From NCBI RefSeq assembly GCF_900106645.1, contig NZ_FNMV01000013.1, positions 62,001 to 126,000 on the forward strand: a stretch of DNA of 64,000 nucleotides. Direction: 5' to 3'. The first letter of the stretch is position 1, and every line of letters starts with the position of its first letter. A model generated the notes under the pieces. The model ran no database searches, was not told where the DNA came from, and saw only the letters and a program-made list of their open reading frames with translations. Both the position numbers and the translations under genes were made by a program. The DNA is from Flavobacterium degerlachei. Lineage in GTDB: Bacteria; Bacteroidota; Bacteroidia; Flavobacteriales; Flavobacteriaceae. Positions 1 through 64,000 of the stretch are shown piece by piece.

Positions 1-739
1 GTGTTGTTGGGAAAGAGTGGTGTAAACCTAAAATATCCTCAACAAAATTTCCACCAAATTTTTTCCAGTCAATTTGTGGATAAGCCACATGATGTGCATT
101 GTAGTTTCCTGTTGCTCCACCAAATTTAGCAGCAAAAGGGATATTGAACAACAAACGCATTTGCTCTTCTAATCGTTCTACAAAAACACCAATTTCTTTA
201 CCCAAACGAGTAGGGGAAGCAGGTTGTCCGTGTGTTCTTGCTAACATTGGAATATCCTTCCATTCGACACTTAAATCTTTCAATTTTGAAGTTAAAGTGA
301 TCAAAGAAGGCATGTATACTTTTTCGAAAGCCTCTTTTGTTGAAAGTGGAATCGCAGTATTGTTTATATCTTGTGAAGTCAATCCAAAATGGATGAACTC
401 TTTGTATTGTGATAGCCCTAATTTTTCAAAAGCATCCTTGATGAAGTATTCAACCGCTTTAACATCGTGATTGGTTACTTTCTCAGTTTCTTTGATCCAA
501 AGCGCATCTTCAGTTGAGAAGTTCTTGTAAATGTTACGTAAACTTTCGAATAAATCCGGGTTTACACCTTTAAGTTGTGGCAAAGGAACCTCGCACAAAG
601 CAATGAAATATTCAATTTCAACCAATACGCGGTATTTGATTAACGCTTCTTCAGAGAAAAAAGGAGCCAAAGAAAGAGTCTTGTTTCTATATCTTCCGTC
701 AATTGGAGAAATAGCATTCAATTCGTTTAAAGTAGTCAT
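1..739 (-). CDS. purB: Adenylosuccinate lyase, 5' part (runs off the window)
   Basis: PurB acts twice in purine synthesis: it releases fumarate from SAICAR and from adenylosuccinate. The reverse strand from the ATG at 737-739 opens with MTTLNELNAISPIDGRYR, the usual PurB amino terminus, and continues through FAAKFGGATGNYNAHHVAYP near the window edge, matching the family's GGATGN-NAH segment. About 246 codons are present with no internal stop. The catalytic loop and C-terminus lie beyond position 1, so the gene is cut by the window, not truncated. The downstream operon context cannot be seen. Identification is secure. Confidence 0.95.
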   Translation of the reverse strand, partial: MTTLNELNAISPIDGRYRNKTLSLAPFFSEEALIKYRVLVEIEYFIALCEVPLPQLKGVNPDLFESLRNIYKNFSTEDALWIKETEKVTNHDVKAVEYFIKDAFEKLGLSQYKEFIHFGLTSQDINNTAIPLSTKEAFEKVYMPSLITLTSKLKDLSVEWKDIPMLARTHGQPASPTRLGKEIGVFVERLEEQMRLLFNIPFAAKFGGATGNYNAHHVAYPQIDWKKFGGNFVEDILGLHHSFPTT

Positions 740-764
740 TGTTGTGTTATTTGTTCGAAAGGCA

Positions 765-772
765 CAAATATA
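765..772 (-). promoter_or_regulatory. -7 box of the purB promoter
   Basis: On the minus strand this reads TATATTTG, a match to the Bacteroidota -7 consensus TAnnTTTG, 26 bases before the purB ATG. I do not see a well-spaced -33 TTTG, so the call rests on the -7 box alone. Confidence 0.5.
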
Positions 773-806
773 AACCTTTAGAAGCAATTTCGAAAAGGAT
801 TGTTTT

Positions 807-1502
807 TTAAATAAGCTGAAGAAGCTCCTTTTTTAATAGTTTCATTCCTTCTGAAGCAACTTGAGGAAAAACCTGCAAAGGATTTCGCAGATTCGGAATT
901 TTAATGGGCTTTGGATCAATATAATAAATAGGAGTTTTTGAATTGGTAAAATCAATCAATCCAGCTGCAGGATATACTTGCAGAGAAGTTCCAATAACGG
1001 CAAAATAATCAGCAGTTTCAGTAAGCGAAATCGCTTCGTCTAGTGCTGGTACTTCTTCACCAAACCAAACAATATGTGGGCGCAATTGATTTTTATCAGT
1101 ATCAAAATCGCCAAAATTCAAATCTTCTTTCCAGTCCAAAATGAAATGTGGGTTTACCGTACTTCTGACTTTCAATAGTTCACCATGCAAATGCAATACA
1201 TTAGTACTTCCGGCGCGTTCATGTAAATCATCTACGTTTTGAGTTATGATCTGTACCTCAAAATAAGACTCTAATTCGGCCAGAATCTGATGTCCTAAGT
1301 TTGGGTTTACTTCCTTGAGCTGTTTTCTCCTTTGATTATAGAAATCCATTACCAAAGCAGGGTTTTTATGCCAGCCTTCAGGCGTTGCGACGTCCAATAC
1401 ATTATGTCCTTCCCAAAGTCCGTCGCTGTCTCTGAAAGTTTTGATACCACTTTCGGCACTGATGCCCGCTCCGGTTAAAACCACTAATTTCTTTTTCATC
1501 AT
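807..1502 (-). CDS. cobB: Sirtuin-type NAD-dependent protein deacylase (CobB-like), no zinc cysteines
   Basis: Sir2 enzymes remove acyl groups from protein lysines using NAD+. The 231-residue protein has the NAD-binding GAGISAESG at about 11-19, TQNVDDLH at 87-94 and the catalytic-His segment HLHGEL around 104-109. Y55 and R58 (FYNQRR) correspond to the Tyr/Arg pair that gives class III sirtuins (SIRT5, E. coli CobB) a preference for succinyl and malonyl lysines. The protein contains no cysteine, so the four-Cys zinc site normally found between HGEL and RPHIVWFGE is absent and replaced by a shorter charged stretch. ATG codons at 1502 and 1499 are both possible starts. The gene is monocistronic with its own -7 box upstream. 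Confidence 0.9.
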   Translation of the reverse strand: MMKKKLVVLTGAGISAESGIKTFRDSDGLWEGHNVLDVATPEGWHKNPALVMDFYNQRRKQLKEVNPNLGHQILAELESYFEVQIITQNVDDLHERAGSTNVLHLHGELLKVRSTVNPHFILDWKEDLNFGDFDTDKNQLRPHIVWFGEEVPALDEAISLTETADYFAVIGTSLQVYPAAGLIDFTNSKTPIYYIDPKPIKIPNLRNPLQVFPQVASEGMKLLKKELLQLI

Positions 1503-1528
1503 TATGTTATTGTTTTGTCACTAATACA

Positions 1529-1536
1529 CAAATTTA
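1529..1536 (-). promoter_or_regulatory. -7 box of the sirtuin promoter
   Basis: The minus strand reads TAAATTTG (TAnnTTTG consensus) 26 bases before the sirtuin start. A TTTG at 1552-1555 (minus strand) could be a -33 element, but the 15-base gap is shorter than usual. Confidence 0.45.
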
Positions 1537-1693
1537 CTATAAATCCGTTTTCAAACTGCCGTTAAATGAAGTTGTAAAAATAAAATGGACGCAGATGACG
1601 CGGATTTAAACGGATTGTCGCAGATTTTTAATCCTATATAAAAATAAATCTGTGAATCTGTGGCTATTCTTCTTCAACTAATAAATTTGCGAA

Positions 1694-1726
1694 TTTGCGG
1701 TAGATTTTTCTTTTTTACTATTTTTG
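1694..1726 (+). promoter_or_regulatory. Promoter of trmH
   Basis: TTTG at 1694-1697 and TATTTTTG at 1719-1726 are separated by 21 bases and fit the Bacteroidota -33/-7 pattern. The trmH ATG is 16 bases further on. Confidence 0.5.
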
Positions 1727-1742
1727 CCAAAAAAAGTTCCCA

Positions 1743-2405
1743 ATGATTGATATCGATTATCTTAATTTCCTTGAAAACATCCTAACCGACAACCGCAAAG
1801 AGAAATTCTTGAAAGTATTAGAAAACAGAACCAATCATTTTACTATTGCGGTTGAAGATATTTTCCAGATGCACAATACCAGTGCAGTAATGCGCAGTTG
1901 TGAAGTTTTTGGGATCCAAGAATTGAATGTCATAGAACAGCGTTACGGGAAAAGTATCGATAAGGAAATTGCGATGGGCGCCCAAAAATGGGTTGATATC
2001 AATACCTACGATAGTATTACCGACTGTGTAGATACTTTAAGAAACAAAGGCTATCAAATAATTGCAACCACACCGCATGATACCGATTGCTTGATGGATG
2101 ATTTTGATATTAGTAAACCAAGTGCTTTGTTCTTTGGGACGGAGAGAGACGGATTGTCAGAAGAGATTTTACAACGTGCCGATGGTTTTCTTAAAATCCC
2201 AATGGTGGGATTTACAGAGAGTTTGAATATTTCTGTTTCGGCAGCAATAATCATTCAAAACTTGACGAATCGCCTAAGGAATTCTAATATTGATTGGCAT
2301 TTATCTGAAGAAGAAATTTTAGTAAAACGCTTGGCTTGGGCCAAAAATTCGATAAAAGATATTAAACGAATTGAAGCAAGGTATTTTGAGGAAAATCCAA
2401 GGTAG
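1743..2405 (+). CDS. trmH: TrmH-type tRNA (guanosine-18) 2'-O-methyltransferase
   Basis: SPOUT-superfamily RNA methyltransferase of 220 residues that would place a ribose methyl on G18 of tRNAs using SAM. The three SpoU motifs are visible: an early Asn/Arg motif HNTSAVMRSCEVFG (about 43-56), FFGTERDGLSEE (about 129-140), and the trefoil-knot motif FTESLNISVSAAIII near 159-173. Length and the lack of an N-terminal extension fit TrmH rather than RlmB. A C-terminal helical tail rich in Lys and Arg also fits. The gene is flanked by genes on the opposite strand and is likely transcribed alone. Confidence 0.9.
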   Translation: MIDIDYLNFLENILTDNRKEKFLKVLENRTNHFTIAVEDIFQMHNTSAVMRSCEVFGIQELNVIEQRYGKSIDKEIAMGAQKWVDINTYDSITDCVDTLRNKGYQIIATTPHDTDCLMDDFDISKPSALFFGTERDGLSEEILQRADGFLKIPMVGFTESLNISVSAAIIIQNLTNRLRNSNIDWHLSEEEILVKRLAWAKNSIKDIKRIEARYFEENPR

Positions 2406-2444
2406 TTTAAATTCCTTGTACACTAGTTTTAAGTATTAACAGGG

Positions 2445-2483
2445 TCATTGCGAGGAACGACGCAATCTCATCCAGTATTTCAG
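2445..2483 (+). repeat. Dispersed TCATTGCGAGGA repeat, copy 1
   Basis: A 39-base segment starting TCATTGCGAGGAACGACG matches 2931-2969 at 34 of 39 positions in the same orientation. The two copies flank the DUF2200 gene. The TCATTGCGAGG-ACGA core is a common intergenic repeat in many bacterial genomes. Confidence 0.7.
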
Positions 2484-2518
2484 CTATTAAAAAAAAATCT
2501 AATCGTTTAGGAAGCATT

Positions 2519-2884
2519 CTATGCAACTCGCAAAATCTTTTCCATCTTGCGTCCTTTGGCTAATTCATCTACTAATTTATCTCGAAACCGGACTTGTTGT
2601 GTTAATTTATTTTTGATTTCTTCTATCCTGTAACCACAGATTACACCAGTAATCAAATGCGCATTAGGGTTTAATGTGGCATCATTAAAGAATTTTTCAA
2701 AAGTTACTTTTTCCTCAATGAGTTGCTGCAGCTTTTTGTCATCATAAGCAGTTAACCAACTTATAATTTGATGTAATTCTTCTTTGGTTCTGTTTTTCTT
2801 CTCCACTTTGGTTACATAATGAGGATATACTGAAGCAAATGTCATTTTTGCAATTCGTTCATCGTGATAGCTTGTACTTGTCAT
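2519..2884 (-). CDS. DUF2200 family protein
   Basis: This 121-residue soluble protein starts MTSTSYHDERIAKMTFASVY and contains KKNRTKEELHQIISWLTAYD and LITGVICGYRIEEI. That pattern is typical of the DUF2200 family, whose function is not established. No catalytic motif, signal peptide or membrane segment is visible. The family is often carried by scattered accessory loci. Here the gene sits alone between two direct copies of a dispersed repeat, which suggests it may have arrived as a small insert, although that is inference. Confidence 0.75.
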   Translation of the reverse strand: MTSTSYHDERIAKMTFASVYPHYVTKVEKKNRTKEELHQIISWLTAYDDKKLQQLIEEKVTFEKFFNDATLNPNAHLITGVICGYRIEEIKNKLTQQVRFRDKLVDELAKGRKMEKILRVA

Positions 2885-2930
2885 AAGATGTTTTTATTTA
2901 AATCAAAGTTACAAAAAAGTGGCATAAAGT

Positions 2931-2969
2931 TCATTGCGAGGAAGGACGCAATTCCATCAAATATTTCAG
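2931..2969 (+). repeat. Dispersed TCATTGCGAGGA repeat, copy 2
   Basis: Second copy of the 39-base repeat found at 2445-2483, same orientation, five mismatches. It lies 46 bases upstream of the DUF2200 start, so both copies are outside the gene. Confidence 0.7.
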
Positions 2970-2989
2970 TAAAGTAGGGGAAAGGTGTG

Positions 2990-3073
2990 GGTTTAAGAAA
3001 CCGCGTTAAAAACGCTACTATTTGTATTCTAATTAAAGGAGGTACTCGTCGCAGACGAGCACCAGAGGGGTGC
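2990..3073. repeat. Cluster of four short hairpins
   Basis: Four consecutive small inverted repeats: GGTTT/AAACC (2990-3002), GCGTT/AACGC (3003-3015), CTCGTC/GACGAG (3045-3059) and GCACC/GGTGC (3059-3073), each with a loop of 3 to 5 bases. The GC-rich second pair stands out in AT-rich surroundings. It looks like a degenerate dispersed element rather than a terminator, because no T-run follows. It occupies the gap between the DUF2200 and SMI1 genes. Confidence 0.5.
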
Positions 3074-3115
3074 CGTTTCTACATTCTGATTTTCTTCGTT
3101 TAGGTTTTTTTCAAT

Positions 3116-3544
3116 TTATTCTTCAAACCAAGCTTTTCCGTCTTCTAAACGCTCGAAAAAGTCAGTGAATGAATTTCCAATTTCAATATGGTAAGTTTCG
3201 TCTAAATCAATAAAAGGCGATAATATTATTCTATATTCCATACTTTTCAGAAATTCGATTGCAATAAATTCAGAATTTCCATTTCCACCAATTGCAATTG
3301 TATTTTTTAGGTTTTCAAGGATTTCATATTCACTATTTATTTTTAATATTTCATTAAAATCCCAAAGTCTAATAAATTCATTACCGATAAAACTTTCGTT
3401 CTCTACAAAATTTTCAGCGTAAAATTTGTAATCTTCAGGAAGCGAAAAATTTATTTTACTTTCAACTTCTTTAATAGTTATTTTGGGCTTTTTAGTTCTT
3501 TTTTGGAAGCTATATTTATCAAATATCTTTTCGATTTTAAGCAT
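3116..3544 (-). CDS. SMI1/KNR4 family protein
   Basis: A 142-residue soluble acidic protein with the SMI1/KNR4 (SUKH) fold signature: an early amphipathic segment, then VESKINFSLPEDYKFYAENF (about 27-46), then LWDFNEILKINSEYEI, and a glycine-rich turn before FIAIEFL. Many bacterial members are immunity proteins for polymorphic toxins or for contact-dependent inhibition, but no toxin gene is adjacent here. It lies at the end of a presumed accessory island, after the restriction genes and the attC-like repeat. That suggests an orphan immunity or cassette gene. The family is clear and the role is inference. Confidence 0.75.
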   Translation of the reverse strand: MLKIEKIFDKYSFQKRTKKPKITIKEVESKINFSLPEDYKFYAENFVENESFIGNEFIRLWDFNEILKINSEYEILENLKNTIAIGGNGNSEFIAIEFLKSMEYRIILSPFIDLDETYHIEIGNSFTDFFERLEDGKAWFEE

Positions 3545-3590
3545 AGTTTTGTCTTAAATTTCTGCTTTTTTTTTTACGGGATCCGCCAAC

Positions 3591-3709
3591 GTTATGCCAC
3601 TTAGCGAGGTTGTGGACTTTTGAAAACGAGTACTTTAGGCTGAATGTAAACGTCATTAAAAACGGTAATTCCACTAAGCCCACAATCTCGCTAAATGGCG
3701 GTTATATGC
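3591..3709. repeat. attC-like imperfect inverted repeat
   Basis: Arms at 3596-3615 (GCCACTTAGCGAGGTTGTGG) and 3680-3699 (CCACAATCTCGCTAAATGGC) pair at 18 of 20 positions around a 64-base centre. GTTATGC (3591-3597) and GTTATATGC (3701-3709) border the arms. Size, long imperfect arms and GTTA-type borders resemble integron attC sites, but the borders do not match the classical RYYYAAC and GTTRRRY cores. It lies between the restriction operon and the SMI1 gene, where a cassette junction would be expected. No integrase is in the window. The rest of the 3545-3965 gap holds nothing recognisable. Confidence 0.5.
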
Positions 3710-3965
3710 TGCTTGTTTTTGGTCGAAATCACGATTTAAACCACAAATTTTTTCAAGTTGCTGTTGGTAAAATCCAACTTTCCCATTTCTGTTTTGCGGT
3801 TCGCAATTTTTAACGTCTCACTTCTAATTTCTCTGTTGAAATCTAAAAATAGAAATTAAATTTTTTCGATAAAAATCAACTTTCAAGATGTTTTTTTTTT
3901 AGAATCTAGTTTTTAGGTTTAAAACTGACCAATTATTTATATCCGTTGTTTAGAACAATACTTTT

Positions 3966-5648
3966 TTAAGAAGCCCATTTAAGAATGCTTTTTTCAATAT
4001 TCTCACTCCAAACATTTTCATCTTCCATTTCCTGATTATTTAACCATTGTTTTTCTAGCCAATTTTTTAGTTTATCAGGATTGTTAAATTTATTTTCTAT
4101 TCCAGATTTTATAAATTCAATGAATTGGTCAATTGATAGAGGAATAATTTTAGTTTTTCCTCCATATAGTTTGGTATTAAATCTATTTAGATTAAAATAA
4201 TGGGCTAAGGTTCCTTCGCTTATTTTGGGCGCAACAAATAGACAATACATTTCTTTGTTTAGAATTTCTTTTGCCTTTCCGTAATGTCTCGGTACAGATT
4301 CGCTTTCCATTTTGTATTGAGTATGTCCACCAGACATTGTAACTTCTGTTATAATTCCAAAATCTGAATATTCAGATTCAATGTCAGGTTTTTGTCCAGG
4401 AGCATAATTAAGAGGCATACCATCAATATCCATAATAAAGTTGCCATCAACTCTTTTTGCATAATTAAGCATAACTAAAGCTCTCCAAACATTCCATTCG
4501 AGGAATAGAGGAGCATCGGGAACTTCTTTTTTCTTTATTTGTCTGAATACCTCGAGAATATCCGGAAGCTCTTTATAGTCTTTTAATTCACGTTTCTTTT
4601 CCTCTATGTTTTTAGATTTCACCGAAATTCTCAAACCGTCCAATATATCTTTAAGTTCCTCGATTGAAACAGTTTTGTCAAATTTAGAAAGACCTAAACT
4701 CTCTATTTGCTTTACTAAAAGCTCTTTGTCATCAGATAGAAGTTTAATAGAAGAAGGATTAAATAAATATTTTTTGAATTCAGCAGTGGTTTTGAAAACT
4801 AAAGGTTTTCTATCTATTTGTTTTAGAATATAATTTACCTCTTCGGTTTTTTGAGATGAAATAATTAATCTAAAAGTTCTTTTTTGAAAAGTAACCAATT
4901 CAGTTGCTCTAATATATCTAACAAATGCGTCAGCATAGTCTTTCATATTTGAACTTTTAGTTTTTATAAATTTTTGTAATGAAGTATTTGAACTTTCTCT
5001 TGTTTTCAAATTTTTATCTTGAACTTCTTGTTGAAAAATTTCAAGTATTTCTTTTTCAAAACATTCAGCTACATACATCTTCCGACTACCTTTATATGAT
5101 TTGGAATTCTTTTGAAATTCCTTGATTTTTGATACTATTTTTTCAAAATCATTGTAATTTGTAAGTTGTGAAAAGTATAGAGCAATTTCAGTTTTCGAAA
5201 TACTTCCAAGTTCTTTGATTAATCTTAATAATTCAAGATATGGCTTTACGCTAAAATCAACTGTTTTAGATTGTGTATGATAAGGAGAAGGAAGTTGAAA
5301 TTTTAAGAGTTGCCTAGTAAATGTTTCGTCTAGTCTTTTTTCAGCTAGTAGCAGTTTACCTACTTCTGTAAGTTTCACAGTTGGCTGTAAATCAACAAAA
5401 CCTAATGCTTTTGGAGCTCTAGTTATTCTATCTCTTGCCGCTAAAGCTGGGTTTGAAGGAAAAGTTTCTCCTTCATAATATTCTGAGTCAAACAAAGTTT
5501 GAAAAAAGTCAATCTGTACTTGGTCGTTACCAGACCACTTTTGCCCTTCAAAGTTTTCCGTTAATATCTTAATTTCGGGAATTATTTTTTCAATTGTTCT
5601 TGGAGATGTGAATGCAAATAATGCTTTCGTTTTACTTAAATTTGCCAT
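3966..5648 (-). CDS. AlwI-family type II restriction endonuclease
   Basis: This 560-residue protein begins with a segment around TSPRTIEKIIPEI and has the ARDRITRAPKALGFV block (about 70-84) that I associate with the AlwI restriction endonuclease family (RE_AlwI). AlwI itself recognises GGATC and cuts outside the site. A candidate PD-(D/E)XK-type active site is PDI followed 12 residues later by EVT (about residues 415-435). The gene is 3 bases downstream of a DNA methyltransferase gene on the same strand, so the two form an operon with the methylase first, as expected for a restriction-modification pair. The exact recognition sequence cannot be read from sequence. The region is AT-rich and looks acquired. 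Confidence 0.8.
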   Translation of the reverse strand: MANLSKTKALFAFTSPRTIEKIIPEIKILTENFEGQKWSGNDQVQIDFFQTLFDSEYYEGETFPSNPALAARDRITRAPKALGFVDLQPTVKLTEVGKLLLAEKRLDETFTRQLLKFQLPSPYHTQSKTVDFSVKPYLELLRLIKELGSISKTEIALYFSQLTNYNDFEKIVSKIKEFQKNSKSYKGSRKMYVAECFEKEILEIFQQEVQDKNLKTRESSNTSLQKFIKTKSSNMKDYADAFVRYIRATELVTFQKRTFRLIISSQKTEEVNYILKQIDRKPLVFKTTAEFKKYLFNPSSIKLLSDDKELLVKQIESLGLSKFDKTVSIEELKDILDGLRISVKSKNIEEKKRELKDYKELPDILEVFRQIKKKEVPDAPLFLEWNVWRALVMLNYAKRVDGNFIMDIDGMPLNYAPGQKPDIESEYSDFGIITEVTMSGGHTQYKMESESVPRHYGKAKEILNKEMYCLFVAPKISEGTLAHYFNLNRFNTKLYGGKTKIIPLSIDQFIEFIKSGIENKFNNPDKLKNWLEKQWLNNQEMEDENVWSENIEKSILKWAS

Positions 5649-5651
5649 AAT

Positions 5652-6617
5652 TTATTCCCAGAAAATGTTATCGTCAACTGCCATTGATTTTGTTTGTAAA
5701 TTATCTTTACCTGATTTTAAATATTCAGATATTCTTGAGGTTGAAATTTCAATTGATTTGTCTGAAATGTCACAACCAATATAATTGCAGTTATTTTTAA
5801 TAGCTGCAATTGCTGATGAAGCACTTCCTAAAAATGGGTCACAAACAGTAAAACCATCTTCAGAGCTTGCGTGTAACATAGCTTGAAAAACTTCGACTGG
5901 TTTTTGTGTTGGATATTTTGAACTATGAATCCTTTTAAAACGCCAAACATCAGGGAATTTTCTGTTTTTTATTTTTCGAGTATTTTCATTTGTAGCAAAA
6001 ATTATGTACTCGTGTCTTCGTCTGAAATAATGTCCCATTCCAATATTTACTTTATCCCAAGTAATTAGATTTTTTACATCAAAATGACTACGAACAACAC
6101 TTCCTAAACTTAAAAGCGAATAAGAGTCAAACATAATATATATATGCCCTGTTGACTTTTTTAAAACTCTTTTACATTCAGATAAAAATTCGTTGTAATT
6201 TTCTTCACTATCTTCAAATTCTCCAAACCATTTTCCATTCTCTTTTCCTTTGTCAGCATATTTACCAACTATTCTTCCTTTACCGAGTTTAAGCTTGTCA
6301 TTCATACCAGAATAAGCTGGGTCAGTAGCAATAACATCTACACTATTAGAAGGTAATTTTTTTAAAAACGAAATAGCATCATCTTGATATATTGATACTT
6401 TGTTTTTGTCGGAATTATATTTAAAAGTAGCTTCGGGTTTTTTTAATCTTTTCTCGATTCTATCTTCTGTATTTTCTATAAATGATAAGATTGTTTGAAA
6501 GTATTTTTTTGAAATCTCCTCTTCATTGACAACAGGAATGTTTTGCTCAATAATATATTCTTTTAGTAGGCTTTCTTTTATCCCGTATTTTGCTACTATT
6601 TCAGATGTTTTGTACAT
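5652..6617 (-). CDS. Site-specific DNA methyltransferase (beta class) of the AlwI-like system
   Basis: A 321-residue amino-methyltransferase that would protect host DNA from the adjacent endonuclease. Motif IV is TDPAYSGMND (about residue 98-107) and the SAM-binding motif I is DPFLGSASSAIAA (about 260-272). The order IV before I marks the beta class. Motif IV is usually DPPY or SPPY, so DPAY is a slight variant. The first 50 residues (SEIVAKYGIKESLLKEYI) look like a small helix-turn-helix, which could allow autoregulation. If the site is GGATC, the palindromic GATC core means one adenine methylase could protect both strands, which would explain the single methylase gene. Confidence 0.85.
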   Translation of the reverse strand: MYKTSEIVAKYGIKESLLKEYIIEQNIPVVNEEEISKKYFQTILSFIENTEDRIEKRLKKPEATFKYNSDKNKVSIYQDDAISFLKKLPSNSVDVIATDPAYSGMNDKLKLGKGRIVGKYADKGKENGKWFGEFEDSEENYNEFLSECKRVLKKSTGHIYIMFDSYSLLSLGSVVRSHFDVKNLITWDKVNIGMGHYFRRRHEYIIFATNENTRKIKNRKFPDVWRFKRIHSSKYPTQKPVEVFQAMLHASSEDGFTVCDPFLGSASSAIAAIKNNCNYIGCDISDKSIEISTSRISEYLKSGKDNLQTKSMAVDDNIFWE

Positions 6618-6903
6618 TCAGTCTTATTTTTTTTCAAATCTACGAAATTTGATTGATTTTTAGATGTTCGTCTATGTTGTGCTCAACATTTCTACTGTAG
6701 TTTGCATTATAAAACAACTAATTTTCCAAGAGGAAACAGGAGAACTAAAGCGTTTCATTTTTCTGTTATAAATCTATAAACAAAAATCAACTTTCGGTGT
6801 TCCATAATTATTTACGTAAAATTAAACTTTAAATATTCTAATTAATTACAACAGCGTCATTTCGGTACAAGTTGCATATAACTAGTATATAGGACTGATA
6901 AAA

Positions 6904-6941
6904 TCAGACCTATCACCCCAATTTAGGGTAGATAGGTCTGA
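6904..6941. repeat. Strong hairpin (11-bp perfect arms)
   Basis: Arms TCAGACCTATC (6904-6914) and GATAGGTCTGA (6931-6941) are perfectly complementary, with a further CCC/GGG pairing inside. There is no T-run on either side, so it is not an ordinary terminator. It lies upstream of the methyltransferase gene in a gene-free stretch (6618-7303). That stretch also contains a GCATATAAC motif at 6874-6882 and the RNA-like element that follows. Confidence 0.5.
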
Positions 6942-7095
6942 CTAGAGTCACACAGTATCGATTATCAAATATATAACTTAATTACCGTAAATACTGACTA
7001 ATGTCATTTGGTGATTAAGTTGTTGTCAAAGATGAATCCTTTTTATTTTGAATCCTTACGGGAAACCTCATTAGTGTTATTTATTACATAAAACA

Positions 7096-7242
7096 CCTAG
7101 CCCTGACAGCAGTGGAAAGCCTATGCAGGCGTGAAACCGCTTTTTTCTAGTGGAGGCTGAGCGACCAAAGGAAGCTCCTGCCAGCGCTTAGAAAAAGGGT
7201 TTGAAGCCAAATAGCTTGTAGCGAATGGCGGGAATAGCTCAA
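7096..7242 (+). ncRNA. Repeated Flavobacterium structured RNA-like element (Flavo-1-type?), copy A
   Basis: It starts CTAGCCCTGACAGCAGTGG and ends GTAGCGAATGGCGGGAATAGCTC, with internal hairpins including a CTTTTTTCTA/TAGAAAAAG stem. The same head (TAGCCCTGATGGAAGCGG) and tail (ATAGCGGACAGCAGGAAATAGCTCC) enclose a different internal hairpin at 41352-41454, and a diverged copy lies on the minus strand at 25931-26003. Conserved ends with a variable middle suggest a structured RNA or repeat family. From memory I believe it corresponds to the Flavo-1 RNA motif, which I could not verify. Here it lies just past the end of secA, antisense to it. Confidence 0.55.
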
Positions 7243-7303
7243 AAAAAATCCCCAACTACTTTCGTAATTGAGGAATTTAATTTTATTAAGAAATGTGACT
7301 TTA

Positions 7304-10300
7304 TTAGTTCACAATAACCCATTGACCTGAAGCGATAAGGCTTTCGGCTTTTTTGTATTTCATTTCTTGCGTCTGTCCGTTAGCTACATTTTGAATGGTA
7401 ACATTGTCATTACGGTTGATTTTTGGCATTTCTCTTACCACATTTTCAGTAACTTGACGTTGCTGTGTTTGTCCTGCTTCACGGTTATCTGCTTCGCTAG
7501 ATCCTATTTCGTCTTTTGAAGTTTTATAATCTTCCTTCTGTACTACTTCTCTAGCTTCTTCAATTTCAGGTGCACTTTGTTGTGGTAAATCCCCTTTGAA
7601 AAGGAATGAAATCACTTCTTTATTTACCCCATTTAACATAGCGTTAAATAAATTGAAAGCTTCAAATTTGTAAATAAGCAAAGGGTCTTTTTGTTCGTGA
7701 ACAGCCAGTTGAACTGATTGTTTCAATTCATCCATTTTGCGTAAATGCTTTTTCCAAGCTTCATCGACAATTGACAATGTGATGTTTTTCTCGAAATCAG
7801 CAATTAATTGTTTACCCTCAGTTTCGTACGCTTTTTTCAAGTCAGTTACCACGCTCAATGATTTTACACCATCAGTAAATGGAACTACGATACGTTCGAA
7901 TTGGTTGTTTTTGTCTTCGTATATGTTTTTGATGATAGGGAAAGCCTCTCTTGCGCTGCGTTCCGTTTTCTCGTTGTAATATTTCAAAGCTTCTTTATAT
8001 ACTTTTCCTGTCAACTCAATTTCAGTTAATTTCAAGAAATCGCTTTCCGAAACTGGAGAAGTGATAGAGAAATAACGAATAAGGTCAAATTCAAAGTTTT
8101 TAAAGTCATTGTTTACTTTTGTGTCTTGTATAATTAGTTCACAAGTATCATACAACATGTTTGCAATGTCCAGTTTCAAACGTTCTCCAAACAAGGCATG
8201 ACGACGACGTTTGTAAACTACTTCACGTTGTGCATTCATTACATCATCATACTCTAATAAACGTTTACGAACACCAAAGTTGTTTTCTTCTACTTTTTTC
8301 TGTGCACGTTCAATGGATTTAGTCATCATTGAATGTTGGATTACTTCTCCTTCTTCAAGTCCCATTCTGTCCATTACTTTGGCTACTTTTTCAGAACCAA
8401 ATAAACGCATTAGGTTATCTTCAAGAGAAACGTAAAATTGAGAACTTCCTGGGTCACCTTGACGACCAGCACGACCTCTCAACTGTCTGTCTACACGACG
8501 TGAATCGTGACGTTCCGTACCTACAATTGCAAGTCCACCCGCTGCTTTTACTTCTTTGGATAATTTAATATCCGTTCCACGACCAGCCATATTGGTAGCA
8601 ATAGTAACTACTCCTGGTTTTCCTGCATCTTCAACAATTTGAGCTTCTTGTTTGTGCATTTTTGCATTCAATACATTGTGCGCAACACCTCTCATTTTCA
8701 ACATTCGACTTAACAATTCCGAAATATCAACTGAAGTCGTTCCAATAAGAACTGGTCTTCCTGCATTTGAAAGAACAGTTACATCTTCAATTACGGCATT
8801 GAATTTTTCACGAGTTGTTTTATAAATAAAATCCTCTTTGTCTTGTCTTGCCATTGGTCTGTTAGTAGGAATTTCTACTACATCCAATTTGTATATTTGC
8901 CATAACTCACCAGCCTCAGTAACCGCAGTTCCTGTCATACCAGCTAGTTTGTTGTACATTCTGAAATAGTTCTGTAAAGTTACCGTTGCAAATGTTTGCG
9001 TTGCAGCTTCAATTTTTACATTTTCTTTAGCCTCGATAGCCTGGTGTAATCCGTCAGAATAACGACGTCCATCCATGATACGTCCCGTTTGCTCATCGAC
9101 AATCATGATTTTATTGTCCATGATTACATATTCAGTATCTTTTTCGAAAAGGCTATACGCTTTCAAAAGTTGTGTTAACGTATGGATACGCTCACTTTTT
9201 ATTCCGAAATCTTGGAATAATTTTTCTTTTTCTTCTGCTTCTGCGTCTTTATCTAATTTTTTCTTCTCAATAGCCGCAATTTCAGTTCCGATATCTGGAA
9301 GTACGAAAAAGTCAGCATCAGTATCTCCTGAGAGGAATTGGATTCCATTGTCAGTCAATTCAACCTGATTGTTTTTTTCTTCAATTACAAAATACAAGGC
9401 TTCGTCAATCTTGTGCATTTCACGATTGTTGTCCTGCATGTATTGATTTTCTGTTTTTTGAAGTAATTGTCTGATTCCTTCTTCACTCAAAAACTTAATC
9501 AATGCTTTGTTTTTTGGAGCACTTCTATAGGCTCTTAAAAGCAAGAAACCACCTTCTTTAGTTTTTCCTTCTTTGATCAATTTTTTAGCCTCAGATAAAA
9601 ATCCATTTGCCAACTGACGTTGAAGAGCAACCAAGTTTTCGATTTTTGGTTTCAATTCATTAAACTCATGACGATCTCCTTGAGGTACTGGACCAGAAAT
9701 AATCAATGGTGTTCTTGCATCATCAATCAATACAGAATCGACCTCATCGACAATTGCATAATTGTGTTTTCTTTGAACTAAATCGTTAGGTGAATGGGTC
9801 ATGTTATCTCTTAAATAATCAAAACCAAATTCATTATTTGTTCCATAAGTGATATCCGCATTGTAAGCCGCTTTTCTTCCCTCAGAACTTGGTTGGTGAT
9901 TGTCAATACAATCAACAGTCATTCCGTGGAATTCAAATAAAGGTGCTTTCCAAGTACTATCACGTTTAGCTAAATAGTCATTCACAGTTACTAAATGCAC
10001 ACCGTTTCCAGTTAAAGCATTCAGGTATAGAGGTAAGGTTGCTACTAATGTTTTTCCTTCACCCGTTTGCATCTCTGCAATTTTTCCTTCATGCAACACC
10101 ATTCCACCAATCAATTGAACGTCATAGTGAATCATGTCCCAAGTAATTTCTTTTCCAGCAGCATTCCATTTGTTTTGCCAAATAGCATCGTCTCCTTCAA
10201 GAGAAACATAAGGTTTGATTGCAGAAAATTCTCTGTCTTTAGGAGTTGCAGTTACTCTTATTTCTGAGTTGTCTTTGAATCGTCTTGCTGTTTCTTTTAC

Positions 10301-10645
10301 TACTGCAAAAGCTTCAGGAAGTATTTCAAGTAATGTTTTCTCAGATAGTTCGTATGCTTCTTTTTCTAAGGCATCGATCGATACATAAATGTCTTCACGC
10401 TGATCAATATCTTCAATCCCTTCAACTTCTTTCTTAAGAGTGGCGATTTTAGCGTCAATCCCTGCGCGGGCAACTTGCAGTTGGTCTTTGAAGAAAAAAG
10501 TACGTGCTCTTAATTCGTCATGTGACAATGCAATTAAATTGCTTTCGAAAGTTTTAATTTTGTTTAAGTAAGGCTGTAAAGCCTTAACATCTTTCTCGGA
10601 TTTATCCCCGACAAAGGCTTTAAGAATGCTATTTATGAAACTCAT
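7304..10645 (-). CDS. secA: Preprotein translocase ATPase SecA
   Basis: Motor of the Sec pathway that pushes unfolded preproteins through SecYEG. At 1113 residues it is long, as in other Bacteroidota. Walker A is QTGEGKT (about 193-199) and the DEAD-type motif is VDEVDSVLIDDA. The second helicase domain has MAGRGTDIKL and the arginine-finger region HDSRRVDRQLRGRAGRQGDPG. A lineage insertion of over 100 residues follows the first nucleotide-binding domain segment (around LIISGPVPQGD). The C-terminus is Gln- and Glu-rich and ends in ESLIASGQWVIVN, without the cysteine zinc motif of E. coli SecA. The DUF2795 gene lies upstream on the same strand. Confidence 0.98.
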   Translation of the reverse strand: MSFINSILKAFVGDKSEKDVKALQPYLNKIKTFESNLIALSHDELRARTFFFKDQLQVARAGIDAKIATLKKEVEGIEDIDQREDIYVSIDALEKEAYELSEKTLLEILPEAFAVVKETARRFKDNSEIRVTATPKDREFSAIKPYVSLEGDDAIWQNKWNAAGKEITWDMIHYDVQLIGGMVLHEGKIAEMQTGEGKTLVATLPLYLNALTGNGVHLVTVNDYLAKRDSTWKAPLFEFHGMTVDCIDNHQPSSEGRKAAYNADITYGTNNEFGFDYLRDNMTHSPNDLVQRKHNYAIVDEVDSVLIDDARTPLIISGPVPQGDRHEFNELKPKIENLVALQRQLANGFLSEAKKLIKEGKTKEGGFLLLRAYRSAPKNKALIKFLSEEGIRQLLQKTENQYMQDNNREMHKIDEALYFVIEEKNNQVELTDNGIQFLSGDTDADFFVLPDIGTEIAAIEKKKLDKDAEAEEKEKLFQDFGIKSERIHTLTQLLKAYSLFEKDTEYVIMDNKIMIVDEQTGRIMDGRRYSDGLHQAIEAKENVKIEAATQTFATVTLQNYFRMYNKLAGMTGTAVTEAGELWQIYKLDVVEIPTNRPMARQDKEDFIYKTTREKFNAVIEDVTVLSNAGRPVLIGTTSVDISELLSRMLKMRGVAHNVLNAKMHKQEAQIVEDAGKPGVVTIATNMAGRGTDIKLSKEVKAAGGLAIVGTERHDSRRVDRQLRGRAGRQGDPGSSQFYVSLEDNLMRLFGSEKVAKVMDRMGLEEGEVIQHSMMTKSIERAQKKVEENNFGVRKRLLEYDDVMNAQREVVYKRRRHALFGERLKLDIANMLYDTCELIIQDTKVNNDFKNFEFDLIRYFSITSPVSESDFLKLTEIELTGKVYKEALKYYNEKTERSAREAFPIIKNIYEDKNNQFERIVVPFTDGVKSLSVVTDLKKAYETEGKQLIADFEKNITLSIVDEAWKKHLRKMDELKQSVQLAVHEQKDPLLIYKFEAFNLFNAMLNGVNKEVISFLFKGDLPQQSAPEIEEAREVVQKEDYKTSKDEIGSSEADNREAGQTQQRQVTENVVREMPKINRNDNVTIQNVANGQTQEMKYKKAESLIASGQWVIVN

Positions 10646-10688
10646 AATATATTTGTATTTCTATTTATTTTAAAATGTAAATTTAACC

Positions 10689-10716
10689 AAAAAAAAAGCC
10701 TCTTCTGAGACTTTTT
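10689..10716 (-). terminator. Terminator after the DUF2795 gene
   Basis: On the minus strand the stem AAGTCTC/GAGGCTT with loop AGAA is followed by a run of nine T. It sits 14 bases past the DUF2795 stop codon and 44 bases before secA. Confidence 0.7.
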
Positions 10717-10729
10717 CTTTGCTTATTCT

Positions 10730-10951
10730 TTAATATTCATCCTCATTCCAAAGATAATCTTCGTCTGTAGGATAATCTGGCCAAATTTCTTCCATTGATT
10801 CGTATATCTCGCCTTCGTCTTCAATAGATTGTAGGTTTTCTACTACCTCTAAAGGAGCTCCGGCACGTATAGCGTAATCAATAAGTTCGTCTTTGTTAGC
10901 AGGCCACGGTGCATCACTAAGATAGGATGCTAATTCTAATGTCCAATACAT
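10730..10951 (-). CDS. DUF2795 domain protein (small, acidic)
   Basis: A 73-residue acidic protein: MYWTLELASYLSDAPWPANK, then ELIDYAIRAGAPLEVVENL, then a Glu/Asp/Tyr-rich tail. It matches the small DUF2795 proteins conserved across Bacteroidota, often next to secA. The N-terminal half could form a small helical domain. No catalytic motif is visible and the function is unknown. It is separated from secA by a terminator, so it may be expressed on its own. Confidence 0.75.
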   Translation of the reverse strand: MYWTLELASYLSDAPWPANKDELIDYAIRAGAPLEVVENLQSIEDEGEIYESMEEIWPDYPTDEDYLWNEDEY

Positions 10952-11113
10952 CTTTTGTCGATTTAGTTTTGTGCAAAAATAATTTTTTTACTGAAAAATA
11001 CAAGTAAAAATCTATTTATTTTATAAAAAAGTTAAGAACGTTTTTTTTAGTGTAAAGTTTCAGGTTTAAAGTTTGAGGTTTTTAACCTAAAAACGAGTAT
11101 TTATTCCTGTCAA

Positions 11114-11683
11114 CTATTTCCTCGGAATCCATTGGACTTCCTCGGCTTGCAAATCATGAGACAACTTTCGTGCCAATACAAAAAGATAGTCAGATAGTCG
11201 GTTCAAGTACTTGATCGCGATTGTAGCTACGGGTTCATTATGGCTTAAATGTACCGCCAATCGTTCGGCACGACGGCAAACACAACGAGAAATATGACAA
11301 TATGACACTGTGGTGTGTCCGCCAGGTAAAACAAAATGCGTCATAGGCGGAAGTTCACTTTCCATACTATCGATTTCATTTTCCAGCAATTCAATATCAC
11401 TTTCTACAATACCTAATTTTTTTAAACGAAGTTCGCCGTTTTTCATCACTTCTTTTTCTGGCGGCGTGGCAAGTATAGCTCCTATTGTAAATAAGCGATC
11501 CTGTATTTCTACAAGAATGTCTTTATAATGCGTATTCATATCTTGATCACGAACAAGTCCTATATAGGAATTCAATTCGTCTACTGTTCCGTAACTCTCA
11601 ATTCTAATATGGTCTTTGGGAACGCGAGTGCCGCCAAAAAGTGCTGTGGTTCCTTTATCTCCGGTTTTAGTATATACTTTCAT
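11114..11683 (-). CDS. Cob(I)alamin adenosyltransferase, PduO/MMAB type
   Basis: Transfers the adenosyl group of ATP to cob(I)alamin to make adenosylcobalamin. The 189-residue protein has the family's ATP-binding start KVYTKTGDKGTTALFGG, the ESYGTVDELNSYIG segment (about 29-42) and the RCVCRRAERL helix near 130-140, all characteristic of PduO-type enzymes. The length is typical. A long perfect palindrome lies 22 bases upstream, between it and the ATP-grasp gene on the same strand. The window also encodes a B12-binding radical SAM protein (61754-63943), a possible cobamide user, but no coupling is shown. Confidence 0.93.
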   Translation of the reverse strand: MKVYTKTGDKGTTALFGGTRVPKDHIRIESYGTVDELNSYIGLVRDQDMNTHYKDILVEIQDRLFTIGAILATPPEKEVMKNGELRLKKLGIVESDIELLENEIDSMESELPPMTHFVLPGGHTTVSYCHISRCVCRRAERLAVHLSHNEPVATIAIKYLNRLSDYLFVLARKLSHDLQAEEVQWIPRK

Positions 11684-11704
11684 TTTATGTTTATTTGTTT
11701 ATTT

Positions 11705-11747
11705 GTGGATTTAATAAAGTAATACAAAATTACTTTATTAAATCCAC
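11705..11747. repeat. 19-bp perfect palindrome spanning the ATP-grasp stop codon
   Basis: Arms 11705-11723 and 11729-11747 are perfectly complementary over 19 bases with a 5-base loop (ACAAA). The right arm encodes the last residues (VDLIK and stop) of the ATP-grasp protein on the minus strand, and the left arm is an inverted copy lying in the spacer before the adenosyltransferase gene. As RNA it would form a very stable AT-rich hairpin between two co-oriented genes. That could stabilise the upstream message end or attenuate read-through. No T-run follows. Confidence 0.75.
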
Positions 11748-12587
11748 TATAGCGTTAACAAATCGTTGCAAGGAGCCCTCACTAAGATTAAAATACAAAT
11801 CAGGTTCAATGCATTCCACTTCCATTAAGTGAAGTTCGTTGTCTATTACGATTCCATCTACTCTGGTATATAGTAGGTCTCCACTAAATGTGTCGACAAT
11901 TTGTTGTGCTTTTTCAATTAACTCAGCATTGGGTTGAACTAAAGTATACTGGCCGCCAAACTGCACTTGAATTCTAAAATCGCCAGCAACAGGTTTCTTA
12001 TTAACTGCGTGAGAGAATTTTTTATTGAAAAAGATAAAGGAGGTTTCTCCCAAAGTTTGAATTTCAGGCATGAACTCTTGTAGTAAAAGTTCTTTTTGGG
12101 AAGCTATGCTTTTGTATTCGGTATTGATTTTTTCTATTTCAGCTAATTCAAAGACTTCTGTTTGATACGAACCCGCGGAAAATGCTGGTTTTATAACTGC
12201 TTTTTTCCAATGAGAAGGTATTATTTTATGGAGGTCAAGTTCATCCGTTTTGTCTATAAAAACAGTGGGAAGGATTTTGACACCTTGCTTTTCCATTTCA
12301 CGCAAATAAAATTTATGCTTGTTGTTTTTAATGGCATCAATAGAGTTGAGCGTCTTAACTCCTGATTTTTCGATATGCTCAAGCCAAAGGTTGAATTCGG
12401 CCTCCTTCTCAAAGTAATCCCAGGTATTACGAAAAACCAAATAATCAAAATCGTTCCAATCTACATTTTTGTCATCCCAAATCACTGCGGTCGCTGTAAT
12501 GTTAACTTTGGCTAATTCTGGAATTAACAGTTGGTCATATTGAGTTAATTCAGGAAGCTTCTCGCAGGTTAGTAGGGCGATTTTCAT
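11730..12587 (-). CDS. ATP-grasp domain protein (RimK/glutathione-synthetase-like)
   Basis: A 285-residue cytoplasmic protein. The start MKIALLTCEKLPELTQYD and a Rossmann-like pre-domain lead into an ATP-grasp fold with KHKFYLREMEKQGVKILPT (about 106-124), KPAFSAGSYQTEVF (about 152-165) and the metal-binding region VEVECIEP-like LMEVECIEPDLYF near the C-terminus. Such proteins join a carboxylate to an amine using ATP, and some make peptides or modify protein tails. The substrate cannot be told from sequence and no peptide precursor gene is adjacent. It is followed on the same strand by the adenosyltransferase. Confidence 0.8.
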   Translation of the reverse strand: MKIALLTCEKLPELTQYDQLLIPELAKVNITATAVIWDDKNVDWNDFDYLVFRNTWDYFEKEAEFNLWLEHIEKSGVKTLNSIDAIKNNKHKFYLREMEKQGVKILPTVFIDKTDELDLHKIIPSHWKKAVIKPAFSAGSYQTEVFELAEIEKINTEYKSIASQKELLLQEFMPEIQTLGETSFIFFNKKFSHAVNKKPVAGDFRIQVQFGGQYTLVQPNAELIEKAQQIVDTFSGDLLYTRVDGIVIDNELHLMEVECIEPDLYFNLSEGSLQRFVNAIVDLIK

Positions 12588-12706
12588 TTTCGAATAATTT
12601 ATGAAATAGGATAATAGGGTTTGTCTTGCAGATTAAATTCGGCAGAATCTGTGTTTTTTTTTGAAATAAAAAAGAATGAGATACTATCGAGTAAGCTAAT
12701 AATAGG

Positions 12707-13393
12707 CTATTTTTTTATATCGCTTTCAACCATACCATCACGCAAACGGATAATTCTGTGGGCATAAGCAGCAATTTCCTCCTCATGCGTTACTAATATA
12801 ACGGTATTGCCATTAGCATGAATATCATTAAAAAGCTTCATGATTTCATCAGAAGTCTTAGTGTCTAGATTTCCTGTAGGTTCATCAGCAAGGATAATAG
12901 AAGGTTTATTGACTAAGGCTCTTGCAATAGCCACACGTTGTCTTTGTCCACCAGAAAGCTGGTTGGGCTGGTGATCCATTCTATCCTCAAGATTTACTTG
13001 AGTAAGTACTTCGGCGGCGCGAGCACTTCTTTCTGATTTAGAATAGCCGGCATATATCATCGGTAAAGCCACATTATCTAATGCTGTGGTTCGAGGTAAC
13101 AGGTTAAAAGTTTGAAAAACAAAGCCTATTTCTTTGTTGCGTATTTCAGCTAATTCATCATCTTTCATCTTGCTGACGTCTTTTCCATTAAGTATATAGG
13201 TCCCAGATGTAGGAGTGTCTAGGCAACCCAAAAGATTCATCAGTGTCGATTTTCCTGAGCCAGAAGGTCCCATAAGGGCTACGTATTCGCCTTTATTTAT
13301 TTCTAAGTCAATTCCTTTTAGAACATAAACGATTTCGTTTCCAAGAACAAAATCTCTTTTGATATTGGTAATTTTTATTAATGGGTTTGACAT
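12707..13393 (-). CDS. ABC transporter ATPase of the LolD/MacB type
   Basis: A 228-residue nucleotide-binding subunit. Walker A is GPSGSGKST (about 40-48), the signature is [15 protein letters not shown] (about 140-154) and Walker B is [11 protein letters not shown]. The H-loop is [30 protein letters not shown] is typical of LolD/MacB/FtsE-like ATPases that drive lipoprotein release or mechanotransmission. No permease gene is adjacent, so its partner lies elsewhere. An ATG four codons upstream (13405) is possible, but [11 protein letters not shown] is the usual family start. Confidence 0.9.
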
Positions 13394-13695
13394 TGGTATT
13401 TTCAATTGATGAATTATAGTTTTTGAATTTTAAAAGTACAAAAGACTTTTGAATTAAAGATAAGTTGACCAAAATACATTTTTGTTACAATAATAATCAA
13501 GATATAACTGTTGCCATTATAGGATTGGATGACTAATATTATAAATGTTGTGGTTTTTGGCGTTTTGCTTATTTTCTATACATCAAACTATAAATTCAGT
13601 AGTTACAAGATTTTACATGTTTATTATAAAATTCACACATGAAAAGTGATTATATCATAATTTATTTAATTTATTACAACATTCACATATTTATT

Positions 13696-13725
13696 TTGAG
13701 GAAAACATAATCATTGGTACATTTG
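13696..13725 (+). promoter_or_regulatory. Promoter of the lipoprotein gene
   Basis: TTG at 13696-13698 and TACATTTG at 13718-13725 are separated by 19 bases and match the Bacteroidota -33/-7 pattern well. The start codon is 28 bases downstream. The rest of the 13406-13753 gap is AT-rich with nothing else recognisable. Confidence 0.65.
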
Positions 13726-13753
13726 TTTAAGAATAATAATAAAACCAATAATT

Positions 13754-14413
13754 ATGAAAAATAGAATTTTTGTTTTAGGAATGGCAGTTACTGCCTTAGG
13801 ATTTACTTCATGTAAAGGTGAAAAGGAAAAAGAAGCTGAAAAAACAATAGACACTTATACTGTTTATGTGGATTCTGTAAGTAATGTTCCAGCTGAAGAC
13901 GCTAAAGCGAACTGGCAATCAATTGAAGCTACGTATGAATTGAAAAGCAGTCAAGCTGAAACAGCAGTATCAGATCTAAAAGAAGACCAAAAAGCAAAAG
14001 AAAAAGTAGAAGCTAGTAAAGCGAAATATGCAGCATTAAAAGCGGCAATGGAAGCTGAAATGGCGGCTGCACAACCAAGCTCTAAACAAGCAATGAGAAA
14101 TGAATTGTTTGGTGAAGGAAAAATTGGTGAAGACATGAATTTTGACTGGGTTAACGCTGGTAATATCCATAACGTTTACCAACAATTTGTACATACCGTA
14201 GAAAATAATAAAGATAGATATTCTCGTGAAGATTGGGATGAAATCAAAACTATGTATGAAGCATTGGATAGCAGAAAAAACACTGTTGAAAAAGAAGGAT
14301 TGTCTTCTGAAGACAACAGAGCAATTGCTGCATTGAAATTGAAATTCGCTCCAATGTACACATTGAACAGAATGGGAGCTAAAACAGAAGAAATGCAAGA
14401 AGCTAAAAAATAA
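13754..14413 (+). CDS. Predicted helical lipoprotein
   Basis: A 219-residue protein with a lipoprotein signal: MKNRIFVLGMAVTALG, then the lipobox FTSC with Cys20. The mature part is very rich in Ala, Glu and Lys and mostly predicted helical (ETAVSDLKEDQKAKEKVEAS and following), ending in TEEMQEAKK. It is probably anchored to a membrane and extended into the periplasm. I do not recognise the family. It has a good promoter and its own terminator, so it is a single-gene unit. Codon use is A-rich and regular, which suggests good expression. Confidence 0.75.
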   Translation: MKNRIFVLGMAVTALGFTSCKGEKEKEAEKTIDTYTVYVDSVSNVPAEDAKANWQSIEATYELKSSQAETAVSDLKEDQKAKEKVEASKAKYAALKAAMEAEMAAAQPSSKQAMRNELFGEGKIGEDMNFDWVNAGNIHNVYQQFVHTVENNKDRYSREDWDEIKTMYEALDSRKNTVEKEGLSSEDNRAIAALKLKFAPMYTLNRMGAKTEEMQEAKK

Positions 14414-14434
14414 GAATAAAATAGTTTGAATTAG

Positions 14435-14466
14435 AAATGACCGTCAGCAATGGCGGTCATTTTTTT
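14435..14466 (+). terminator. Terminator after the lipoprotein gene
   Basis: AAATGACCG/CGGTCATTT stem with a 10-base loop, followed by T-rich sequence, 22 bases after the stop codon. It overlaps the last codon of the convergent methyltransferase gene. Confidence 0.8.
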
Positions 14467-15244
14467 ATGTTCGAATTATAAAATGTTCTTTTTCCTGTTC
14501 GTATCTAAAAAAAACTAATCCCCACTGGAAGGTATCTATAGTAACTTTAACTTTTGGATGCGCTTTAATTATTTCCCAAGCTTGCTCCATTTCAGGTGAC
14601 CAATGAATGTCATCAAAAATCCAGACTGTTTCATTTGTTACAGTCGGAATTAGTTGTTCAAAATAGTCTAAGGTGGCTTTTTTCGAATGATTGCCGTCGA
14701 AGTAAATAAGTCCAAAGTTCAAAGTCGATTTTCTAAGGTCACTCAGATAACTTTCAAACTCGGTTACAACAGAATTTATATTGGTCAAACCAAATTGTTT
14801 AAATTGGTTTTGGGCAATTTTTGCCGTTTCAGGACAGCCTTCTAATGTTGTGATTTTAGATTTTTGATTACCCAAGGATAGGGCAGCAGTGGCTAATCCT
14901 AATGAGGTTCCAATTTCTAATATTGATTCTGGCTGAAAATAATTCGTGATTCTAAATAATAATTCGGCTCTTTTAGGAGAAATTCCCGCCGTCTTTGCTA
15001 TTTGTGCAATTTGTCTTGTATTCGATTTAAAAATTTTCGATCCGGCACCAAAGTCGGTTACTTCAATAGTATTATTGCTTGCTAAAAGTAAATTTCTATA
15101 ATTGTTTAAAACGGTATATTCTGGCTTTGGCTTTTTATCATAAAAACATTTTGTAATCAAAGTGAATACAAAAGGGGAATGGACAGCGTGTTCATTTTTA
15201 GAATGCCAAAGGAATTTTAAGTACGATTTTATTTGGAATAGCAT
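14465..15244 (-). CDS. Class I SAM-dependent methyltransferase
   Basis: A 259-residue protein starting MLFQIKSYLKFLWHSKN. An ATG six codons upstream is also possible. The SAM-binding motif I is SILEIGTSLGLATAAL (around residues 109-124), followed by an acidic ITTLEGCPETAKIA (motif II) and LIYFDGNHSKKATLDYF, then WIFDDIHWSPEMEQAW. This is the layout of O-methyltransferase-like enzymes (class I, Methyltransf_24 type) often annotated only as SAM-dependent methyltransferases in Flavobacteria. The substrate is unknown. HAVHSPFVF near the N-terminus is a recognisable family block. Confidence 0.8.
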   Translation of the reverse strand: MLFQIKSYLKFLWHSKNEHAVHSPFVFTLITKCFYDKKPKPEYTVLNNYRNLLLASNNTIEVTDFGAGSKIFKSNTRQIAQIAKTAGISPKRAELLFRITNYFQPESILEIGTSLGLATAALSLGNQKSKITTLEGCPETAKIAQNQFKQFGLTNINSVVTEFESYLSDLRKSTLNFGLIYFDGNHSKKATLDYFEQLIPTVTNETVWIFDDIHWSPEMEQAWEIIKAHPKVKVTIDTFQWGLVFFRYEQEKEHFIIRT

Positions 15245-15249
15245 AATTA

Positions 15250-15436
15250 CACAGAGTTTCACAAAGAAGTCGCGAAGATACTCAGAGTTTTATTTATTTT
15301 AAGAATAAAAGTTACACTTAATGAATCTGTGTGAAATAGCAGAGTTTACATAGAGTTTCACAAAGAAGTCGCGAAGATATTAAGAGTATTTTTTAGTTTA
15401 AGAATAAAAATTACACTTAATGAATCTCTGTGAAAC
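15250..15436. repeat. Tandem repeat of about 99 bases, two copies
   Basis: Two near-identical blocks, starting at 15253 and 15352 (period 99), each contain AGAGTTTCACAAAGAAGTCG near the start and TTACACTTAATGAATCT near the end. Each block also ends in a segment (TGTGTGAAA or TCTGTGAAA) that partly complements its start. The sequence belongs to the family of low-complexity intergenic repeats common in Flavobacterium. It fills the gap between the methyltransferase and SDR genes (15245-15583). Confidence 0.75.
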
Positions 15437-15540
15437 AATTTTTAGACACTTTGAGAGTAAAAGAAAACTTTGCGAGTCTCTGCGAAATAAATTCTAAGCG
15501 GCTTGCATTCAAAAATACAAGACAACAAAGATTTTAAAAC

Positions 15541-15548
15541 TATCTTTG
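15541..15548 (+). promoter_or_regulatory. -7 box of the SDR gene promoter
   Basis: TATCTTTG matches TAnnTTTG and lies 36 bases before the ATG at 15584. It falls inside the longer reading frame that would begin at a TTG at 15503, which argues for the downstream start. Confidence 0.55.
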
Positions 15549-15583
15549 CGCTCTTAAAATCAATAGCCATACAATTTCAGAAG

Positions 15584-17134
15584 ATGATGAACGAAGAACA
15601 AATAGATGAAGGAGTAATCACATCGGAAGAAATTAACCGTTGCATTGCAATTCTCTCGCAATTAAATACAGACACAGATCAAATATTTGATATTCCAAAA
15701 GAACAAAGAACAGCGTTAATCAAAGCGGCAGGTCAATTTTCAAGACCGGATCGCGATGAGCTTTCCCGCAGAAAGAAAGACGGTAAAGTAGCCGCCAAAC
15801 GCAAAATGGAGAAGCGTGACAGAACGGCCCGCAAGGAAACCGGAATCCGTCATGCGCGTGAAGCCAGTGTTTTTATGGCGCCAAAACTTTTGGCTATGTC
15901 TGATTTGGCTCTAAAAGAGCAGCAAGAACTGGAAACTCCCAGAAATTGCTATGTCTGCAAAACCGAGTTTTCTAAAATGCACCACTTTTACGATACTATG
16001 TGTACGGATTGCGGTGATTTTAATTACGCTAAACGTTTTCAAACTGCTGATGTAAAAGGACAGGTAGCCGTTATAACAGGCTCGCGTCTTAAAATTGGCT
16101 ATCATATTACTTTGATGTTGTTGCGTGGTGGAGCAACAGTTATTGCAACTACTCGCTTTCCGGTAGATTCGGCTTTGCGTTTTGGGCAAGAGGCTGACTT
16201 CATGGATTGGGGACATCGCCTGAAAATTCACGGATTAGATTTGCGACACATTCCTAGTGTGGAGATTTTCTGTAATTTTATTGAGCAAAAATACGAGCGA
16301 TTGGATATTTTAATCAATAATGCTGCGCAAACAGTACGACGTCCTGCCGGGTTTTATACACACATGATGGAAAATGAAGAGCGTGCAATTAGCTCTTTGC
16401 CCAAGCAAGCGCAAGAGTTATTACTAGATCACGCCAATTGTTTGGATGAACTAAAAGTTTTGACCTCAGGAGCTTCTTCTAATCAAAATATGCCGGTGAC
16501 TTGGCACGGTCCTGAACCTGGAATAGGTTTACGGGCTTCCGCCAAATTATCACAGATTCCGTATTCCTTTGACAATGCGTTGGTGGCGACTGAAGTTTTC
16601 CCTGAAGGAGAACTCGATGCCGACTTACAGCAGGTAGATTTGAGAAAAACCAACAGCTGGCGTTTGAAGTTGGGCCAAATAGAAACTACAGAAATGATCG
16701 AAGTGCAGCTAGTGAATTCGGTTGCACCTTTTGTATTATGCAACAGACTTTCAGAAGTGATGAAGAAAGACAATACGGGACAAAAACATATTATCAACGT
16801 TTCAGCAATGGAAGGGAAGTTTCATCGCTTTTTTAAAGAGGCACGCCATCCTCACACTAATATGGCAAAAGCGGCCTTAAACATGCTTACACATACTGCT
16901 GCAGGAGAATTGGCGAAAGCCGGTATTTTCATGAATGCAGTAGACACAGGTTGGGTAACGGATGAAGATCCTGCTGAACTAGCCAAAAAGAAACAGGAAC
17001 TGGAAGATTTTCAGCCACCACTGGATATTGTTGATGGTGCTGCAAGGGTTATGGATCCTTTGTTTGACGGAATCAATACGGGTAAACACTGGTGCGGAAA
17101 ATTCCTGAAAGACTACAATCCTATTCCTTGGTAG
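15584..17134 (+). CDS. SDR-family oxidoreductase with internal zinc ribbon
   Basis: A 516-residue protein from the ATG at 15584 (a second ATG follows directly). After about 100 charged residues comes a four-cysteine element [10 protein letters not shown]...CTDCGD (about residues 123-149). It is followed by a short-chain dehydrogenase domain with [15 protein letters not shown] as the nucleotide-binding glycine region and [10 protein letters not shown] as the NNAA motif. The usual YxxxK is displaced; MAKAALNML near the end may carry the equivalent Lys. A long loop separates strands 4 and 5. Such proteins are widespread in Flavobacteria without assigned substrate. The zinc ribbon fused to SDR is notable. 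Confidence 0.75.
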
Positions 17135-17156
17135 GAAATATATAGTTTGTAAAATT

Positions 17157-17198
17157 AAAAACCACAACTCGAACTAAGTCTGTTGTGGTTTTTTTTCT
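17157..17198 (+). terminator. Terminator after the SDR gene
   Basis: AAAACCACAAC/GTTGTGGTTTT stem with a 13-base loop followed by a T-run. The stem sequence recurs at 17923-17957 and in decayed form near 19938-19976. Confidence 0.8.
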
Positions 17199-17330
17199 GC
17201 TTTTATGTCTAAAACTCCAATTTCTTGAATGCTGTTTTAGTATCGGTATCAACTTTAAACTTTTGACAAGAGTAAAATTCGACTTTAGGTTAACTAATTA
17301 AGAGGTAGCTAAAGTGTATACTAAAAAATA

Positions 17331-17432
17331 TTAACTATTTTTGTCTTTTTTAGGTGACTGAAGTGCAAGTGCAAATCCTATCCCAAACAATATAGTTATT
17401 AGTGCTGCGAAATATGGGATTAAATCAGACAT
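17331..17432 (-). CDS. Tiny single-span membrane protein (33 aa)
   Basis: The reverse strand encodes MSDLIPYFAALITILFGIGF followed by ALALQSPKKDKNS and a stop, giving one hydrophobic helix (about residues 4-25) and a charged tail. The start overlaps the stop of the preceding 61-residue gene by 8 bases, which implies translational coupling and supports both as real genes. It is too short to assign to a family. Proteins of this size are often subunits or modulators of larger membrane complexes. The function is unknown. Confidence 0.6.
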   Translation of the reverse strand: MSDLIPYFAALITILFGIGFALALQSPKKDKNS

Positions 17433-17610
17433 CTTTACTATTTTGTATCAGTTTTAAATAAATGCCGAATGCTAATATGGAAGGGACCCAAATCCCAATA
17501 AAGATCGCTTGCTCTTTGTTTCCTTGAAAATATAAAATTTCCGAGAAAATTAAAGAGAGGAAAGCTGCTATAAATAGCAATCTGTCTGACAATGTAAATT
17601 TTTTTAACAT
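17425..17610 (-). CDS. Small two-span membrane protein (61 aa)
   Basis: The sequence MLKKFTLSDRLLFIAAFLSL continues into two predicted membrane helices (about 10-28 and 36-53) joined by the polar loop QGNKEQ. The C-terminal tail is short (QNSKDV). It is first in a two-gene unit with the 33-residue gene that overlaps its end. No family is recognised. A sulfide:quinone-reductase-like flavoprotein and a helical protein lie nearby on the same strand upstream, but a terminator-like hairpin separates them. Confidence 0.6.
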   Translation of the reverse strand: MLKKFTLSDRLLFIAAFLSLIFSEILYFQGNKEQAIFIGIWVPSILAFGIYLKLIQNSKDV

Positions 17611-17922
17611 TTTTATAGATTTAAAAATTATTTTTTTAATAAAATAATTAAGTAAATCTATTCAACATAAATTTAGCTTTGCTTGTTTGTATTGTTGTTT
17701 TACCAAATTATTAAGTGTTGTTTAGCGGGGAAGATTTTTTAGAATAATAGATAAAATTGAGATTAATAATTCAAACTATTGACAAAGAAATATACATGCT
17801 ACTGTTTACTTGTGTTTTTGGAAATAAAATAAACTGTGAATTTAAAAAAAATAGAAGTTCTTGTTTTGTTTTGTAAGATTAGAGTATTATTTAGACCTAA
17901 ACACTTTATACTAATAAAATTA
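17611..17922. other. AT-rich gap with no recognisable feature
   Basis: Between the start of the small membrane-protein unit and the hairpin at 17923 I see only AT-rich sequence and no convincing ORF. A TAGCTTTG at 17674-17681 on the plus strand resembles a -7 box but has no gene after it. Confidence 0.5.
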
Positions 17923-17957
17923 AAAACCACAATGGAATCTAGTTCTGTTGTGGTTTT
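17923..17957 (-). terminator. Terminator after the helical-protein gene
   Basis: AAAACCACAA/TTGTGGTTTT stem with T-rich sequence on both sides, 24 bases past the stop codon at 17981. It probably works in both directions, and its stem is nearly the same as the terminator at 17157-17198. Confidence 0.7.
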
Positions 17958-17980
17958 TTTGTTGTTCTAATTTGGGTAGC

Positions 17981-18424
17981 CTAAGATGTTATTCTTTTAA
18001 CTTCATTTTCGATAACCTGTTCTGAAGCGGAAAAGGTTTCTTTTTTGATTTCACGGAATTTTTTGACAAAGGATGCCATTTCATTTTCTAATTCCTCGTG
18101 CTCAGTCCTGAATTTATGAGAATCATACTTAAAAGGATCGTCAATTAATTCTGCCAAATGGTGTAGATGTTTGGATGTTTTCTCAAGTAGTCCGTCACAT
18201 TTTTTACTAATTTCAGACAATCGAGCTGCCAGATTTCTCATTTCGTCAAGATGTTCCTTATGAGCAAACCAAACGAAATATTTATCTATGAGGTGATGTA
18301 AAAATCGCAAGTCATCTTTATAGAATTCTAAATCGGATTTCCAATGTTCTGTCAGGACATACAATTGTTGGTATTCAGCAGTATAGCTATAATCTCCTTT
18401 GGGTCTTAAACTTAAATTTTCCAT
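17981..18424 (-). CDS. Helical protein of unknown function, W-K-x-D family
   Basis: A 147-residue soluble, almost wholly helical protein. Residues about 24-50 contain LTEHWKSDLEFYKDDLRFLH, and the C-terminal half is coiled-coil-like (EHEELENEMASFVKKFREIK). No catalytic motif is seen. The spacing of W-K-x-D, the following acidic residue and Phe-Leu, and the later H-x-x-L/F-x-x-E/D block matches the protein at 39670-40089, suggesting a common family. It lies 51 bases after the flavoprotein gene on the same strand and is probably co-transcribed with it. Confidence 0.6.
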   Translation of the reverse strand: MENLSLRPKGDYSYTAEYQQLYVLTEHWKSDLEFYKDDLRFLHHLIDKYFVWFAHKEHLDEMRNLAARLSEISKKCDGLLEKTSKHLHHLAELIDDPFKYDSHKFRTEHEELENEMASFVKKFREIKKETFSASEQVIENEVKRITS

Positions 18425-18475
18425 GGTAATGAATTTTATGTTAAACAGTATAAGTATGTTTGTTTGCAGCAGCTT

Positions 18476-19741
18476 TTATATTATAGTATGATCTCCAATT
18501 AATTCAGATAGTGGCATCCCCCAACTAGGTACTTTACCGCCTAGGGTTTGATACATTGTTTTAAATCCCATTTTTAAAAGATAAGGCGTATAGCCCATTT
18601 TTAAAATACTGATATCGCCACCCCACCATTCGTCTGTATGCATATAGAATCCTTTATAATTTCCCATATCTCCAAAACAAACGACCATTGGATGCAACGG
18701 ATCTATTGTTTCTGAAATTCCTAAAATTTCGTTCGCAAGTACTTTTGATGCGATTTCACATTCCATGTGACCCAGAGAGCCTAACTTTGGAACGGTAACA
18801 GCAGCAGCATCACCCACCGCAAAAATTTCTGGGTAATCTGGATTTCTCATATATAAATCAGTAATTACAAATCCTTGATCATCTACAAAGGGAAGTCCTT
18901 TAAGGAAACTATGCGGTTCCCAGTTAGGGAAAATAATTTTCATTTCGGCCTCTAAACTTGTTCCGTCTTTAAAGTCAATACCGTCTTTATAGATTCTTTT
19001 TATACCTACTGTATTGTTTTTATAACCGTAGCCCATTCCTGACACCATGGGAAGCAGTTGATCTAAAATAGTTTTTCCAGCATCTTCCGCAATCACTTCT
19101 GCAGGTGTAAACAGGGTAATGTTTTTGGCATTTCCCTTTTTATGTTTTTCCAACCAGTCTGCTAATGAAAAAGCAAGCTCGACGGGTGGTCCCTCGCAGG
19201 CAGCAAGTGCTGTGGGGATTTTAGGAGATTTTGGACTTTGTCCTTGAATAAAACGATCACAACCTATGGCAATATGACCTCCTTTATAATCGTTGTAAAG
19301 GTATTTCCGAACTTCATTTCCGTAAAAAGTATCTGAAAAAGTGTGACCAAATTCCCCAAAGCCTTCGATTTTATCAAAAGCTAATTTACAACCAACGGCT
19401 ATTACCAAATAATCATAATTGATAAATTCCTGACTAGAACCGCTTCGTTCATTGGGAGTGAAGAGAACTTTCTTTTCATCGGCATCGATGTGCTCTATTT
19501 CCGCTTGTATGAATTCGCTACCATCTGATTTTAAGAATTTTTGAAATTGAAATTCCATAGTATTCGCCGGATTGTGATTGTTAAAAACCTCAATAGGTAT
19601 ATTTGGAATAAAATTGATGTAATTCTTGCGGTCTATAATCGTAATTTCTGCCGCATGTCCAAGCTCTTTATGTAAATATCGGGATATTGTAAGTCCTGCA
19701 AAATTACATCCTAAAACTAAAATTTTCTTTTTTGTTTCCAT
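18476..19741 (-). CDS. FAD-dependent oxidoreductase, sulfide:quinone reductase-like
   Basis: A 421-residue two-dinucleotide-binding flavoprotein. The FAD motif is KILVLGCNFAGLTISRYL (GxxxxG variant, residues about 6-23), with YDYLVIAVGCKL in the middle and the second FAD motif PEIFAVGDAAAV near 305-316. Cysteines in AACEGPPVELAF and HMECEIA sit near the places where sulfide:quinone reductases carry redox cysteines, but I cannot confirm the disulfide pair. The C-terminal part (GYTPYLLKMGFKTMYQTLGG) may be an amphipathic membrane anchor, as in that family. The natural electron donor is unsure: sulfide or NAD(P)H. A helical-protein gene follows in the same unit. Confidence 0.75.
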   Translation of the reverse strand: METKKKILVLGCNFAGLTISRYLHKELGHAAEITIIDRKNYINFIPNIPIEVFNNHNPANTMEFQFQKFLKSDGSEFIQAEIEHIDADEKKVLFTPNERSGSSQEFINYDYLVIAVGCKLAFDKIEGFGEFGHTFSDTFYGNEVRKYLYNDYKGGHIAIGCDRFIQGQSPKSPKIPTALAACEGPPVELAFSLADWLEKHKKGNAKNITLFTPAEVIAEDAGKTILDQLLPMVSGMGYGYKNNTVGIKRIYKDGIDFKDGTSLEAEMKIIFPNWEPHSFLKGLPFVDDQGFVITDLYMRNPDYPEIFAVGDAAAVTVPKLGSLGHMECEIASKVLANEILGISETIDPLHPMVVCFGDMGNYKGFYMHTDEWWGGDISILKMGYTPYLLKMGFKTMYQTLGGKVPSWGMPLSELIGDHTII

Positions 19742-20109
19742 AATAGCTGCCTTTTTTTATGCTAAATTGTAAAATAGCCTAAAAAAGAATTTCAATCTAG
19801 CTTTGCATATGTTCCTAAAACTAGCAGATTAGTAATCTTTTTTTAGTATTACTAATTTAAGCATAAAATATTGAAAACCAGCAAAATAACTATTAATTTA
19901 AAACATTTAATTGTGGTTTTAATTCGTTTCTTAGGGTAATAACCACTCCAGAACTAATTTTGTTGTGTTTTAATTAAAAGTAGAGTATTTGATTTCGTCT
20001 ATACATAATGGTTATTCACCGTTGATTTCTGTTGTGTAGATCTAAGATGTTATGAAGTTGCATTAATAAGTAGTAATTTTATTCCATTGTTAATTTAAAA
20101 TAGTACATT
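19742..20109. other. Gap with hairpin remnants
   Basis: It contains an 8-bp inverted repeat TTAGTAAT/ATTACTAA (about 19829-19854) and a decayed copy of the CCAC...GTTGTG hairpin (about 19938-19976). A TAGCTTTG at 19798-19805 could be a -7 box, but it would give a leader of about 300 bases before the next gene. No ORF is convincing. Confidence 0.4.
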
Positions 20110-22710
20110 ATGAAAAGAACTTTACACTTAAGGATAAAAACAATACTTTTTTGTGTTTTAACTTTTTTCAGTATTAAAGGTATTGCGCAAGAAATTCCAT
20201 TTAATTGTGATTTTAATGCTTACTTATTTCAGTATAATGATGTTTACGCCATAGACTTAGCTTCTGGTAATTCTATTTTAGTAGCAGCAGATATTACTTC
20301 CGGTAATATTAATGGAGCGGGATATAACCCTAAAGACGGTTATATCTGGGGGTATTTGTCTTCACCTTCTAAATCTATTGTTCGAATAGGTAAAAATTTT
20401 ACAACTACCATTTTTACAATTGATGAATTACCAGATGGTAATAAATATGTTGGAGACGTAAGTTCTAATGGAATATATTATTTTAAAGCAGGGGGAAGTT
20501 CTTATTATGAAGTGGACTTAGACCCTGATTCTCCAACTTACACAAAGTATTTAGGTGCTTTTGAATTGACACAAAGTATAAATGTTCACGATTGGGCTTT
20601 TAATGCCTTAGATGGTAATCTGTATACAGTTGAGCAAAAAAGTAATATTTTATTTCGAATTCACCCCGAAACGGGAATCGTTGATGATTTAGGTGTGGTG
20701 CCTATTATTAAAGGTAAAACGTATACATATGGTGCAGTTTATTTTGATTTATCAGGAAGCTTTTATATTTCTGCCAATCAAACCGGTACTGTCTATGTAA
20801 TTAGAGATGTGAAAGATTTAAATGGAACCAACGCGATGGAATCTAATTTATTTGCTTATGGCCCATCAAGTTCCAGTAATGATGGAGCTCGTTGTCCCAC
20901 TGCACCAGTTCCTCAGGAAATATGTGATAACGGTATTGATGATGACGGAGATGGTTTAATTGATTGCGAGGATCCATCTTGTTCAGGTTATTCTTCTTGT
21001 CCAGTTTTGGACGCAAATATATCTGGAGGTAATGATGGAGGTTTAGAGAGTAATAATAGACTTTCAGAACAAATCAATAAACGTAATTTTAATCGTGTAA
21101 AAAAAGGGTATATTTTCAATAGCGCTACAGCGAAAAAAGTAACTAAATCATCAAAATATGCTAATAAATCAACTGCAATAACGTTAAGAGATTTTATTCC
21201 GTTCGGAGTGATTAATGAAGATTCGGTAATCGAATCGACTCCAAATGATTTGTTGGCAATCACTAATGCTTCTGAGGTATATTCAGTAGATTATTTAAAA
21301 AACAGTAAAACAATAGCTTCTATTCTAGCTTTAAAAACGGATGATGGAGTTTATGAACATACAAAGTTTATATGTGACCGTTTATTAGGAGCACAGATAA
21401 TTTCAGTATCTACGATTGATATTCAAGAACAACCATTTATAAAAACCATTATAAAGAATGCAGATAATTCGATTGAATACGTTTTGAGTTTATCTGCAAA
21501 AATCACTAATGGAGGTGCTAATTTTGGATTGGAAAGCCATTGGAATTTGGATAAATATGAAAAAAATATTGGTTTTTATAATTTCCAAATTTGGACTAAT
21601 TCTATAGACGATTTATTTGTATTAGGAGAAGAGGTAGTTCAACTAATAAATGCTCAAAAGCCAATTGCAAGTTATACTCTTTCAACTCCACCAACAGTTT
21701 TTGTTCGAAAAGGAAAATACAATAACGGAAGTTTAGAATTACAGGTCATAAATACAAATGCGACCAGTTTAGTTACTTTTGACGCAGGTTTGAGGCAAAC
21801 AGAAACTAGTGCTGAAGAAAAAATTTCTTCTCCTATTAATTTAGATAAAAACTATATTACTCAATTACTTATTCCTACAGGAAACTTATTCGATATTGGA
21901 TTTAGAATTGGGGATGGTATTGCGACACCAGATGATTTGTTTTTATCAGATGGACCATGGGGAGTTGATGATGCGGCTGCAAGCACTTCTGTAAATCAAT
22001 ATATTATTTCTCCAAATGACGTTTCTTTTGATAGTAACAATTTTAAAGTAGAAAGAAATTTAAGTCTAACTGCTACCACCAGTGAATATATAGCTGCTTA
22101 TAGAGCTTTAACTCCAAGGTTTAAGGCTGTAGATTTATCGAGTTATAAGAGCTTCCGTTTGAAAGCTAAAGGAACTGGGACTATGGAAATTGTTTTCATA
22201 AAAAACAGTATAGAAAACTGGGATGAGCAATATAAGAAGACAATTGAATTGACTAATAATTTACAGGATTTTGCAATTCCGTTCACAGAATTTACTTCTA
22301 GTAAAGGAACTCCATTGGTTTTAGATGATATAAAAACAATTGTATTTAAAATGACAGCTTTGGATGGTAAGTCAGCAACGAAAAAAATGGATTTACAAGC
22401 AATACAGTTTTCTAAAGAAACAAGTTTATCTGTTTCTGAAAATGAATTAGATAATATGAATAGTGTTTTTGTTACTCCTAACCCTATTAGTGATGAATCA
22501 GTACTTCATTTTAATGCAGTAGAGCAAGAAAAAATCACCATCCAGATTTTTGATATTTTAGGGAAAGTGGTTAAAAGTATCAATTTAGAGACAGAAGCAG
22601 GTGCAAATCAATTATCGCTTTCAAAATCGAATTTATCTCCTGGTTTGTATTTCTGTAGATTAAGTAGCAAACTTTCAAAATATAACGCTATCAAATTAAT
22701 TGTCAAGTAG
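20110..22710 (+). CDS. Secreted protein with T9SS type A sorting domain and beta-propeller-like N-terminus
   Basis: An 866-residue exported protein. A signal peptide ends near IKGIAQE (about 20-28). Residues about 30-260 are a repeat-rich region (YAIDLASGN, GAGYNPKDGYIWGY) resembling DUF6923-type propellers. Next comes a calcium-binding EICDNGIDDDGDGLIDCEDP motif (MopE-like), a long middle domain, and a carbohydrate-binding-like segment. The last 80 residues form the type A sorting domain: VTPNPISDESVLHF, then IFDILGKVVKSI, then LSPGLYFCRLS. The protein should leave the cell through the type IX system and be attached to the surface or released. Its ligand is unknown. Confidence 0.85.
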   Translation: MKRTLHLRIKTILFCVLTFFSIKGIAQEIPFNCDFNAYLFQYNDVYAIDLASGNSILVAADITSGNINGAGYNPKDGYIWGYLSSPSKSIVRIGKNFTTTIFTIDELPDGNKYVGDVSSNGIYYFKAGGSSYYEVDLDPDSPTYTKYLGAFELTQSINVHDWAFNALDGNLYTVEQKSNILFRIHPETGIVDDLGVVPIIKGKTYTYGAVYFDLSGSFYISANQTGTVYVIRDVKDLNGTNAMESNLFAYGPSSSSNDGARCPTAPVPQEICDNGIDDDGDGLIDCEDPSCSGYSSCPVLDANISGGNDGGLESNNRLSEQINKRNFNRVKKGYIFNSATAKKVTKSSKYANKSTAITLRDFIPFGVINEDSVIESTPNDLLAITNASEVYSVDYLKNSKTIASILALKTDDGVYEHTKFICDRLLGAQIISVSTIDIQEQPFIKTIIKNADNSIEYVLSLSAKITNGGANFGLESHWNLDKYEKNIGFYNFQIWTNSIDDLFVLGEEVVQLINAQKPIASYTLSTPPTVFVRKGKYNNGSLELQVINTNATSLVTFDAGLRQTETSAEEKISSPINLDKNYITQLLIPTGNLFDIGFRIGDGIATPDDLFLSDGPWGVDDAAASTSVNQYIISPNDVSFDSNNFKVERNLSLTATTSEYIAAYRALTPRFKAVDLSSYKSFRLKAKGTGTMEIVFIKNSIENWDEQYKKTIELTNNLQDFAIPFTEFTSSKGTPLVLDDIKTIVFKMTALDGKSATKKMDLQAIQFSKETSLSVSENELDNMNSVFVTPNPISDESVLHFNAVEQEKITIQIFDILGKVVKSINLETEAGANQLSLSKSNLSPGLYFCRLSSKLSKYNAIKLIVK

Positions 22711-22878
22711 TATTTAGTTAATTCAATTGAATTAAAGCCATTTTATGTGTTATTACACACAGATACAAGAAGTTAATTCCAATTATAGGGACAATTCTCT
22801 CGCAAGGTTTTTTTTTATCTGTGCGAGCTTTTGTGAAACAAATATCTCATTTTGAATTGCCCAAAGTCTCCAAAAGAA

Positions 22879-22914
22879 AAAGCCCCACTAAAATTTTATT
22901 TTTAGTGGGGCTTT
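22879..22914 (-). terminator. Terminator after uup
   Basis: A strong stem AAAGCCCCACTAAAA/TTTTAGTGGGGCTTT with a short loop. On the minus strand it is followed by TTCTTTT, 38 bases past the uup stop. Confidence 0.85.
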
Positions 22915-22951
22915 ACGTGTTTTCTCTATAAGTCAGTGTGGACCAAGAAAC

Positions 22952-24814
22952 TTAGGCTTCCATCTTAGCTGATAGTTCAAACCATCTTTCTTCTTTACTT
23001 TCCATCTTATTGATGAGGTTTTCCAATTCTTTTGCTTTGCTTAAAACTTTGCTTTCTTCGACTTTTCCGTCAGCAAACAATTGTTCGATAGCTATTTTTT
23101 GAACTTCTAAATCTTTAATTTCTCTCTCGATTTTTTGATATTCTTTTTGCTCATTGAAAGTCAAGTTCCCCGTTGGGTTATTTTGTTTCCAGTCTTTTTT
23201 CTCTGCTTTATTTTCTTCTTTTTGCGCTACATCAGCACTATCTTCATAGGCTCTAAAGTCAGAATAGTTTCCAGGAAAATCTTCCACCACACCATCACCT
23301 CTAAAGATGAATAAGTGATCTACAATTTTATCCATGAAGTACCTGTCGTGAGAAACTACTAACAGACAACCTGGGTAGTCTAGTAGAAAGCTTTCCAATA
23401 CATTCAAAGTTACGATGTCCAAATCATTCGTTGGCTCATCCAGAATCAAAAAGTTAGGGTTCTGAATCAAAACTGTACATAAGTACAAACGTTTCAATTC
23501 CCCACCGCTCAATCTGTCTACAAAATCATATTGTTTTTTAGAATCAAAAAGAAAACGTTCTAACAACTGTGAAGCTGAAATCAATTTTCCTTTCATCAAT
23601 GGAATGAATTCTCCGTATTCCTTAATGACATCGATAACACGCTGTCCCGGTTTTGGGTTGATTCCGCTTTGCGTATAATAACCCACTTTTATGGTTTCAC
23701 CCATAACTACTTTTCCAGAATCAAGCGGAAGAGCTCCAGTTAATAGATTCAAGAAAGTAGATTTTCCAGTTCCGTTTTTTCCAATGATTCCAATTCGTTC
23801 TCCACGTTGAAAATCAAAACTGAAATTGTCCATGATTACATGGTCCTTGAATTTTTTGGATATTTTGTGAAGCTCGATAATCTTGCTTCCCATACGTTCC
23901 ATATTAATTTCAAGTTCCACCTTGTTCTCCTTACGGCGACTTTGTGCTTTTTCCTTGATGTCATAAAAGTCATCCTGACGCGATTTCGATTTAGTCGTTC
24001 TCGCTTTCGGTTGACGGCGCATCCATTCCAATTCTTTTACGAAAAGGTTTTGTGCTTTATCTACACTAGAGTTTTCAGAGGCTATCCGTTCCTCTTTTTT
24101 CTCTAAATAATAAGAATAATTTCCTTTGTATTGGTATAGTTTACCGTTGTCTAATTCAATGATTTCGTTACAAACACGCTCTAAAAAGAAACGGTCGTGC
24201 GTTACCATGAACAACGTAATATTTTCTTTGGCAAAATAAGTTTCTAACCATTCGATCATCTCTAAATCCAAGTGATTCGTAGGTTCATCCAGAATCAATA
24301 AATCAGGACGGTTGATTAGAATGATAGCTAGTGACAAACGTTTTTTCTGTCCCCCAGAAAGGTTTTTTACTTTCAGTTTGAAGTCTTCCAACTTCAGTTT
24401 GAACAAGATTTGCTTGTATTGAGTCTCAAAATCCCAAGCATTATGCTGATCCATTCCGTCAAAAGCTTTTTGGTAAGCTTCCTCGTCTTCTGGATTCTCT
24501 AATGCTTTTTCATAGGCTTCTATCACTTTCAATGTCTCATTATCTGAGGCGAAAATGCTTTCTTCGATAGTCAGTTCGTCCTGCAAATTATTGTTTTGCG
24601 AAAGGAAAGCCATTTTTATGCCTTTTCTTAAAACGACCTGTCCCGTATCGGGTTCGTCTAGTCCATTAATAATGCTCATAATAGTCGTTTTTCCAGAGCC
24701 ATTTTTGGCAATAAAAGCGATTTTCTGGTCTTTATTAATTCCAAAAGAAATGTTTTCAAAAAGCGTTCTTTCACCAAAAGATTTGGAGATATTTTCAACA
24801 GATAAGTAATTCAC
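22952..24814 (-). CDS. uup: ABC-F family ATPase, Uup-like
   Basis: A 620-residue soluble protein with two ABC domains. Domain 1 has GKNGSGKTT-like AKNGSGKTTIMS (about 35-46) and LSGGQKKRLSLA. Domain 2 has GKNGTGKST and LSGGELKRLYL, with an ABC-F linker helix between (VKELEWMRRQPKARTTKSKS). The C-terminal 75 residues are a Lys/Glu coiled coil (EQKEYQKIEREIKDLEVQK) as in Uup. ABC-F proteins act on the ribosome during translation and Uup also affects DNA transposition stability. There are no membrane spans. The gene is likely monocistronic. Confidence 0.9.
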   Translation of the reverse strand: MNYLSVENISKSFGERTLFENISFGINKDQKIAFIAKNGSGKTTIMSIINGLDEPDTGQVVLRKGIKMAFLSQNNNLQDELTIEESIFASDNETLKVIEAYEKALENPEDEEAYQKAFDGMDQHNAWDFETQYKQILFKLKLEDFKLKVKNLSGGQKKRLSLAIILINRPDLLILDEPTNHLDLEMIEWLETYFAKENITLFMVTHDRFFLERVCNEIIELDNGKLYQYKGNYSYYLEKKEERIASENSSVDKAQNLFVKELEWMRRQPKARTTKSKSRQDDFYDIKEKAQSRRKENKVELEINMERMGSKIIELHKISKKFKDHVIMDNFSFDFQRGERIGIIGKNGTGKSTFLNLLTGALPLDSGKVVMGETIKVGYYTQSGINPKPGQRVIDVIKEYGEFIPLMKGKLISASQLLERFLFDSKKQYDFVDRLSGGELKRLYLCTVLIQNPNFLILDEPTNDLDIVTLNVLESFLLDYPGCLLVVSHDRYFMDKIVDHLFIFRGDGVVEDFPGNYSDFRAYEDSADVAQKEENKAEKKDWKQNNPTGNLTFNEQKEYQKIEREIKDLEVQKIAIEQLFADGKVEESKVLSKAKELENLINKMESKEERWFELSAKMEA

Positions 24815-24906
24815 AAGTCTAAATTTTTTGCAAAAGTAAACTATTAAAGTCGATTAGCGAATTGTTTAACGGATTCTGAGGTTTTTAGAGCGAATTTTCG
24901 CTGATG

Positions 24907-25860
24907 TTATGGACTTATAAATGGACTTAGATCGAAGCGGTGCAACTGTTGCGGTGTATTAATTATTGGTTTTCTGACAAAATTTTCATTTGTAAGATAA
25001 TATTTCAGTCCATCTTGAGTCGTTATACCTTCGACTTGATGAAACGGCAGCGCAATTTTAATTTTTCTTTTATTGGCTGTAAAGAAACCGCTTTTGTTGT
25101 AATCGTATAAAAGATAAATAAACGGGGATACGGTTTTGCTATAGCCGCTTAAGACAAGAATTTTTTTGTTAGGGACATAAGTGGCTCCAGTAATGAGTCC
25201 TTTTACGTTGTAGGATTCTTTTAAATTCGCGACATGGTTCCCGGGAGTTTTGGGCAAGGCATAGACAGCGGTTCTTTTTCGTTTCCATTGTTTCGTAAAC
25301 AAATAAATACTGTCATTTGTAACAATAAATGCTTCACAGTCAAAATTAGTTGTATTGGATTTTGCTTTTCTAAAATCAGTTTGATCCGAATACGAAAAGG
25401 AAATTGTGTCTATTTTTTTGGCATTCTGTGCAAGCGACTCTTTTTTTATTCTTAAAATATGGAGGTCTTTTCTGTTTCCAGAAACATTATTCCCAAAATC
25501 TCCAATATAGAAATAGAGACTGTCTTGCGCCATTTCTTCCCAGTCGGTGTTTTTTATTTTGCGAAGCGAAATCTCTTTTTGAATTACTCCGGTTGTGTCT
25601 ATTCCGTAAAGGCTAGTGTCACTATCGTCGTTAGCTGTCCATAACAGGGAATTCCAAAAGAGCAAACTCGAAGTTTCCTTCAAAACGGGGCTTAACTGAA
25701 CTGAAAAATCAGGTTTTATTCTTGTTCTGGAATAGCGGCAACTTCCGTCATTTTGTGTTGCTAGTGGGTTGTAGTTTTTCGAAAGCGGATCCGTACAGCC
25801 TGAAATTTGAGAGTAGCTTGCCGTTATAAAAAACAAGAAGAGTATTGGTACAATTTTCAT
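24907..25860 (-). CDS. Secreted protein with GCTDP calcium-binding-like repeat
   Basis: A 317-residue exported protein with a signal peptide MKIVPILFLFFITASYSQ, starting at the ATG at 25860 (another ATG lies three codons upstream). Directly after it is one copy of the motif GCTDPLSKNYNPLATQNDGS, the Cys-containing GCTDP...NYNP...DGSC element common in secreted proteins of marine and freshwater Bacteroidota. The remaining 270 residues look like beta-sheet repeats (LLFWNSLLWTANDDSD, YFYIGDFGNNVSG), perhaps a propeller. No sorting domain is present at the C-terminus. A copy of the RNA-like element lies 71 bases upstream, on the same strand. Confidence 0.65.
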   Translation of the reverse strand: MKIVPILFLFFITASYSQISGCTDPLSKNYNPLATQNDGSCRYSRTRIKPDFSVQLSPVLKETSSLLFWNSLLWTANDDSDTSLYGIDTTGVIQKEISLRKIKNTDWEEMAQDSLYFYIGDFGNNVSGNRKDLHILRIKKESLAQNAKKIDTISFSYSDQTDFRKAKSNTTNFDCEAFIVTNDSIYLFTKQWKRKRTAVYALPKTPGNHVANLKESYNVKGLITGATYVPNKKILVLSGYSKTVSPFIYLLYDYNKSGFFTANKRKIKIALPFHQVEGITTQDGLKYYLTNENFVRKPIINTPQQLHRFDLSPFISP

Positions 25861-25930
25861 ATCATTCAAAAGTAGTCGTTTCTCAATGATTATTCCAATA
25901 ATTTGGAGCGAATCAATAGGCTTTATTTGT

Positions 25931-26003
25931 TAGCATAGTTCCCGCTCTCACCTTTACCTTTGCTCGTTCCTCACAAAGGATATCGGCTCCATCGTGGCTA
26001 ATG
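25931..26003 (-). ncRNA. Repeated Flavobacterium structured RNA-like element, diverged copy C
   Basis: On the minus strand it reads TTAGCCACGATGGAGCCGAT at the head and AGCGGGAACTATGC at the tail, matching the head and tail of the copies at 7096-7242 and 41352-41454 with more differences. The inner part contains a short hairpin CCTTTG/CAAAGG. It lies just upstream of the secreted-protein gene, on the same strand. Confidence 0.4.
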
Positions 26004-26157
26004 TGGGAATATGGTTTTTAATTTTATGTAAAAAAGTATACAATCTGCGTTGGAAATCCATTCGAGAGAAACAGTAAAAAGAAAAATAGTGGGTTGATTT
26101 TTAGTTATGAAAATTATGAATATAATTTTGTAAATTTGGTATTCTAATCATTATAAT

Positions 26158-26388
26158 ATGAATTCATCAGAAAGAAAATATAAAATCATAGAGCAACTAC
26201 TTAAAGTAGAAGAAGAGTCGACTTTATATCAAATCGAAAATATATTGAATGAAGGTGATGGTTGGGATGAAATACCTCCAATAGTTCAAAAGCTAATTGA
26301 AAAGGCAATTGAGCAAAGTGATGCGGGTGTGGGAATCCCTCATGAACAAGTTATGTCAGAAATTAAGAAAAAGTATAATTTTTCTTAG
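26158..26388 (+). CDS. Antitoxin-like protein of a ParE/RelE-type module
   Basis: A 76-residue charged helical protein: ERKYKIIEQLLKVEEESTLYQI, then LIEKAIEQSDAGVGIPHEQV and MSEIKKKYNF. This end segment (IxxGxxIPHEQVMxExxxKY) is the usual toxin-wrapping tail of small antitoxins paired with ParE/RelE toxins. Its stop codon overlaps a GTG start of the next frame (TAGTG), as in many toxin-antitoxin operons. The toxin frame that follows contains a stop codon, so this antitoxin may persist without an active partner. Confidence 0.7.
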   Translation: MNSSERKYKIIEQLLKVEEESTLYQIENILNEGDGWDEIPPIVQKLIEKAIEQSDAGVGIPHEQVMSEIKKKYNFS

Positions 26389-26693
26389 TGACGTATTCGA
26401 TAATTTGGCAACCATTGGCAATCGAATCTTTCTATGAAGAATTAGATTTTATTTTATTGAAGTGGAATCCAAAAGAAGCAGAGAAGTTTTCAATATTAGT
26501 TGAAGATTCACTTTTTAGGATAAGATCCAAACCTTAAATAGGAAAGTTCAACTCAAAAAAGGAAATATATTCTTTGGTGCTTTCTAAGCAAACAACTCTC
26601 ATTTATAAAATCATTGAAAATGCAAATCAAATTGATTTGCTTCTTTTTTGGAACAATAAGAAAAACCCAAAACTACTCCAGAAACTATTGTAA
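26388..26693 (+). pseudogene. ParE/RelE-like toxin interrupted by a TAA codon
   Basis: From GTG at 26388 the frame encodes 49 residues (start TYSIIWQPLAIESFYEELD, end SLFRIRSKP), then a TAA at 26535-26537, then continues in the same frame for 51 residues (start IGKFNSKKEIYSLVLSKQT, end NPKLLQKLL) to a TAA at 26691-26693. The joined product is about 100 residues, the family's usual size, and the C-terminal half has the expected beta-strand pattern of ParE/RelE toxins (YxLVxxxxTxxIYKI, then IDLLLFW). The stop sits where the family often has Tyr before IG, so a single base change TAT/TAC to TAA would explain it. Probably inactive unless the stop is read through or is a sequencing error. Confidence 0.75.
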
Positions 26694-26725
26694 TTTGATA
26701 TTTGCATTTTGGAAGCTCTAATGTT

Positions 26726-26733
26726 TATATTTG
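26726..26733 (+). promoter_or_regulatory. -7 box immediately before the glycosyltransferase gene
   Basis: TATATTTG ends 4 bases before the ATG at 26738. Transcription starting about 5-7 bases after the box would begin at or within the start codon, implying a leaderless message. Confidence 0.45.
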
Positions 26734-26737
26734 CTTC

Positions 26738-27901
26738 ATGCAATTATCAGTAGTTATTCTCAACTATAACGTCCGCTATTTTTTAGAACTCTGTGTTTTA
26801 AGCGTCCAGAATGCCTTAGATGGTATTGAGAGCGAAATAATTGTGGTCGATAATAATTCTTCCGATGGTAGTTGTGCCATGATGCAACAGCGTTTTCCAA
26901 GCATAAAACTCATCCAGAATAACGATAATCTAGGTTTTCCAAAAGGAAATAACCTTGGCGTAGCCCAAGCCAAAGGAAAATATATTTGTATTCTCAATCC
27001 CGATACTGTTGTTGCCGAAGATACTTTTACTAAAGTTATGGCTTTCGCCGATAGGCAAATTAATTTGGGAATTGTTGGCGTCAAGCTCATAGACGGAACG
27101 GGGAATTTTTTGCCTGAAAGTAAAAGAGGAGTGCCAACTCCTTTCGTCGCATTTACAAAAATGATGGGTTTGTATAAAATCAGGCCTAAATTCGAATTAT
27201 TTGGAAGGTATTACGCCCAACATGTACAAGAAAATCAAACGGCTAAAGTTGATATTCTTGTGGGAGCTTTTATGTTTATGGAAAGAGAATTATATCTGGA
27301 ATTAGCTGGCTTTGATGAGAACTGTTTTATGTATTCAGACGATATTGATTTGTCGTATCGGGCGTTGCTGAAAGCGAAATCAAATTATTATTTTCACGAA
27401 ACAACCGTTATACATTACAAAGGCGAAAGTACAATAAGGGACGGTGTTTATATGAAACGTTTTCAGGAAGCCATGAATTTTTTCTATAAAAAACATTTCA
27501 AGGTTTCTGCCGTTTTTTCGATAGGGATGAAAATAGGAATTGGATTTTTTTCATTTATAAAAATGTTTGAAGGGAAAACCATATCTAAGAAAAAGCCAGA
27601 ATCGTTTGTTTTCTATTCTTCTAATGTAGATTTAGTTGAAAAAATAGCTGGTGTTTTACAAAAAAAAGTGCGCTTTCACGATTTGAACTCAGAAAAAATG
27701 GTAATTTCGTCAGGGGTTAAAGATAAGGCGTCAATTGAAATTCTTTTGGACAATCTTTTTGTTACCTTCAAAGAATGCATTCATTTTATGGAATCGTTTA
27801 AAAACAAGGGGGTAACCTTTAAGATTTTACCCAAAAACACTACTTTTTTAATAGGAAGTGACAATTCTAATGAAAGGGGAGTGGTTGTAAAAATTGAATG
27901 A
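26738..27901 (+). CDS. Family 2 glycosyltransferase
   Basis: A 387-residue GT-A enzyme that transfers a sugar from a nucleotide sugar, likely for surface polysaccharide or lipopolysaccharide. The first strand LSVVILNYN is at the N-terminus, followed by EIIVVDNNSSDGS, NNDNLGFPKGNNLG (about 62-75) and the metal-binding NPDTVV. FDENCFMYSDDIDLSYR is the ED-type catalytic-loop segment of rhamnosyltransferase-like members. A hydrophobic stretch VFSIGMKIGIGFFSF near 265-280 may touch the membrane. The start was chosen at 26738 because upstream codons have no family similarity and overlap the -7 box. Confidence 0.88.
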   Translation: MQLSVVILNYNVRYFLELCVLSVQNALDGIESEIIVVDNNSSDGSCAMMQQRFPSIKLIQNNDNLGFPKGNNLGVAQAKGKYICILNPDTVVAEDTFTKVMAFADRQINLGIVGVKLIDGTGNFLPESKRGVPTPFVAFTKMMGLYKIRPKFELFGRYYAQHVQENQTAKVDILVGAFMFMERELYLELAGFDENCFMYSDDIDLSYRALLKAKSNYYFHETTVIHYKGESTIRDGVYMKRFQEAMNFFYKKHFKVSAVFSIGMKIGIGFFSFIKMFEGKTISKKKPESFVFYSSNVDLVEKIAGVLQKKVRFHDLNSEKMVISSGVKDKASIEILLDNLFVTFKECIHFMESFKNKGVTFKILPKNTTFLIGSDNSNERGVVVKIE

Positions 27902-27985
27902 AAAATTACATTAAATGGAATTTATATTCAAAAAATTTAGTAATTTCGCAAACTGAAAACAAAAATCACCTTTTAGGTTAACAAT

Positions 27986-29296
27986 ATGGCAAGATTTGAA
28001 TTAAAACTTCCGAAAATGGGAGAAAGTGTCGCTGAAGCAACCATTACAAATTGGTTAAAAGAGGTTGGAGACAAAATTGAAGCTGATGAAGCTGTACTTG
28101 AAATTGCGACTGATAAAGTTGATAGTGAAGTGCCTAGTGAAGTTTCAGGTATTTTAGTTGAACAATTATTTGGAAAAGATGATTTAGTTCAGGTTGGTCA
28201 AACGATTGCAATAATAGAAACTGAAGGCGGAGATCTTATCCCAGTTGTGAAACAAGAAGCTGCTCCAGAAGCAGTTGCTGAGGTGACGAAAACTGTTGAT
28301 GCAGCCAAAGAAAGTGTTGCGACACCAGCAGACTTTTCTGATTCAGACAAATTCTTTTCTCCATTAGTTAAAAACATTGCCACGGCTGAAGGTGTTTCTA
28401 TCGCTGAATTAGAAATGATTAGTGGAACAGGAAAAGATGGAAGAGTTACTAAAAACGATATTTTAGAATACGTAAAAAATAGAGGAGATGAACCCGTTGT
28501 TGCTCAGGCAAAAACAGTTGAAGCTCCTAAAGCAGTTCAGGCTTCGATTGCAGTTGCGCAAAAAGCGGCTCCGGTTTCTGTAAATGGAGGAGACGAAATT
28601 GTTGAAATGGACAGAATGCGCAAATTGATTGCGGGTTACATGGTAGCTTCGGTTCAAACTTCGGCTCACGTACAGTCATTCATCGAAGTTGATGTGACGA
28701 ATATTGTAAAATGGAGAGAGAAAAACAAATCAGCTTTCGAGAAAAGAGAAGGAGAGAAGTTGACTTACACTCCAATTTTCATGGAAGCAGTTGCAAAATC
28801 GTTAAAAGATTTTCCAGGATTAAATATTTCTGTTGATGGTGATTTTATTATCAAAAGGAAAAACATCAACCTTGGAATGGCAGCTTCTTTACCAAACGGT
28901 AATTTGATTGTCCCAGTAATTAAAAATGCTGATCAATTGAACTTGGTAGGTATGGCAAAAGCGGTAAACGACTTAGGAGGTCGTGCAAAAGCCGGAAAGC
29001 TAAAACCAGACGATACACAAGGAGGAACTTATACTGTAACTAATGTAGGGACTTTTGGAAGTGTTTTTGGTACTCCAATTTTAAACCAACCACAGGTAGG
29101 TATTTTAGCTCTTGGAGCGATTAGAAAAGTACCAGCAGTTATTGAAACGCCTGAAGGAGACTTCATAGGGATTCGTCAAAAGATGTTCTTATCGCACAGC
29201 TATGACCACCGCGTTGTAGATGGAGCGCTTGGAGGAGGTTTCGTGAAACGTGTTGCTGAATATCTAGAAGCATTTGATGTAAATAGAGATTTTTAA
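27986..29296 (+). CDS. Dihydrolipoamide acyltransferase (E2) of a 2-oxoacid dehydrogenase
   Basis: A 436-residue E2 component. The N-terminal lipoyl domain carries the lipoylated Lys in EIATDKVDSEVPS (residues about 40-52). A Pro/Ala/Val-rich linker follows, then a peripheral subunit-binding domain (FFSPLVKNIATAEGVSIAEL...GRVTKNDIL). Next is another linker and the catalytic domain with SHSYDHRVVDGALGG (HxxxDG) near the C-terminus. The sequence resembles branched-chain or generic E2 proteins of Flavobacteria more than pyruvate E2, so the substrate is not assigned. No E1 or E3 gene is adjacent. A TAATTTCG promoter-like box lies shortly upstream. Confidence 0.93.
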   Translation: MARFELKLPKMGESVAEATITNWLKEVGDKIEADEAVLEIATDKVDSEVPSEVSGILVEQLFGKDDLVQVGQTIAIIETEGGDLIPVVKQEAAPEAVAEVTKTVDAAKESVATPADFSDSDKFFSPLVKNIATAEGVSIAELEMISGTGKDGRVTKNDILEYVKNRGDEPVVAQAKTVEAPKAVQASIAVAQKAAPVSVNGGDEIVEMDRMRKLIAGYMVASVQTSAHVQSFIEVDVTNIVKWREKNKSAFEKREGEKLTYTPIFMEAVAKSLKDFPGLNISVDGDFIIKRKNINLGMAASLPNGNLIVPVIKNADQLNLVGMAKAVNDLGGRAKAGKLKPDDTQGGTYTVTNVGTFGSVFGTPILNQPQVGILALGAIRKVPAVIETPEGDFIGIRQKMFLSHSYDHRVVDGALGGGFVKRVAEYLEAFDVNRDF

Positions 29297-29314
29297 AATA
29301 AAATATACAGCTAT

Positions 29315-29355
29315 AAAAACCCAACAGATTTAAAAATTTGTTGGGTTTTCTTTTT
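29315..29355 (+). terminator. Terminator after the E2 gene
   Basis: AAAACCCAACAGATTT/AAATTTGTTGGGTTTT stem followed by a T-rich run. Confidence 0.85.
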
Positions 29356-29452
29356 TTATAATTTTTTGGCTGATATCTTTAAAATGGAATTTAATTTACT
29401 GTTTTTATAAACTTTAAATGGTATTAGACAGGCAAACTTAAAGGCAAATTTA

Positions 29453-29460
29453 TATATTTG
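29453..29460 (+). promoter_or_regulatory. -7 box of the exonuclease gene
   Basis: TATATTTG matches TAnnTTTG, 20 bases before the ATG at 29481. The gene and the three that follow may be one transcription unit. Confidence 0.55.
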
Positions 29461-29480
29461 TACTTACTCAAAAATAAAAA

Positions 29481-30251
29481 ATGGAACTCAAACTCAGTAA
29501 ACCGATTTGCTTTTTCGACCTTGAAACTACAGGAATTGATATCGGAAAAGACAGAATCGTAGAAATATCTATATTTAAAGTATTCCCAAACGGAAACAAA
29601 GAAAGTAAAACCTGGTTAGTGAATCCTACGATTCCAATTCCGGCGCAAACGACCGCTGTTCATGGAATCACAGATGAAAAAGTAGCTAACGAGCCAACCT
29701 TTAAAGAATTGGCTTCTCAGGTTCATAACATGATAAAAGATTGTGATTTAGGTGGATTTAATTCAGACCGTTTTGATATTCCACTTCTGGCGGAAGAATT
29801 GCTTCGTGCTGGAGTGGATTTTGATATGAAAAACAGTGTTTCAGTTGATGTGCAGACTATTTTTCATAAAAAAGAAGAGCGAACGTTAAGTGCAGCATTG
29901 AAGTTTTATTGTGGGCAAGATTTAGAAAATGCGCATTCGGCAGAAGCGGATACTATGGCGACTTACGAAATACTAAAAGCACAATTAGAGCGTTATCCTG
30001 ATTTGGAAAACGACATGAAGTTATTGTCGGAATTCTCAACCAGAAAGAAAATTGCTGATTTTGCAGGAATGATTTCGTTTGATAAGGAAGGCAATGAAAT
30101 ATTCTCTTTTGGAAAGCACAAAGGAGTGAAAGTCGATACCATTTTAGAAAAAGAACCTGGTTATTTTAGTTGGATTCAAAATGCTGATTTTCCTTTGTAC
30201 ACCAAGAAAGTGTTAATAGCAATCAAACTTAGAAAATTAAACACTAAATAA
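29481..30251 (+). CDS. DnaQ-like 3'-5' exonuclease with C-terminal DUF3820-like domain
   Basis: A 256-residue protein with a DEDDh exonuclease domain: motif I FFDLETTGID (about 11-20), motif II HGITDEKVA...GFNSDRFDIPLL (about 61-105), and motif III HSAEADTMATYEIL near 152-165. The last 60 residues (FSFGKHKGVKVDTILEKEPG, then FSWIQNADF) form the small domain usually found after such exonucleases. It would degrade or proofread single-stranded ends. It is not part of DNA polymerase III in this context. The FAH hydrolase gene lies 80 bases downstream. Confidence 0.88.
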   Translation: MELKLSKPICFFDLETTGIDIGKDRIVEISIFKVFPNGNKESKTWLVNPTIPIPAQTTAVHGITDEKVANEPTFKELASQVHNMIKDCDLGGFNSDRFDIPLLAEELLRAGVDFDMKNSVSVDVQTIFHKKEERTLSAALKFYCGQDLENAHSAEADTMATYEILKAQLERYPDLENDMKLLSEFSTRKKIADFAGMISFDKEGNEIFSFGKHKGVKVDTILEKEPGYFSWIQNADFPLYTKKVLIAIKLRKLNTK

Positions 30252-30331
30252 GTTAGTAGTTTTCAGTATACAGTTTTGCAATATAGCGACTAACTACTGA
30301 TCACTTTTTTTAACTCTGAATACAAGAACTT

Positions 30332-30943
30332 ATGAAAATCATTTGCATCGGACGAAATTACGTCGACCATATTGAAGAATTGCAAAATGAGCGGCCAGCG
30401 GAGCCTGTTGTTTTTATGAAGCCGGATTCGGCAATTTTATTGAAACAACATCCATTTGTAATTCCTGAATTTTCGGAAGATATTCATCATGAAATCGAGA
30501 TTGTTGTAAAAATCAATAAGGTAGGTAAGTATATTGAGCCTAAGTTTGCACATAAGTATTATGACGAAATCAGTGTTGGAATAGACTTTACAGCTCGTGA
30601 TCTGCAAGCAAAATTAAAAGCTAAAGGTTTGCCATGGGAAAAAGCTAAGGCTTTTGATGGCTCAGCAGTAATAGGAGATTTTTTGCAAAAAGAACAATTT
30701 AGTTCGTTAGAAAATATTACTTTTGAATTAACCAATAATGGAAAGTCAGTTCAAATAGGGGACACTAGTTTAATGTTATGGAATATTGACGAGCTTATTT
30801 CTCATGTCTCTCAGTACTTTACGTTAAAAATAGGAGATGTTATTTTTACCGGGACTCCTGCAGGAGTAGCTGCTGTACAACCGGATGATGTGTTAGAGGG
30901 ATTTTTAGAAGGACATAAACTATTTAGAATACAAGTAAAATAA
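30332..30943 (+). CDS. Fumarylacetoacetate hydrolase family protein
   Basis: A 203-residue protein: IICIGRNYVDHIEEL (about 2-16), then metal-binding HHEIEIVVKI (His/Glu/Glu), VGIDFTARDLQAKLKAKGLP (substrate/metal Asp) and the C-terminal IGDVIFTGTPAGVAAVQPDD. This matches the short FahA-like family (acylpyruvases, oxaloacetate decarboxylases). The exact substrate is not defined. The stop overlaps the ATG of the Hpt gene (TAATG), implying translational coupling. Confidence 0.88.
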   Translation: MKIICIGRNYVDHIEELQNERPAEPVVFMKPDSAILLKQHPFVIPEFSEDIHHEIEIVVKINKVGKYIEPKFAHKYYDEISVGIDFTARDLQAKLKAKGLPWEKAKAFDGSAVIGDFLQKEQFSSLENITFELTNNGKSVQIGDTSLMLWNIDELISHVSQYFTLKIGDVIFTGTPAGVAAVQPDDVLEGFLEGHKLFRIQVK

Positions 30944-31287
30944 TGGCTTTAAACTACAACCTTTCAAAAGTGTACGCACTTTCAGATAACGATTCAGAAT
31001 TTGTAAATGAAATTCTAACATTGTTCGTAACCGAAGTTCCTGAAGATTTGGCTCAAATCAAAGAAGGGATTAAAAAGAAAGATCATAAGCATGCTTATGC
31101 TTATGCACATAAAATAAAACCAACTCTTGATCTTCTGGGATTAAATGTCGCTTTTGAAGAGATTCTTCAATTGGAAGCTTGGACAAAAACCGAAGGAAAA
31201 AAGAAAGATATCGAAGATACTTTTAAGAGTATAAAGAATCAAATAAATGACGCTGTAAAAGAAATTAAGAAAGATTTCGATCTTTAA
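30943..31287 (+). CDS. Stand-alone histidine phosphotransfer (Hpt) protein
   Basis: A 114-residue all-helical protein. The phosphoacceptor is His56 in AYAYAHKIKPTLDLLG, the equivalent of the AHxLKG motif of Hpt domains. There is no kinase or receiver domain in the protein and none adjacent, so it would shuttle phosphate between a hybrid kinase and a regulator encoded elsewhere. It is translationally coupled to the FAH hydrolase gene, and cinA follows 96 bases later. The coupling to a metabolic gene looks like an operon convenience. Confidence 0.8.
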   Translation: MALNYNLSKVYALSDNDSEFVNEILTLFVTEVPEDLAQIKEGIKKKDHKHAYAYAHKIKPTLDLLGLNVAFEEILQLEAWTKTEGKKKDIEDTFKSIKNQINDAVKEIKKDFDL

Positions 31288-31383
31288 ATTTATTTATAGT
31301 TTTTATGTATTATATATGTCAACATTCATTTTTTTATGGATGTTGATTTTGTTTATAATACAAACCCTAAATCCATAACGATA

Positions 31384-32637
31384 ATGAAAGCAACCATAGT
31401 TACTATAGGTGACGAAATTTTAATAGGGCAGATTGTAGATACAAACTCCTCTTTTATTGCCAAATCCTTGGATAAAATAGGAGTAGAGATTAATGAAATG
31501 ATTTCGATAAGTGATGACAAAAGTCACATTTTGAATACTTTTTTAACTCTTCAGAATACCGTAGATTTGGTAATTGTTACAGGTGGTCTGGGGCCTACAA
31601 AAGATGATGTCACTAAAAAAACGTTCTGTGACTATTTTGAGGATGAACTAATTGTGGATCAGGAAGTTTTAGCACATGTCACGGAAATGATAGAAGGTTT
31701 TTATAAACGCCCTATCACGCAGATTAATAAAGATCAGGCTCTGGTTCCATCTAAGTGTACCGTGCTTCATAATCAAGTGGGAACGGCGCCTGGAATGTGG
31801 ATGAAGAAAGAAAATACTGTTTTTATTTCGCTACCGGGAGTGCCTTATGAAATGAAGTATTTGGTTGAGAATGAAATTATTCCAAAGGTTGTAAGAGAAT
31901 ATAAGCGCCCTTATATTATCCATAAAACTATTCTTACTTATGGGCAAGGCGAAAGTCTGGTTTCAGAGCGAATTGAAGCATGGGAGAATAGTCTTCCTGG
32001 ATTTTTAAAATTAGCTTACTTACCGAGTCCTGGAAGTGTGCGATTACGTATTTCGGCAAGAGGAACGAGCAAGGAGATTTTGGAGCTGGCATTAGAGGAA
32101 TATGTAATTTCATTAGACGCCATTATCAATGATATTATTGTTGGTTACGAGGAAGAGGAAACAATCGAGTTTCAGCTTGGTGAGATGTTAAAAAAGACAG
32201 GTAAGACGCTGTCTACTGCTGAGAGTTGTACAGGAGGAAAAATTGCGGCTAGCCTAACATCTGTTGCTGGCGCTTCAAATTATTTCAAAGGAAGTGTTGT
32301 TTCTTACGCGACAGAGGTTAAAATGGATGTTCTAGAGCTTCCTGAAAGCTTAATAAATGAATTTTCTGTGGTTAGTGCTGAGGTAGCTTCGGCGATGGCT
32401 TTGGGGGTAAAAAAAATAATGAAAACGGATTATGCAATTGCGACAACCGGAAATGCTGGACCATCAAAAGGGGATGAAAATGCCGAAATTGGAACTGTTT
32501 TTATAGCAATTGCCACTCCAAATGAAGTAATTGTAAAAGAATATAATTTTGGCCAACCACGTGAAAAAGTGATAGATAGAGCTGTGATTAAAAGTTTAGA
32601 AATGTTAAAGGAAGAATTTTTTAAAAATGTGCTATAA
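31384..32637 (+). CDS. cinA: Competence/damage-inducible protein CinA
   Basis: 417 residues from the ATG at 31384; upstream in-frame codons have no family similarity. The N-terminal molybdopterin-binding-like COG1058 domain has [17 protein letters not shown] (about 7-23) and [13 protein letters not shown]. The C-terminal nicotinamide-nucleotide amidase domain has [19 protein letters not shown] (about 280-298) and [12 protein letters not shown]. The family hydrolyses ADP-ribose-type and NMN substrates in pyridine nucleotide recycling. It is followed by the ribosomal protein genes. Confidence 0.95.
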
Positions 32638-32709
32638 ATTTGTTGGTTTATAGGTTTATTTTTCTTTTCTTTGCACCCTGATTTTGAATAACGATAAAAG
32701 ATAAGCATA

Positions 32710-32946
32710 ATGTCAAGAGTTTGTGACCTTACAGGTAAAAGAGCGATGGTAGGAAATAACGTTTCTCACGCTATGAATAAAACTAAGAGAAAATTTTCTG
32801 TGAACTTAGTGAAAAAGCGTTTTTATCTTCCAGAAGAAGATAGATGGATTACTCTTAGAGTAGCAGCATCTACGGTAAAAACAATTAACAAAAATGGAAT
32901 TTCTGCTGTTTTGAAAAAAGCACAGTTACAAGGATTTATTAAATAA
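32710..32946 (+). CDS. rpmB: 50S ribosomal protein L28
   Basis: A 78-residue basic protein with the family start [20 protein letters not shown] and [18 protein letters not shown]. It is first in a short ribosomal gene run with L33 and DUF4295. Confidence 0.97.
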
Positions 32947-32974
32947 TCTTTTTCCAAAATAAAAAAATAGCAAG

Positions 32975-33157
32975 ATGGCAAAGAAAGGTAATAGAATCCA
33001 GGTAATTTTAGAATGTACTGAGCACAAGACTTCAGGTGTTGCGGGAACTTCAAGATACATTACAACGAAGAACAAAAAAAACACTCCAGATAGATTAGAG
33101 ATTAAGAAATTTAATCCAGTCTTGAAACGTGTAACTCTTCACAAAGAAATTAAGTAA
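32975..33157 (+). CDS. rpmG: 50S ribosomal protein L33
   Basis: A 60-residue basic protein: [20 protein letters not shown], then [20 protein letters not shown]. It has a single Cys and lacks the four-Cys zinc ribbon of some L33 paralogues. It is 28 bases after rpmB. Confidence 0.97.
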
Positions 33158-33232
33158 TAATTAGAGATTTTAATAGAAATCTCAAATGTTCACATTTGGA
33201 GATTTTATTTAAATTTAAATAACATTTGAATC

Positions 33233-33385
33233 ATGGCAAAGAAAACAGTAGCAACGTTACAAACATCTTCTAAGAGATTATCAAAAGCCATCAAAATGGT
33301 GAAATCTCCAAAAACTGGTGCATATACATTCGTAGAATCTATTATGGCTCCTGAAGCAGTTGAAGAATTCTTGAAAAAGAAATAA
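33233..33385 (+). CDS. DUF4295 small basic protein, likely ribosome-associated
   Basis: A 50-residue protein, MAKKTVATLQTSSKRLSKAI, then KMVKSPKTGAYTFVESIMAP and EAVEEFLKKK. This is the DUF4295 family found in Bacteroidota directly after rpmG and before ftsY. From memory, structural work on the Flavobacterium ribosome assigned it as a ribosomal protein (bL38), but I cannot verify that here. Its charge, size and gene neighbourhood fit this role. A terminator follows. Confidence 0.8.
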   Translation: MAKKTVATLQTSSKRLSKAIKMVKSPKTGAYTFVESIMAPEAVEEFLKKK

Positions 33386-33405
33386 TCAAATACAGCACTA
33401 TATAG

Positions 33406-33437
33406 AAAAGCTACTTTCATTCGGAAGTAGCTTTTTT
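33406..33437 (+). terminator. Terminator after the L28-L33-DUF4295 run
   Basis: AAAAGCTACTTTC/GGAAGTAGCTTTT stem followed by TT-rich sequence, 20 bases past the DUF4295 stop. Confidence 0.85.
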
Positions 33438-33513
33438 ATTTTATATCTTTACCGCTTAGAAATAAGTATTAGTTCATTGTGTCTAATGCTCCATTCTTAA
33501 TACTGTTAATACA

Positions 33514-34467
33514 ATGAGTTTTTTCAAAAGAATATTTTCGTCAGAAAAGAAAGAGACATTAGACAAAGGTCTCGAAAAATCAAAATCCACTTTCTTTTCG
33601 AAGTTAAGTAAAGCGGTAGCGGGAAAATCTAAAGTAGATGATTCCGTTTTGGATAATTTAGAGGAAATACTTGTTTCCTCAGACGTAGGCGTTAATACTA
33701 CCCTGAAAATAATCACCCGAATAGAAAACCGTGTCGCTTCTGACAAATATCTTGGTATTGAAGAACTAAACCAAATTCTACAAGAAGAAATAGCAGCTTT
33801 GCTTTCTGAAACAAATACTGGTGAAGCCACTGAATTTGTAATTCCAAAAGATAAAAAGCCTTATGTTTTAATGGTTGTTGGCGTTAATGGTGTTGGGAAA
33901 ACAACTACTATTGGAAAACTAGCTTACCAATTCAAAAAACAAGGGTATAAAGTGGTTCTGGGTGCAGGAGATACGTTTCGTGCAGCAGCAATTGACCAAT
34001 TACAAATCTGGGCAGATAGAGTAGGAGTTCCTATTGTAAGACAAAATATGGGAAGTGATCCAGCTTCTGTAGCTTTTGATACCTTGCAATCAGCAGTGGC
34101 TCAAGATGCTGATATTGTAATTATTGATACTGCAGGTCGTTTACATAACAAAGTCAATTTAATGAATGAGTTGACCAAAGTGAAGCGTGTTATGCAAAAA
34201 GTAGTAGCGGATGCTCCTCATGATGTTTTATTAGTTCTTGATGGTTCAACTGGGCAAAACGCTTTTGAGCAAGCCAAGCAGTTTACAGCAGCAACTGAGG
34301 TTACTTCTCTTGCCGTAACCAAATTAGACGGAACTGCCAAAGGTGGTGTTGTCATTGGAATTTCGGATCAATTTAAAATACCAGTAAAGTATATTGGTGT
34401 TGGAGAAGGAATCGAAGACTTACAAGTCTTTAATAAATATGAGTTTGTAGATAGTTTTTTCAAATAA
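33514..34467 (+). CDS. ftsY: Signal recognition particle receptor FtsY
   Basis: A 317-residue SRP GTPase that docks ribosome-SRP complexes at the membrane. G-motifs: GVNGVGKTTTIGKLA (about 122-136), DTFRAAAIDQLQ, IIDTAGR and TKLDGTAKGG. The acidic A domain of E. coli FtsY is reduced to about 40 residues with MSFFKRIFSSEKKETLDKGL, as is common in this phylum. A small membrane-protein gene lies 9 bases downstream. Confidence 0.97.
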   Translation: MSFFKRIFSSEKKETLDKGLEKSKSTFFSKLSKAVAGKSKVDDSVLDNLEEILVSSDVGVNTTLKIITRIENRVASDKYLGIEELNQILQEEIAALLSETNTGEATEFVIPKDKKPYVLMVVGVNGVGKTTTIGKLAYQFKKQGYKVVLGAGDTFRAAAIDQLQIWADRVGVPIVRQNMGSDPASVAFDTLQSAVAQDADIVIIDTAGRLHNKVNLMNELTKVKRVMQKVVADAPHDVLLVLDGSTGQNAFEQAKQFTAATEVTSLAVTKLDGTAKGGVVIGISDQFKIPVKYIGVGEGIEDLQVFNKYEFVDSFFK

Positions 34468-34476
34468 AAAAGTACA

Positions 34477-34653
34477 ATGATTTTCTCTTCAATTAAAAAT
34501 TTAAAGACTATTTATCTTTATTTATTAAGCGTCCTTTGTTTTGTATTGGCAAATCTTATTAGGGACGAAAATATTATTATCTATTATGTATTACTTGTAC
34601 TAGGGTTAGGTTTATTTATCATAGGTATTACTAAAAAGAGAAATACAAAGTAA
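34477..34653 (+). CDS. Small two-span membrane protein after ftsY (58 aa)
   Basis: Starting at ATG 34477, nine bases after ftsY, the frame reads MIFSSIKNLKTIYLYLLSVL, then CFVLANLIRDENIIIYYVLL and VLGLGLFIIGITKKRNTK. This gives two membrane helices (about 11-28 and 34-51) and a basic tail. Tight spacing after ftsY argues for a real co-transcribed gene. No family is recognised. Its position suggests a membrane role, but nothing more can be said. Confidence 0.6.
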   Translation: MIFSSIKNLKTIYLYLLSVLCFVLANLIRDENIIIYYVLLVLGLGLFIIGITKKRNTK

Positions 34654-35015
34654 GTAATTGTTTATTTGTTGTTTTTAAAAATTGGGAAATAAGATTTATA
34701 AAATCTTAGATTTTCATATTTTGGTGACATTTTGTATTTATGAGGGTTGACCAAACAATCTTTTTATAACAAATCATATGTCGTAAACACATGATATTTT
34801 AAACTACGTACGTTCCAAGTGTGTTAAAGTTCAGTGAATTATTCTGAGTGAATTAAGTATCTCTGTAATAAATCTTATATTCACTAATTCGTTTGACGAA
34901 ATTAGGCAAGAATGCGACTTAAGTTTGTTTGAAGTATATAAAAAACATTCTCAATAGGTTTTTGTAATGCTGGATCTAAGCAAGTGATTTTTTAATATAA
35001 AACACAATAAACCAA
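34654..35015. other. Gap upstream of the two-component operon
   Basis: AT-rich with no convincing ORF, terminator or sigma-54-type promoter. I found no copy of the ACTGGGTATTT repeat that lies after the response regulator gene. Confidence 0.4.
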
Positions 35016-36119
35016 ATGTCTTCCCTTATAATATCCCCAGAAGAAGTACTTAAGGAGCGAATCAAAGAATTAAGCTGCTTGTATGATGTTTCATCTGTCA
35101 TTGTGCAACATGCAGATTCTATGGAAGTCAGCTTGAATAATATTTGTATTGTTCTAAAGCGTGCTTGGCGGTTTTCAGATGACGCTTGTGTAGAGTTAAA
35201 ATTAGACGATTTTTATATCGTTACTAATCCTATTCCTGAAAAGTCAATTTTTCAAAAATCAGAAATTCATGTATTTAATAAGTCTTTTGGATATATTAAA
35301 GTGCACTATCCAACTAATAAATTTACCGACAAGCATTTTTTAGACGATGAAGAAAAGTTATTAAAGAAGGTTTGTTCTGATGTTGGTTTTTTATATGAAA
35401 AAGAGCTAAATAAAGGAAAGGAAGAGCAATTGAAACGTAGTGCTGAACGTGTGGATAGGTTATCGATTTTGGGCGAGATAACTGCGGGAATTGCTCATGA
35501 ACTTAACACTCCATTAGGTAATATTTTAGGTTTTGCTGAATTTATTCATGACAAAACAGAAGAAAAACAATCGAAGCAGGATAGTTCTAAAATTATAAAA
35601 GCGGCTATTTATTCTCGCGAAGTCGTGAAGAAATTGATGTTTTTTGCCTGTGAGATGCCGCAAAACATGAGGTTTGTGAAAATTAAACCTATTGTTGTAG
35701 AAGCACTCACTTTGCTGGCTCCTAATTTTAAAAAAGCAGAATTAACCTATAAACTTAATTTTGAAAATGCATCCTTAGAAGCGCAATTAGATGCTATACA
35801 GTTTACGCAGATCTTGTTTAATATTTTAATTAATTCGATTTATGTTTCTCCTAAATTATCGGTGATAAAAGTTTCGATTTATAATGATGAAGCTAATTTT
35901 TTTATCGAAATTTCTGATGAAGGTCCAGGAATAAAAGAAGAATACAAAAATAAAATATTTGAGCCTTTTTTCACCACAAAACCTATTGGTGATGGTTCTG
36001 GATTGGGTTTGAGTGTAGTGCATGGGATTGTCAAAAGTCACAAAGGAGATATCGTCACTTTTGACAATCAGCCCAAAGGAACAGCTTTTCAAATACGATT
36101 ACCCTTAACGATGAATTAA
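35016..36119 (+). CDS. Cytoplasmic sensor histidine kinase
   Basis: A 367-residue protein without membrane segments. The first 130 residues (LKERIKELSCLYDVSSVI) look like a GAF-like or helical input domain, then a short coiled coil. The H-box is GEITAGIAHELNTPLGNILG (His at about 160). The ATPase domain has an N-box around LINSIYVS, DEGPGIKEEYK, FEPFFTTK and GSGLGLSVVHGIV. It would phosphorylate the regulator encoded immediately downstream, with which it overlaps by one base (TAATG). The signal is not known. A cytoplasmic cue such as metabolite or redox state is likely because no transmembrane part exists. Confidence 0.9.
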   Translation: MSSLIISPEEVLKERIKELSCLYDVSSVIVQHADSMEVSLNNICIVLKRAWRFSDDACVELKLDDFYIVTNPIPEKSIFQKSEIHVFNKSFGYIKVHYPTNKFTDKHFLDDEEKLLKKVCSDVGFLYEKELNKGKEEQLKRSAERVDRLSILGEITAGIAHELNTPLGNILGFAEFIHDKTEEKQSKQDSSKIIKAAIYSREVVKKLMFFACEMPQNMRFVKIKPIVVEALTLLAPNFKKAELTYKLNFENASLEAQLDAIQFTQILFNILINSIYVSPKLSVIKVSIYNDEANFFIEISDEGPGIKEEYKNKIFEPFFTTKPIGDGSGLGLSVVHGIVKSHKGDIVTFDNQPKGTAFQIRLPLTMN

Positions 36120-37453
36120 TGAAACTAAAGAAAGAGAATATTCTGATTGTTGATGATAATTACGATATGCTGGAATTGCTGCAACGCAATTTGAAAATAT
36201 TAAATTTTCATACCTATAAAGCTTCTTCGGTTACAGAGGCTATCGATATTTTGAAATATAGTTCAATTGATTTATTGATTACGGATATTCAAATGCCGGG
36301 TATTAATGGAATTGAATTAATTAAATATGTTCAAGAGCATTTCCCAACAATACCAAAACTTGTAATTACTGGATTTCCTTCTGTTGACAACGCAATTGAC
36401 GCAGTAAAGTCAGGTGCTTCAGATTATTTGGCGAAGCCCTTTACAAATGAAGAGTTAAAGAAATCAGTTATAAATTTAATTAGTACTACTGATAATTCAA
36501 AGTTAACGATACAAAATAATGGTGATTTATCTAATGAGAATTCTCTTGAATATGCGGGAATTGTGGGTAAGTCTAAAGAGATTGTACACTTAGTTGATTT
36601 GATCGAACGTGTTAAGAATAATCGTGCAACAATTTTAATTCAAGGGGAAAGTGGTACAGGTAAAGAGCTTGTGGCAAGAGCGATTCATTACAAAGGTGAA
36701 TTTGCAGCTAATCCATTTATAGCTGTCAATTGTGGAGCCATTCCTGAAAACTTACTGGAGTCTGAATTATTTGGATATGTTAAAGGGGCTTTTACGGGAG
36801 CCAACGAAACTAGGAATGGTTTCTTTCAGGCTGCGGCAGGCGGTACTATTTTTTTGGATGAAATAGGAACTGCACCTTTATCTGTTCAAACTAGATTGTT
36901 ACGAGTTTTGCAAGAAAAAGAAGTGAGTATGATAGGCTCACAAAAAACTCAAAAAATCGAATTAAGAATTATTGCTGCAACAAATAGTGATCTTTATGAG
37001 ATGTCGCAGAAAGGGAATTTCAGAGAGGATTTGTACTATAGGTTAAACGTTGTAAATATCGATACTCCTCCTCTTAGGAATCGGAAAAGTGATATAATTC
37101 TATTAGTAAATACTTTTTTAAAGAAATATGGATTTGAGTATAATAAACCTCAAATCACAATTTCTGATAAAGCAATTAAAGTGCTGATGAGGCATTCTTG
37201 GCCTGGAAATGTCAGAGAGCTGGAAAATGTAATTCAGAGAATGATTATAATGAGCGGAGATGTTATAGATATTAATGACATCCCCGAATATTTAAAATAC
37301 CCAATGCCTTTAGAAAAAGACGAATTTAAAACTCTAAAGGAAATTGAAAAAGCATATATCCTAAAAGTGATGTCAGCTGTTGATAATAATAAAACACGAG
37401 CTGCTGAAATTCTTCAAATTGACCGAAAAACTTTGCGTCAAAAAATTCAATAA
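36119..37453 (+). CDS. NtrC-family sigma-54-dependent response regulator
   Basis: A 444-residue regulator with three domains. The receiver (1-120) has ILIVDDN, the phosphoacceptor Asp in LLITDIQMPG (about 54) and the conserved Lys in AKPF. The AAA+ domain (about 145-380) has GESGTGKELVARAIH as Walker A, the sigma-54-contacting loop GAFTGA, and FLDEIGTA as Walker B. The C-terminal Fis-type helix-turn-helix is KTRAAEILQIDRKTLRQKI. It activates promoters bound by RpoN. A tandem repeat and a -24/-12 promoter directly downstream make the four-Cys protein and glutamate dehydrogenase genes its probable targets. Confidence 0.95.
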   Translation: MKLKKENILIVDDNYDMLELLQRNLKILNFHTYKASSVTEAIDILKYSSIDLLITDIQMPGINGIELIKYVQEHFPTIPKLVITGFPSVDNAIDAVKSGASDYLAKPFTNEELKKSVINLISTTDNSKLTIQNNGDLSNENSLEYAGIVGKSKEIVHLVDLIERVKNNRATILIQGESGTGKELVARAIHYKGEFAANPFIAVNCGAIPENLLESELFGYVKGAFTGANETRNGFFQAAAGGTIFLDEIGTAPLSVQTRLLRVLQEKEVSMIGSQKTQKIELRIIAATNSDLYEMSQKGNFREDLYYRLNVVNIDTPPLRNRKSDIILLVNTFLKKYGFEYNKPQITISDKAIKVLMRHSWPGNVRELENVIQRMIIMSGDVIDINDIPEYLKYPMPLEKDEFKTLKEIEKAYILKVMSAVDNNKTRAAEILQIDRKTLRQKIQ

Positions 37454-37464
37454 CCCTTCTTTTT

Positions 37465-37501
37465 TTACTGGGTATTTATTCCCTTACTGGGTATTTTTTC
37501 C
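37465..37501 (+). promoter_or_regulatory. Candidate enhancer: two 19-base direct repeats
   Basis: TTACTGGGTATTTATTCCC (37465-37483) is followed directly by TTACTGGGTATTTTTTCC (37484-37501). The centre of the pair lies about 110 bases before the -24 element, a typical distance for an NtrC-type activator site. Each repeat is a partial dyad (GGG...CCC). No other copy was noticed in the window. Confidence 0.55.
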
Positions 37502-37590
37502 TCACTACATTTAATTATTTTTTAAATGGATTTTTTGTATTGTTTTGTTTTACAGTGTGTTAGTTTTTAGCTTATCTCTAAAAAGTCTAA

Positions 37591-37606
37591 TGGCATGCAG
37601 TTTGTC
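37591..37606 (+). promoter_or_regulatory. Sigma-54 (-24/-12) promoter
   Basis: TGGCATGCAGTTTGTC fits the consensus TGGCAYRnnnnTTGCW at all of the -24 half and at TTG of the -12 half, with T in place of C after TTG. The start codon of the four-Cys protein is 55 bases downstream. The gene directly upstream encodes a sigma-54 activator with GAFTGA. Confidence 0.7.
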
Positions 37607-37661
37607 TAATGTGTGTTAATTAATATTTTTTTTAAATTAAACACTATTAAAATTACATGAG

Positions 37662-37883
37662 ATGAACATAGTAAACAAACAAACAAATAATTCTAATCTT
37701 GGTGGAATTAAGATTAATTCTATTGCCTTAGAAACAAAAGTCAAGTCTGATTTTTCGTTGATCGAAATCGATTCTCTAATTTTAATGGATGCTGTCCATG
37801 ATGGGTTATGTTTGAATTGTGATTTTAAAAATCAGTGCTTCTGGCAAAAAAACAACAAAGTATTTTGTGAACATTATCAATAA
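37662..37883 (+). CDS. Four-cysteine mini-protein, unknown function
   Basis: A 73-residue protein with a polar N-terminus and a C-terminal cysteine cluster: Cys50-x2-Cys53-x5-Cys59-x9-Cys69, with His71 next to it (CLNCDFKNQCFWQKNNKVFC). Spacing fits a small zinc- or iron-sulfur-binding knuckle. It is the first gene after the sigma-54 promoter and is followed 5 bases later by the glutamate dehydrogenase gene. It could be a redox or metal sensor, or a modulator of the dehydrogenase or of the kinase. I do not recognise a named family. Confidence 0.65.
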   Translation: MNIVNKQTNNSNLGGIKINSIALETKVKSDFSLIEIDSLILMDAVHDGLCLNCDFKNQCFWQKNNKVFCEHYQ

Positions 37884-37888
37884 AAAGT

Positions 37889-39169
37889 ATGATAGCTATA
37901 AAAGATTCAACGAAAAAAAGTATGTATGAAAATGTCATGCAACAATTTAATAAAACTGCTGATGCAATAAATTTAAATCCTAACATCAGGAAGATTTTAT
38001 CAATAACAAACAATGAGATTATTCTTCATTTTCCTGTAAAAATGGATAATGGTGAAGTAAAGATTTTTACCGGTTATCGTGTTCAGCATAATAATGCATT
38101 AGGTCCGTACAAAGGGGGGCTACGTTACCATCCTACGGTAGATGTTGAGGATGCTAAGGCTTTAGCTATGTGGATGACTTGGAAAACTTCGCTGGCAGGT
38201 TTGCCTTACGGAGGAGCTAAAGGAGGAATTCAAATTGATCCAAGAGATTATTCAATAGGAGAGTTGGAGCGATTAACGAGGCGTTTTACTTATGCGTTGG
38301 GGGATAATATTGGTCCAGATTATGACATTCCTGCTCCGGATGTAAATACTAATGAACAAACAATGGCTTGGATTTCGGATACCTATATGTTGACGAAAGC
38401 ACCTTCTGAGCGTTCCAATAGCCTAAATGTAGTTACAGGAAAACCTATAGGGTCCGGTGGATTACAAGGAAGAGACAGAGCAACAGGCTTTGGGGTATTT
38501 TTGACTATAAAGTTGTTGCATCAAAGCAGAAAAGAAAGTCTTAAAGGAAAGAAGTTTATTGTACAAGGCTACGGTAATGTAGGGTACTGGACTTCACATT
38601 TTTTAATTAAGGAAGGGGCAATATTAATAGCTGTTCAAGATGCACATGCAACCGTATATAATGAGAACGGTATAGCAGTTGAAGATTTATTTGAGCATTG
38701 TAAGCCTAGGAAGGGTTCTATAAGTGGATTTGAGGGAGCTGTAGAAATAGATCCAGAAAGCTTTTTTGGGTTAGAATGTGATATTCTTGTTCCAGCAGCA
38801 TTGGGGAATCAAATTACTGAAGAGAATGCTTTTATGGTGAAAGCAAAAATAATTGCAGAGGGAGCTAATGGTCCTATTGATGTTGAAGGTGAAAAAATAC
38901 TTCTTGAAAACGGGATCACTATTATTCCTGATATTCTGTGTAACTCAGGAGGTGTGATAGGGAGTTATTTTGAATGGCTACAAAACAGAAATGGTGAATT
39001 ATGGGAGCTCGAAGAAGTGATGTATAAGTTAGAAAAGAAACTTTCCGATGTCTTTAAGAAAGTAGAAGGAGTTGTTCTTGAAGGTAAAATTGACTGGAGA
39101 ACCGCAGCTTATATTTTAGCTATAACTAGGATTGAAATGGCCTATGTGCAACGTGGAGTTTTTCCATAG
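37889..39169 (+). CDS. Glutamate dehydrogenase (Glu/Leu/Phe/Val dehydrogenase family)
   Basis: A 426-residue enzyme interconverting glutamate with 2-oxoglutarate and ammonium. Substrate-binding GPYKGGLRYHP (about 73-83), the catalytic Lys region PYGGAKGGI and PAPDVNTNEQTMAW are all present. The coenzyme domain has VQGYGNVGYWTSHFL (GxGxxG). Size matches hexameric bacterial GDH (gdhA/rocG type), but coenzyme preference cannot be read with certainty. Placement behind a sigma-54 promoter suggests nitrogen- or stress-dependent control. An ATG at codon 12 is an alternative start. Confidence 0.93.
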   Translation: MIAIKDSTKKSMYENVMQQFNKTADAINLNPNIRKILSITNNEIILHFPVKMDNGEVKIFTGYRVQHNNALGPYKGGLRYHPTVDVEDAKALAMWMTWKTSLAGLPYGGAKGGIQIDPRDYSIGELERLTRRFTYALGDNIGPDYDIPAPDVNTNEQTMAWISDTYMLTKAPSERSNSLNVVTGKPIGSGGLQGRDRATGFGVFLTIKLLHQSRKESLKGKKFIVQGYGNVGYWTSHFLIKEGAILIAVQDAHATVYNENGIAVEDLFEHCKPRKGSISGFEGAVEIDPESFFGLECDILVPAALGNQITEENAFMVKAKIIAEGANGPIDVEGEKILLENGITIIPDILCNSGGVIGSYFEWLQNRNGELWELEEVMYKLEKKLSDVFKKVEGVVLEGKIDWRTAAYILAITRIEMAYVQRGVFP

Positions 39170-39193
39170 TTAATCTTTTTAATATGATTTTTA

Positions 39194-39232
39194 AAGGTCC
39201 TTATAGCAGTTTTTGGCTGCTATAGAGGCCTT
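39194..39232 (+). terminator. Hairpin after glutamate dehydrogenase
   Basis: TATAGCAG/CTGCTATA stem with loop TTTTTGG, flanked by an outer AAGGTCC/GGCCTT pairing, 25 bases past the stop codon. The T-run is weak, so some transcription may continue into the Rnk-like gene. Confidence 0.5.
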
Positions 39233-39256
39233 ATTATTAACCATTTTTTTATAATT

Positions 39257-39673
39257 ATGAAATACGGTAATCTTATACTATGTAAAGACGAATACAATTC
39301 GTTGATGAGAGCTATTTCCATTTCAACTAACAATGGAGATAAAACATATAAATCGTCATTGGATAAATTAAGAGTTGAATTAAAGTCGGCAAGAATGGTA
39401 GATCATGATGATGTGCCTAAAGATGTCATTCGCTTTAATTCGTTTGTTACGATATATACTTCTTTTAATGTTGAGCGATGTTATCAAATAGTAGTTCCAG
39501 AGAAAAGTAACATACAGCAGAATAGAATTTCAATTTTATCACCTATGGGCTTGGCTCTTTTAGGTTATGCGAATGGGGATAGTATAATGTGGCAATTTCC
39601 CTCAGGTGTCAATGAGATTAAGATAATAGGTGTAGCTCAACAGGAAATCCATTTAAAAAAAGTAACAATATGA
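39257..39673 (+). CDS. Rnk/GreA C-terminal-domain protein
   Basis: A 138-residue protein with a helical N-terminal half and a C-terminal FKBP-like domain of the GreA/GreB/Rnk type: ISILSPMGLALLGYANGDSI (about 96-115) is the conserved SPxGxALLGxxxGD block. It lacks the long coiled coil of true GreA, so it more closely resembles Rnk, which contacts RNA polymerase without anti-backtracking activity. It overlaps the next gene by 4 bases (ATGA). It may belong to the same regulon as glutamate dehydrogenase. Confidence 0.75.
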   Translation: MKYGNLILCKDEYNSLMRAISISTNNGDKTYKSSLDKLRVELKSARMVDHDDVPKDVIRFNSFVTIYTSFNVERCYQIVVPEKSNIQQNRISILSPMGLALLGYANGDSIMWQFPSGVNEIKIIGVAQQEIHLKKVTI

Positions 39674-40089
39674 AAGATTTGATATACCAGCATGAAACGA
39701 TAGACGATTTGCAAATGAGGTTTATGGATAAAGATATTGAACTGTGGAAAGAAGATGTTTCTATTATTAGGATAGAAATTCTTTTTTTTAAGCGAATGTT
39801 GAATTCGTCAATATTTAAAACCGTGAATTTCAATCAGCAAAATAAGAACGATTTAATCAATGACCTGACGAGCGTTAGAGCAATAAACGAATCCTATAGC
39901 GATCTATTATTAGATTTTGTGAATAAGTTAGATATGATAAAGGAATGTGATGATGTTCAGTGCGAAACATTTTACCTGAATAATCACGCAAAATTTAGAA
40001 AAGATATTGAGAGCCATTTTTCGGCTTATCGATTTTATAAGATGAATATTATTTTGTTTTTTGATAACTGTCTCGAAGATAAAATATAA
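39670..40089 (+). CDS. Helical protein of unknown function, W-K-x-D family
   Basis: A 139-residue helical protein with no cleavable signal. Around residues 23-42 it has DIELWKEDVSIIRIEILFFK, and near the end NHAKFRKDIESHFSAYRFYK. Both blocks align by eye with those of the 17981-18424 protein, suggesting a shared family of small helical proteins. Its start overlaps the stop of the Rnk-like gene by 4 bases (ATGA), implying translational coupling. The role is unknown, and an association with stress or redox enzymes is a guess from context. Confidence 0.6.
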   Translation: MKDLIYQHETIDDLQMRFMDKDIELWKEDVSIIRIEILFFKRMLNSSIFKTVNFNQQNKNDLINDLTSVRAINESYSDLLLDFVNKLDMIKECDDVQCETFYLNNHAKFRKDIESHFSAYRFYKMNIILFFDNCLEDKI

Positions 40090-40145
40090 AATAGGTTTTG
40101 TAGCTGTTGTTTTATTTCTACTCATTAAAAATTAGTGTTGAATAA

Positions 40146-41219
40146 TTACTGGTATAACGCAGTGATTTTTTGCCATAATACATTGTCAAAATCGGATAAA
40201 GCCAAGTTGACATTATCAGCTGCATCGCCCATTCTGATGACGACCATATTTTTAGAAGGGATAACGTAAATTTTTTGATCATTTTTTCCAAGTGCCATGA
40301 ACATATCATTTGGTGCTGATGGAATTATACTTCCAGAAAATTGCAATTGGGATTGCGGTAAATGAAAACTATTTTTTCCGTTCAACCACCACAAATAACC
40401 ATAGCTTAAATTTATGTTTTGTGAACTATTTGTAGCGGCGTTGAAGTAATTTTCGTTTAAGATTGTGCTGTTTTCCCATTTCCCTTTATTGGCCATTAAT
40501 AACCCAAAACGTGCCATACTTCTTGTAGTGCTAGCATATACCGAATTGTTTCCTGATTGAAACCAAGTGCCATCCATCCCGATTTTATCTCTTAGTCTCG
40601 AGTTGAAATAGTTGGTCCAACTTTGATTTGAAGCGTTAGCAACTACATCTTGCAGTTTTACATATACGTTATGGTACGCCCAGCGGCTTCCAGCATCGGC
40701 TTTATAGGTTAGACTAGCTGGATCTACAGCGTCTACATTATCTATATCTTCTAGACCAGAAGTCATTGTAAGTAGATGTTTATTAGTAATCAAATTTTCT
40801 TTGGCTAACGATAAACTAGTCCATGATGTACCAATGTAATCAGATACTTTGTTATTGATATTTAAAATACCTTCCTGTTCTGCAATACCGGTAAGAGTTG
40901 AAGTTAATGTTTTTCCGGCGCTTGCCCAATACCAATTAGCGGTTGCTGAATGTCCTTTGAAATAATTTTCCAGTACAATTCGGCCATTGACTAAGATGAT
41001 AAAAGACTTGGAGTTTTTGAGTGTTAAATAATCTAAGAGTGGTTGTACGGCATCTTGTTTCCAACCCAAACTTGTTATTGATTTTGTTTCCCAAGTTGTT
41101 CCTGTTAATGGTGGGAAATAGGTTGTTTCTGTAGGAGTTTGTGTTGTTTTCGATGAATCAGGACTGCAACTAATACATAAAATAAGGATGAGTACACTAT
41201 AAATTGTTTTGGTTGTCAT
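40146..41219 (-). CDS. Serine hydrolase, class C beta-lactamase fold, lipoprotein
   Basis: 357 residues from the ATG at 41219, with a lipoprotein signal TIYSVLILILCISC. An ATG nine codons upstream is less likely because the signal peptide begins at TTKTIYS. The catalytic Ser is in WYWASAGKTLTSTL (SxxK), and the second motif region is RWAYHNVYVKLQD (YxN). It is a penicillin-binding-protein-like or esterase-like hydrolase at the membrane surface, not necessarily a beta-lactamase. It is a single gene on the minus strand with no partner. Confidence 0.85.
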   Translation of the reverse strand: MTTKTIYSVLILILCISCSPDSSKTTQTPTETTYFPPLTGTTWETKSITSLGWKQDAVQPLLDYLTLKNSKSFIILVNGRIVLENYFKGHSATANWYWASAGKTLTSTLTGIAEQEGILNINNKVSDYIGTSWTSLSLAKENLITNKHLLTMTSGLEDIDNVDAVDPASLTYKADAGSRWAYHNVYVKLQDVVANASNQSWTNYFNSRLRDKIGMDGTWFQSGNNSVYASTTRSMARFGLLMANKGKWENSTILNENYFNAATNSSQNINLSYGYLWWLNGKNSFHLPQSQLQFSGSIIPSAPNDMFMALGKNDQKIYVIPSKNMVVIRMGDAADNVNLALSDFDNVLWQKITALYQ

Positions 41220-41351
41220 AGCAGGATGTATTTTATATAGAATCAAAAATAGTTAAAATAGTCTAATGTGTTTTGCTATTTTTCTTTTGTTTGAATTTTT
41301 TAAAGTTAACTTTGTAGAGTTGAAAAAAATGTAATTGTATCCCCAAAATCC

Positions 41352-41454
41352 ATAGCCCTGATGGAAGCGGCATCTCCCGATTTAGAAAAACAAGGCTTTT
41401 TTTAGCCTTAGTTTTTATTATCGGGAATATAGCGGACAGCAGGAAATAGCTCCT
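41352..41454 (+). ncRNA. Repeated Flavobacterium structured RNA-like element (Flavo-1-type?), copy B
   Basis: Head TAGCCCTGATGGAAGCGG and tail ATAGCGGACAGCAGGAAATAGCTCC enclose a long hairpin: CCCGAT/ATCGGG outer pairing, AAAAAC/GTTTTT, and inner AGGCT/AGCCT. It lies 16 bases before a lipoprotein gene on the same strand, so it could be part of its leader. Shares ends with the copies at 7096-7242 and 25931-26003. Confidence 0.6.
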
Positions 41455-41470
41455 AAAAAAAATAAATTAT

Positions 41471-41914
41471 ATGAAAAACACTTTTAAAATTTTGTTGCTT
41501 TCTCTGTTTTTTGTTGGTTGTCAGCAAAAGGTTCAACCGGCTGATATTGCCAAGATAAATGGATATTGGGAGATAGAAAAAGTTGTTTTTGACGAGGGAA
41601 AAGACAAGGATTATAAAATGAATGAGAGTTTTGACTATTTTGAAATAGGTAAGGAGAATAAAGGAATTAGGAAGAAAGTGATGCCGCAATTAGACGGTAG
41701 TTTTTTGACTAATGATTCGTACGAAAATGTAACAGTTCGGTTTGAGGATGATAAAGCATTCTTGGATTATTCGACTCCTTATGCTAAATGGAGCGAAGAG
41801 CTAATCACAATATCAGATAAGGAGTTAGTGTTAAAAAACACGGAGAAAAATGAATATCATTACAAAAAAACAGGACCAATAAACTTGACAGGAGATGGCG
41901 AAAAGATTAAATAA
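41471..41914 (+). CDS. Lipoprotein of unknown function
   Basis: A 147-residue protein with lipoprotein signal MKNTFKILLLSLFFVGC (Cys17). The mature part is beta-rich (INGYWEIEKVVFDEG, LDYSTPYAKWSEELITI), reminiscent of lipocalin-like small lipoproteins. I do not recognise a family. Its end overlaps the start of the DUF721 gene by 20 bases, so the two are co-transcribed. The RNA-like element directly upstream may act in its leader. Confidence 0.75.
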   Translation: MKNTFKILLLSLFFVGCQQKVQPADIAKINGYWEIEKVVFDEGKDKDYKMNESFDYFEIGKENKGIRKKVMPQLDGSFLTNDSYENVTVRFEDDKAFLDYSTPYAKWSEELITISDKELVLKNTEKNEYHYKKTGPINLTGDGEKIK

Positions 41915-42191
41915 TCAGAGTACGGTAGGGGATGTTTTGAAAAAAATTATCCAAGTAAATAAATTACAACCTGGTATGGATCAGATAGATGTAAAGGATG
42001 CCTGGAAAAACCTTATGGGAAATGGCGTTAACAGCTATACTCAAAATGTAGTTTTGAAAGGAAGTACTTTGTATGTGGAGTTGACTTCGTCAGTATTACG
42101 TGAGGAATTGAGTCACGGGAAATCAAAAATAGTAAAGATGATTAACGAAGAATTGCGTCGTGATGTAGTAACCGCAGTTGTTTTAAGGTAA
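41895..42191 (+). CDS. DUF721 domain protein
   Basis: A 98-residue basic protein. It has the DUF721 pattern: VGDVLKKIIQVNKLQPGMDQ, then DAWKNLMGNGVNSYTQNVVL and LYVELTSSVLREELSHGKSK. The family is related to small nucleic-acid-associated proteins such as DciA. In other bacteria DciA loads the replicative helicase. A function in replication is possible but not shown for this lineage. It overlaps the lipoprotein gene by 20 bases. Confidence 0.85.
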   Translation: MAKRLNNQSTVGDVLKKIIQVNKLQPGMDQIDVKDAWKNLMGNGVNSYTQNVVLKGSTLYVELTSSVLREELSHGKSKIVKMINEELRRDVVTAVVLR

Positions 42192-42232
42192 TGAATTGAG
42201 ATTGTTGATTAACGCTCTTAAATTTTAAAATA

Positions 42233-42276
42233 AAAAATCCCGTCTCGATTTATAATCTGGATGGGATTTTTTATTT
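42233..42276 (+). terminator. Terminator between DUF721 and ndk
   Basis: AAAAATCCC/GGGATTTTT stem with a 20-base centre, T-rich on both sides. It may serve both the DUF721 gene and the convergent ndk gene. Confidence 0.75.
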
Positions 42277-42330
42277 TGAAGGTTTTTAACAGCAATCTGA
42301 GACTGAATACTAAAAACCGTACACTGAGTA

Positions 42331-42750
42331 CTAGAACTGCTCTCTTCCTGCGAAATGGAAAGCACCTTCGATAGCTGCATTTTCATCGCTATCAGAGCCG
42401 TGAACTGCGTTTTCTCCAATTGAAGTAGCATAAGCTTTACGGATAGTACCTTCAGCTGCATCAGCTGGGTTAGTAGCTCCAATTAAAGTTCTGAAATCTT
42501 CAACAGCGTTGTCTTTTTCTAAAATAGCACTAACGATTGGTCCTCTTGACATGAATTCAACTAACTCTCCGTAGAAAGGTCTAGCAGCATGTACAGCATA
42601 AAATGCTTGAGCATCAGCGATAGTAAGTTGAGTTAATTTCAAAGAAACGATTTTGAAACCTGCATTTGTAATCATTGCAAGAATGTTTCCGATGTGTCCG
42701 TTTGCTACAGCATCAGGCTTAATCATTGTAAATGTTCTATTAGTAGCCAT
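42331..42750 (-). CDS. ndk: Nucleoside diphosphate kinase
   Basis: A 139-residue enzyme that equilibrates nucleoside tri- and diphosphates. [19 protein letters not shown] (about 6-24) is the family start, and the catalytic phospho-His is in [13 protein letters not shown] near 113-125. Size and motifs are standard. A TATTTTTG -7 box lies upstream and the next gene upstream on the same strand is a membrane acyltransferase. Confidence 0.97.
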
Positions 42751-42774
42751 TTTTTGTGTTTTTTAAATTTTGTG

Positions 42775-42782
42775 CAAAAATA
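42775..42782 (-). promoter_or_regulatory. -7 box of the ndk promoter
   Basis: TATTTTTG on the minus strand, 24 bases before the ndk ATG. Confidence 0.55.
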
Positions 42783-42858
42783 CTCTTTTTTTTGAATTGC
42801 AATTGGCAAATCAACAGTTTAGGTGCTTTTATTTGTTGAAAGTGCGGTTTATATGGAC

Positions 42859-44130
42859 TTATACTTTGAAAATTAGATTCATTTTGTAAAACAACCACAA
42901 AATGAAGCACCAAATACACACATAAATCAAAGCTCCAGCCAAGGAAGCAGTCATGGGATTGTCGAAAAAAGTCGCAATCCAAAAACTATATAAGTATTTT
43001 TGAAGATTGATTTGTTCTGTCGCTATGTCTGGATTCTGAAATTGGATCATTCTCAAGGATTGTGGAATAATGCTAGAGAAGAAAAAAACAATCATAGGAT
43101 TAACTCCCCAAATTAGAAATAGTTTTGTTCCTTTTTTATAGTCGGCAACTTCAATTACATGATATAATAAACTCAAACACACTGTTGCTATTCCAGCAGT
43201 ATATAAAACGTAAGAGCTAGTCCAAAGTGACTTATTGATGGGGAAAGCGGTATTCCATAGCAAACCTAGTATTACAAGTAGTACAGCTGATAAAGCCATT
43301 TTTTTAACGATTTCTAACTTTGGGAGCGGACGATTAATCCATTGCCCAATAAGTAATCCCGTTATCCCGGTGACAATAGCAGGAACGGTGCTTAAAACAC
43401 CTTCGGGGTCCCAAGTTTTTGAATAGCTCCACATATGTCCTTCAAGCAGAACACTGTCTAGCCAAGAGGCAAAATTGGTGCCTTTTTCAAAGTTTGGAGT
43501 TCCAATTCCTGGAACTGTTAGTAATGCCATTGCGGCCCAATAAAGCAATAAAAGAACTACGGCAATCAGTATTTGCGTTCTTTGGCGGGTTTTTAAAAAC
43601 AATAGAGAAACAAAAAAATAAACAATTCCTATTCGCTGCAGTACTCCCGGGATTCTAACTTCTTGATAGGCTTCGATACCGCTGTACGCTAAAAAGAGCA
43701 AGACAGTAAAAACGATTAGTGTTAAGTAAGTTTTGACTTTTAAACTAAAGTTACCCATCAGTGAAAAACAGACTGCGATTGTAATTGCTAAGCGGCCTAG
43801 TAATAAAGGAATTCCTTCGAGGCCAAAAAGTTCTATTTTACTGAAAAAATTAAGAAATAGCCCTAAGCAAAAGATGCGAATTGCACGGATTGCTATTTTA
43901 TTGAATGTTGTGCTGTCCAATATTTTGCTAGGCATTGCAAATGGGACAGCTACTCCCATTATAAATATGAAGAAAGGGAAAACCAAATCAGTTGGGGTGC
44001 AACCGTGCCATTCCGCATGCTTAAACGGTGGATAAATATCTCCCCAACTTCCAGGATTATTTACAATTGTCATTAATAAAATAGTAAGACCTCTAAATAC
44101 ATCCAGTGAAATTAAGCGTTCTTTTGCCAT
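42859..44130 (-). CDS. Membrane acyltransferase, DUF5009/heparan-alpha-glucosaminide N-acetyltransferase-like
   Basis: A 423-residue polytopic membrane protein with about 10-12 hydrophobic spans. LISLDVFRGLTILLMTIVNN (about 6-25) and HAEWHGCTPTDLVFPFFIFI (about 38-57) are hallmark blocks of the family related to lysosomal heparan-alpha-glucosaminide N-acetyltransferase. The conserved His in the HAEWHG segment is the likely acetyl acceptor. In bacteria it may acetylate sugars of cell wall or surface polysaccharides. The substrate is unknown. ndk is downstream on the same strand, 108 bases away. Confidence 0.85.
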   Translation of the reverse strand: MAKERLISLDVFRGLTILLMTIVNNPGSWGDIYPPFKHAEWHGCTPTDLVFPFFIFIMGVAVPFAMPSKILDSTTFNKIAIRAIRIFCLGLFLNFFSKIELFGLEGIPLLLGRLAITIAVCFSLMGNFSLKVKTYLTLIVFTVLLFLAYSGIEAYQEVRIPGVLQRIGIVYFFVSLLFLKTRQRTQILIAVVLLLLYWAAMALLTVPGIGTPNFEKGTNFASWLDSVLLEGHMWSYSKTWDPEGVLSTVPAIVTGITGLLIGQWINRPLPKLEIVKKMALSAVLLVILGLLWNTAFPINKSLWTSSYVLYTAGIATVCLSLLYHVIEVADYKKGTKLFLIWGVNPMIVFFFSSIIPQSLRMIQFQNPDIATEQINLQKYLYSFWIATFFDNPMTASLAGALIYVCIWCFILWLFYKMNLIFKV

Positions 44131-44176
44131 AGATTTTTGTTGGGGTTTATTTAATGGTTGCTATTATATTTCTAAC

Positions 44177-45769
44177 TTAAGGTAATACAATGATATTAAA
44201 ATTTTGTTCCAATGGTTTTAATTTGTCAATAATACTTGGAATCAAATTGTCGCCATTCTCTAAATAATATTCAGAGAAATTAACTTGTCGCTCCTGTAAG
44301 CTTTTGTTCGGAAACAATTCGTTTTGCAAGTCTGTGGCACGTTCTAATGTGTCAGTATACTTTCTTTTTTGAGCTTTAAGTAAGCGCTTTTCTAAATTCT
44401 CCAATCCTTTGATTTGTTTTGCTTCCTGCGCTTTAACTGCACCAACAAATGATTTGTCAGTTTGTCTTGCCAATTCAAACAAATTCTCAAATTGTTTACG
44501 CAATTGCTCTTTTTGAATTGTTAAATCGATAGGGAATTCAGAGGCTTTTTTTGTTACATTATTTATTAGATCCGCTTGTTTCGAAAATAAATCACTCCAT
44601 GTTAATTCCAATTTATCTGCTTTTTTGACTTGTTTTTCGGTAGCCAAAAGCACTGAGTTTCGAACTAAAAGCATTGGGAAAGTCACTTTTACCGTATCGA
44701 AAAAGGTTTTTAACTCTAACCAATATGCAATTTCTCCTCCTCCGCCAATGTAACATAAATTAGGCAAAATCACTTCTTGGAATAAGGGACGCATAATCAC
44801 GTTAGGGCTAAACATCTCAGGATTTTTATCTAGCAATTTTAGAATTTCTTCTTGGTTAAACTCCTTGTTGGTATTGTTTATTTTGTAAACATCATCTTCA
44901 AGTACAATGCGTTCGCGCAACTGGTCTTCTATATAAAACAAATTGATTTCGCGAGGATTGACCTGAATGTTGTAGTCTTTTAACTTTTCGGTGGTTTCAA
45001 GAACTGCTTTATGAGAGGTTTGTTGCAGTAATTCTTCTTTTGCATAAGGAATAAAACTGCGTTTTAAATCTTGACTGTCTGCATCTAGGATGACTAAACC
45101 TTGTGATCCAAAAAGAGAATTTGCTAAATGGCGTGTTGCATCTGCTAAATTATCGTGATTTAAATAAGCTTTAGAAAATAGTTTTTTTAATGCATTGGCA
45201 TTGGTACTTGAACCTAGTTCTTGTGCGTAAATTTCGAACACCTCTTCTAGACCGTCAGTAGATAATCGTCCAACTGGACCGTTACTTTCTTTGTTCCATC
45301 TGAATTTTTTTCCTTTGAAACTGAAATAATTGATTTCGGCAAAATCATGGTCTTCAGTCGCCATCCAATAAATGGGAACAAAATTGTACGCTGGATATTT
45401 TGCCTTCAGTTCCTTGGTAAGGTTTATGGTTGAGATTATTTTGTATAGAAAATACAAAGGACCACTAAATAAATTCAGTTGATGTCCGGTAGTAACCGTA
45501 AATGTATTGAATACTTTTAAGGCTTCAATATTTTGCTGCGTTAGCTGAGAGGTGGCAATACCGGAGTACTGTTCTTCTAATACAGAAACCAATGTAGCTC
45601 TGTTGGCATTATTATAGTTAGCTTGCTTTTCAAGGATTTGTCCTTCGAAATTTTCAAGTGTTGGGAATCTATTATATAGGGATTGTAAGTTTGATTTTTC
45701 GGCTAAATAGTCATTCATCAAAGGAGAAAAATATCCTGAATTTTTATAGCTGATACAGTCGGTAGGCAT
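44177..45769 (-). CDS. bshC: Bacillithiol biosynthesis cysteine-adding enzyme BshC
   Basis: A 530-residue protein: DCISYKNSGYFSPLMNDYLA near the start, VTTGHQLNLFSGPLYFLYKI (about 93-112), a Rossmann-like core with MATEDHDFAEINYF, NVIMRPLFQEVILPNLCYIG, and a C-terminal coiled coil (KAQEAKQIKGLENLEKRLL). It adds Cys to GlcN-malate in the last step of bacillithiol synthesis. BshA and BshB are not in the window. The presence of BshC shows that the organism likely uses bacillithiol as its low-molecular-weight thiol. Confidence 0.95.
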   Translation of the reverse strand: MPTDCISYKNSGYFSPLMNDYLAEKSNLQSLYNRFPTLENFEGQILEKQANYNNANRATLVSVLEEQYSGIATSQLTQQNIEALKVFNTFTVTTGHQLNLFSGPLYFLYKIISTINLTKELKAKYPAYNFVPIYWMATEDHDFAEINYFSFKGKKFRWNKESNGPVGRLSTDGLEEVFEIYAQELGSSTNANALKKLFSKAYLNHDNLADATRHLANSLFGSQGLVILDADSQDLKRSFIPYAKEELLQQTSHKAVLETTEKLKDYNIQVNPREINLFYIEDQLRERIVLEDDVYKINNTNKEFNQEEILKLLDKNPEMFSPNVIMRPLFQEVILPNLCYIGGGGEIAYWLELKTFFDTVKVTFPMLLVRNSVLLATEKQVKKADKLELTWSDLFSKQADLINNVTKKASEFPIDLTIQKEQLRKQFENLFELARQTDKSFVGAVKAQEAKQIKGLENLEKRLLKAQKRKYTDTLERATDLQNELFPNKSLQERQVNFSEYYLENGDNLIPSIIDKLKPLEQNFNIIVLP

Positions 45770-45825
45770 AATTTTTTATTTTTGTAAATGTAAGAAATTC
45801 AAATTTAATTTTGCTGGTTGAATTA

Positions 45826-45849
45826 ATATTTAGATATTTGTCTAAATAT
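45826..45849. promoter_or_regulatory. Palindromic operator of the ArsR-type repressor gene
   Basis: Perfect 9-bp arms ATATTTAGA and TCTAAATAT separated by TATTTG, ending 16 bases before the repressor ATG. The dyad shape and location are typical of ArsR/SmtB autoregulatory operators. Confidence 0.7.
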
Positions 45850-45865
45850 ATAACTGCAATAAAAA

Positions 45866-46120
45866 ATGAATGATATATTTAAAGCTTTAAATGATCCCAC
45901 ACGTCGAGAGATACTAGAGCTTTTAAAGTCGAAAGATTTAGCGGCAGGCGAAATTGCGACTCATTTCAATATTTCGAAACCAAGTATTTCGCATCATCTT
46001 GATATATTAAAACGGGCTGATTTAATCACTTTCGAAAAAAAAGGACAGTTTATCATTTATTCAGTTAATACTACCGTGATGGAAGATGTATTACAATGGA
46101 TCTTAACTTTTAAAAAATAG
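45866..46120 (+). CDS. ArsR-family winged-helix repressor, SdpR-like
   Basis: An 84-residue DNA-binding protein: IFKALNDPTRREILELLKSK (about 4-23), then AGEIATHFNISKPSISHHLD as the recognition-helix region, then a beta-wing ITFEKKGQFIIYSVNTT. No metal-binding cysteines are present, so it is not a metal sensor. In Bacillus the same arrangement of SdpR with the membrane protein SdpI forms a circuit in which SdpI sequesters the repressor. Four bases separate it from the sdpI-like gene. The operator upstream suggests autorepression. Confidence 0.9.
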   Translation: MNDIFKALNDPTRREILELLKSKDLAAGEIATHFNISKPSISHHLDILKRADLITFEKKGQFIIYSVNTTVMEDVLQWILTFKK

Positions 46121-46124
46121 AATC

Positions 46125-46778
46125 ATGAAATTAACTTTGAAAAAAGAATTGCCATTAATTGGAATTGTCTTGGCTCCGTTTGTGTATTTGGCCATAATTT
46201 GGAATACGCTACCAGCGAAAGTACCGACACATTGGAATTATAAAGGAGAAGCTGACAAGTGGGGAGATAAATACTCCTTAATTATGCTGTTGTTTTTATT
46301 ACCGGTATTAACTTATATTTTGATGCTTGTGATACCAAAGATTGATCCGAAAAAGAAAATTGAAATGATGGGAGGGAAGTATTACCAATTGAAATTCATT
46401 TTGGTTTTATTCATGTCAACTTTAGCTTTTATCATTTTGCATATATCAGTAAATAAATCGACTTCAAGTCCGAATTTGATTTTCATTCCCATTGGTGTTT
46501 TGTTTATTGCGCTAGGTAATTATTTTAAAGTAATTCAACCAAACTATTTTATTGGAATAAAAACACCATGGACGTTAGAGAGCACCGAAGTTTGGAAATT
46601 AACACATACTCTCGCTGGAAAGCTTTGGATTGCTGGAGGATTGATAATCGTATTAACTAGTTTGACAATTGCTAAAAGTATTTTCATTTACGTTTTTATA
46701 GGGACTATTGCCATAATAACGCTTGTGCCGATTATCTATTCTTATATTAAATTTAAAGAATTGAAAGAGCAGAATTGA
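46125..46778 (+). CDS. SdpI family membrane protein (DUF1648)
   Basis: A 217-residue membrane protein with six likely helices. The N-terminal DUF1648 block has PLIGIVLAPFVYLAIIWNTL, then PAKVPTHWNYKGEADKWGDK (about 28-47). The SdpI domain follows with LIFIPIGVLFIALGNYFKVI and GIKTPWTLESTEVWKLTH. In Bacillus SdpI gives immunity to SdpC toxin and holds SdpR at the membrane when toxin is present. No SdpC, SdpA or SdpB gene is next to it here, so the ligand is unknown. Confidence 0.9.
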   Translation: MKLTLKKELPLIGIVLAPFVYLAIIWNTLPAKVPTHWNYKGEADKWGDKYSLIMLLFLLPVLTYILMLVIPKIDPKKKIEMMGGKYYQLKFILVLFMSTLAFIILHISVNKSTSSPNLIFIPIGVLFIALGNYFKVIQPNYFIGIKTPWTLESTEVWKLTHTLAGKLWIAGGLIIVLTSLTIAKSIFIYVFIGTIAIITLVPIIYSYIKFKELKEQN

Positions 46779-46872
46779 TTTTTTAAAAAAGGACATCATA
46801 ATTATATATAAAAGGAACTCTGTAGGTAGGATTTGTACGCTCATCAAATGATCAAATTTTCCATATAATAAA

Positions 46873-46905
46873 AAAAGGTTGCCTTTGTGAGGCAACCTTT
46901 TTAGT
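46873..46905. terminator. Bidirectional terminator between sdpI and the DUF4302 gene
   Basis: AAAAGGTTGCC/GGCAACCTTTT stem with loop TTTGTGA, and T-runs in both orientations. It sits between two convergent genes. Confidence 0.85.
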
Positions 46906-46923
46906 TTTTATTAAATCTAATTA

Positions 46924-48258
46924 TTACAATCCGTAAGTTGTAATTCTAAAATTATTTGATGCGGTAGTTAAAGTATAGATCGTGTTAGAATATGCGATTT
47001 TAAAACTTTCTTTTTTAACATATAGTCCTTTTGGATCTAATAGTTGTTTGTCCAAGTCTTTTAAAAGTGTAGGTTCACTTCCGCCAAGCCATCCGTCGTC
47101 TTTAAGAATAATTGTTTTGTTAACTGGGTCTTCAGTTACAGTTACAAAATGGTATAACGTTGATTTACCGCCAGTAAAAGAGTATGAAATATAACTTCCA
47201 TTTGCTCCATCATTAAAATAGAAGGAAACTCTATTGACTTTTTGTGTTGATGGTAAACTTGCATTTATTGTATTCAGTAAGGAATTACACAGTAAAGAGT
47301 TACTTGGTGCCGTAGCTAGAAAGGCAGCAATATAGGCATATATTGTTCTAGGGTTTCCAGCTAATAACACTTTATAATCATCAGTTAAAACTAATGGTTT
47401 ATTAGAATATTTAATTGTAGCAGTAACTCCAGCAGTTCCTGTAGCGATAAAGTTTCCTGTTGCGGCATCGTATGTAAATGCAGCTAATTGCTGATTCCCA
47501 ACCTTTACTGCAGGACTAACTAAAATACCAGTGGGAGTATATGCAATACCCATATTATAACTCATACTTGAACCCGTTTCAATCGAATTAGCCACCGCAT
47601 ATCTCGTTTCTGCGGTGAAATTAAAATCAAACTGACTTGTTTTAGTTCCATCATTAGTTTCTAATAAACGAAACAAGGGTCTAGTTGTAGCGCCAACTAC
47701 ATTAGCAATCATAAGTCTGTTTTTAGCAAGATCTGTCCAGTCAGAAGCAGTTGCTTTTACAAAACGCAATTCTTCAAAACTTCTGTTGGTTTTGAAAATA
47801 ATTTGGCCATTTTCTTGTCCGTAATATAGAAATTGAAAGTCTCCTTTGTATCCTTTTCCACGTAATGCAGCAACAGGGTAGTTGTTTGAATCAGATAATA
47901 AGTGAATTCTGTTTTTTGTTGTAAAAACAAGACTTACAGTACTTCCTAAATCAATACTATATTCGCTAGAATATACAGCAGTATCGTCATCAAAATCAGA
48001 TGCCATATCTACTTTACCGTCTTTGAATTTGAATACATGAGTAAAACCACCTAATTGAGTAGTGTCAGTGTAGTACACCGCTTTCCAACCAAACTCTGAT
48101 GATTCTAGCATATCATTTAGTTCTTTTTGTTGTGCATTTAATCGCTCTGTAGGAGTAGCATTAAATGGAGAATCTAAGGTTTCCTTATTGTCGCAAGAAA
48201 CCAATTGCATCGCTAAAACGGCGATGAATAGATAGTTAATTATAGTTTTTAGTTTCAT
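46924..48258 (-). CDS. DUF4302 lipoprotein of a SusCD-type locus
   Basis: A 444-residue surface lipoprotein with signal IINYLFIAVLAMQLVSC (Cys about 22). The opening RLNAQQKELNDMLESSEFGW, then KAVYYTDTTQLGGFTHVFKF, is the DUF4302 pattern. It is commonly encoded after SusC, SusD and an HExxH lipoprotein. The mature part is beta-rich, likely an accessory binding protein. It is the last gene of the locus, followed by a terminator. Confidence 0.8.
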   Translation of the reverse strand: MKLKTIINYLFIAVLAMQLVSCDNKETLDSPFNATPTERLNAQQKELNDMLESSEFGWKAVYYTDTTQLGGFTHVFKFKDGKVDMASDFDDDTAVYSSEYSIDLGSTVSLVFTTKNRIHLLSDSNNYPVAALRGKGYKGDFQFLYYGQENGQIIFKTNRSFEELRFVKATASDWTDLAKNRLMIANVVGATTRPLFRLLETNDGTKTSQFDFNFTAETRYAVANSIETGSSMSYNMGIAYTPTGILVSPAVKVGNQQLAAFTYDAATGNFIATGTAGVTATIKYSNKPLVLTDDYKVLLAGNPRTIYAYIAAFLATAPSNSLLCNSLLNTINASLPSTQKVNRVSFYFNDGANGSYISYSFTGGKSTLYHFVTVTEDPVNKTIILKDDGWLGGSEPTLLKDLDKQLLDPKGLYVKKESFKIAYSNTIYTLTTASNNFRITTYGL

Positions 48259-48327
48259 ACTATTAATTTATAGGGTTATAAAATAGATTTTTTAAAAGAG
48301 CCCTTTTTATTAGGCTCTTTAAATATA

Positions 48328-49191
48328 CTAATTTCCGTTTATTACAGCTGTTGTGTTTTTCTCTGCTTCGTCTCTTAATTTGTAGAAATCCATATTAAAT
48401 GAATCTTTAAAATATTTCACAACTACTGCCTCTTTAGCTCTAATATTGGCAACTGCAGTTTGATTTGTAATTCCTGCTAAGATTGCATCATACTCTGCTT
48501 TTGAATTCACTAACATTGTTGAGGCCATTTCAGCAAAATCTTCATTTATATTTGAACGGGCATAATCTGTTATAAAACCTTCTTCTCTAGCAACAGTAGT
48601 AGATGTAGCATACCAGTTTGAAGTATAACCAGTTGGAGTTATTTTAGCTAATGTTTTTTCGTCGAACGGTTTTGTTTGATTCAATATGTGAATGTATTCA
48701 TGCTGTATTGTATGAATAAAACGTTTTACGTTAGCACGATCTTTTTTATTTACGTTATCTACTTCAAATAATGTAATTCTTTGTCCCCCTTCAGCTAATC
48801 CTAAAGTGATTGTACCTGTTGTGTTCAAATTAATTCCACCAACAAGAACAAATTCTCTTGGGGCGATTTTTTTTACAAAATCAGGTCCGCCAATAGTTTT
48901 GTAGCTTTCTAACCATATCTTTTGCACAATCTCTAAAGCAGGTTGTACTTTAGTTTGTAAAGGTGGTGCTAAAAAACGATTATTATCCACTACGTTTTGA
49001 TTCCATTTATATTGTACATTAATATTATATGGGGTCAATATATTGGTATCTATCCATGTATCTAAAGCTGTTTTTGAAGGGGTTGATACATCAAGAATAC
49101 TATCAGTAAGTGGTTCATCACTTGCACATGCTCCAAGTAATAAAACTGAAGAGAGTGCAATTACTTTTTTATAAAAATTTAGTTTTTTCAT
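48328..49191 (-). CDS. HExxH zinc-metallopeptidase lipoprotein associated with TonB receptors
   Basis: A 287-residue lipoprotein (signal VIALSSVLLLGAC, Cys22). The zinc site is HEYIH (His164-Glu165-x-x-His168) within FIHTIQHEYIHILNQT, with a downstream Glu candidate in AREEGFITDYARSNINEDFAEM. It matches the family of substrate-import-associated zinc metallohydrolase lipoproteins found beside SusC/SusD. It would sit at the cell surface and process or sense a substrate, probably a protein or peptide. It is co-oriented with SusD upstream and DUF4302 downstream. Confidence 0.85.
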   Translation of the reverse strand: MKKLNFYKKVIALSSVLLLGACASDEPLTDSILDVSTPSKTALDTWIDTNILTPYNINVQYKWNQNVVDNNRFLAPPLQTKVQPALEIVQKIWLESYKTIGGPDFVKKIAPREFVLVGGINLNTTGTITLGLAEGGQRITLFEVDNVNKKDRANVKRFIHTIQHEYIHILNQTKPFDEKTLAKITPTGYTSNWYATSTTVAREEGFITDYARSNINEDFAEMASTMLVNSKAEYDAILAGITNQTAVANIRAKEAVVVKYFKDSFNMDFYKLRDEAEKNTTAVINGN

Positions 49192-49204
49192 TTTGTTTTA
49201 GGTA

Positions 49205-50686
49205 TTAACGTGGATTTTTCTCTACTCCAGTATTAGTAACGTGTAATGGAAGTTGAATTGCTTTTCGTAAATCGTCTTTAGTTAAAACATTGTCAGGTTG
49301 GTTGTATGCTTTATGAGTTACTTTTAAAGCAAAACGTTAGATATCTAACCATCTTAAACCTTCATGTATAAACTCTCTTCTTCTCATTTCAGCAACTGCT
49401 TTTATGTATGAAGTTTGAGTAGCTGTCATCGTGTAAAAAGGAGTGTATTCATTTTCAATTACTGGATATTTAGCAATGATTTTAGCTTCTGTAACTTTAT
49501 CAGTCGTAGCATTGTAACCAGTAATTCTTACAGATAAAAAGTAATCCATCTCTTCAATAGCTAAAGCCAACTGATTCGTCATAATGTGCGCTTCAATTCT
49601 ATTTAAGAATAGTTCATCATTGCTTAATAAAACTAATGCATCGTAAGGTAAACCAATTCCTGCATTCGCATTGGTGTATTTAAAATACTCCACAAATTTG
49701 GGTACGAAAATAGTAATTTGTCCATTATACGATAATGGTCTATATAAGTACGTTTTATTTGCTAAGTTTGTTGAAGCGCCAAATAAGAGATCTCTATCTG
49801 CACCAGTTAATTGAAATCGGTTTGAATAAAAGCTTCTTGAGTAAATAGAAGATGCAGAAGCTATTAATAAATTTGTCGTTTCACTTTCTAGGGAGTATTT
49901 TCTTTGACCTGTAGTAAAATCTACGTCTAAATAAGACTGATAATTTCTTAACTGTGAAACTGGTTTGTTTCCAAGATCATTTGATACTGCAATTACTTTG
50001 TCCCACTCACCAGTAACTCCATAGAAGCGACTTGCAAAAGCATTTGCTGCTCCCTTGTTAAAGTGGAATTTAGGCTGCTCGTAATCACTTGTTACTAAAG
50101 GTAATCCTTCCTCGATATCTGCTTTTAGATAAGCATACACCTCTTCAACAGAATTTCTTGTGTATTTTTTAATCAATTCTGTTTCCGGTGTCAATACATA
50201 AGGAATTCCCAAATCTGTCTTTGCTGTGGCAGGATTGTATCGTTGAGAAAACATAGTAACTAACATAAAGTGTGAATAGGCTCTTGCTAATAAGGCCTCT
50301 CCTTTTTGTGGATTCAAATTTGCTGGATTGCCTAATTTTTCAATAGCATCAAGCGCTTGATTGGCATGTGCAATCGCACTATAACATGCATCCCAGTAAT
50401 CTGCAGGGGTATCTCTATTGATATCGTCCTGCATTTCCCAATTGTAATTTTGACTATTTTTGATAGTCGTAAGTGTCAAATCTCCACTGTCAAACACATT
50501 GTCAGTCATTGTTTCCGCAAACTCCATATAGTTTCCTTGTGGATAAGCATTAACTAATATCTCTGATATTTTTTCTGGTGTGTCTAATTGTGTTCTGTTG
50601 TCAGGAATTTCAGAAAGAAAATCATCACAACTGCTGCTAAGTCCTAATATTACCAGGAGGGTTAGAGTTATTTTTATTTTTCTCAT
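49205..50686 (-). pseudogene. RagB/SusD family outer membrane lipoprotein, interrupted near its end by TAA
   Basis: From the ATG at 50686 the frame encodes 449 residues with signal IKITLTLLVILGLSSSC, an SusD N-terminal domain (DFLSEIPDNRTQLDTPEKIS) and the helical repeat core (ALLARAYSHFMLVTMFSQRY). It ends with MRRREFIHEGLRWLDI, then TAA at 49337-49339. The same frame continues RFALKVTHKAYNQPDN to a further stop at 49205-49207, adding 43 residues (total about 493). SusD proteins normally run through WxDIKRF-type sequence there, so an AAA to TAA change at a Lys is the simple explanation. The SusC partner starts 9 bases upstream of this gene. Function may be reduced; readthrough or an assembly error are alternatives. 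Confidence 0.85.
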
Positions 50687-50695
50687 GTTTTTTTA

Positions 50696-53600
50696 TTAAA
50701 ATGATACGTTAAGAGAGAATGTGTATTGGCTTGTGATTGGTTGAGAAACTCCACCAGTTCTGTAAAACTCAGGATCTTGTCCGTTTAACTTTTTATCTGA
50801 ATAAATTAATAGTGGGTTAGCTGTCGACGCTTTCATAGAGAATAGATTAAGTCCCAATTTTTTCTTCAAATCTTTAGGGAATTCATAGCTCAATGACACG
50901 TTTTTCAATCTTACAAATGTACCGTCAGCTACTCTTTCATCAGAGTAATTATAAGCATTGTAAGCTCTTTTTAAATCCTTAGAATCTGCATCGTAATTTG
51001 CAATTAATCTTTGGTCTGCGATAACAGGAATGTTAGTGAAGGCTTCATCACCTGGATTAATCCATCTGTTTGTAAATTCCTTTGTGAATACAGTTAAATC
51101 GTCATACTGTGAAGCATAGATTGGATTCAAACGTACTTTATTTCCACCAGCAGCAACTATAAATACATTTAAAGACCAGTTGTCGTACGTGAAAGTATTT
51201 GAAATACCTGCTGACTTATTAGGTTCAATCGACCCTTCATATTTCAAGTATTTAGTAATATTTTCAGAGTCTTGAAAATTTGCTCCAGCAATATTATCTT
51301 CTTCACCATCGGCCATAATAAAGGTAGGTAAACCTTGATTGTTTAAGCCTGTAAATTGATAAGAGTATAATGCATTTCTTGGATGTCCTAATGTATTTCC
51401 ACCTGTACCATCTACTAACCCTAATACTGATGGATTATTTTGTAAACTAGTGATTTTTTGGTCATAAATTGAAAAATTAAATGATGTAGACCATTTTAGT
51501 CTTGTGTTATTTAAATTTTTTGTAGAAAGTGAAAACTCAATACCTTTTGTTTCCATATCGGCATTATTACCTTGTTTTAATTTTTGTCCTCCAATTCCAG
51601 AAGTGGTAACAAAATCTACTAAATCAAATGCTTTACGACTATAAACATCTGTTGTAAATTGAACTCTGTTGTCAAACAAACCTAAATCTAAACCAATGTT
51701 AGTTTCAAATTGTTTTTCCCAAGTCAAATCTGCATTTTGTAACTCGTCAATATTTAACCCCGTTTCTCTGTCTCCTAAGATTAAACGATCTGTAATAAAA
51801 CTTTTATAAATTGCTAAAGAATTGGTTGCTGGACCCGCTGTTGCAGTTAGACCGTAAGAACCTCTTAAACTTAATGTATTGATTGCTTTTACATTTTTCA
51901 TGAAGTCTTCCTCCATAACATTCCATTTTCCACTAAAAGTGTAAGTAGGCAACCATCTTGAGGAATTACTATTTCCTTGTCTGTTTGATCCATCATAACG
52001 ACCTGTAATCGATCCAGTATAACGTCTGTCGTAAGTATATCCTACTTTACCAAAGAAACCAACTGTTCTTTCTCTTTCCTCATTGAATGAATAATAAGAC
52101 TCTCCTCCGTTGATTAATTTTTCTAAGATTCTTGGATCAGTAAAAGCAGTTAATCCTCTATCATACTGTAAACCGTATGCAGTAAAATTATTACTGTTTC
52201 TGTCAACAGATCTAAGTTCTTGTCCGAATAAGGCTTCTAGCTCATGTTTGTTACTAAATACATTTTTATAGTTGAAACTATTTCTAATGTTGTAAGAAGT
52301 CAGGTCATTAGAAAATTTTCTAAGCATTCCACCATTTGGTAAAACTGAAACTTTTGGTGCAGTCAAATCATCTGGATCTTGATATAAAAAGATATTTGCA
52401 TCTCTTACAAGAGTTGTTTCTGTCGCATTATATGCACCAATAATATTAGAATTTTCTAAGATGTTGTGCTCTCTAGTAGTATTAGCATAACGAGCATTAG
52501 CAGTAAAGTTATAAGTTAATTTTGGACTTATCTTATAAGCTAAATCTGCTTGAAAACGTATGTCTTTTACTTTGATATCCATATAATTGTTTTCCAATTC
52601 TTCAACGATATTAATTGGAGCCCAGTTGTTTCTATAATACTCGTAGTTGCCATTGTCATCATAAGGTCTTAAAGCTCTATTTGTATTTAATACATAATTA
52701 AATGGATTAATATCAAAATCTCTAGTAGTACTTCCACTCACACCATCTCGAAGACTATCATAAGAACCTGGAGCTGATTGATCTCTAACAGATGCTTGAG
52801 TTGATAATGTAAGATTTAATTTATCGTTTATAAAGAACGTATTCTTGATATTTGATGTCAATTGGCTTACTTTGTCAGCTACAGTCCATCCTGGATCACT
52901 ATAAAATCCTAAAGAGGCAAAGTAGGCATTATTTTTACCTCCACCAGAAAAACTCAATGAGTGATTTTGTGTTATTGAAGGTCTGAATAATGTTTTAAAC
53001 CAGTTAGTATTAGCTAATTCATACTTTCTTAAAAAAGCATTTCTATTCGGTTCATCATTTTTAACACCAAATGTTCCGTTAGTTGTGTCGTATGTATTTA
53101 TTGCATTTGCTAGGATGTTATATACTCCTCCGTATCGCCCTTGAGCGGTATCAGGTAAGCCAAGAAAACCTTTAGATTCCATTTCTTTTAATATTCCCAT
53201 CGTTTCTTGAGAATTTAAAATGTCATATTGATTGTAATTAGGAACTACTCTAGCTGTTTGTTCTAACGAATAAGTAACGCTTAATGGAGACTCACGTCTT
53301 CCTTGTTTTGTAGTTACAACAACAACACCATTCAATGATCTTGAACCATAAATAGAAGTTGCCGATGCATCTTTTAGTATTTCAATACTTAAAACGTCAT
53401 TAGGATTTAATCCTGCAATTGACGAACTCAATAAAGTCTCTGAATTTCCAGAGGCTAAATCAGCAAATGAAAGGTTAACGATATCTTCTTGAACAATACC
53501 ATCAATTACCCAAAGTGGTTTTGTATCTCCAAAAATAGAAGATGAACCACGAACTGTAATTTTTGGAGCTGTTCCAAAAGTACCAGTAACGTTTTGAACC

Positions 53601-54409
53601 GTTACCCCAGCTGCTTTACCTTCAATCATTCTACTGATATCTACAACACCTTCAACTAGTAACTCTGCCCCAGTTATCTTGCTTATAGCTCCTGTAAAAG
53701 TTCTTTTTGATGTTTTCTCATATCCTGTAGTAATCACTACTTCATTTAGTTTTTGTCCAAACTCGCTTAAGATAATGGTAATTGGAGTTGATTTTATAGC
53801 TATTTCTTGAGTTTCCATTCCTATATATGAAACCACAAGTCTTGTGCTATTTGCAGGAGCATCAATAGTAAAATTACCATCAAAATCTGTCAGTACAGCT
53901 ATTTTTGTTCCTTTTACCATAACTGTAGCTCCAGGTAAAGGAAGTCCGCGTTCGTCAAGAACTCTACCTTTAACTATAGTTGCTAAAACAGTATTAGGTA
54001 CCAATGATGTTGGTGTAATCATACCTATTAGATCATTAGTAAGCGAAGTTTTATTTTGCAATACAATTTGATTACTTACTTCAGAATAAGTAATGTTAAG
54101 TGGTTTTAAAATATTACTAAGTATAGATGATAGTAACTCATCATTTGCTTTGTAACTAACTATTTGATTAAGTTGGCTAATTCTTGAATTGTACGAAAAT
54201 TTAACATTCGCAGTTTTCTCAAGTTTAGCTAAAGCATTAGACAAGCTTAAGTTCTCAATACTAAGAGTAACTTTAGTGTCTAATTTCTTTTGTCCTTTAA
54301 CGCTATTTGCCATGGTTACAGTGGAAAATACAAAGGCCAACAGAAATTGAAATAATGTTATTTTCATGATTCGGAGGAGTAATCGTTGTTTAACAACAGG
54401 TTTTTTCAT
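50696..54409 (-). CDS. SusC/RagA TonB-dependent receptor with N-terminal STN domain
   Basis: A 1237-residue outer membrane transporter. After a signal peptide (about 15-40) comes an STN domain (KVTLSIENLSLSNALAKLEK) that contacts an anti-sigma factor. It is followed by a carboxypeptidase-D regulatory-like domain (VKGRVLDERGLPLPGATVMV) and the plug with VVITTGYEKTSKRTFTGAI and LKDASATSIYGSRSLNGVVV. The remainder is the 22-strand barrel, ending QYTFSLNVSF. It imports a substrate with its SusD lid, powered by TonB. Linkage to an ECF sigma/FecR pair suggests substrate-induced expression. The substrate is unknown. A peptide is possible given the adjacent HExxH lipoprotein. Confidence 0.95.
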   Translation of the reverse strand: MKKPVVKQRLLLRIMKITLFQFLLAFVFSTVTMANSVKGQKKLDTKVTLSIENLSLSNALAKLEKTANVKFSYNSRISQLNQIVSYKANDELLSSILSNILKPLNITYSEVSNQIVLQNKTSLTNDLIGMITPTSLVPNTVLATIVKGRVLDERGLPLPGATVMVKGTKIAVLTDFDGNFTIDAPANSTRLVVSYIGMETQEIAIKSTPITIILSEFGQKLNEVVITTGYEKTSKRTFTGAISKITGAELLVEGVVDISRMIEGKAAGVTVQNVTGTFGTAPKITVRGSSSIFGDTKPLWVIDGIVQEDIVNLSFADLASGNSETLLSSSIAGLNPNDVLSIEILKDASATSIYGSRSLNGVVVVTTKQGRRESPLSVTYSLEQTARVVPNYNQYDILNSQETMGILKEMESKGFLGLPDTAQGRYGGVYNILANAINTYDTTNGTFGVKNDEPNRNAFLRKYELANTNWFKTLFRPSITQNHSLSFSGGGKNNAYFASLGFYSDPGWTVADKVSQLTSNIKNTFFINDKLNLTLSTQASVRDQSAPGSYDSLRDGVSGSTTRDFDINPFNYVLNTNRALRPYDDNGNYEYYRNNWAPINIVEELENNYMDIKVKDIRFQADLAYKISPKLTYNFTANARYANTTREHNILENSNIIGAYNATETTLVRDANIFLYQDPDDLTAPKVSVLPNGGMLRKFSNDLTSYNIRNSFNYKNVFSNKHELEALFGQELRSVDRNSNNFTAYGLQYDRGLTAFTDPRILEKLINGGESYYSFNEERERTVGFFGKVGYTYDRRYTGSITGRYDGSNRQGNSNSSRWLPTYTFSGKWNVMEEDFMKNVKAINTLSLRGSYGLTATAGPATNSLAIYKSFITDRLILGDRETGLNIDELQNADLTWEKQFETNIGLDLGLFDNRVQFTTDVYSRKAFDLVDFVTTSGIGGQKLKQGNNADMETKGIEFSLSTKNLNNTRLKWSTSFNFSIYDQKITSLQNNPSVLGLVDGTGGNTLGHPRNALYSYQFTGLNNQGLPTFIMADGEEDNIAGANFQDSENITKYLKYEGSIEPNKSAGISNTFTYDNWSLNVFIVAAGGNKVRLNPIYASQYDDLTVFTKEFTNRWINPGDEAFTNIPVIADQRLIANYDADSKDLKRAYNAYNYSDERVADGTFVRLKNVSLSYEFPKDLKKKLGLNLFSMKASTANPLLIYSDKKLNGQDPEFYRTGGVSQPITSQYTFSLNVSF

Positions 54410-54498
54410 AATTTTGGTTTGTTTTAATTAGTACTTATTATCGGGTATTATAGAACAACACAGATTGCTTTTTTACAGAAGGCAATTTGATTTCACTT

Positions 54499-54550
54499 AA
54501 GCGTCGAATATGTTACAGCATCTTCGGCGCTTTTTTTTTATTTGGTTTTG
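54499..54550 (+). terminator. Terminator-like hairpin oriented against the operon
   Basis: AAGCGTCGAA/TTCGGCGCTT stem (one mismatch) with a 24-base loop, followed by a T-run on the plus strand. The neighbouring genes (TonB receptor, FecR) are all on the minus strand, so as a terminator it would act on antisense transcripts. On the minus strand it is only a hairpin after an A-run. Confidence 0.5.
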
Positions 54551-54566
54551 TTACATAGGCACTCTA

Positions 54567-55685
54567 TCAATAATTACAACCATCAGAATTGATGATGATT
54601 TGGTTTCCATTCATTTCATAACTCGTATTATTTGCCAGCGCTTTGCAGATAATTTTAAGCTTTTCTGGTAAAGGTTGGTCGTTTAGTGAAGTAGTAAGAT
54701 GACAGTCTTTTAATTTGTCTTTTGGGAATTCAATGTTTACTAAATAAGCCTGTTCAATTGTTTTAAAAATTTGACTAACGGGAATGTCAGTGAAGTCAAA
54801 ACTTAATTGCTCTATTGTCCTAACAGAGTGTATTAATGTTTGATCTTTTGTAATATCTGTAATTTTATCGAAGGTCGAATTTTTTCGAGTAAAGCGCAAG
54901 GCCTCATTAGGGAGTAATGTGATTTCCTCTTTTTTATTAGAGCTTAATGCCATTTCATTAGACTGTACTTTTACTTTACCTGTTCGTACAAGAATTTCTA
55001 CATTTGGTTCATTAGAAAAAGCACTTATTCTAAAACTAGTTCCAACTACTTTGGTAACAATTTCATTAGCAAAGACTAGAAATGGTTTTTTAGGGTTTTT
55101 ACTGATTTCAAAAAAACCTTCACCTGATAAATAGACTCTTCTTTCGTTTCCTACAAAAATTTTCGGGTAGCTCAGTTTACTTTTTGGTTGTAATAAAACA
55201 GAACTTCCGTCAGATAAAGTTATAATTTGAGCTTTCGTAGAATTATTAGTTTGCTCAACGAGTCCCTCATCATTATTGTCTTCAATAAGTTCATTGTAGA
55301 CTTGTGTAGAATTAGTAGGAATAAATAAATGGCTATAAGTCCAAGTAGCAAGTAAACCAAAAACCAAAACTGCCGCAACAGACCTTAGCCAATTATTATT
55401 CCAATGTTTAATTTCTTTTTTTGTACTAGTTGATATTTCATTTTTTTCAATTTTATTCCAAGTAGCCACTAATGCAGATTGAATTATTGAAGGGTGTAAA
55501 TTATTTTCAGGAACTTTCATAGCTAAAACCCATAGTCTAGCTTCTTCAACTAACTTAGCTCGGATAGAATTTTCTAAAGTCCATTCTTCCCAGTTTTCAA
55601 GGTCCGTCTTTGTACGTACCCATGATAAGAATGATTCATCAGCTAAAAAATCTTCGATTTCGGTATATTTGTTACGTTTTTGCAT
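54567..55685 (-). CDS. FecR-type anti-sigma factor
   Basis: A 372-residue inner membrane protein. A cytoplasmic N-terminal region (about 1-95) would hold the sigma factor. A single membrane span is SVAAVLVFGLLATWTYSHLF (about 103-122). The periplasmic FecR domain has IITLSDGSSVLLQPKSKLSY, VYLSGEGFFEISKNPKKPFL and a DUF4974 C-terminal part (FDFTDIPVSQIFKTIEQAYL). It would receive a signal from the STN domain of the TonB receptor and release the sigma factor encoded upstream. Confidence 0.93.
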   Translation of the reverse strand: MQKRNKYTEIEDFLADESFLSWVRTKTDLENWEEWTLENSIRAKLVEEARLWVLAMKVPENNLHPSIIQSALVATWNKIEKNEISTSTKKEIKHWNNNWLRSVAAVLVFGLLATWTYSHLFIPTNSTQVYNELIEDNNDEGLVEQTNNSTKAQIITLSDGSSVLLQPKSKLSYPKIFVGNERRVYLSGEGFFEISKNPKKPFLVFANEIVTKVVGTSFRISAFSNEPNVEILVRTGKVKVQSNEMALSSNKKEEITLLPNEALRFTRKNSTFDKITDITKDQTLIHSVRTIEQLSFDFTDIPVSQIFKTIEQAYLVNIEFPKDKLKDCHLTTSLNDQPLPEKLKIICKALANNTSYEMNGNQIIINSDGCNY

Positions 55686-55775
55686 CTAAAAATAAGGTTA
55701 CAAATACATAAAGGACAGTTTTCGTATTATATACTCATTAAATTAAGATTTTATTTTAATTTATTTAAGATAAAA

Positions 55776-56384
55776 TTATAATATGCTGTAGGATAGTAGT
55801 ATTAGTAAAGGAATGTTAGTGTTCCATTCCTTGCGCAAGTTGAGTAAAGCGCGGTGTAATAAATTATTAGCTGATTGGTAATTGACGTCCAACATATCAG
55901 CAATTTGCTCTACACTTAAACCTTGGTGGTATCTAAGGTATAAGGCTTCTTTTTGTCTAGAAGGTAAAAGATTGATGAGTATATTGAGTTGATTAACCTT
56001 ATCAGCAGTACTTTCATCAAGAATTAATTGGTGTTCAATGGAGAAATCAAATAAAAATTGAATGGAATCAGTTGATGCAGTTTTGGTGAAAATATAGTCG
56101 CGCTCCTGCAACCTAGCAATTCTTTTGCGAACACTTGATAAAAGATAAGCCTTTACATTGGCATTATCATTTAAAGAATGTTTGTATATCCAAAGATCTG
56201 CGAATACATCTTGAATACAATCTTGAACCTTTTCAGAATGATTTGAAAATGAATTTCCATAACGAACTAAATGTTCATAATACTTTGTGAAAAGTACTGA
56301 AAAAGCCTTTTCATCTCCTGTTCTTAATCTACTCCAAAGTATAGAATCGTCAGCGCAAGTAGTATTTAATGATTTTGTATTCAA
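55776..56384 (-). CDS. ECF RNA polymerase sigma factor
   Basis: A 202-residue sigma-70 family protein of the extracytoplasmic type. Region 2 includes DCIQDVFADLWIYKHSLND, and region 4 includes LPSRQKEALYLRYHQGLSVE, then QIADMLDVNYQSANNLLHRA as the helix-turn-helix. It would transcribe the SusCD locus when FecR is switched off. An odd hydrophobic tail (IPLLILLSYSIL) ends the protein. It is the first gene of the six-gene minus-strand locus. Confidence 0.92.
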   Translation of the reverse strand: MNTKSLNTTCADDSILWSRLRTGDEKAFSVLFTKYYEHLVRYGNSFSNHSEKVQDCIQDVFADLWIYKHSLNDNANVKAYLLSSVRKRIARLQERDYIFTKTASTDSIQFLFDFSIEHQLILDESTADKVNQLNILINLLPSRQKEALYLRYHQGLSVEQIADMLDVNYQSANNLLHRALLNLRKEWNTNIPLLILLSYSIL

Positions 56385-56904
56385 GGTAGGTATAGCTATT
56401 TGGGGTATTAAGGTTTTGTTAATTTTATGTAATTTTACGCATTAAAATATAAAGTTACAAGTTAATATCTTAAAATTATGTTCAATTTAATGACTTTATG
56501 TTTTAAGTGGATAAAAAATAGTTAATTCGTAATTTAGTTGGATTAAATTATATTTTTTCAATTTATAGAAAATCCAATTCAATTTAGTTTTCAAAAAATA
56601 GAGTTGTAGTACCATGAAAAAAAGCTTTGGAAGTGTCTTGTTTTGTGTGTAATAGAAAACAATAATGCTCTATGATGTGTAACTAACTGCTATCTGTTTT
56701 TTTAGAGGTAGCAATATAAACAATGTAGTTTTACGATTCAGTAAGGATTCGTCAAAGGAGAAAGGTATACAGCGTTTTTATATCTTATTTTGTTTGTCAA
56801 CATAACAGAATTTTCTATGTAAAATTGCTTTAATATTTAGGGCTAAATTCATTTGTTACTTCCAAAAATTAGTGGCAATTTTACAGAAATATTTTACGTT
56901 CCCT
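56385..56904. other. Divergent gap between the ECF sigma gene and the MFS gene
   Basis: About 520 bases, AT-rich. It must hold both divergent promoters, but I cannot point to a -7/-33 pair with confidence. I see no convincing ORF, RNA element or repeat. Confidence 0.4.
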
Positions 56905-58188
56905 ATGAAAGATAATGCAAATCCAAAGAATGAAAATTCATTAAAACATGTACTTTTTGGTAGCTTAATTGGTACAACAATTGAATTTTTTGATTTCTAT
57001 ATTTATGCTAATGCCGCAGTGTTAGTTTTTCCTCAATTATTTTTTCCTTCTGCAGACAGTACTAATTCGGTTTTACTATCCTTGGCAACGTTTTCTATAG
57101 CATTTCTTTCGCGACCTCTTGGTTCAGCAGTATTTGGTCATTATGGAGACAAAGTAGGTCGTAAGACCACTTTAGTAATTGCTTTGTTAACCATGGGGAT
57201 TTCAACGGTGAGTATTGGGTTTTTGCCTAGTTATGCCAGCATTGGAATCGCCGCGCCTTTATTATTAATGTTGTGCCGCTTTGGTCAAGGTGTTGGTTTA
57301 GGTGGCGAATGGGGTGGAGCTGTATTATTGGCAATCGAAAATGCTCCGCCTAATAAGCGTGCTTGGTACGGAATGTTTCCACAATTAGGAGCGCCAATTG
57401 GTTTGTTGCTTTCAGGTGGAACTTTCTTGATTTTAACTGATACTATGAGTGCCGAAGCTTTTCTGGACTATGGATGGAGAATTCCTTTTTTAGCAAGTTC
57501 GTTATTGGTTGTCGTAGGTTTCTATATCCGATTGAAAATTACCGAAACCCCCGCTTTCGAAAATTCCAAAAAAGAACAGGAAGAAGTGAAAATTCCATTT
57601 TTTACTTTGCTTAAATTTTATAAAAATCAGTTGATTTTTGGAACATTTGCTGCCGTAACAACCTTTTTAGTGTTTTATCTAATGACTGTATTTACGCTTA
57701 GTTGGGCTACTTCCGATTTAGGGTATTCCAAAAGAGATTTTTTATTAATGCAGTTATTTTCAGTATTGTTTTTTGCACTTTTTATTCCGGTATCTGCTCT
57801 TATAGCAGATCGTATTGGACGTAGAAAAATGCTTATTTATGCCACAATGGCTATTGCTGTTTTTGGTTTTGCATTTTCTTTTTTCATGAATTCAGGAAAT
57901 CCTATTTTGGTGACTTTGTTTTTATGCGTTGGAATGGCTTTGATGGGATTTACTTATGGTCCATTAGGGACATTCTTATCTGAATTGTTTCCTACCAACG
58001 TTCGCTATTCGGGTACCTCTTTGGCATTTAATATGGCAGGAATCATTGGTGCAGCTTTTGCACCAATGATTGCGATTTGGCTTGCGACACATTATAGTTT
58101 GACCTACGTTGGTTTTTATCTGACTTCCGCGGCCTGTATCTCTTTATTTTCGTTGGTGATGATTAGTAAAAAGGAACATAAGTTTTAA
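56905..58188 (+). CDS. MFS transporter, metabolite:H+ symporter (MHS/ProP-like)
   Basis: A 427-residue polytopic membrane protein with 12 predicted helices. FGSLIGTTIEFFDFYIYANA (about 13-32) and the loop motif GHYGDKVGRKTTLV (about 74-87) are hallmarks of the MHS family. A second such loop is ADRIGRRKMLIY. The RFGQGVGLGGEWGGAVLLAI block is the family's signature helix. Members import osmolytes or organic acids (proline, betaine, alpha-ketoglutarate, citrate). The substrate cannot be told. The ATG at 56905 was chosen. A GTG 33 bases upstream is possible. Confidence 0.92.
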   Translation: MKDNANPKNENSLKHVLFGSLIGTTIEFFDFYIYANAAVLVFPQLFFPSADSTNSVLLSLATFSIAFLSRPLGSAVFGHYGDKVGRKTTLVIALLTMGISTVSIGFLPSYASIGIAAPLLLMLCRFGQGVGLGGEWGGAVLLAIENAPPNKRAWYGMFPQLGAPIGLLLSGGTFLILTDTMSAEAFLDYGWRIPFLASSLLVVVGFYIRLKITETPAFENSKKEQEEVKIPFFTLLKFYKNQLIFGTFAAVTTFLVFYLMTVFTLSWATSDLGYSKRDFLLMQLFSVLFFALFIPVSALIADRIGRRKMLIYATMAIAVFGFAFSFFMNSGNPILVTLFLCVGMALMGFTYGPLGTFLSELFPTNVRYSGTSLAFNMAGIIGAAFAPMIAIWLATHYSLTYVGFYLTSAACISLFSLVMISKKEHKF

Positions 58189-58221
58189 ATTTGGATAAAC
58201 ACAAATTCACGAAAATTTTAA

Positions 58222-58258
58222 AAAAAGCGCGCAAAGTTTATTTAATTTTGCGCTTTTT
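58222..58258. terminator. Bidirectional terminator between MFS and T9SS genes
   Basis: AAAAAGCGC/GCGCTTTTT stem with inner AAA/TTT pairing, between convergent genes, A/T-runs on both sides. Confidence 0.85.
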
Positions 58259-58262
58259 ATCT

Positions 58263-61200
58263 TTATCGTTTTAGGCTAAAATGACCTTTGTATTCATTTC
58301 CATTTGCTCGGGTTACTATAAACCAATAATCAGTAGCAGGAAGTTCTTGTCCATTGAATGTTCCATCCCAAGAATTATTTAGCGTTAATTCCTTTATCAA
58401 TTTACCGTATCGGTCAAATATTTTTATACTTAGCGTTGTCTCTAGGTCTGAAAATTTTATTTTCCAGCTGTCATTAAAGCCATCGCCATTTGGCGTAAAG
58501 AATTTGGGATACATTAATAAATAAACTTCATCAGTAACAGTGCCACAACCGTTTTTGTCTCGCACATGAACAGTATATTGTCCACTTATAAGATTTGTAA
58601 ATTGACTTTCATCTTGAAAATGAATTCCGTCAATGGAGTATTCAAAATCCCCTGCGCCCGTTGCATAAACGGTTATTGTATTTTGATTATCTGTCCAGTC
58701 TTGAGTGTCAATTGAGTTTATTGTTGCGATGTTTGATTTTCGTACTTCAAAACTCTTGGTTGTTGAACAAGAAACAGTACTGTAATTATTAGTGACAGTA
58801 ACCGAATAGTTGCCTGGACTGTCTATATTTATTTTAGCAGTTGTAGCTCCAGTTGACCATAAATAGTTGTCGTAACCAGAACCAGCATCAATTGTAATAG
58901 AATTGTTTTCACAAATAGGGACAACGTCTGGAATTGTTATTTGGGGTTTCGACAAAAGAGTAAGTTTTAATTCGGAAATAGCATAACAAGGGGTGTTCGA
59001 ATTGATGCGAACGTAGATTTTGTTATCCCCCAAGGCTAATTTGAAATTAGAAAAATCAATAATTTGATTTTTTACCAATTCATTTTCGGCAGCCGAATAG
59101 TTTGGATAATAAGAAAAAGTATATCCTGAAGTATTGGAAATTATCTTTGAATGATAATCGGATAAATTCACTTTTTCGGAACCATCATTCAAATCATCGC
59201 AAAATAGTTCGGAATAATTATTTGCTGGTAAAGTGTTGATAAGTGATATAGAAATAGCTAATTTAGTTGTGCTCTCACAACCATTTACTATTTGCGAAGC
59301 ATAATAAGTAATACCGTCTTGCAAAGTGGTTGAATTAGGTAAAAGGCTTCCAGTAGAATTATACCATTGTAAAGCTGTACCAGAAATAACAATAGTATTT
59401 AAAGTAGGATTCTGACTCGAACAAAAATTCTGATTAGTATTTCCTGTAGGCGCAGCTGTGTTTTGAATATTGATTAAAATAGGAATTCTGTCGCTCTCGC
59501 AACCGTTGATGGTTTGTGAAGCATAATAGGTAGTTCCGTTTTGCAACTGAGCTGAGCTTGATAGAAGGGCTCCATTAGTCAAGGCATCATACCATTTTAT
59601 GTTTTGGCCAGTTATTGCAATTTCGTTTACGGTTGCAGTTTCTTGGATACAGAAGGTTTGAGGAGAACTAGCCGTTGGTGTATTTATGTCGTGAACTATT
59701 ACAAAAATAGGTGTTCTTTCGCTTTCACATCCATTTACTGTTTGTGATGCATAATAGGTAACATCATTTTGCAATAATGTTGTAGTGGGTGTGGTTGTAG
59801 CATCAGTTATGTTTGCATACCATTTTATATTTTGCCCCATAATACTGATGTTTGCAAGTGTAGCATTCTCACTTAGGCAAAATTCAGAACTTACTGATAA
59901 TGGAGCTGGTGAGCTTGTTGTAATATGGGCGGTAATTTCTAATCGGTCCGTGCTTTCAGGACAGTTTCCATTTTTTCGTGTACCATAATATTTTTTATTA
60001 TTTAATAGAGTAGTTGTATTTGATAACGGGCTAGACGAATTTGCGGAATCATACCATAGTATAGAGCTAGAGTTCGGACTTATGGAGCTTACTGTTGGAT
60101 TTGAATTCGAGCAAAAAGTCTGGTCAATATCTCCTACAAGTTTACTACTATCGCAAGAACCTAGTTTTAGAATAAATCCATCAAAATTTATTGTAGAACT
60201 ATTTACAGTATTAAATGTATATTGATTTGTTGTTGAAGGGTCAAAATCACAAATCCACATAAAATCTCCCACTAAATAATTGTTGTTGTTTATTATTTTT
60301 ATTTTTTTAATTCTAAAATACTCGCAATTATTGTACGGACTTAATTTTGGGTTTTCATCACCAAGTTTAATTGCACTTTCAAAATTCCTATTTACATCAA
60401 GTTTTAAGTAAAAAGCTTCTCCTTTATAACCATTAGATGTAAGATTAAATGTATTATTAGACGGGTTCATATCAACCGTATCACTAAAAGTTCCTCCAAA
60501 AAAGTAATTTCCATCACTATCAGTGGTGACCGTAGTAAATTTTACATCACCATTTGTAGGCTTATAAAATTGCTTTGAATCAATAAAAGTACCATTCAAA
60601 TTTAAAAAAATTATAAAACTGGTATTATTTCCTGAAATATTTGATACAGTAGAGGAAGGGTCAACATCAATTGTATCATAATAATTTTTTTCGCCAAGAA
60701 TTACGATACCATTAGTAGCAACGTGAAACGTTCTTTGTCTTTGATTTATGAAATCTTTCTGCCAGATTATCGTATTATCTATGCTATCTATATTGTACAA
60801 TGTATAACCGATACTATTATTTAAAAGTAAATTTATGTTTCCATCAGGTCTAATAGCAATTTCACTTCCCATATTGCTATCAAACTGCTTTACCCAAACG
60901 AAATCACCACCATTGTTTATCTTAAGAATATAGCTGCTAAGGCTATTTGTACTTACGTTCATTAAAGGATTGGTTGTGTCAAGTATTATATTTCCTATAA
61001 AATAGCCATTTAAGAAGATATTATTTTGATCGTCTAATTCAAATGAATGTACATAAAGATTATTGTTGTAACCATAATTTTGAGGGATAGTTATTGTTGA
61101 TAGAATAGTACCGTCTGGCGAAAATTTGATAATTTTAATAAATGAATCTATAATACTCAAAGAGCTATTAAGTTCTTGTAAAGTTAATAAGGCATAAATA

Positions 61201-61586
61201 TTACCATCAGTTCCAATTTTCACATCGTAGCTACTATCACTCCCTTGGTAACTTCCGAAAGTTTTCCCCCATAAATAATTACCATTACTGTCAACTTTGA
61301 TTAGATATGTACCTCTAAAAGTGTGATTGATATTAGTATTGTCAATTATATTTACTCCAGAAATAGTTGGGTCAAGATCAAATAAGAGAGATTCGGTATT
61401 TCCAATTATGTAACTATTTTCAGAACTATCTACTGCCAGGCCGTTTGCATAATCAGCATAATCACTGCTTATCCCTTTTATTTGTCTTGCCCATTGAAAA
61501 TCCTGCCCATTAGCTAAAAATGAATAGAGTAAAATCAAAAACAAAAATGGTATTTTGTTACTTTTTTTATTGAAAAAAGATGTCAT
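58263..61586 (-). CDS. Large secreted protein with Ig-like repeats and T9SS type B (gliding-type) sorting domain
   Basis: An 1107-residue exported protein. The signal peptide is KIPFLFLILLYSFLANG, about 12-28. Residues about 30-470 carry beta-propeller-like repeats (SYIIGNTESLLFDLDPTISG and ISTITIPQNYG). Residues about 470-800 hold four Ig-like repeats of about 75 residues. Three end in TYYASQxxNGCES, and the first ends in a variant, KYYGTRKNGNCPE. The C-terminal 90 residues are the type B sorting domain: YPKFFTPNGDGFNDSWKIKF, then IFDRYGKLIKEL and WDGTFNGQELPATDYWFIVT. It would leave by the type IX system. A role in adhesion or surface structure is a guess. Confidence 0.88.
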   Translation of the reverse strand: MTSFFNKKSNKIPFLFLILLYSFLANGQDFQWARQIKGISSDYADYANGLAVDSSENSYIIGNTESLLFDLDPTISGVNIIDNTNINHTFRGTYLIKVDSNGNYLWGKTFGSYQGSDSSYDVKIGTDGNIYALLTLQELNSSLSIIDSFIKIIKFSPDGTILSTITIPQNYGYNNNLYVHSFELDDQNNIFLNGYFIGNIILDTTNPLMNVSTNSLSSYILKINNGGDFVWVKQFDSNMGSEIAIRPDGNINLLLNNSIGYTLYNIDSIDNTIIWQKDFINQRQRTFHVATNGIVILGEKNYYDTIDVDPSSTVSNISGNNTSFIIFLNLNGTFIDSKQFYKPTNGDVKFTTVTTDSDGNYFFGGTFSDTVDMNPSNNTFNLTSNGYKGEAFYLKLDVNRNFESAIKLGDENPKLSPYNNCEYFRIKKIKIINNNNYLVGDFMWICDFDPSTTNQYTFNTVNSSTINFDGFILKLGSCDSSKLVGDIDQTFCSNSNPTVSSISPNSSSILWYDSANSSSPLSNTTTLLNNKKYYGTRKNGNCPESTDRLEITAHITTSSPAPLSVSSEFCLSENATLANISIMGQNIKWYANITDATTTPTTTLLQNDVTYYASQTVNGCESERTPIFVIVHDINTPTASSPQTFCIQETATVNEIAITGQNIKWYDALTNGALLSSSAQLQNGTTYYASQTINGCESDRIPILINIQNTAAPTGNTNQNFCSSQNPTLNTIVISGTALQWYNSTGSLLPNSTTLQDGITYYASQIVNGCESTTKLAISISLINTLPANNYSELFCDDLNDGSEKVNLSDYHSKIISNTSGYTFSYYPNYSAAENELVKNQIIDFSNFKLALGDNKIYVRINSNTPCYAISELKLTLLSKPQITIPDVVPICENNSITIDAGSGYDNYLWSTGATTAKINIDSPGNYSVTVTNNYSTVSCSTTKSFEVRKSNIATINSIDTQDWTDNQNTITVYATGAGDFEYSIDGIHFQDESQFTNLISGQYTVHVRDKNGCGTVTDEVYLLMYPKFFTPNGDGFNDSWKIKFSDLETTLSIKIFDRYGKLIKELTLNNSWDGTFNGQELPATDYWFIVTRANGNEYKGHFSLKR

Positions 61587-61701
61587 AAAATAATTTAAAT
61601 AATAGTAAATGTAATTAAATATCTACAAATTTGATAAATATTTGATTTAGATCGTGTTTCATTTTTGAAGTTAAATGTGCAATTCGAATTGTAAACCATC
61701 T

Positions 61702-61736
61702 TTTGGTGGAAAGAATACAAATAACCCTTATTTTTG
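61702..61736 (+). promoter_or_regulatory. Promoter of the radical SAM gene
   Basis: TTTG at 61702-61705 and TATTTTTG at 61729-61736, 23 bases apart, fit the Bacteroidota pattern. The box lies 17 bases before a TTG codon at 61754. Confidence 0.5.
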
Positions 61737-61753
61737 CACAAAACTTATTTCTT

Positions 61754-63943
61754 TTGAAAACCAAATTATTTCTCATCACGCCCCCTTTTACACAATTGAA
61801 TACTCCGTATCCAGCAACCGCTTACATAAAGGGGTTTCTGAACACCAAAAATATTGATTCCGTTCAGGCAGATTTGGGGATTGAAGTGATTTTGAAATTG
61901 TTTTCGAAAGTAGGATTGTCGAATTTATTTAAAATTGCAACTATAGACGATGCTGTTTCAGATAATTCAAAACGAATTTTTGCATTACAAGACGAGTATA
62001 TCAAAACGATTGATGCGGTAATCCGTTTTCTGCAAGGGAAAAATCCAACCTTAGGGCTTCAGATTTGTCAGGAAGATTATTTGCCAGAAGCCTCTCGTTT
62101 TGCACAATTAGAAGAACTAGATTGGGCTTTTGGGACGATGGGAACACAGGACAAAGCGAAACATCTGGCTACTTTGTACCTCGAAGATATTTCTGATTTT
62201 ATCGTGGAATGTGTGGACGATAATTTTGGTTTCAGCCGTTATGCGGAACGTTTGGGTAGATCAGCTAATTCTTTTGATGAATTGTATGAGGCTCTGCAAG
62301 AAGAACCTACTTATATTGATGAGGTATTACTTTCGATTCTAAAAGAACGAATAGAAACTATTCAGCCTACATTATTCCTGATTTCTATTCCCTTTCCGGG
62401 GAATTTATATAGCTCTTTTCGATCAGCGCAATGGGTTAAAAAATACCATCCCGAAATTAAAATTTCAGCGGGAGGTGGTTTTCCTAATACAGAATTGCGT
62501 TCGCTTTCAGATGCTCGTGTTTTTGAGTTTTTCGATTACATTACTTTGGATGATGGCGAACTGCCTATTGAGGAATTAATTGCCAATATTGAAAACCCAA
62601 ATCACAACTCTTTCAAAAGAACCTTTCTTCTTGATGACGGGAAAGTGGTTTACAAGAATAATTCGGTAAAACAAGATTACAAGCAATCTCAAGTGGGCAC
62701 GCCAGATTATTCTGATTTGCTTTTGGACAAATACATTTCGGTTATCGAGATTGTAAATCCTATGCACCGAATGTGGTCTGATGGTCGTTGGAATAAATTG
62801 ACCATGGCGCATGGATGTTATTGGGGTAAATGTACTTTTTGTGATATTTCATTGGATTACATCAAAATCTACGAACCCGTTGCTGCTAGTTTACTCTGCG
62901 ATCGAATGGAAGAAATGATGGAGCAAACAGGAGAAAATGGTTTTCATTATGTAGATGAAGCCGCACCACCAGCTTTAATGCGCGCCTTGGCTCTCGAAAT
63001 TCTTCGAAGAAAATTGTCTATCACTTGGTGGACAAATATTCGATTCGAAAAAAGCTTCTCCAGAGATTTGTGTCTGTTGCTGAAAGCGTCGGGTTGTATT
63101 GCCGTTTCTGGTGGACTCGAAGTGGCTTCAGATCGATTATTGAAATTGATTGACAAAGGGGTAACGGTTGAACAAGTAGCCAAAGTCACCCGAAACTTCA
63201 CAGAAGCGGGGATAATGGTGCACTCGTATCTGATGTATGGCTATCCAACACAAACAGTTCAGGAAACAGTGGACAGTCTTGAAATGGTGCGTCAATTGTT
63301 TGAAGTAGGCGTATTGCAATCGGGGTTTTGGCATCAATTTGCCATGACAGCGCACAGTCCTGTGGGAATGTATCCGGAGAAGTTTGGCGTTGTTAAAGAA
63401 ACCGAAGTTATTGGGACTTTTGCTAATAACGATATTAATTATACCGATTCGACTGGAATTGACCATGAAAAATTCAGCTTTGGATTAAAGAAATCTCTAT
63501 TCAACTTTATGCACGGAATCTGTTTTGATTACACCCTGCAGGAATGGTTTGATTTTAAAATACCAAAGACAAAAATTACAGAGGATTTTATTTTTAATGC
63601 ACTTCAAGAACCCGAAGATTTTAAAATAAAACCGACAGCCAAAATCGTTTGGTTAGGAGGGAAGCCTTTTGTTGAGGAGTTTACCAAATCAAAAAAAGGA
63701 AATTCTTGGCAAATGATGAGTTTGACTTTTCATGACAAAAAAGAAAGTTTCACCATTCAAACCAATAAAGCGGAAGGCGAATGGTTGACAGAGATTCTTC
63801 AAAAAGTGTCTGTTGCCAATGCTAAAGTCTATACATTACAGGAAATAAAGAATGATTTTGAAAAGCAACTGGAAGATTTTGAATTGTTTTGGTATTCAAA
63901 ACCGGTGAATAGCCTACGTGAATATGGTTTGCTAGTGTTGTAA
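61754..63943 (+). CDS. B12-binding-type radical SAM protein with CX4CX2C cluster
   Basis: About 729 residues from a TTG codon at 61754 (MKTKLFLITPPFTQLNTPYP as read from the start). The next in-frame ATG is far downstream, and the usual family start is MKTKLF-like. The first 300 residues resemble a cobalamin-binding Rossmann domain, including the FLISIPFPGNLYSSF and ISAGGGFPNTELR segments. The radical SAM domain follows with GCYWGKCTFCD: Cys355, Cys360 and Cys363, spacing CX4CX2C in place of the canonical CX3CX2C. Later blocks are GGLEVASDRLLKLIDKGV and MVHSYLMYGYPTQT. The family is known in Bacteroidota without assigned substrate. The gene is the last in the window. Confidence 0.85.
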   Translation: MKTKLFLITPPFTQLNTPYPATAYIKGFLNTKNIDSVQADLGIEVILKLFSKVGLSNLFKIATIDDAVSDNSKRIFALQDEYIKTIDAVIRFLQGKNPTLGLQICQEDYLPEASRFAQLEELDWAFGTMGTQDKAKHLATLYLEDISDFIVECVDDNFGFSRYAERLGRSANSFDELYEALQEEPTYIDEVLLSILKERIETIQPTLFLISIPFPGNLYSSFRSAQWVKKYHPEIKISAGGGFPNTELRSLSDARVFEFFDYITLDDGELPIEELIANIENPNHNSFKRTFLLDDGKVVYKNNSVKQDYKQSQVGTPDYSDLLLDKYISVIEIVNPMHRMWSDGRWNKLTMAHGCYWGKCTFCDISLDYIKIYEPVAASLLCDRMEEMMEQTGENGFHYVDEAAPPALMRALALEILRRKLSITWWTNIRFEKSFSRDLCLLLKASGCIAVSGGLEVASDRLLKLIDKGVTVEQVAKVTRNFTEAGIMVHSYLMYGYPTQTVQETVDSLEMVRQLFEVGVLQSGFWHQFAMTAHSPVGMYPEKFGVVKETEVIGTFANNDINYTDSTGIDHEKFSFGLKKSLFNFMHGICFDYTLQEWFDFKIPKTKITEDFIFNALQEPEDFKIKPTAKIVWLGGKPFVEEFTKSKKGNSWQMMSLTFHDKKESFTIQTNKAEGEWLTEILQKVSVANAKVYTLQEIKNDFEKQLEDFELFWYSKPVNSLREYGLLVL

Positions 63944-64000
63944 CTGCCTTTTTCATATAGAACTATACTAACTTAGCATAAAACTTCTGTTTTTCATTTA

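Follow-up and report, generated by a model that had tools for sequence, protein, structure and literature searches.

The locus examined here raises the question of whether a susD gene that is cut short by an in-frame stop has lost its function or still yields a working protein. The gene lies on the minus strand of the window, by which we mean the whole stretch of 64,000 nucleotides of Flavobacterium degerlachei DNA that was analysed. We concluded that a recent nonsense mutation probably disables SusD, the gene probably being an early pseudogene with a tail that has not yet drifted and with open operon partners.

Reading Frame of the Interrupted susD Gene

The susD frame starts at an ATG (50686-50684, minus strand) and meets its first in-frame stop after 449 codons. 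The part before this stop (49340-50686, minus strand) encodes a SusD-like_3 domain preceded by a lipoprotein signal that was read by eye. Codon 450 is the premature stop, a TAA (49337-49339, minus strand). It is followed by a tail of 43 sense codons (RFALKVTHKAYNQPDN...EKNPR; 49208-49336, minus strand), which match the C-terminus of full-length SusD, and then by a second TAA (49205-49207, minus strand), located where the relatives of 493 aa have their stop and 13 bases before the ATG (49191) of the next gene. A preliminary description of this DNA had reported a TAA within the susD frame and a family-like continuation to the next stop, and both the reading of the frame and the alignment of relatives agreed with it. 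The possibility that the tail is a separate downstream gene was ruled out: no in-frame ATG, GTG or TTG was found in it, and it continues the family sequence. Read through the stop, the frame is 87% identical to the SusD of locus L032 (an uncultured Flavobacterium MAG) and 86% identical to that of L033 (F. gillisiae), both of which are 493 residues long, possess Lys450 and lack an internal stop.

The truncation keeps 91% of SusD, the whole SusD-like_3 domain included, and removes the last 44 residues. Accordingly, PF14322 was detected in the truncated protein at 132.2 bits (cut-off 27; E 3.5e-38). The C-terminal SusD_RagB domain, PF07980, reached 15.0 bits, which is below its cut-off of 23.1, and the gene was therefore filed as a truncated susD and not as an intact one; the full-length relatives L032, L033, L041 and L059 scored 26.4, 26.8, 27.4 and 35.0 bits for this domain, respectively. 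Membership in the SusD/RagB family was indicated by PF14322, by the adjoining SusC/RagA transporter, and by the SusD fold of the full-length relative L032. Characteristics of a pseudogene were also present, namely an internal stop, conserved coding sequence after it, and intact orthologues elsewhere.

As a control, in-frame extensions past the stop were listed for every window ORF with a length of 150 aa or above (37 in total), and extensions of at least 43 codons were looked at. Four ORFs had such an extension, susD being one of them. Each of the other three extensions holds an ATG of its own: they comprise an AlwI-type restriction gene following a methylase gene, an ORF of 147 codons behind a gene resembling an oxidoreductase, and, behind an FtsY-like gene, 61 codons that include a short ORF (the oxidoreductase and FtsY labels were assigned by reading the translations). 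The match between the susD tail and the C-terminus of full-length SusD, seen in 57 other loci, is more than chance. Elsewhere in the window, at 3966-6617, genes for a DNA methylase and an AlwI-type restriction endonuclease lie in one frame, 3 bases apart, and form a restriction-modification pair.

Operon Surrounding susD

The operon encodes, in this order, an ECF sigma factor, FecR, SusC, SusD, a Peptidase_Mx1/TIGR04549 lipoprotein and a DUF4302 protein. The sigma factor (55776-56384, minus strand; 202 aa; PF08281 and TIGR02985) has a TTG start as listed. It is followed by the FecR-type anti-sigma factor (54567-55685, minus strand; PF16344 and PF04773) of 372 aa, compared to 369 in L032 and 365 in L033. 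The SusC/RagA TonB-dependent transporter (50696-54409, minus strand; TIGR04056, 621.9 bits) lies upstream of susD, ends 9 bases from it, and is open over 1237 aa (1237 in L032, 1236 in L033). Downstream are the zinc-hydrolase-like lipoprotein (48328-49191, minus strand), which is open over 287 aa (287 in L032, 286 in L033) and has 9urd and 4l7a as solved relatives, and the DUF4302 protein, a lipoprotein (46924-48258, minus strand; PF14135, E 6.5e-46), which is open over 444 aa (445 in both L032 and L033).

All five partners of susD are thus open and have lengths near those of L032 and L033, and the operons of these two relatives have the gene order of the window and nearly equal gene lengths. 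SusC and the accessory genes had been described as intact, and their open frames agree with this. The idea of a degenerating operon was ruled out on the same observations. An SdpI-family gene (PF13630; 46125-46778) is located on the opposite strand, between the operon and the BshC gene; it is present in L033 and is not listed in L032.

Codon 450 in Relatives and Survey of the Genus

A search of contigs yielded 31 loci, 26 of which, including the three most similar, were Flavobacterium by title. For the count at codon 450, we used the best match per locus in 92 loci, the window's own among them, and counted identical sequences once. This resulted in 72 sequences, of which 69 reach the codon and three do not. 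Lysine was found in 65 of the 69 (AAA in 50, AAG in 15). The remaining sense codons, CGT, TTG and CTG, occurred once each (one Arg, two Leu) in the distant loci L029, L059 and L061. The TAA was found in the window only, and none of the remaining 68 sequences has a stop at this codon. These counts support the earlier proposal that a Lys codon within the WxDIKRF motif was changed to TAA. Close relatives sharing the stop and a conserved 449-residue protein, which that description had named as the observation that would speak against it, were looked for among the 69 distinct sequences and in 398 genomes of the genus, and none were found. The tail itself was aligned to 62 loci, two of which were the window's own and three of which were weak and stopped short of the end; the remaining 57, which align up to the end of the protein, all have it.

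The 398 genomes were searched with the full-length L032 protein (E <= 1e-60). This susD gene was detected in 109 of them (114 rows), and an internal stop was detected in two rows: that of the genome containing the window and that of genome G045, at codon 225. A third genome, G269, had its susD in two pieces. SusC, for which a 936-residue part served as the query, was also detected in 109 genomes (113 rows), with no internal stops. A bias of stops toward SusD was considered, and two of 114 rows versus none of 113 are too few to claim one. The hydrolase gene was flagged for stops in six of 113 rows. Three of the five rows with a single TAA were inspected (G077, G088 and G303), and in these the stop falls on the last codon but one of the alignment; the sixth flagged row is the broken-up copy of G269. 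In the three inspected genomes (loci L007, L012 and L090), the hydrolase homologue is two residues shorter, which is a harmless variation of the end. Within the window's own genome, there were six SusD matches, susD itself included. Three of the five others were compared with it; they were 27-32% identical, and no spare copy of susD was seen among them.

The G045 gene (locus L133, G045:C1:1696000-1715000, positions 9944-11425) belongs to an equivalent operon in which all the other genes are open. Its TAA corresponds to AAA in its relatives L071, L073 and L074. Compared to L073, it had a dN of 0.033 and a dS of 1.04 before its stop, and a dN of 0.046 and a dS of 0.88 after it, so that by these estimates it is likewise little drifted after the stop. 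In our view, G045 shows a comparable event that arose independently in a second Flavobacterium species. The operon copy of G269 (locus L134, G269:C1:2850000-2868000, positions 3973-11080) differs in that its susD, Mx1 and DUF4302 genes are all broken up, which reflects either decay or assembly errors. Directly upstream, this copy has no sigma/FecR genes; a 135-codon ORF without a Pfam match occurs twice upstream, and the downstream side holds a gene for an IS1595-type transposase (12325-13224).

Contribution of the Lost Tail to the SusD Fold

Conservation and model alignments were based on 23 of the 31 loci. The eight left out were L047, L053, L054, L055, L056, L060, L061 and L062, most of which started late, were broken or were distant; L054 could have stayed. 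Among the 23 relatives, 11 of 44 columns (25%) were invariant from residue 450 on, compared to 87 of 429 (20%) for residues 21-449, and the mean column conservation was 0.73 and 0.74, respectively. The model of full-length L032 SusD (mean pLDDT 70.6) has a helix at residues 445-452, short strands at 456-458 and 466-468, and a short helix at 481-484. Comparison of this model with solved chains gave 50 listed entries with Z of 16.8-28.5, whose titles mostly read SusD, RagB or SusD-like, and all 50 alignments end at model residue 490-493 (the ranges denote the first and last aligned residue only). As the tail is both conserved and inside the aligned SusD fold, the model and the alignments indicate that the 44 lost residues are part of the conserved fold and not an appendage.

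The truncated window protein was modelled with the same set of relatives. Model confidence at its new end was 36 (residues 441-449), versus 65 at residues 441-450 of the L032 model. The chain end of the latter (491-493) scored 39 in the full-length protein, as chain ends score low anyway. The SusD models are of modest confidence, and a structure predictor is a weak judge of truncation.

Age of the Stop and Selection on susD

We estimated the age of the stop from the drift of the tail. Over its 43 codons, the window and L032 differ by one non-synonymous and seven synonymous changes. The single amino-acid difference is Ala460, and its codon is identical to that of L034. In the codon table of the relatives, none of the 43 tail residues was private to the window, and hence the stop looks recent. 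This table was used in place of lineage-specific tail counts, which under a strict rule were zero and zero and thus uninformative. With about 100 non-synonymous sites in the tail, zero changes correspond to a 95% upper bound of 3.0 changes (0.03 per site). Provided that the tail drifts freely after the stop, the stop would have arisen within about the last 6% of the window's branch after its divergence from L032, with half of a dS of 1.0, a value near saturation, as the branch length; the lower dS measured in the tail itself, 0.29, would raise this limit to about 20%. The limit does not hold for a tail that is still being translated.

Before the stop, dN between the window and L032 was 0.091 and dS about 1.0. 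The dN/dS ratio in this part was 0.090, 0.049 and 0.073 against L032, L033 and L034, respectively, and 0.077 between L032 and L033. By this measure, dN/dS before the stop is not raised in the window susD. The sequences of susD and its partners give no sign of relaxed constraint, which would be equally expected if the system still worked.

Explanations of the Premature Stop

The account that we prefer is as follows. Recently in the evolution of this species, a single-base change would have converted codon 450 of susD from Lys to TAA. The operon still encodes SusC and both downstream lipoproteins (hydrolase-like and DUF4302), but SusD lacks the last 44 residues of its conserved fold. The truncated lipoprotein would then fold poorly or fail to seat on SusC as its lid, and the transporter would be inactive or much weakened. 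We infer the failure of the truncated SusD from these features; a partly working truncated lid is possible. By analogy with the levan system described below, uptake by this one system would be weakened or abolished without stable SusD. Lost or reduced uptake in this strain, as suggested in the preliminary description, may be read from the sequence in the same way.

An unlikely, though the least improbable, alternative is that the 449-residue SusD is made and works fully or partly, the stop being a tolerated C-terminal truncation. The protein does retain its N-terminal domain and most of its C-terminal region, the unraised dN/dS before the stop and the open partner genes fit this explanation, and a single binding-site mutant of the levan SusD of Bacteroides thetaiotaomicron is reported to have grown normally (PMC7782687). 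However, retention of the tail in every other locus that reaches the protein end, its invariant columns, and its position inside the SusD fold all argue against it. We consider it somewhat less probable still that the TAA stems from an error of sequencing or assembly. A single assembly of the species was examined, an error would predict just such an undecayed tail, and the three further long extensions of the control do not resemble a gene split by a stop. On the other hand, the assembly (3,856,409 bases in 43 contigs) is 99.92% complete with 0.2% contamination, the change is a substitution and not an indel, and bacterial genomes commonly carry isolated nonsense mutations.

Read-through of the stop, often enough for a useful amount of full-length SusD, is the explanation to which we give the least credence. 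It would account for a tail under constraint equal to that of the body, and the base after the premature TAA is C, a leakier context. A recent stop accounts for the intact tail equally well, however, and there is no conserved recoding signal, because no other sequence has a stop at codon 450. Moreover, TAA is an ordinary stop in the window, where it ends 27 of the 37 ORFs of at least 150 aa, and none of the 42 tRNA genes found in the genome has a stop-reading anticodon; this set is incomplete (150 of 368 first-look candidates were scored), and tRNA-Ile with anticodon GAT is not among the 42.

The G045 gene invites a broader speculation, which we hold to be improbable: loss of the SusD lid with intact SusC and lipoproteins may be tolerated or even favoured in these Flavobacterium operons, having arisen in two species independently and both times at a codon that is AAA (Lys) in their near relatives. 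A lidless transporter would perhaps still feed the cell, or would escape an antibacterial protein that uses the SusCD pair, as the title of the ButCD-BfUbb structure suggests for the nearest solved relative of this pair. Returning to the preferred reading, the window stop is probably an ordinary nonsense mutation of recent date, affecting one of the several susD genes of this genome. The result is a naturally occurring allele in which SusD is shortened at its C-terminus and the partner genes are open. It also carries a warning for annotation, since a 449-aa SusD called automatically would be the truncated form. If the truncated SusD were functional, the conserved C-terminus would be dispensable, which bears on the lid mechanism.

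Comparison with Known Systems

The operon was compared with the Ics iron-capture locus of Capnocytophaga canimorsus and its counterpart in Riemerella anatipestifer (B739_0103-0098). The Riemerella locus is reported to consist of SusC, RagB/SusD and a 'substrate import-associated zinc metallohydrolase' followed by genes called hypothetical, to be homologous to Capnocytophaga icsC-icsH, and to be induced by iron limitation (PMC5429918). The same paper states, citing earlier work, that iron uptake from serotransferrin requires every polypeptide encoded by the Ics locus (PMC5429918), and B739_0103 is reported to be Fur-repressed (PMC7976709). The window operon has the same order of SusC, SusD and zinc metallohydrolase (a likeness of order only) and so resembles the start of the reported Ics locus. 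It differs in that the DUF4302 gene alone follows the hydrolase gene, with SdpI coming next on the other strand, and in that a sigma/FecR pair precedes SusC.

We searched the window for two published Fur boxes, allowing up to three mismatches. The first had three matches window-wide, each with three mismatches (at 26980, 30922 and 35838), whereas 0.69 were expected; four of 100 shuffles reached three. The second had none. Neither box was found near the operon at this threshold, and Flavobacterium boxes may differ. In B. thetaiotaomicron, BT3958-59 and BT3961 (TonB receptor, SusD and DUF4302) are similar to the window operon in gene content by annotation, and they are reported to be down 2.6- to 3.6-fold under iron depletion (PMC10434189). 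Iron uptake is attractive by gene order; it was not assigned because these Bacteroides genes fall under iron depletion, no Fur box was found near the operon, and a single gene follows the hydrolase.

Published SusD mutants offer a second comparison. In the levan system of B. thetaiotaomicron, the lid is described as important in vivo, and in a SusD mutant with a low protein level growth set in only after about 8 h, a delay described as similar to that of the strain lacking SusD (PMC7782687). In a coevolved line of F. johnsoniae, one base had been inserted into a susD, FJOH_RS24865; this insertion alone, placed in the ancestor, left susceptibility unaltered (PMC10197871).

Among solved structures, ButCD (8ypt and 8ypu) was the best match of both components of the pair. 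The window SusC scored 303.4 bits against 8ypu and 301.7 against 8ypt, and the L032 SusD model aligned best with 8ypt_A (Z 28.5, rmsd 3.7, 384 aligned residues), although the ButCD and Flavobacterium SusD proteins are only 22-23% identical. By its title, entry 8ypt is a complex with BfUbb.
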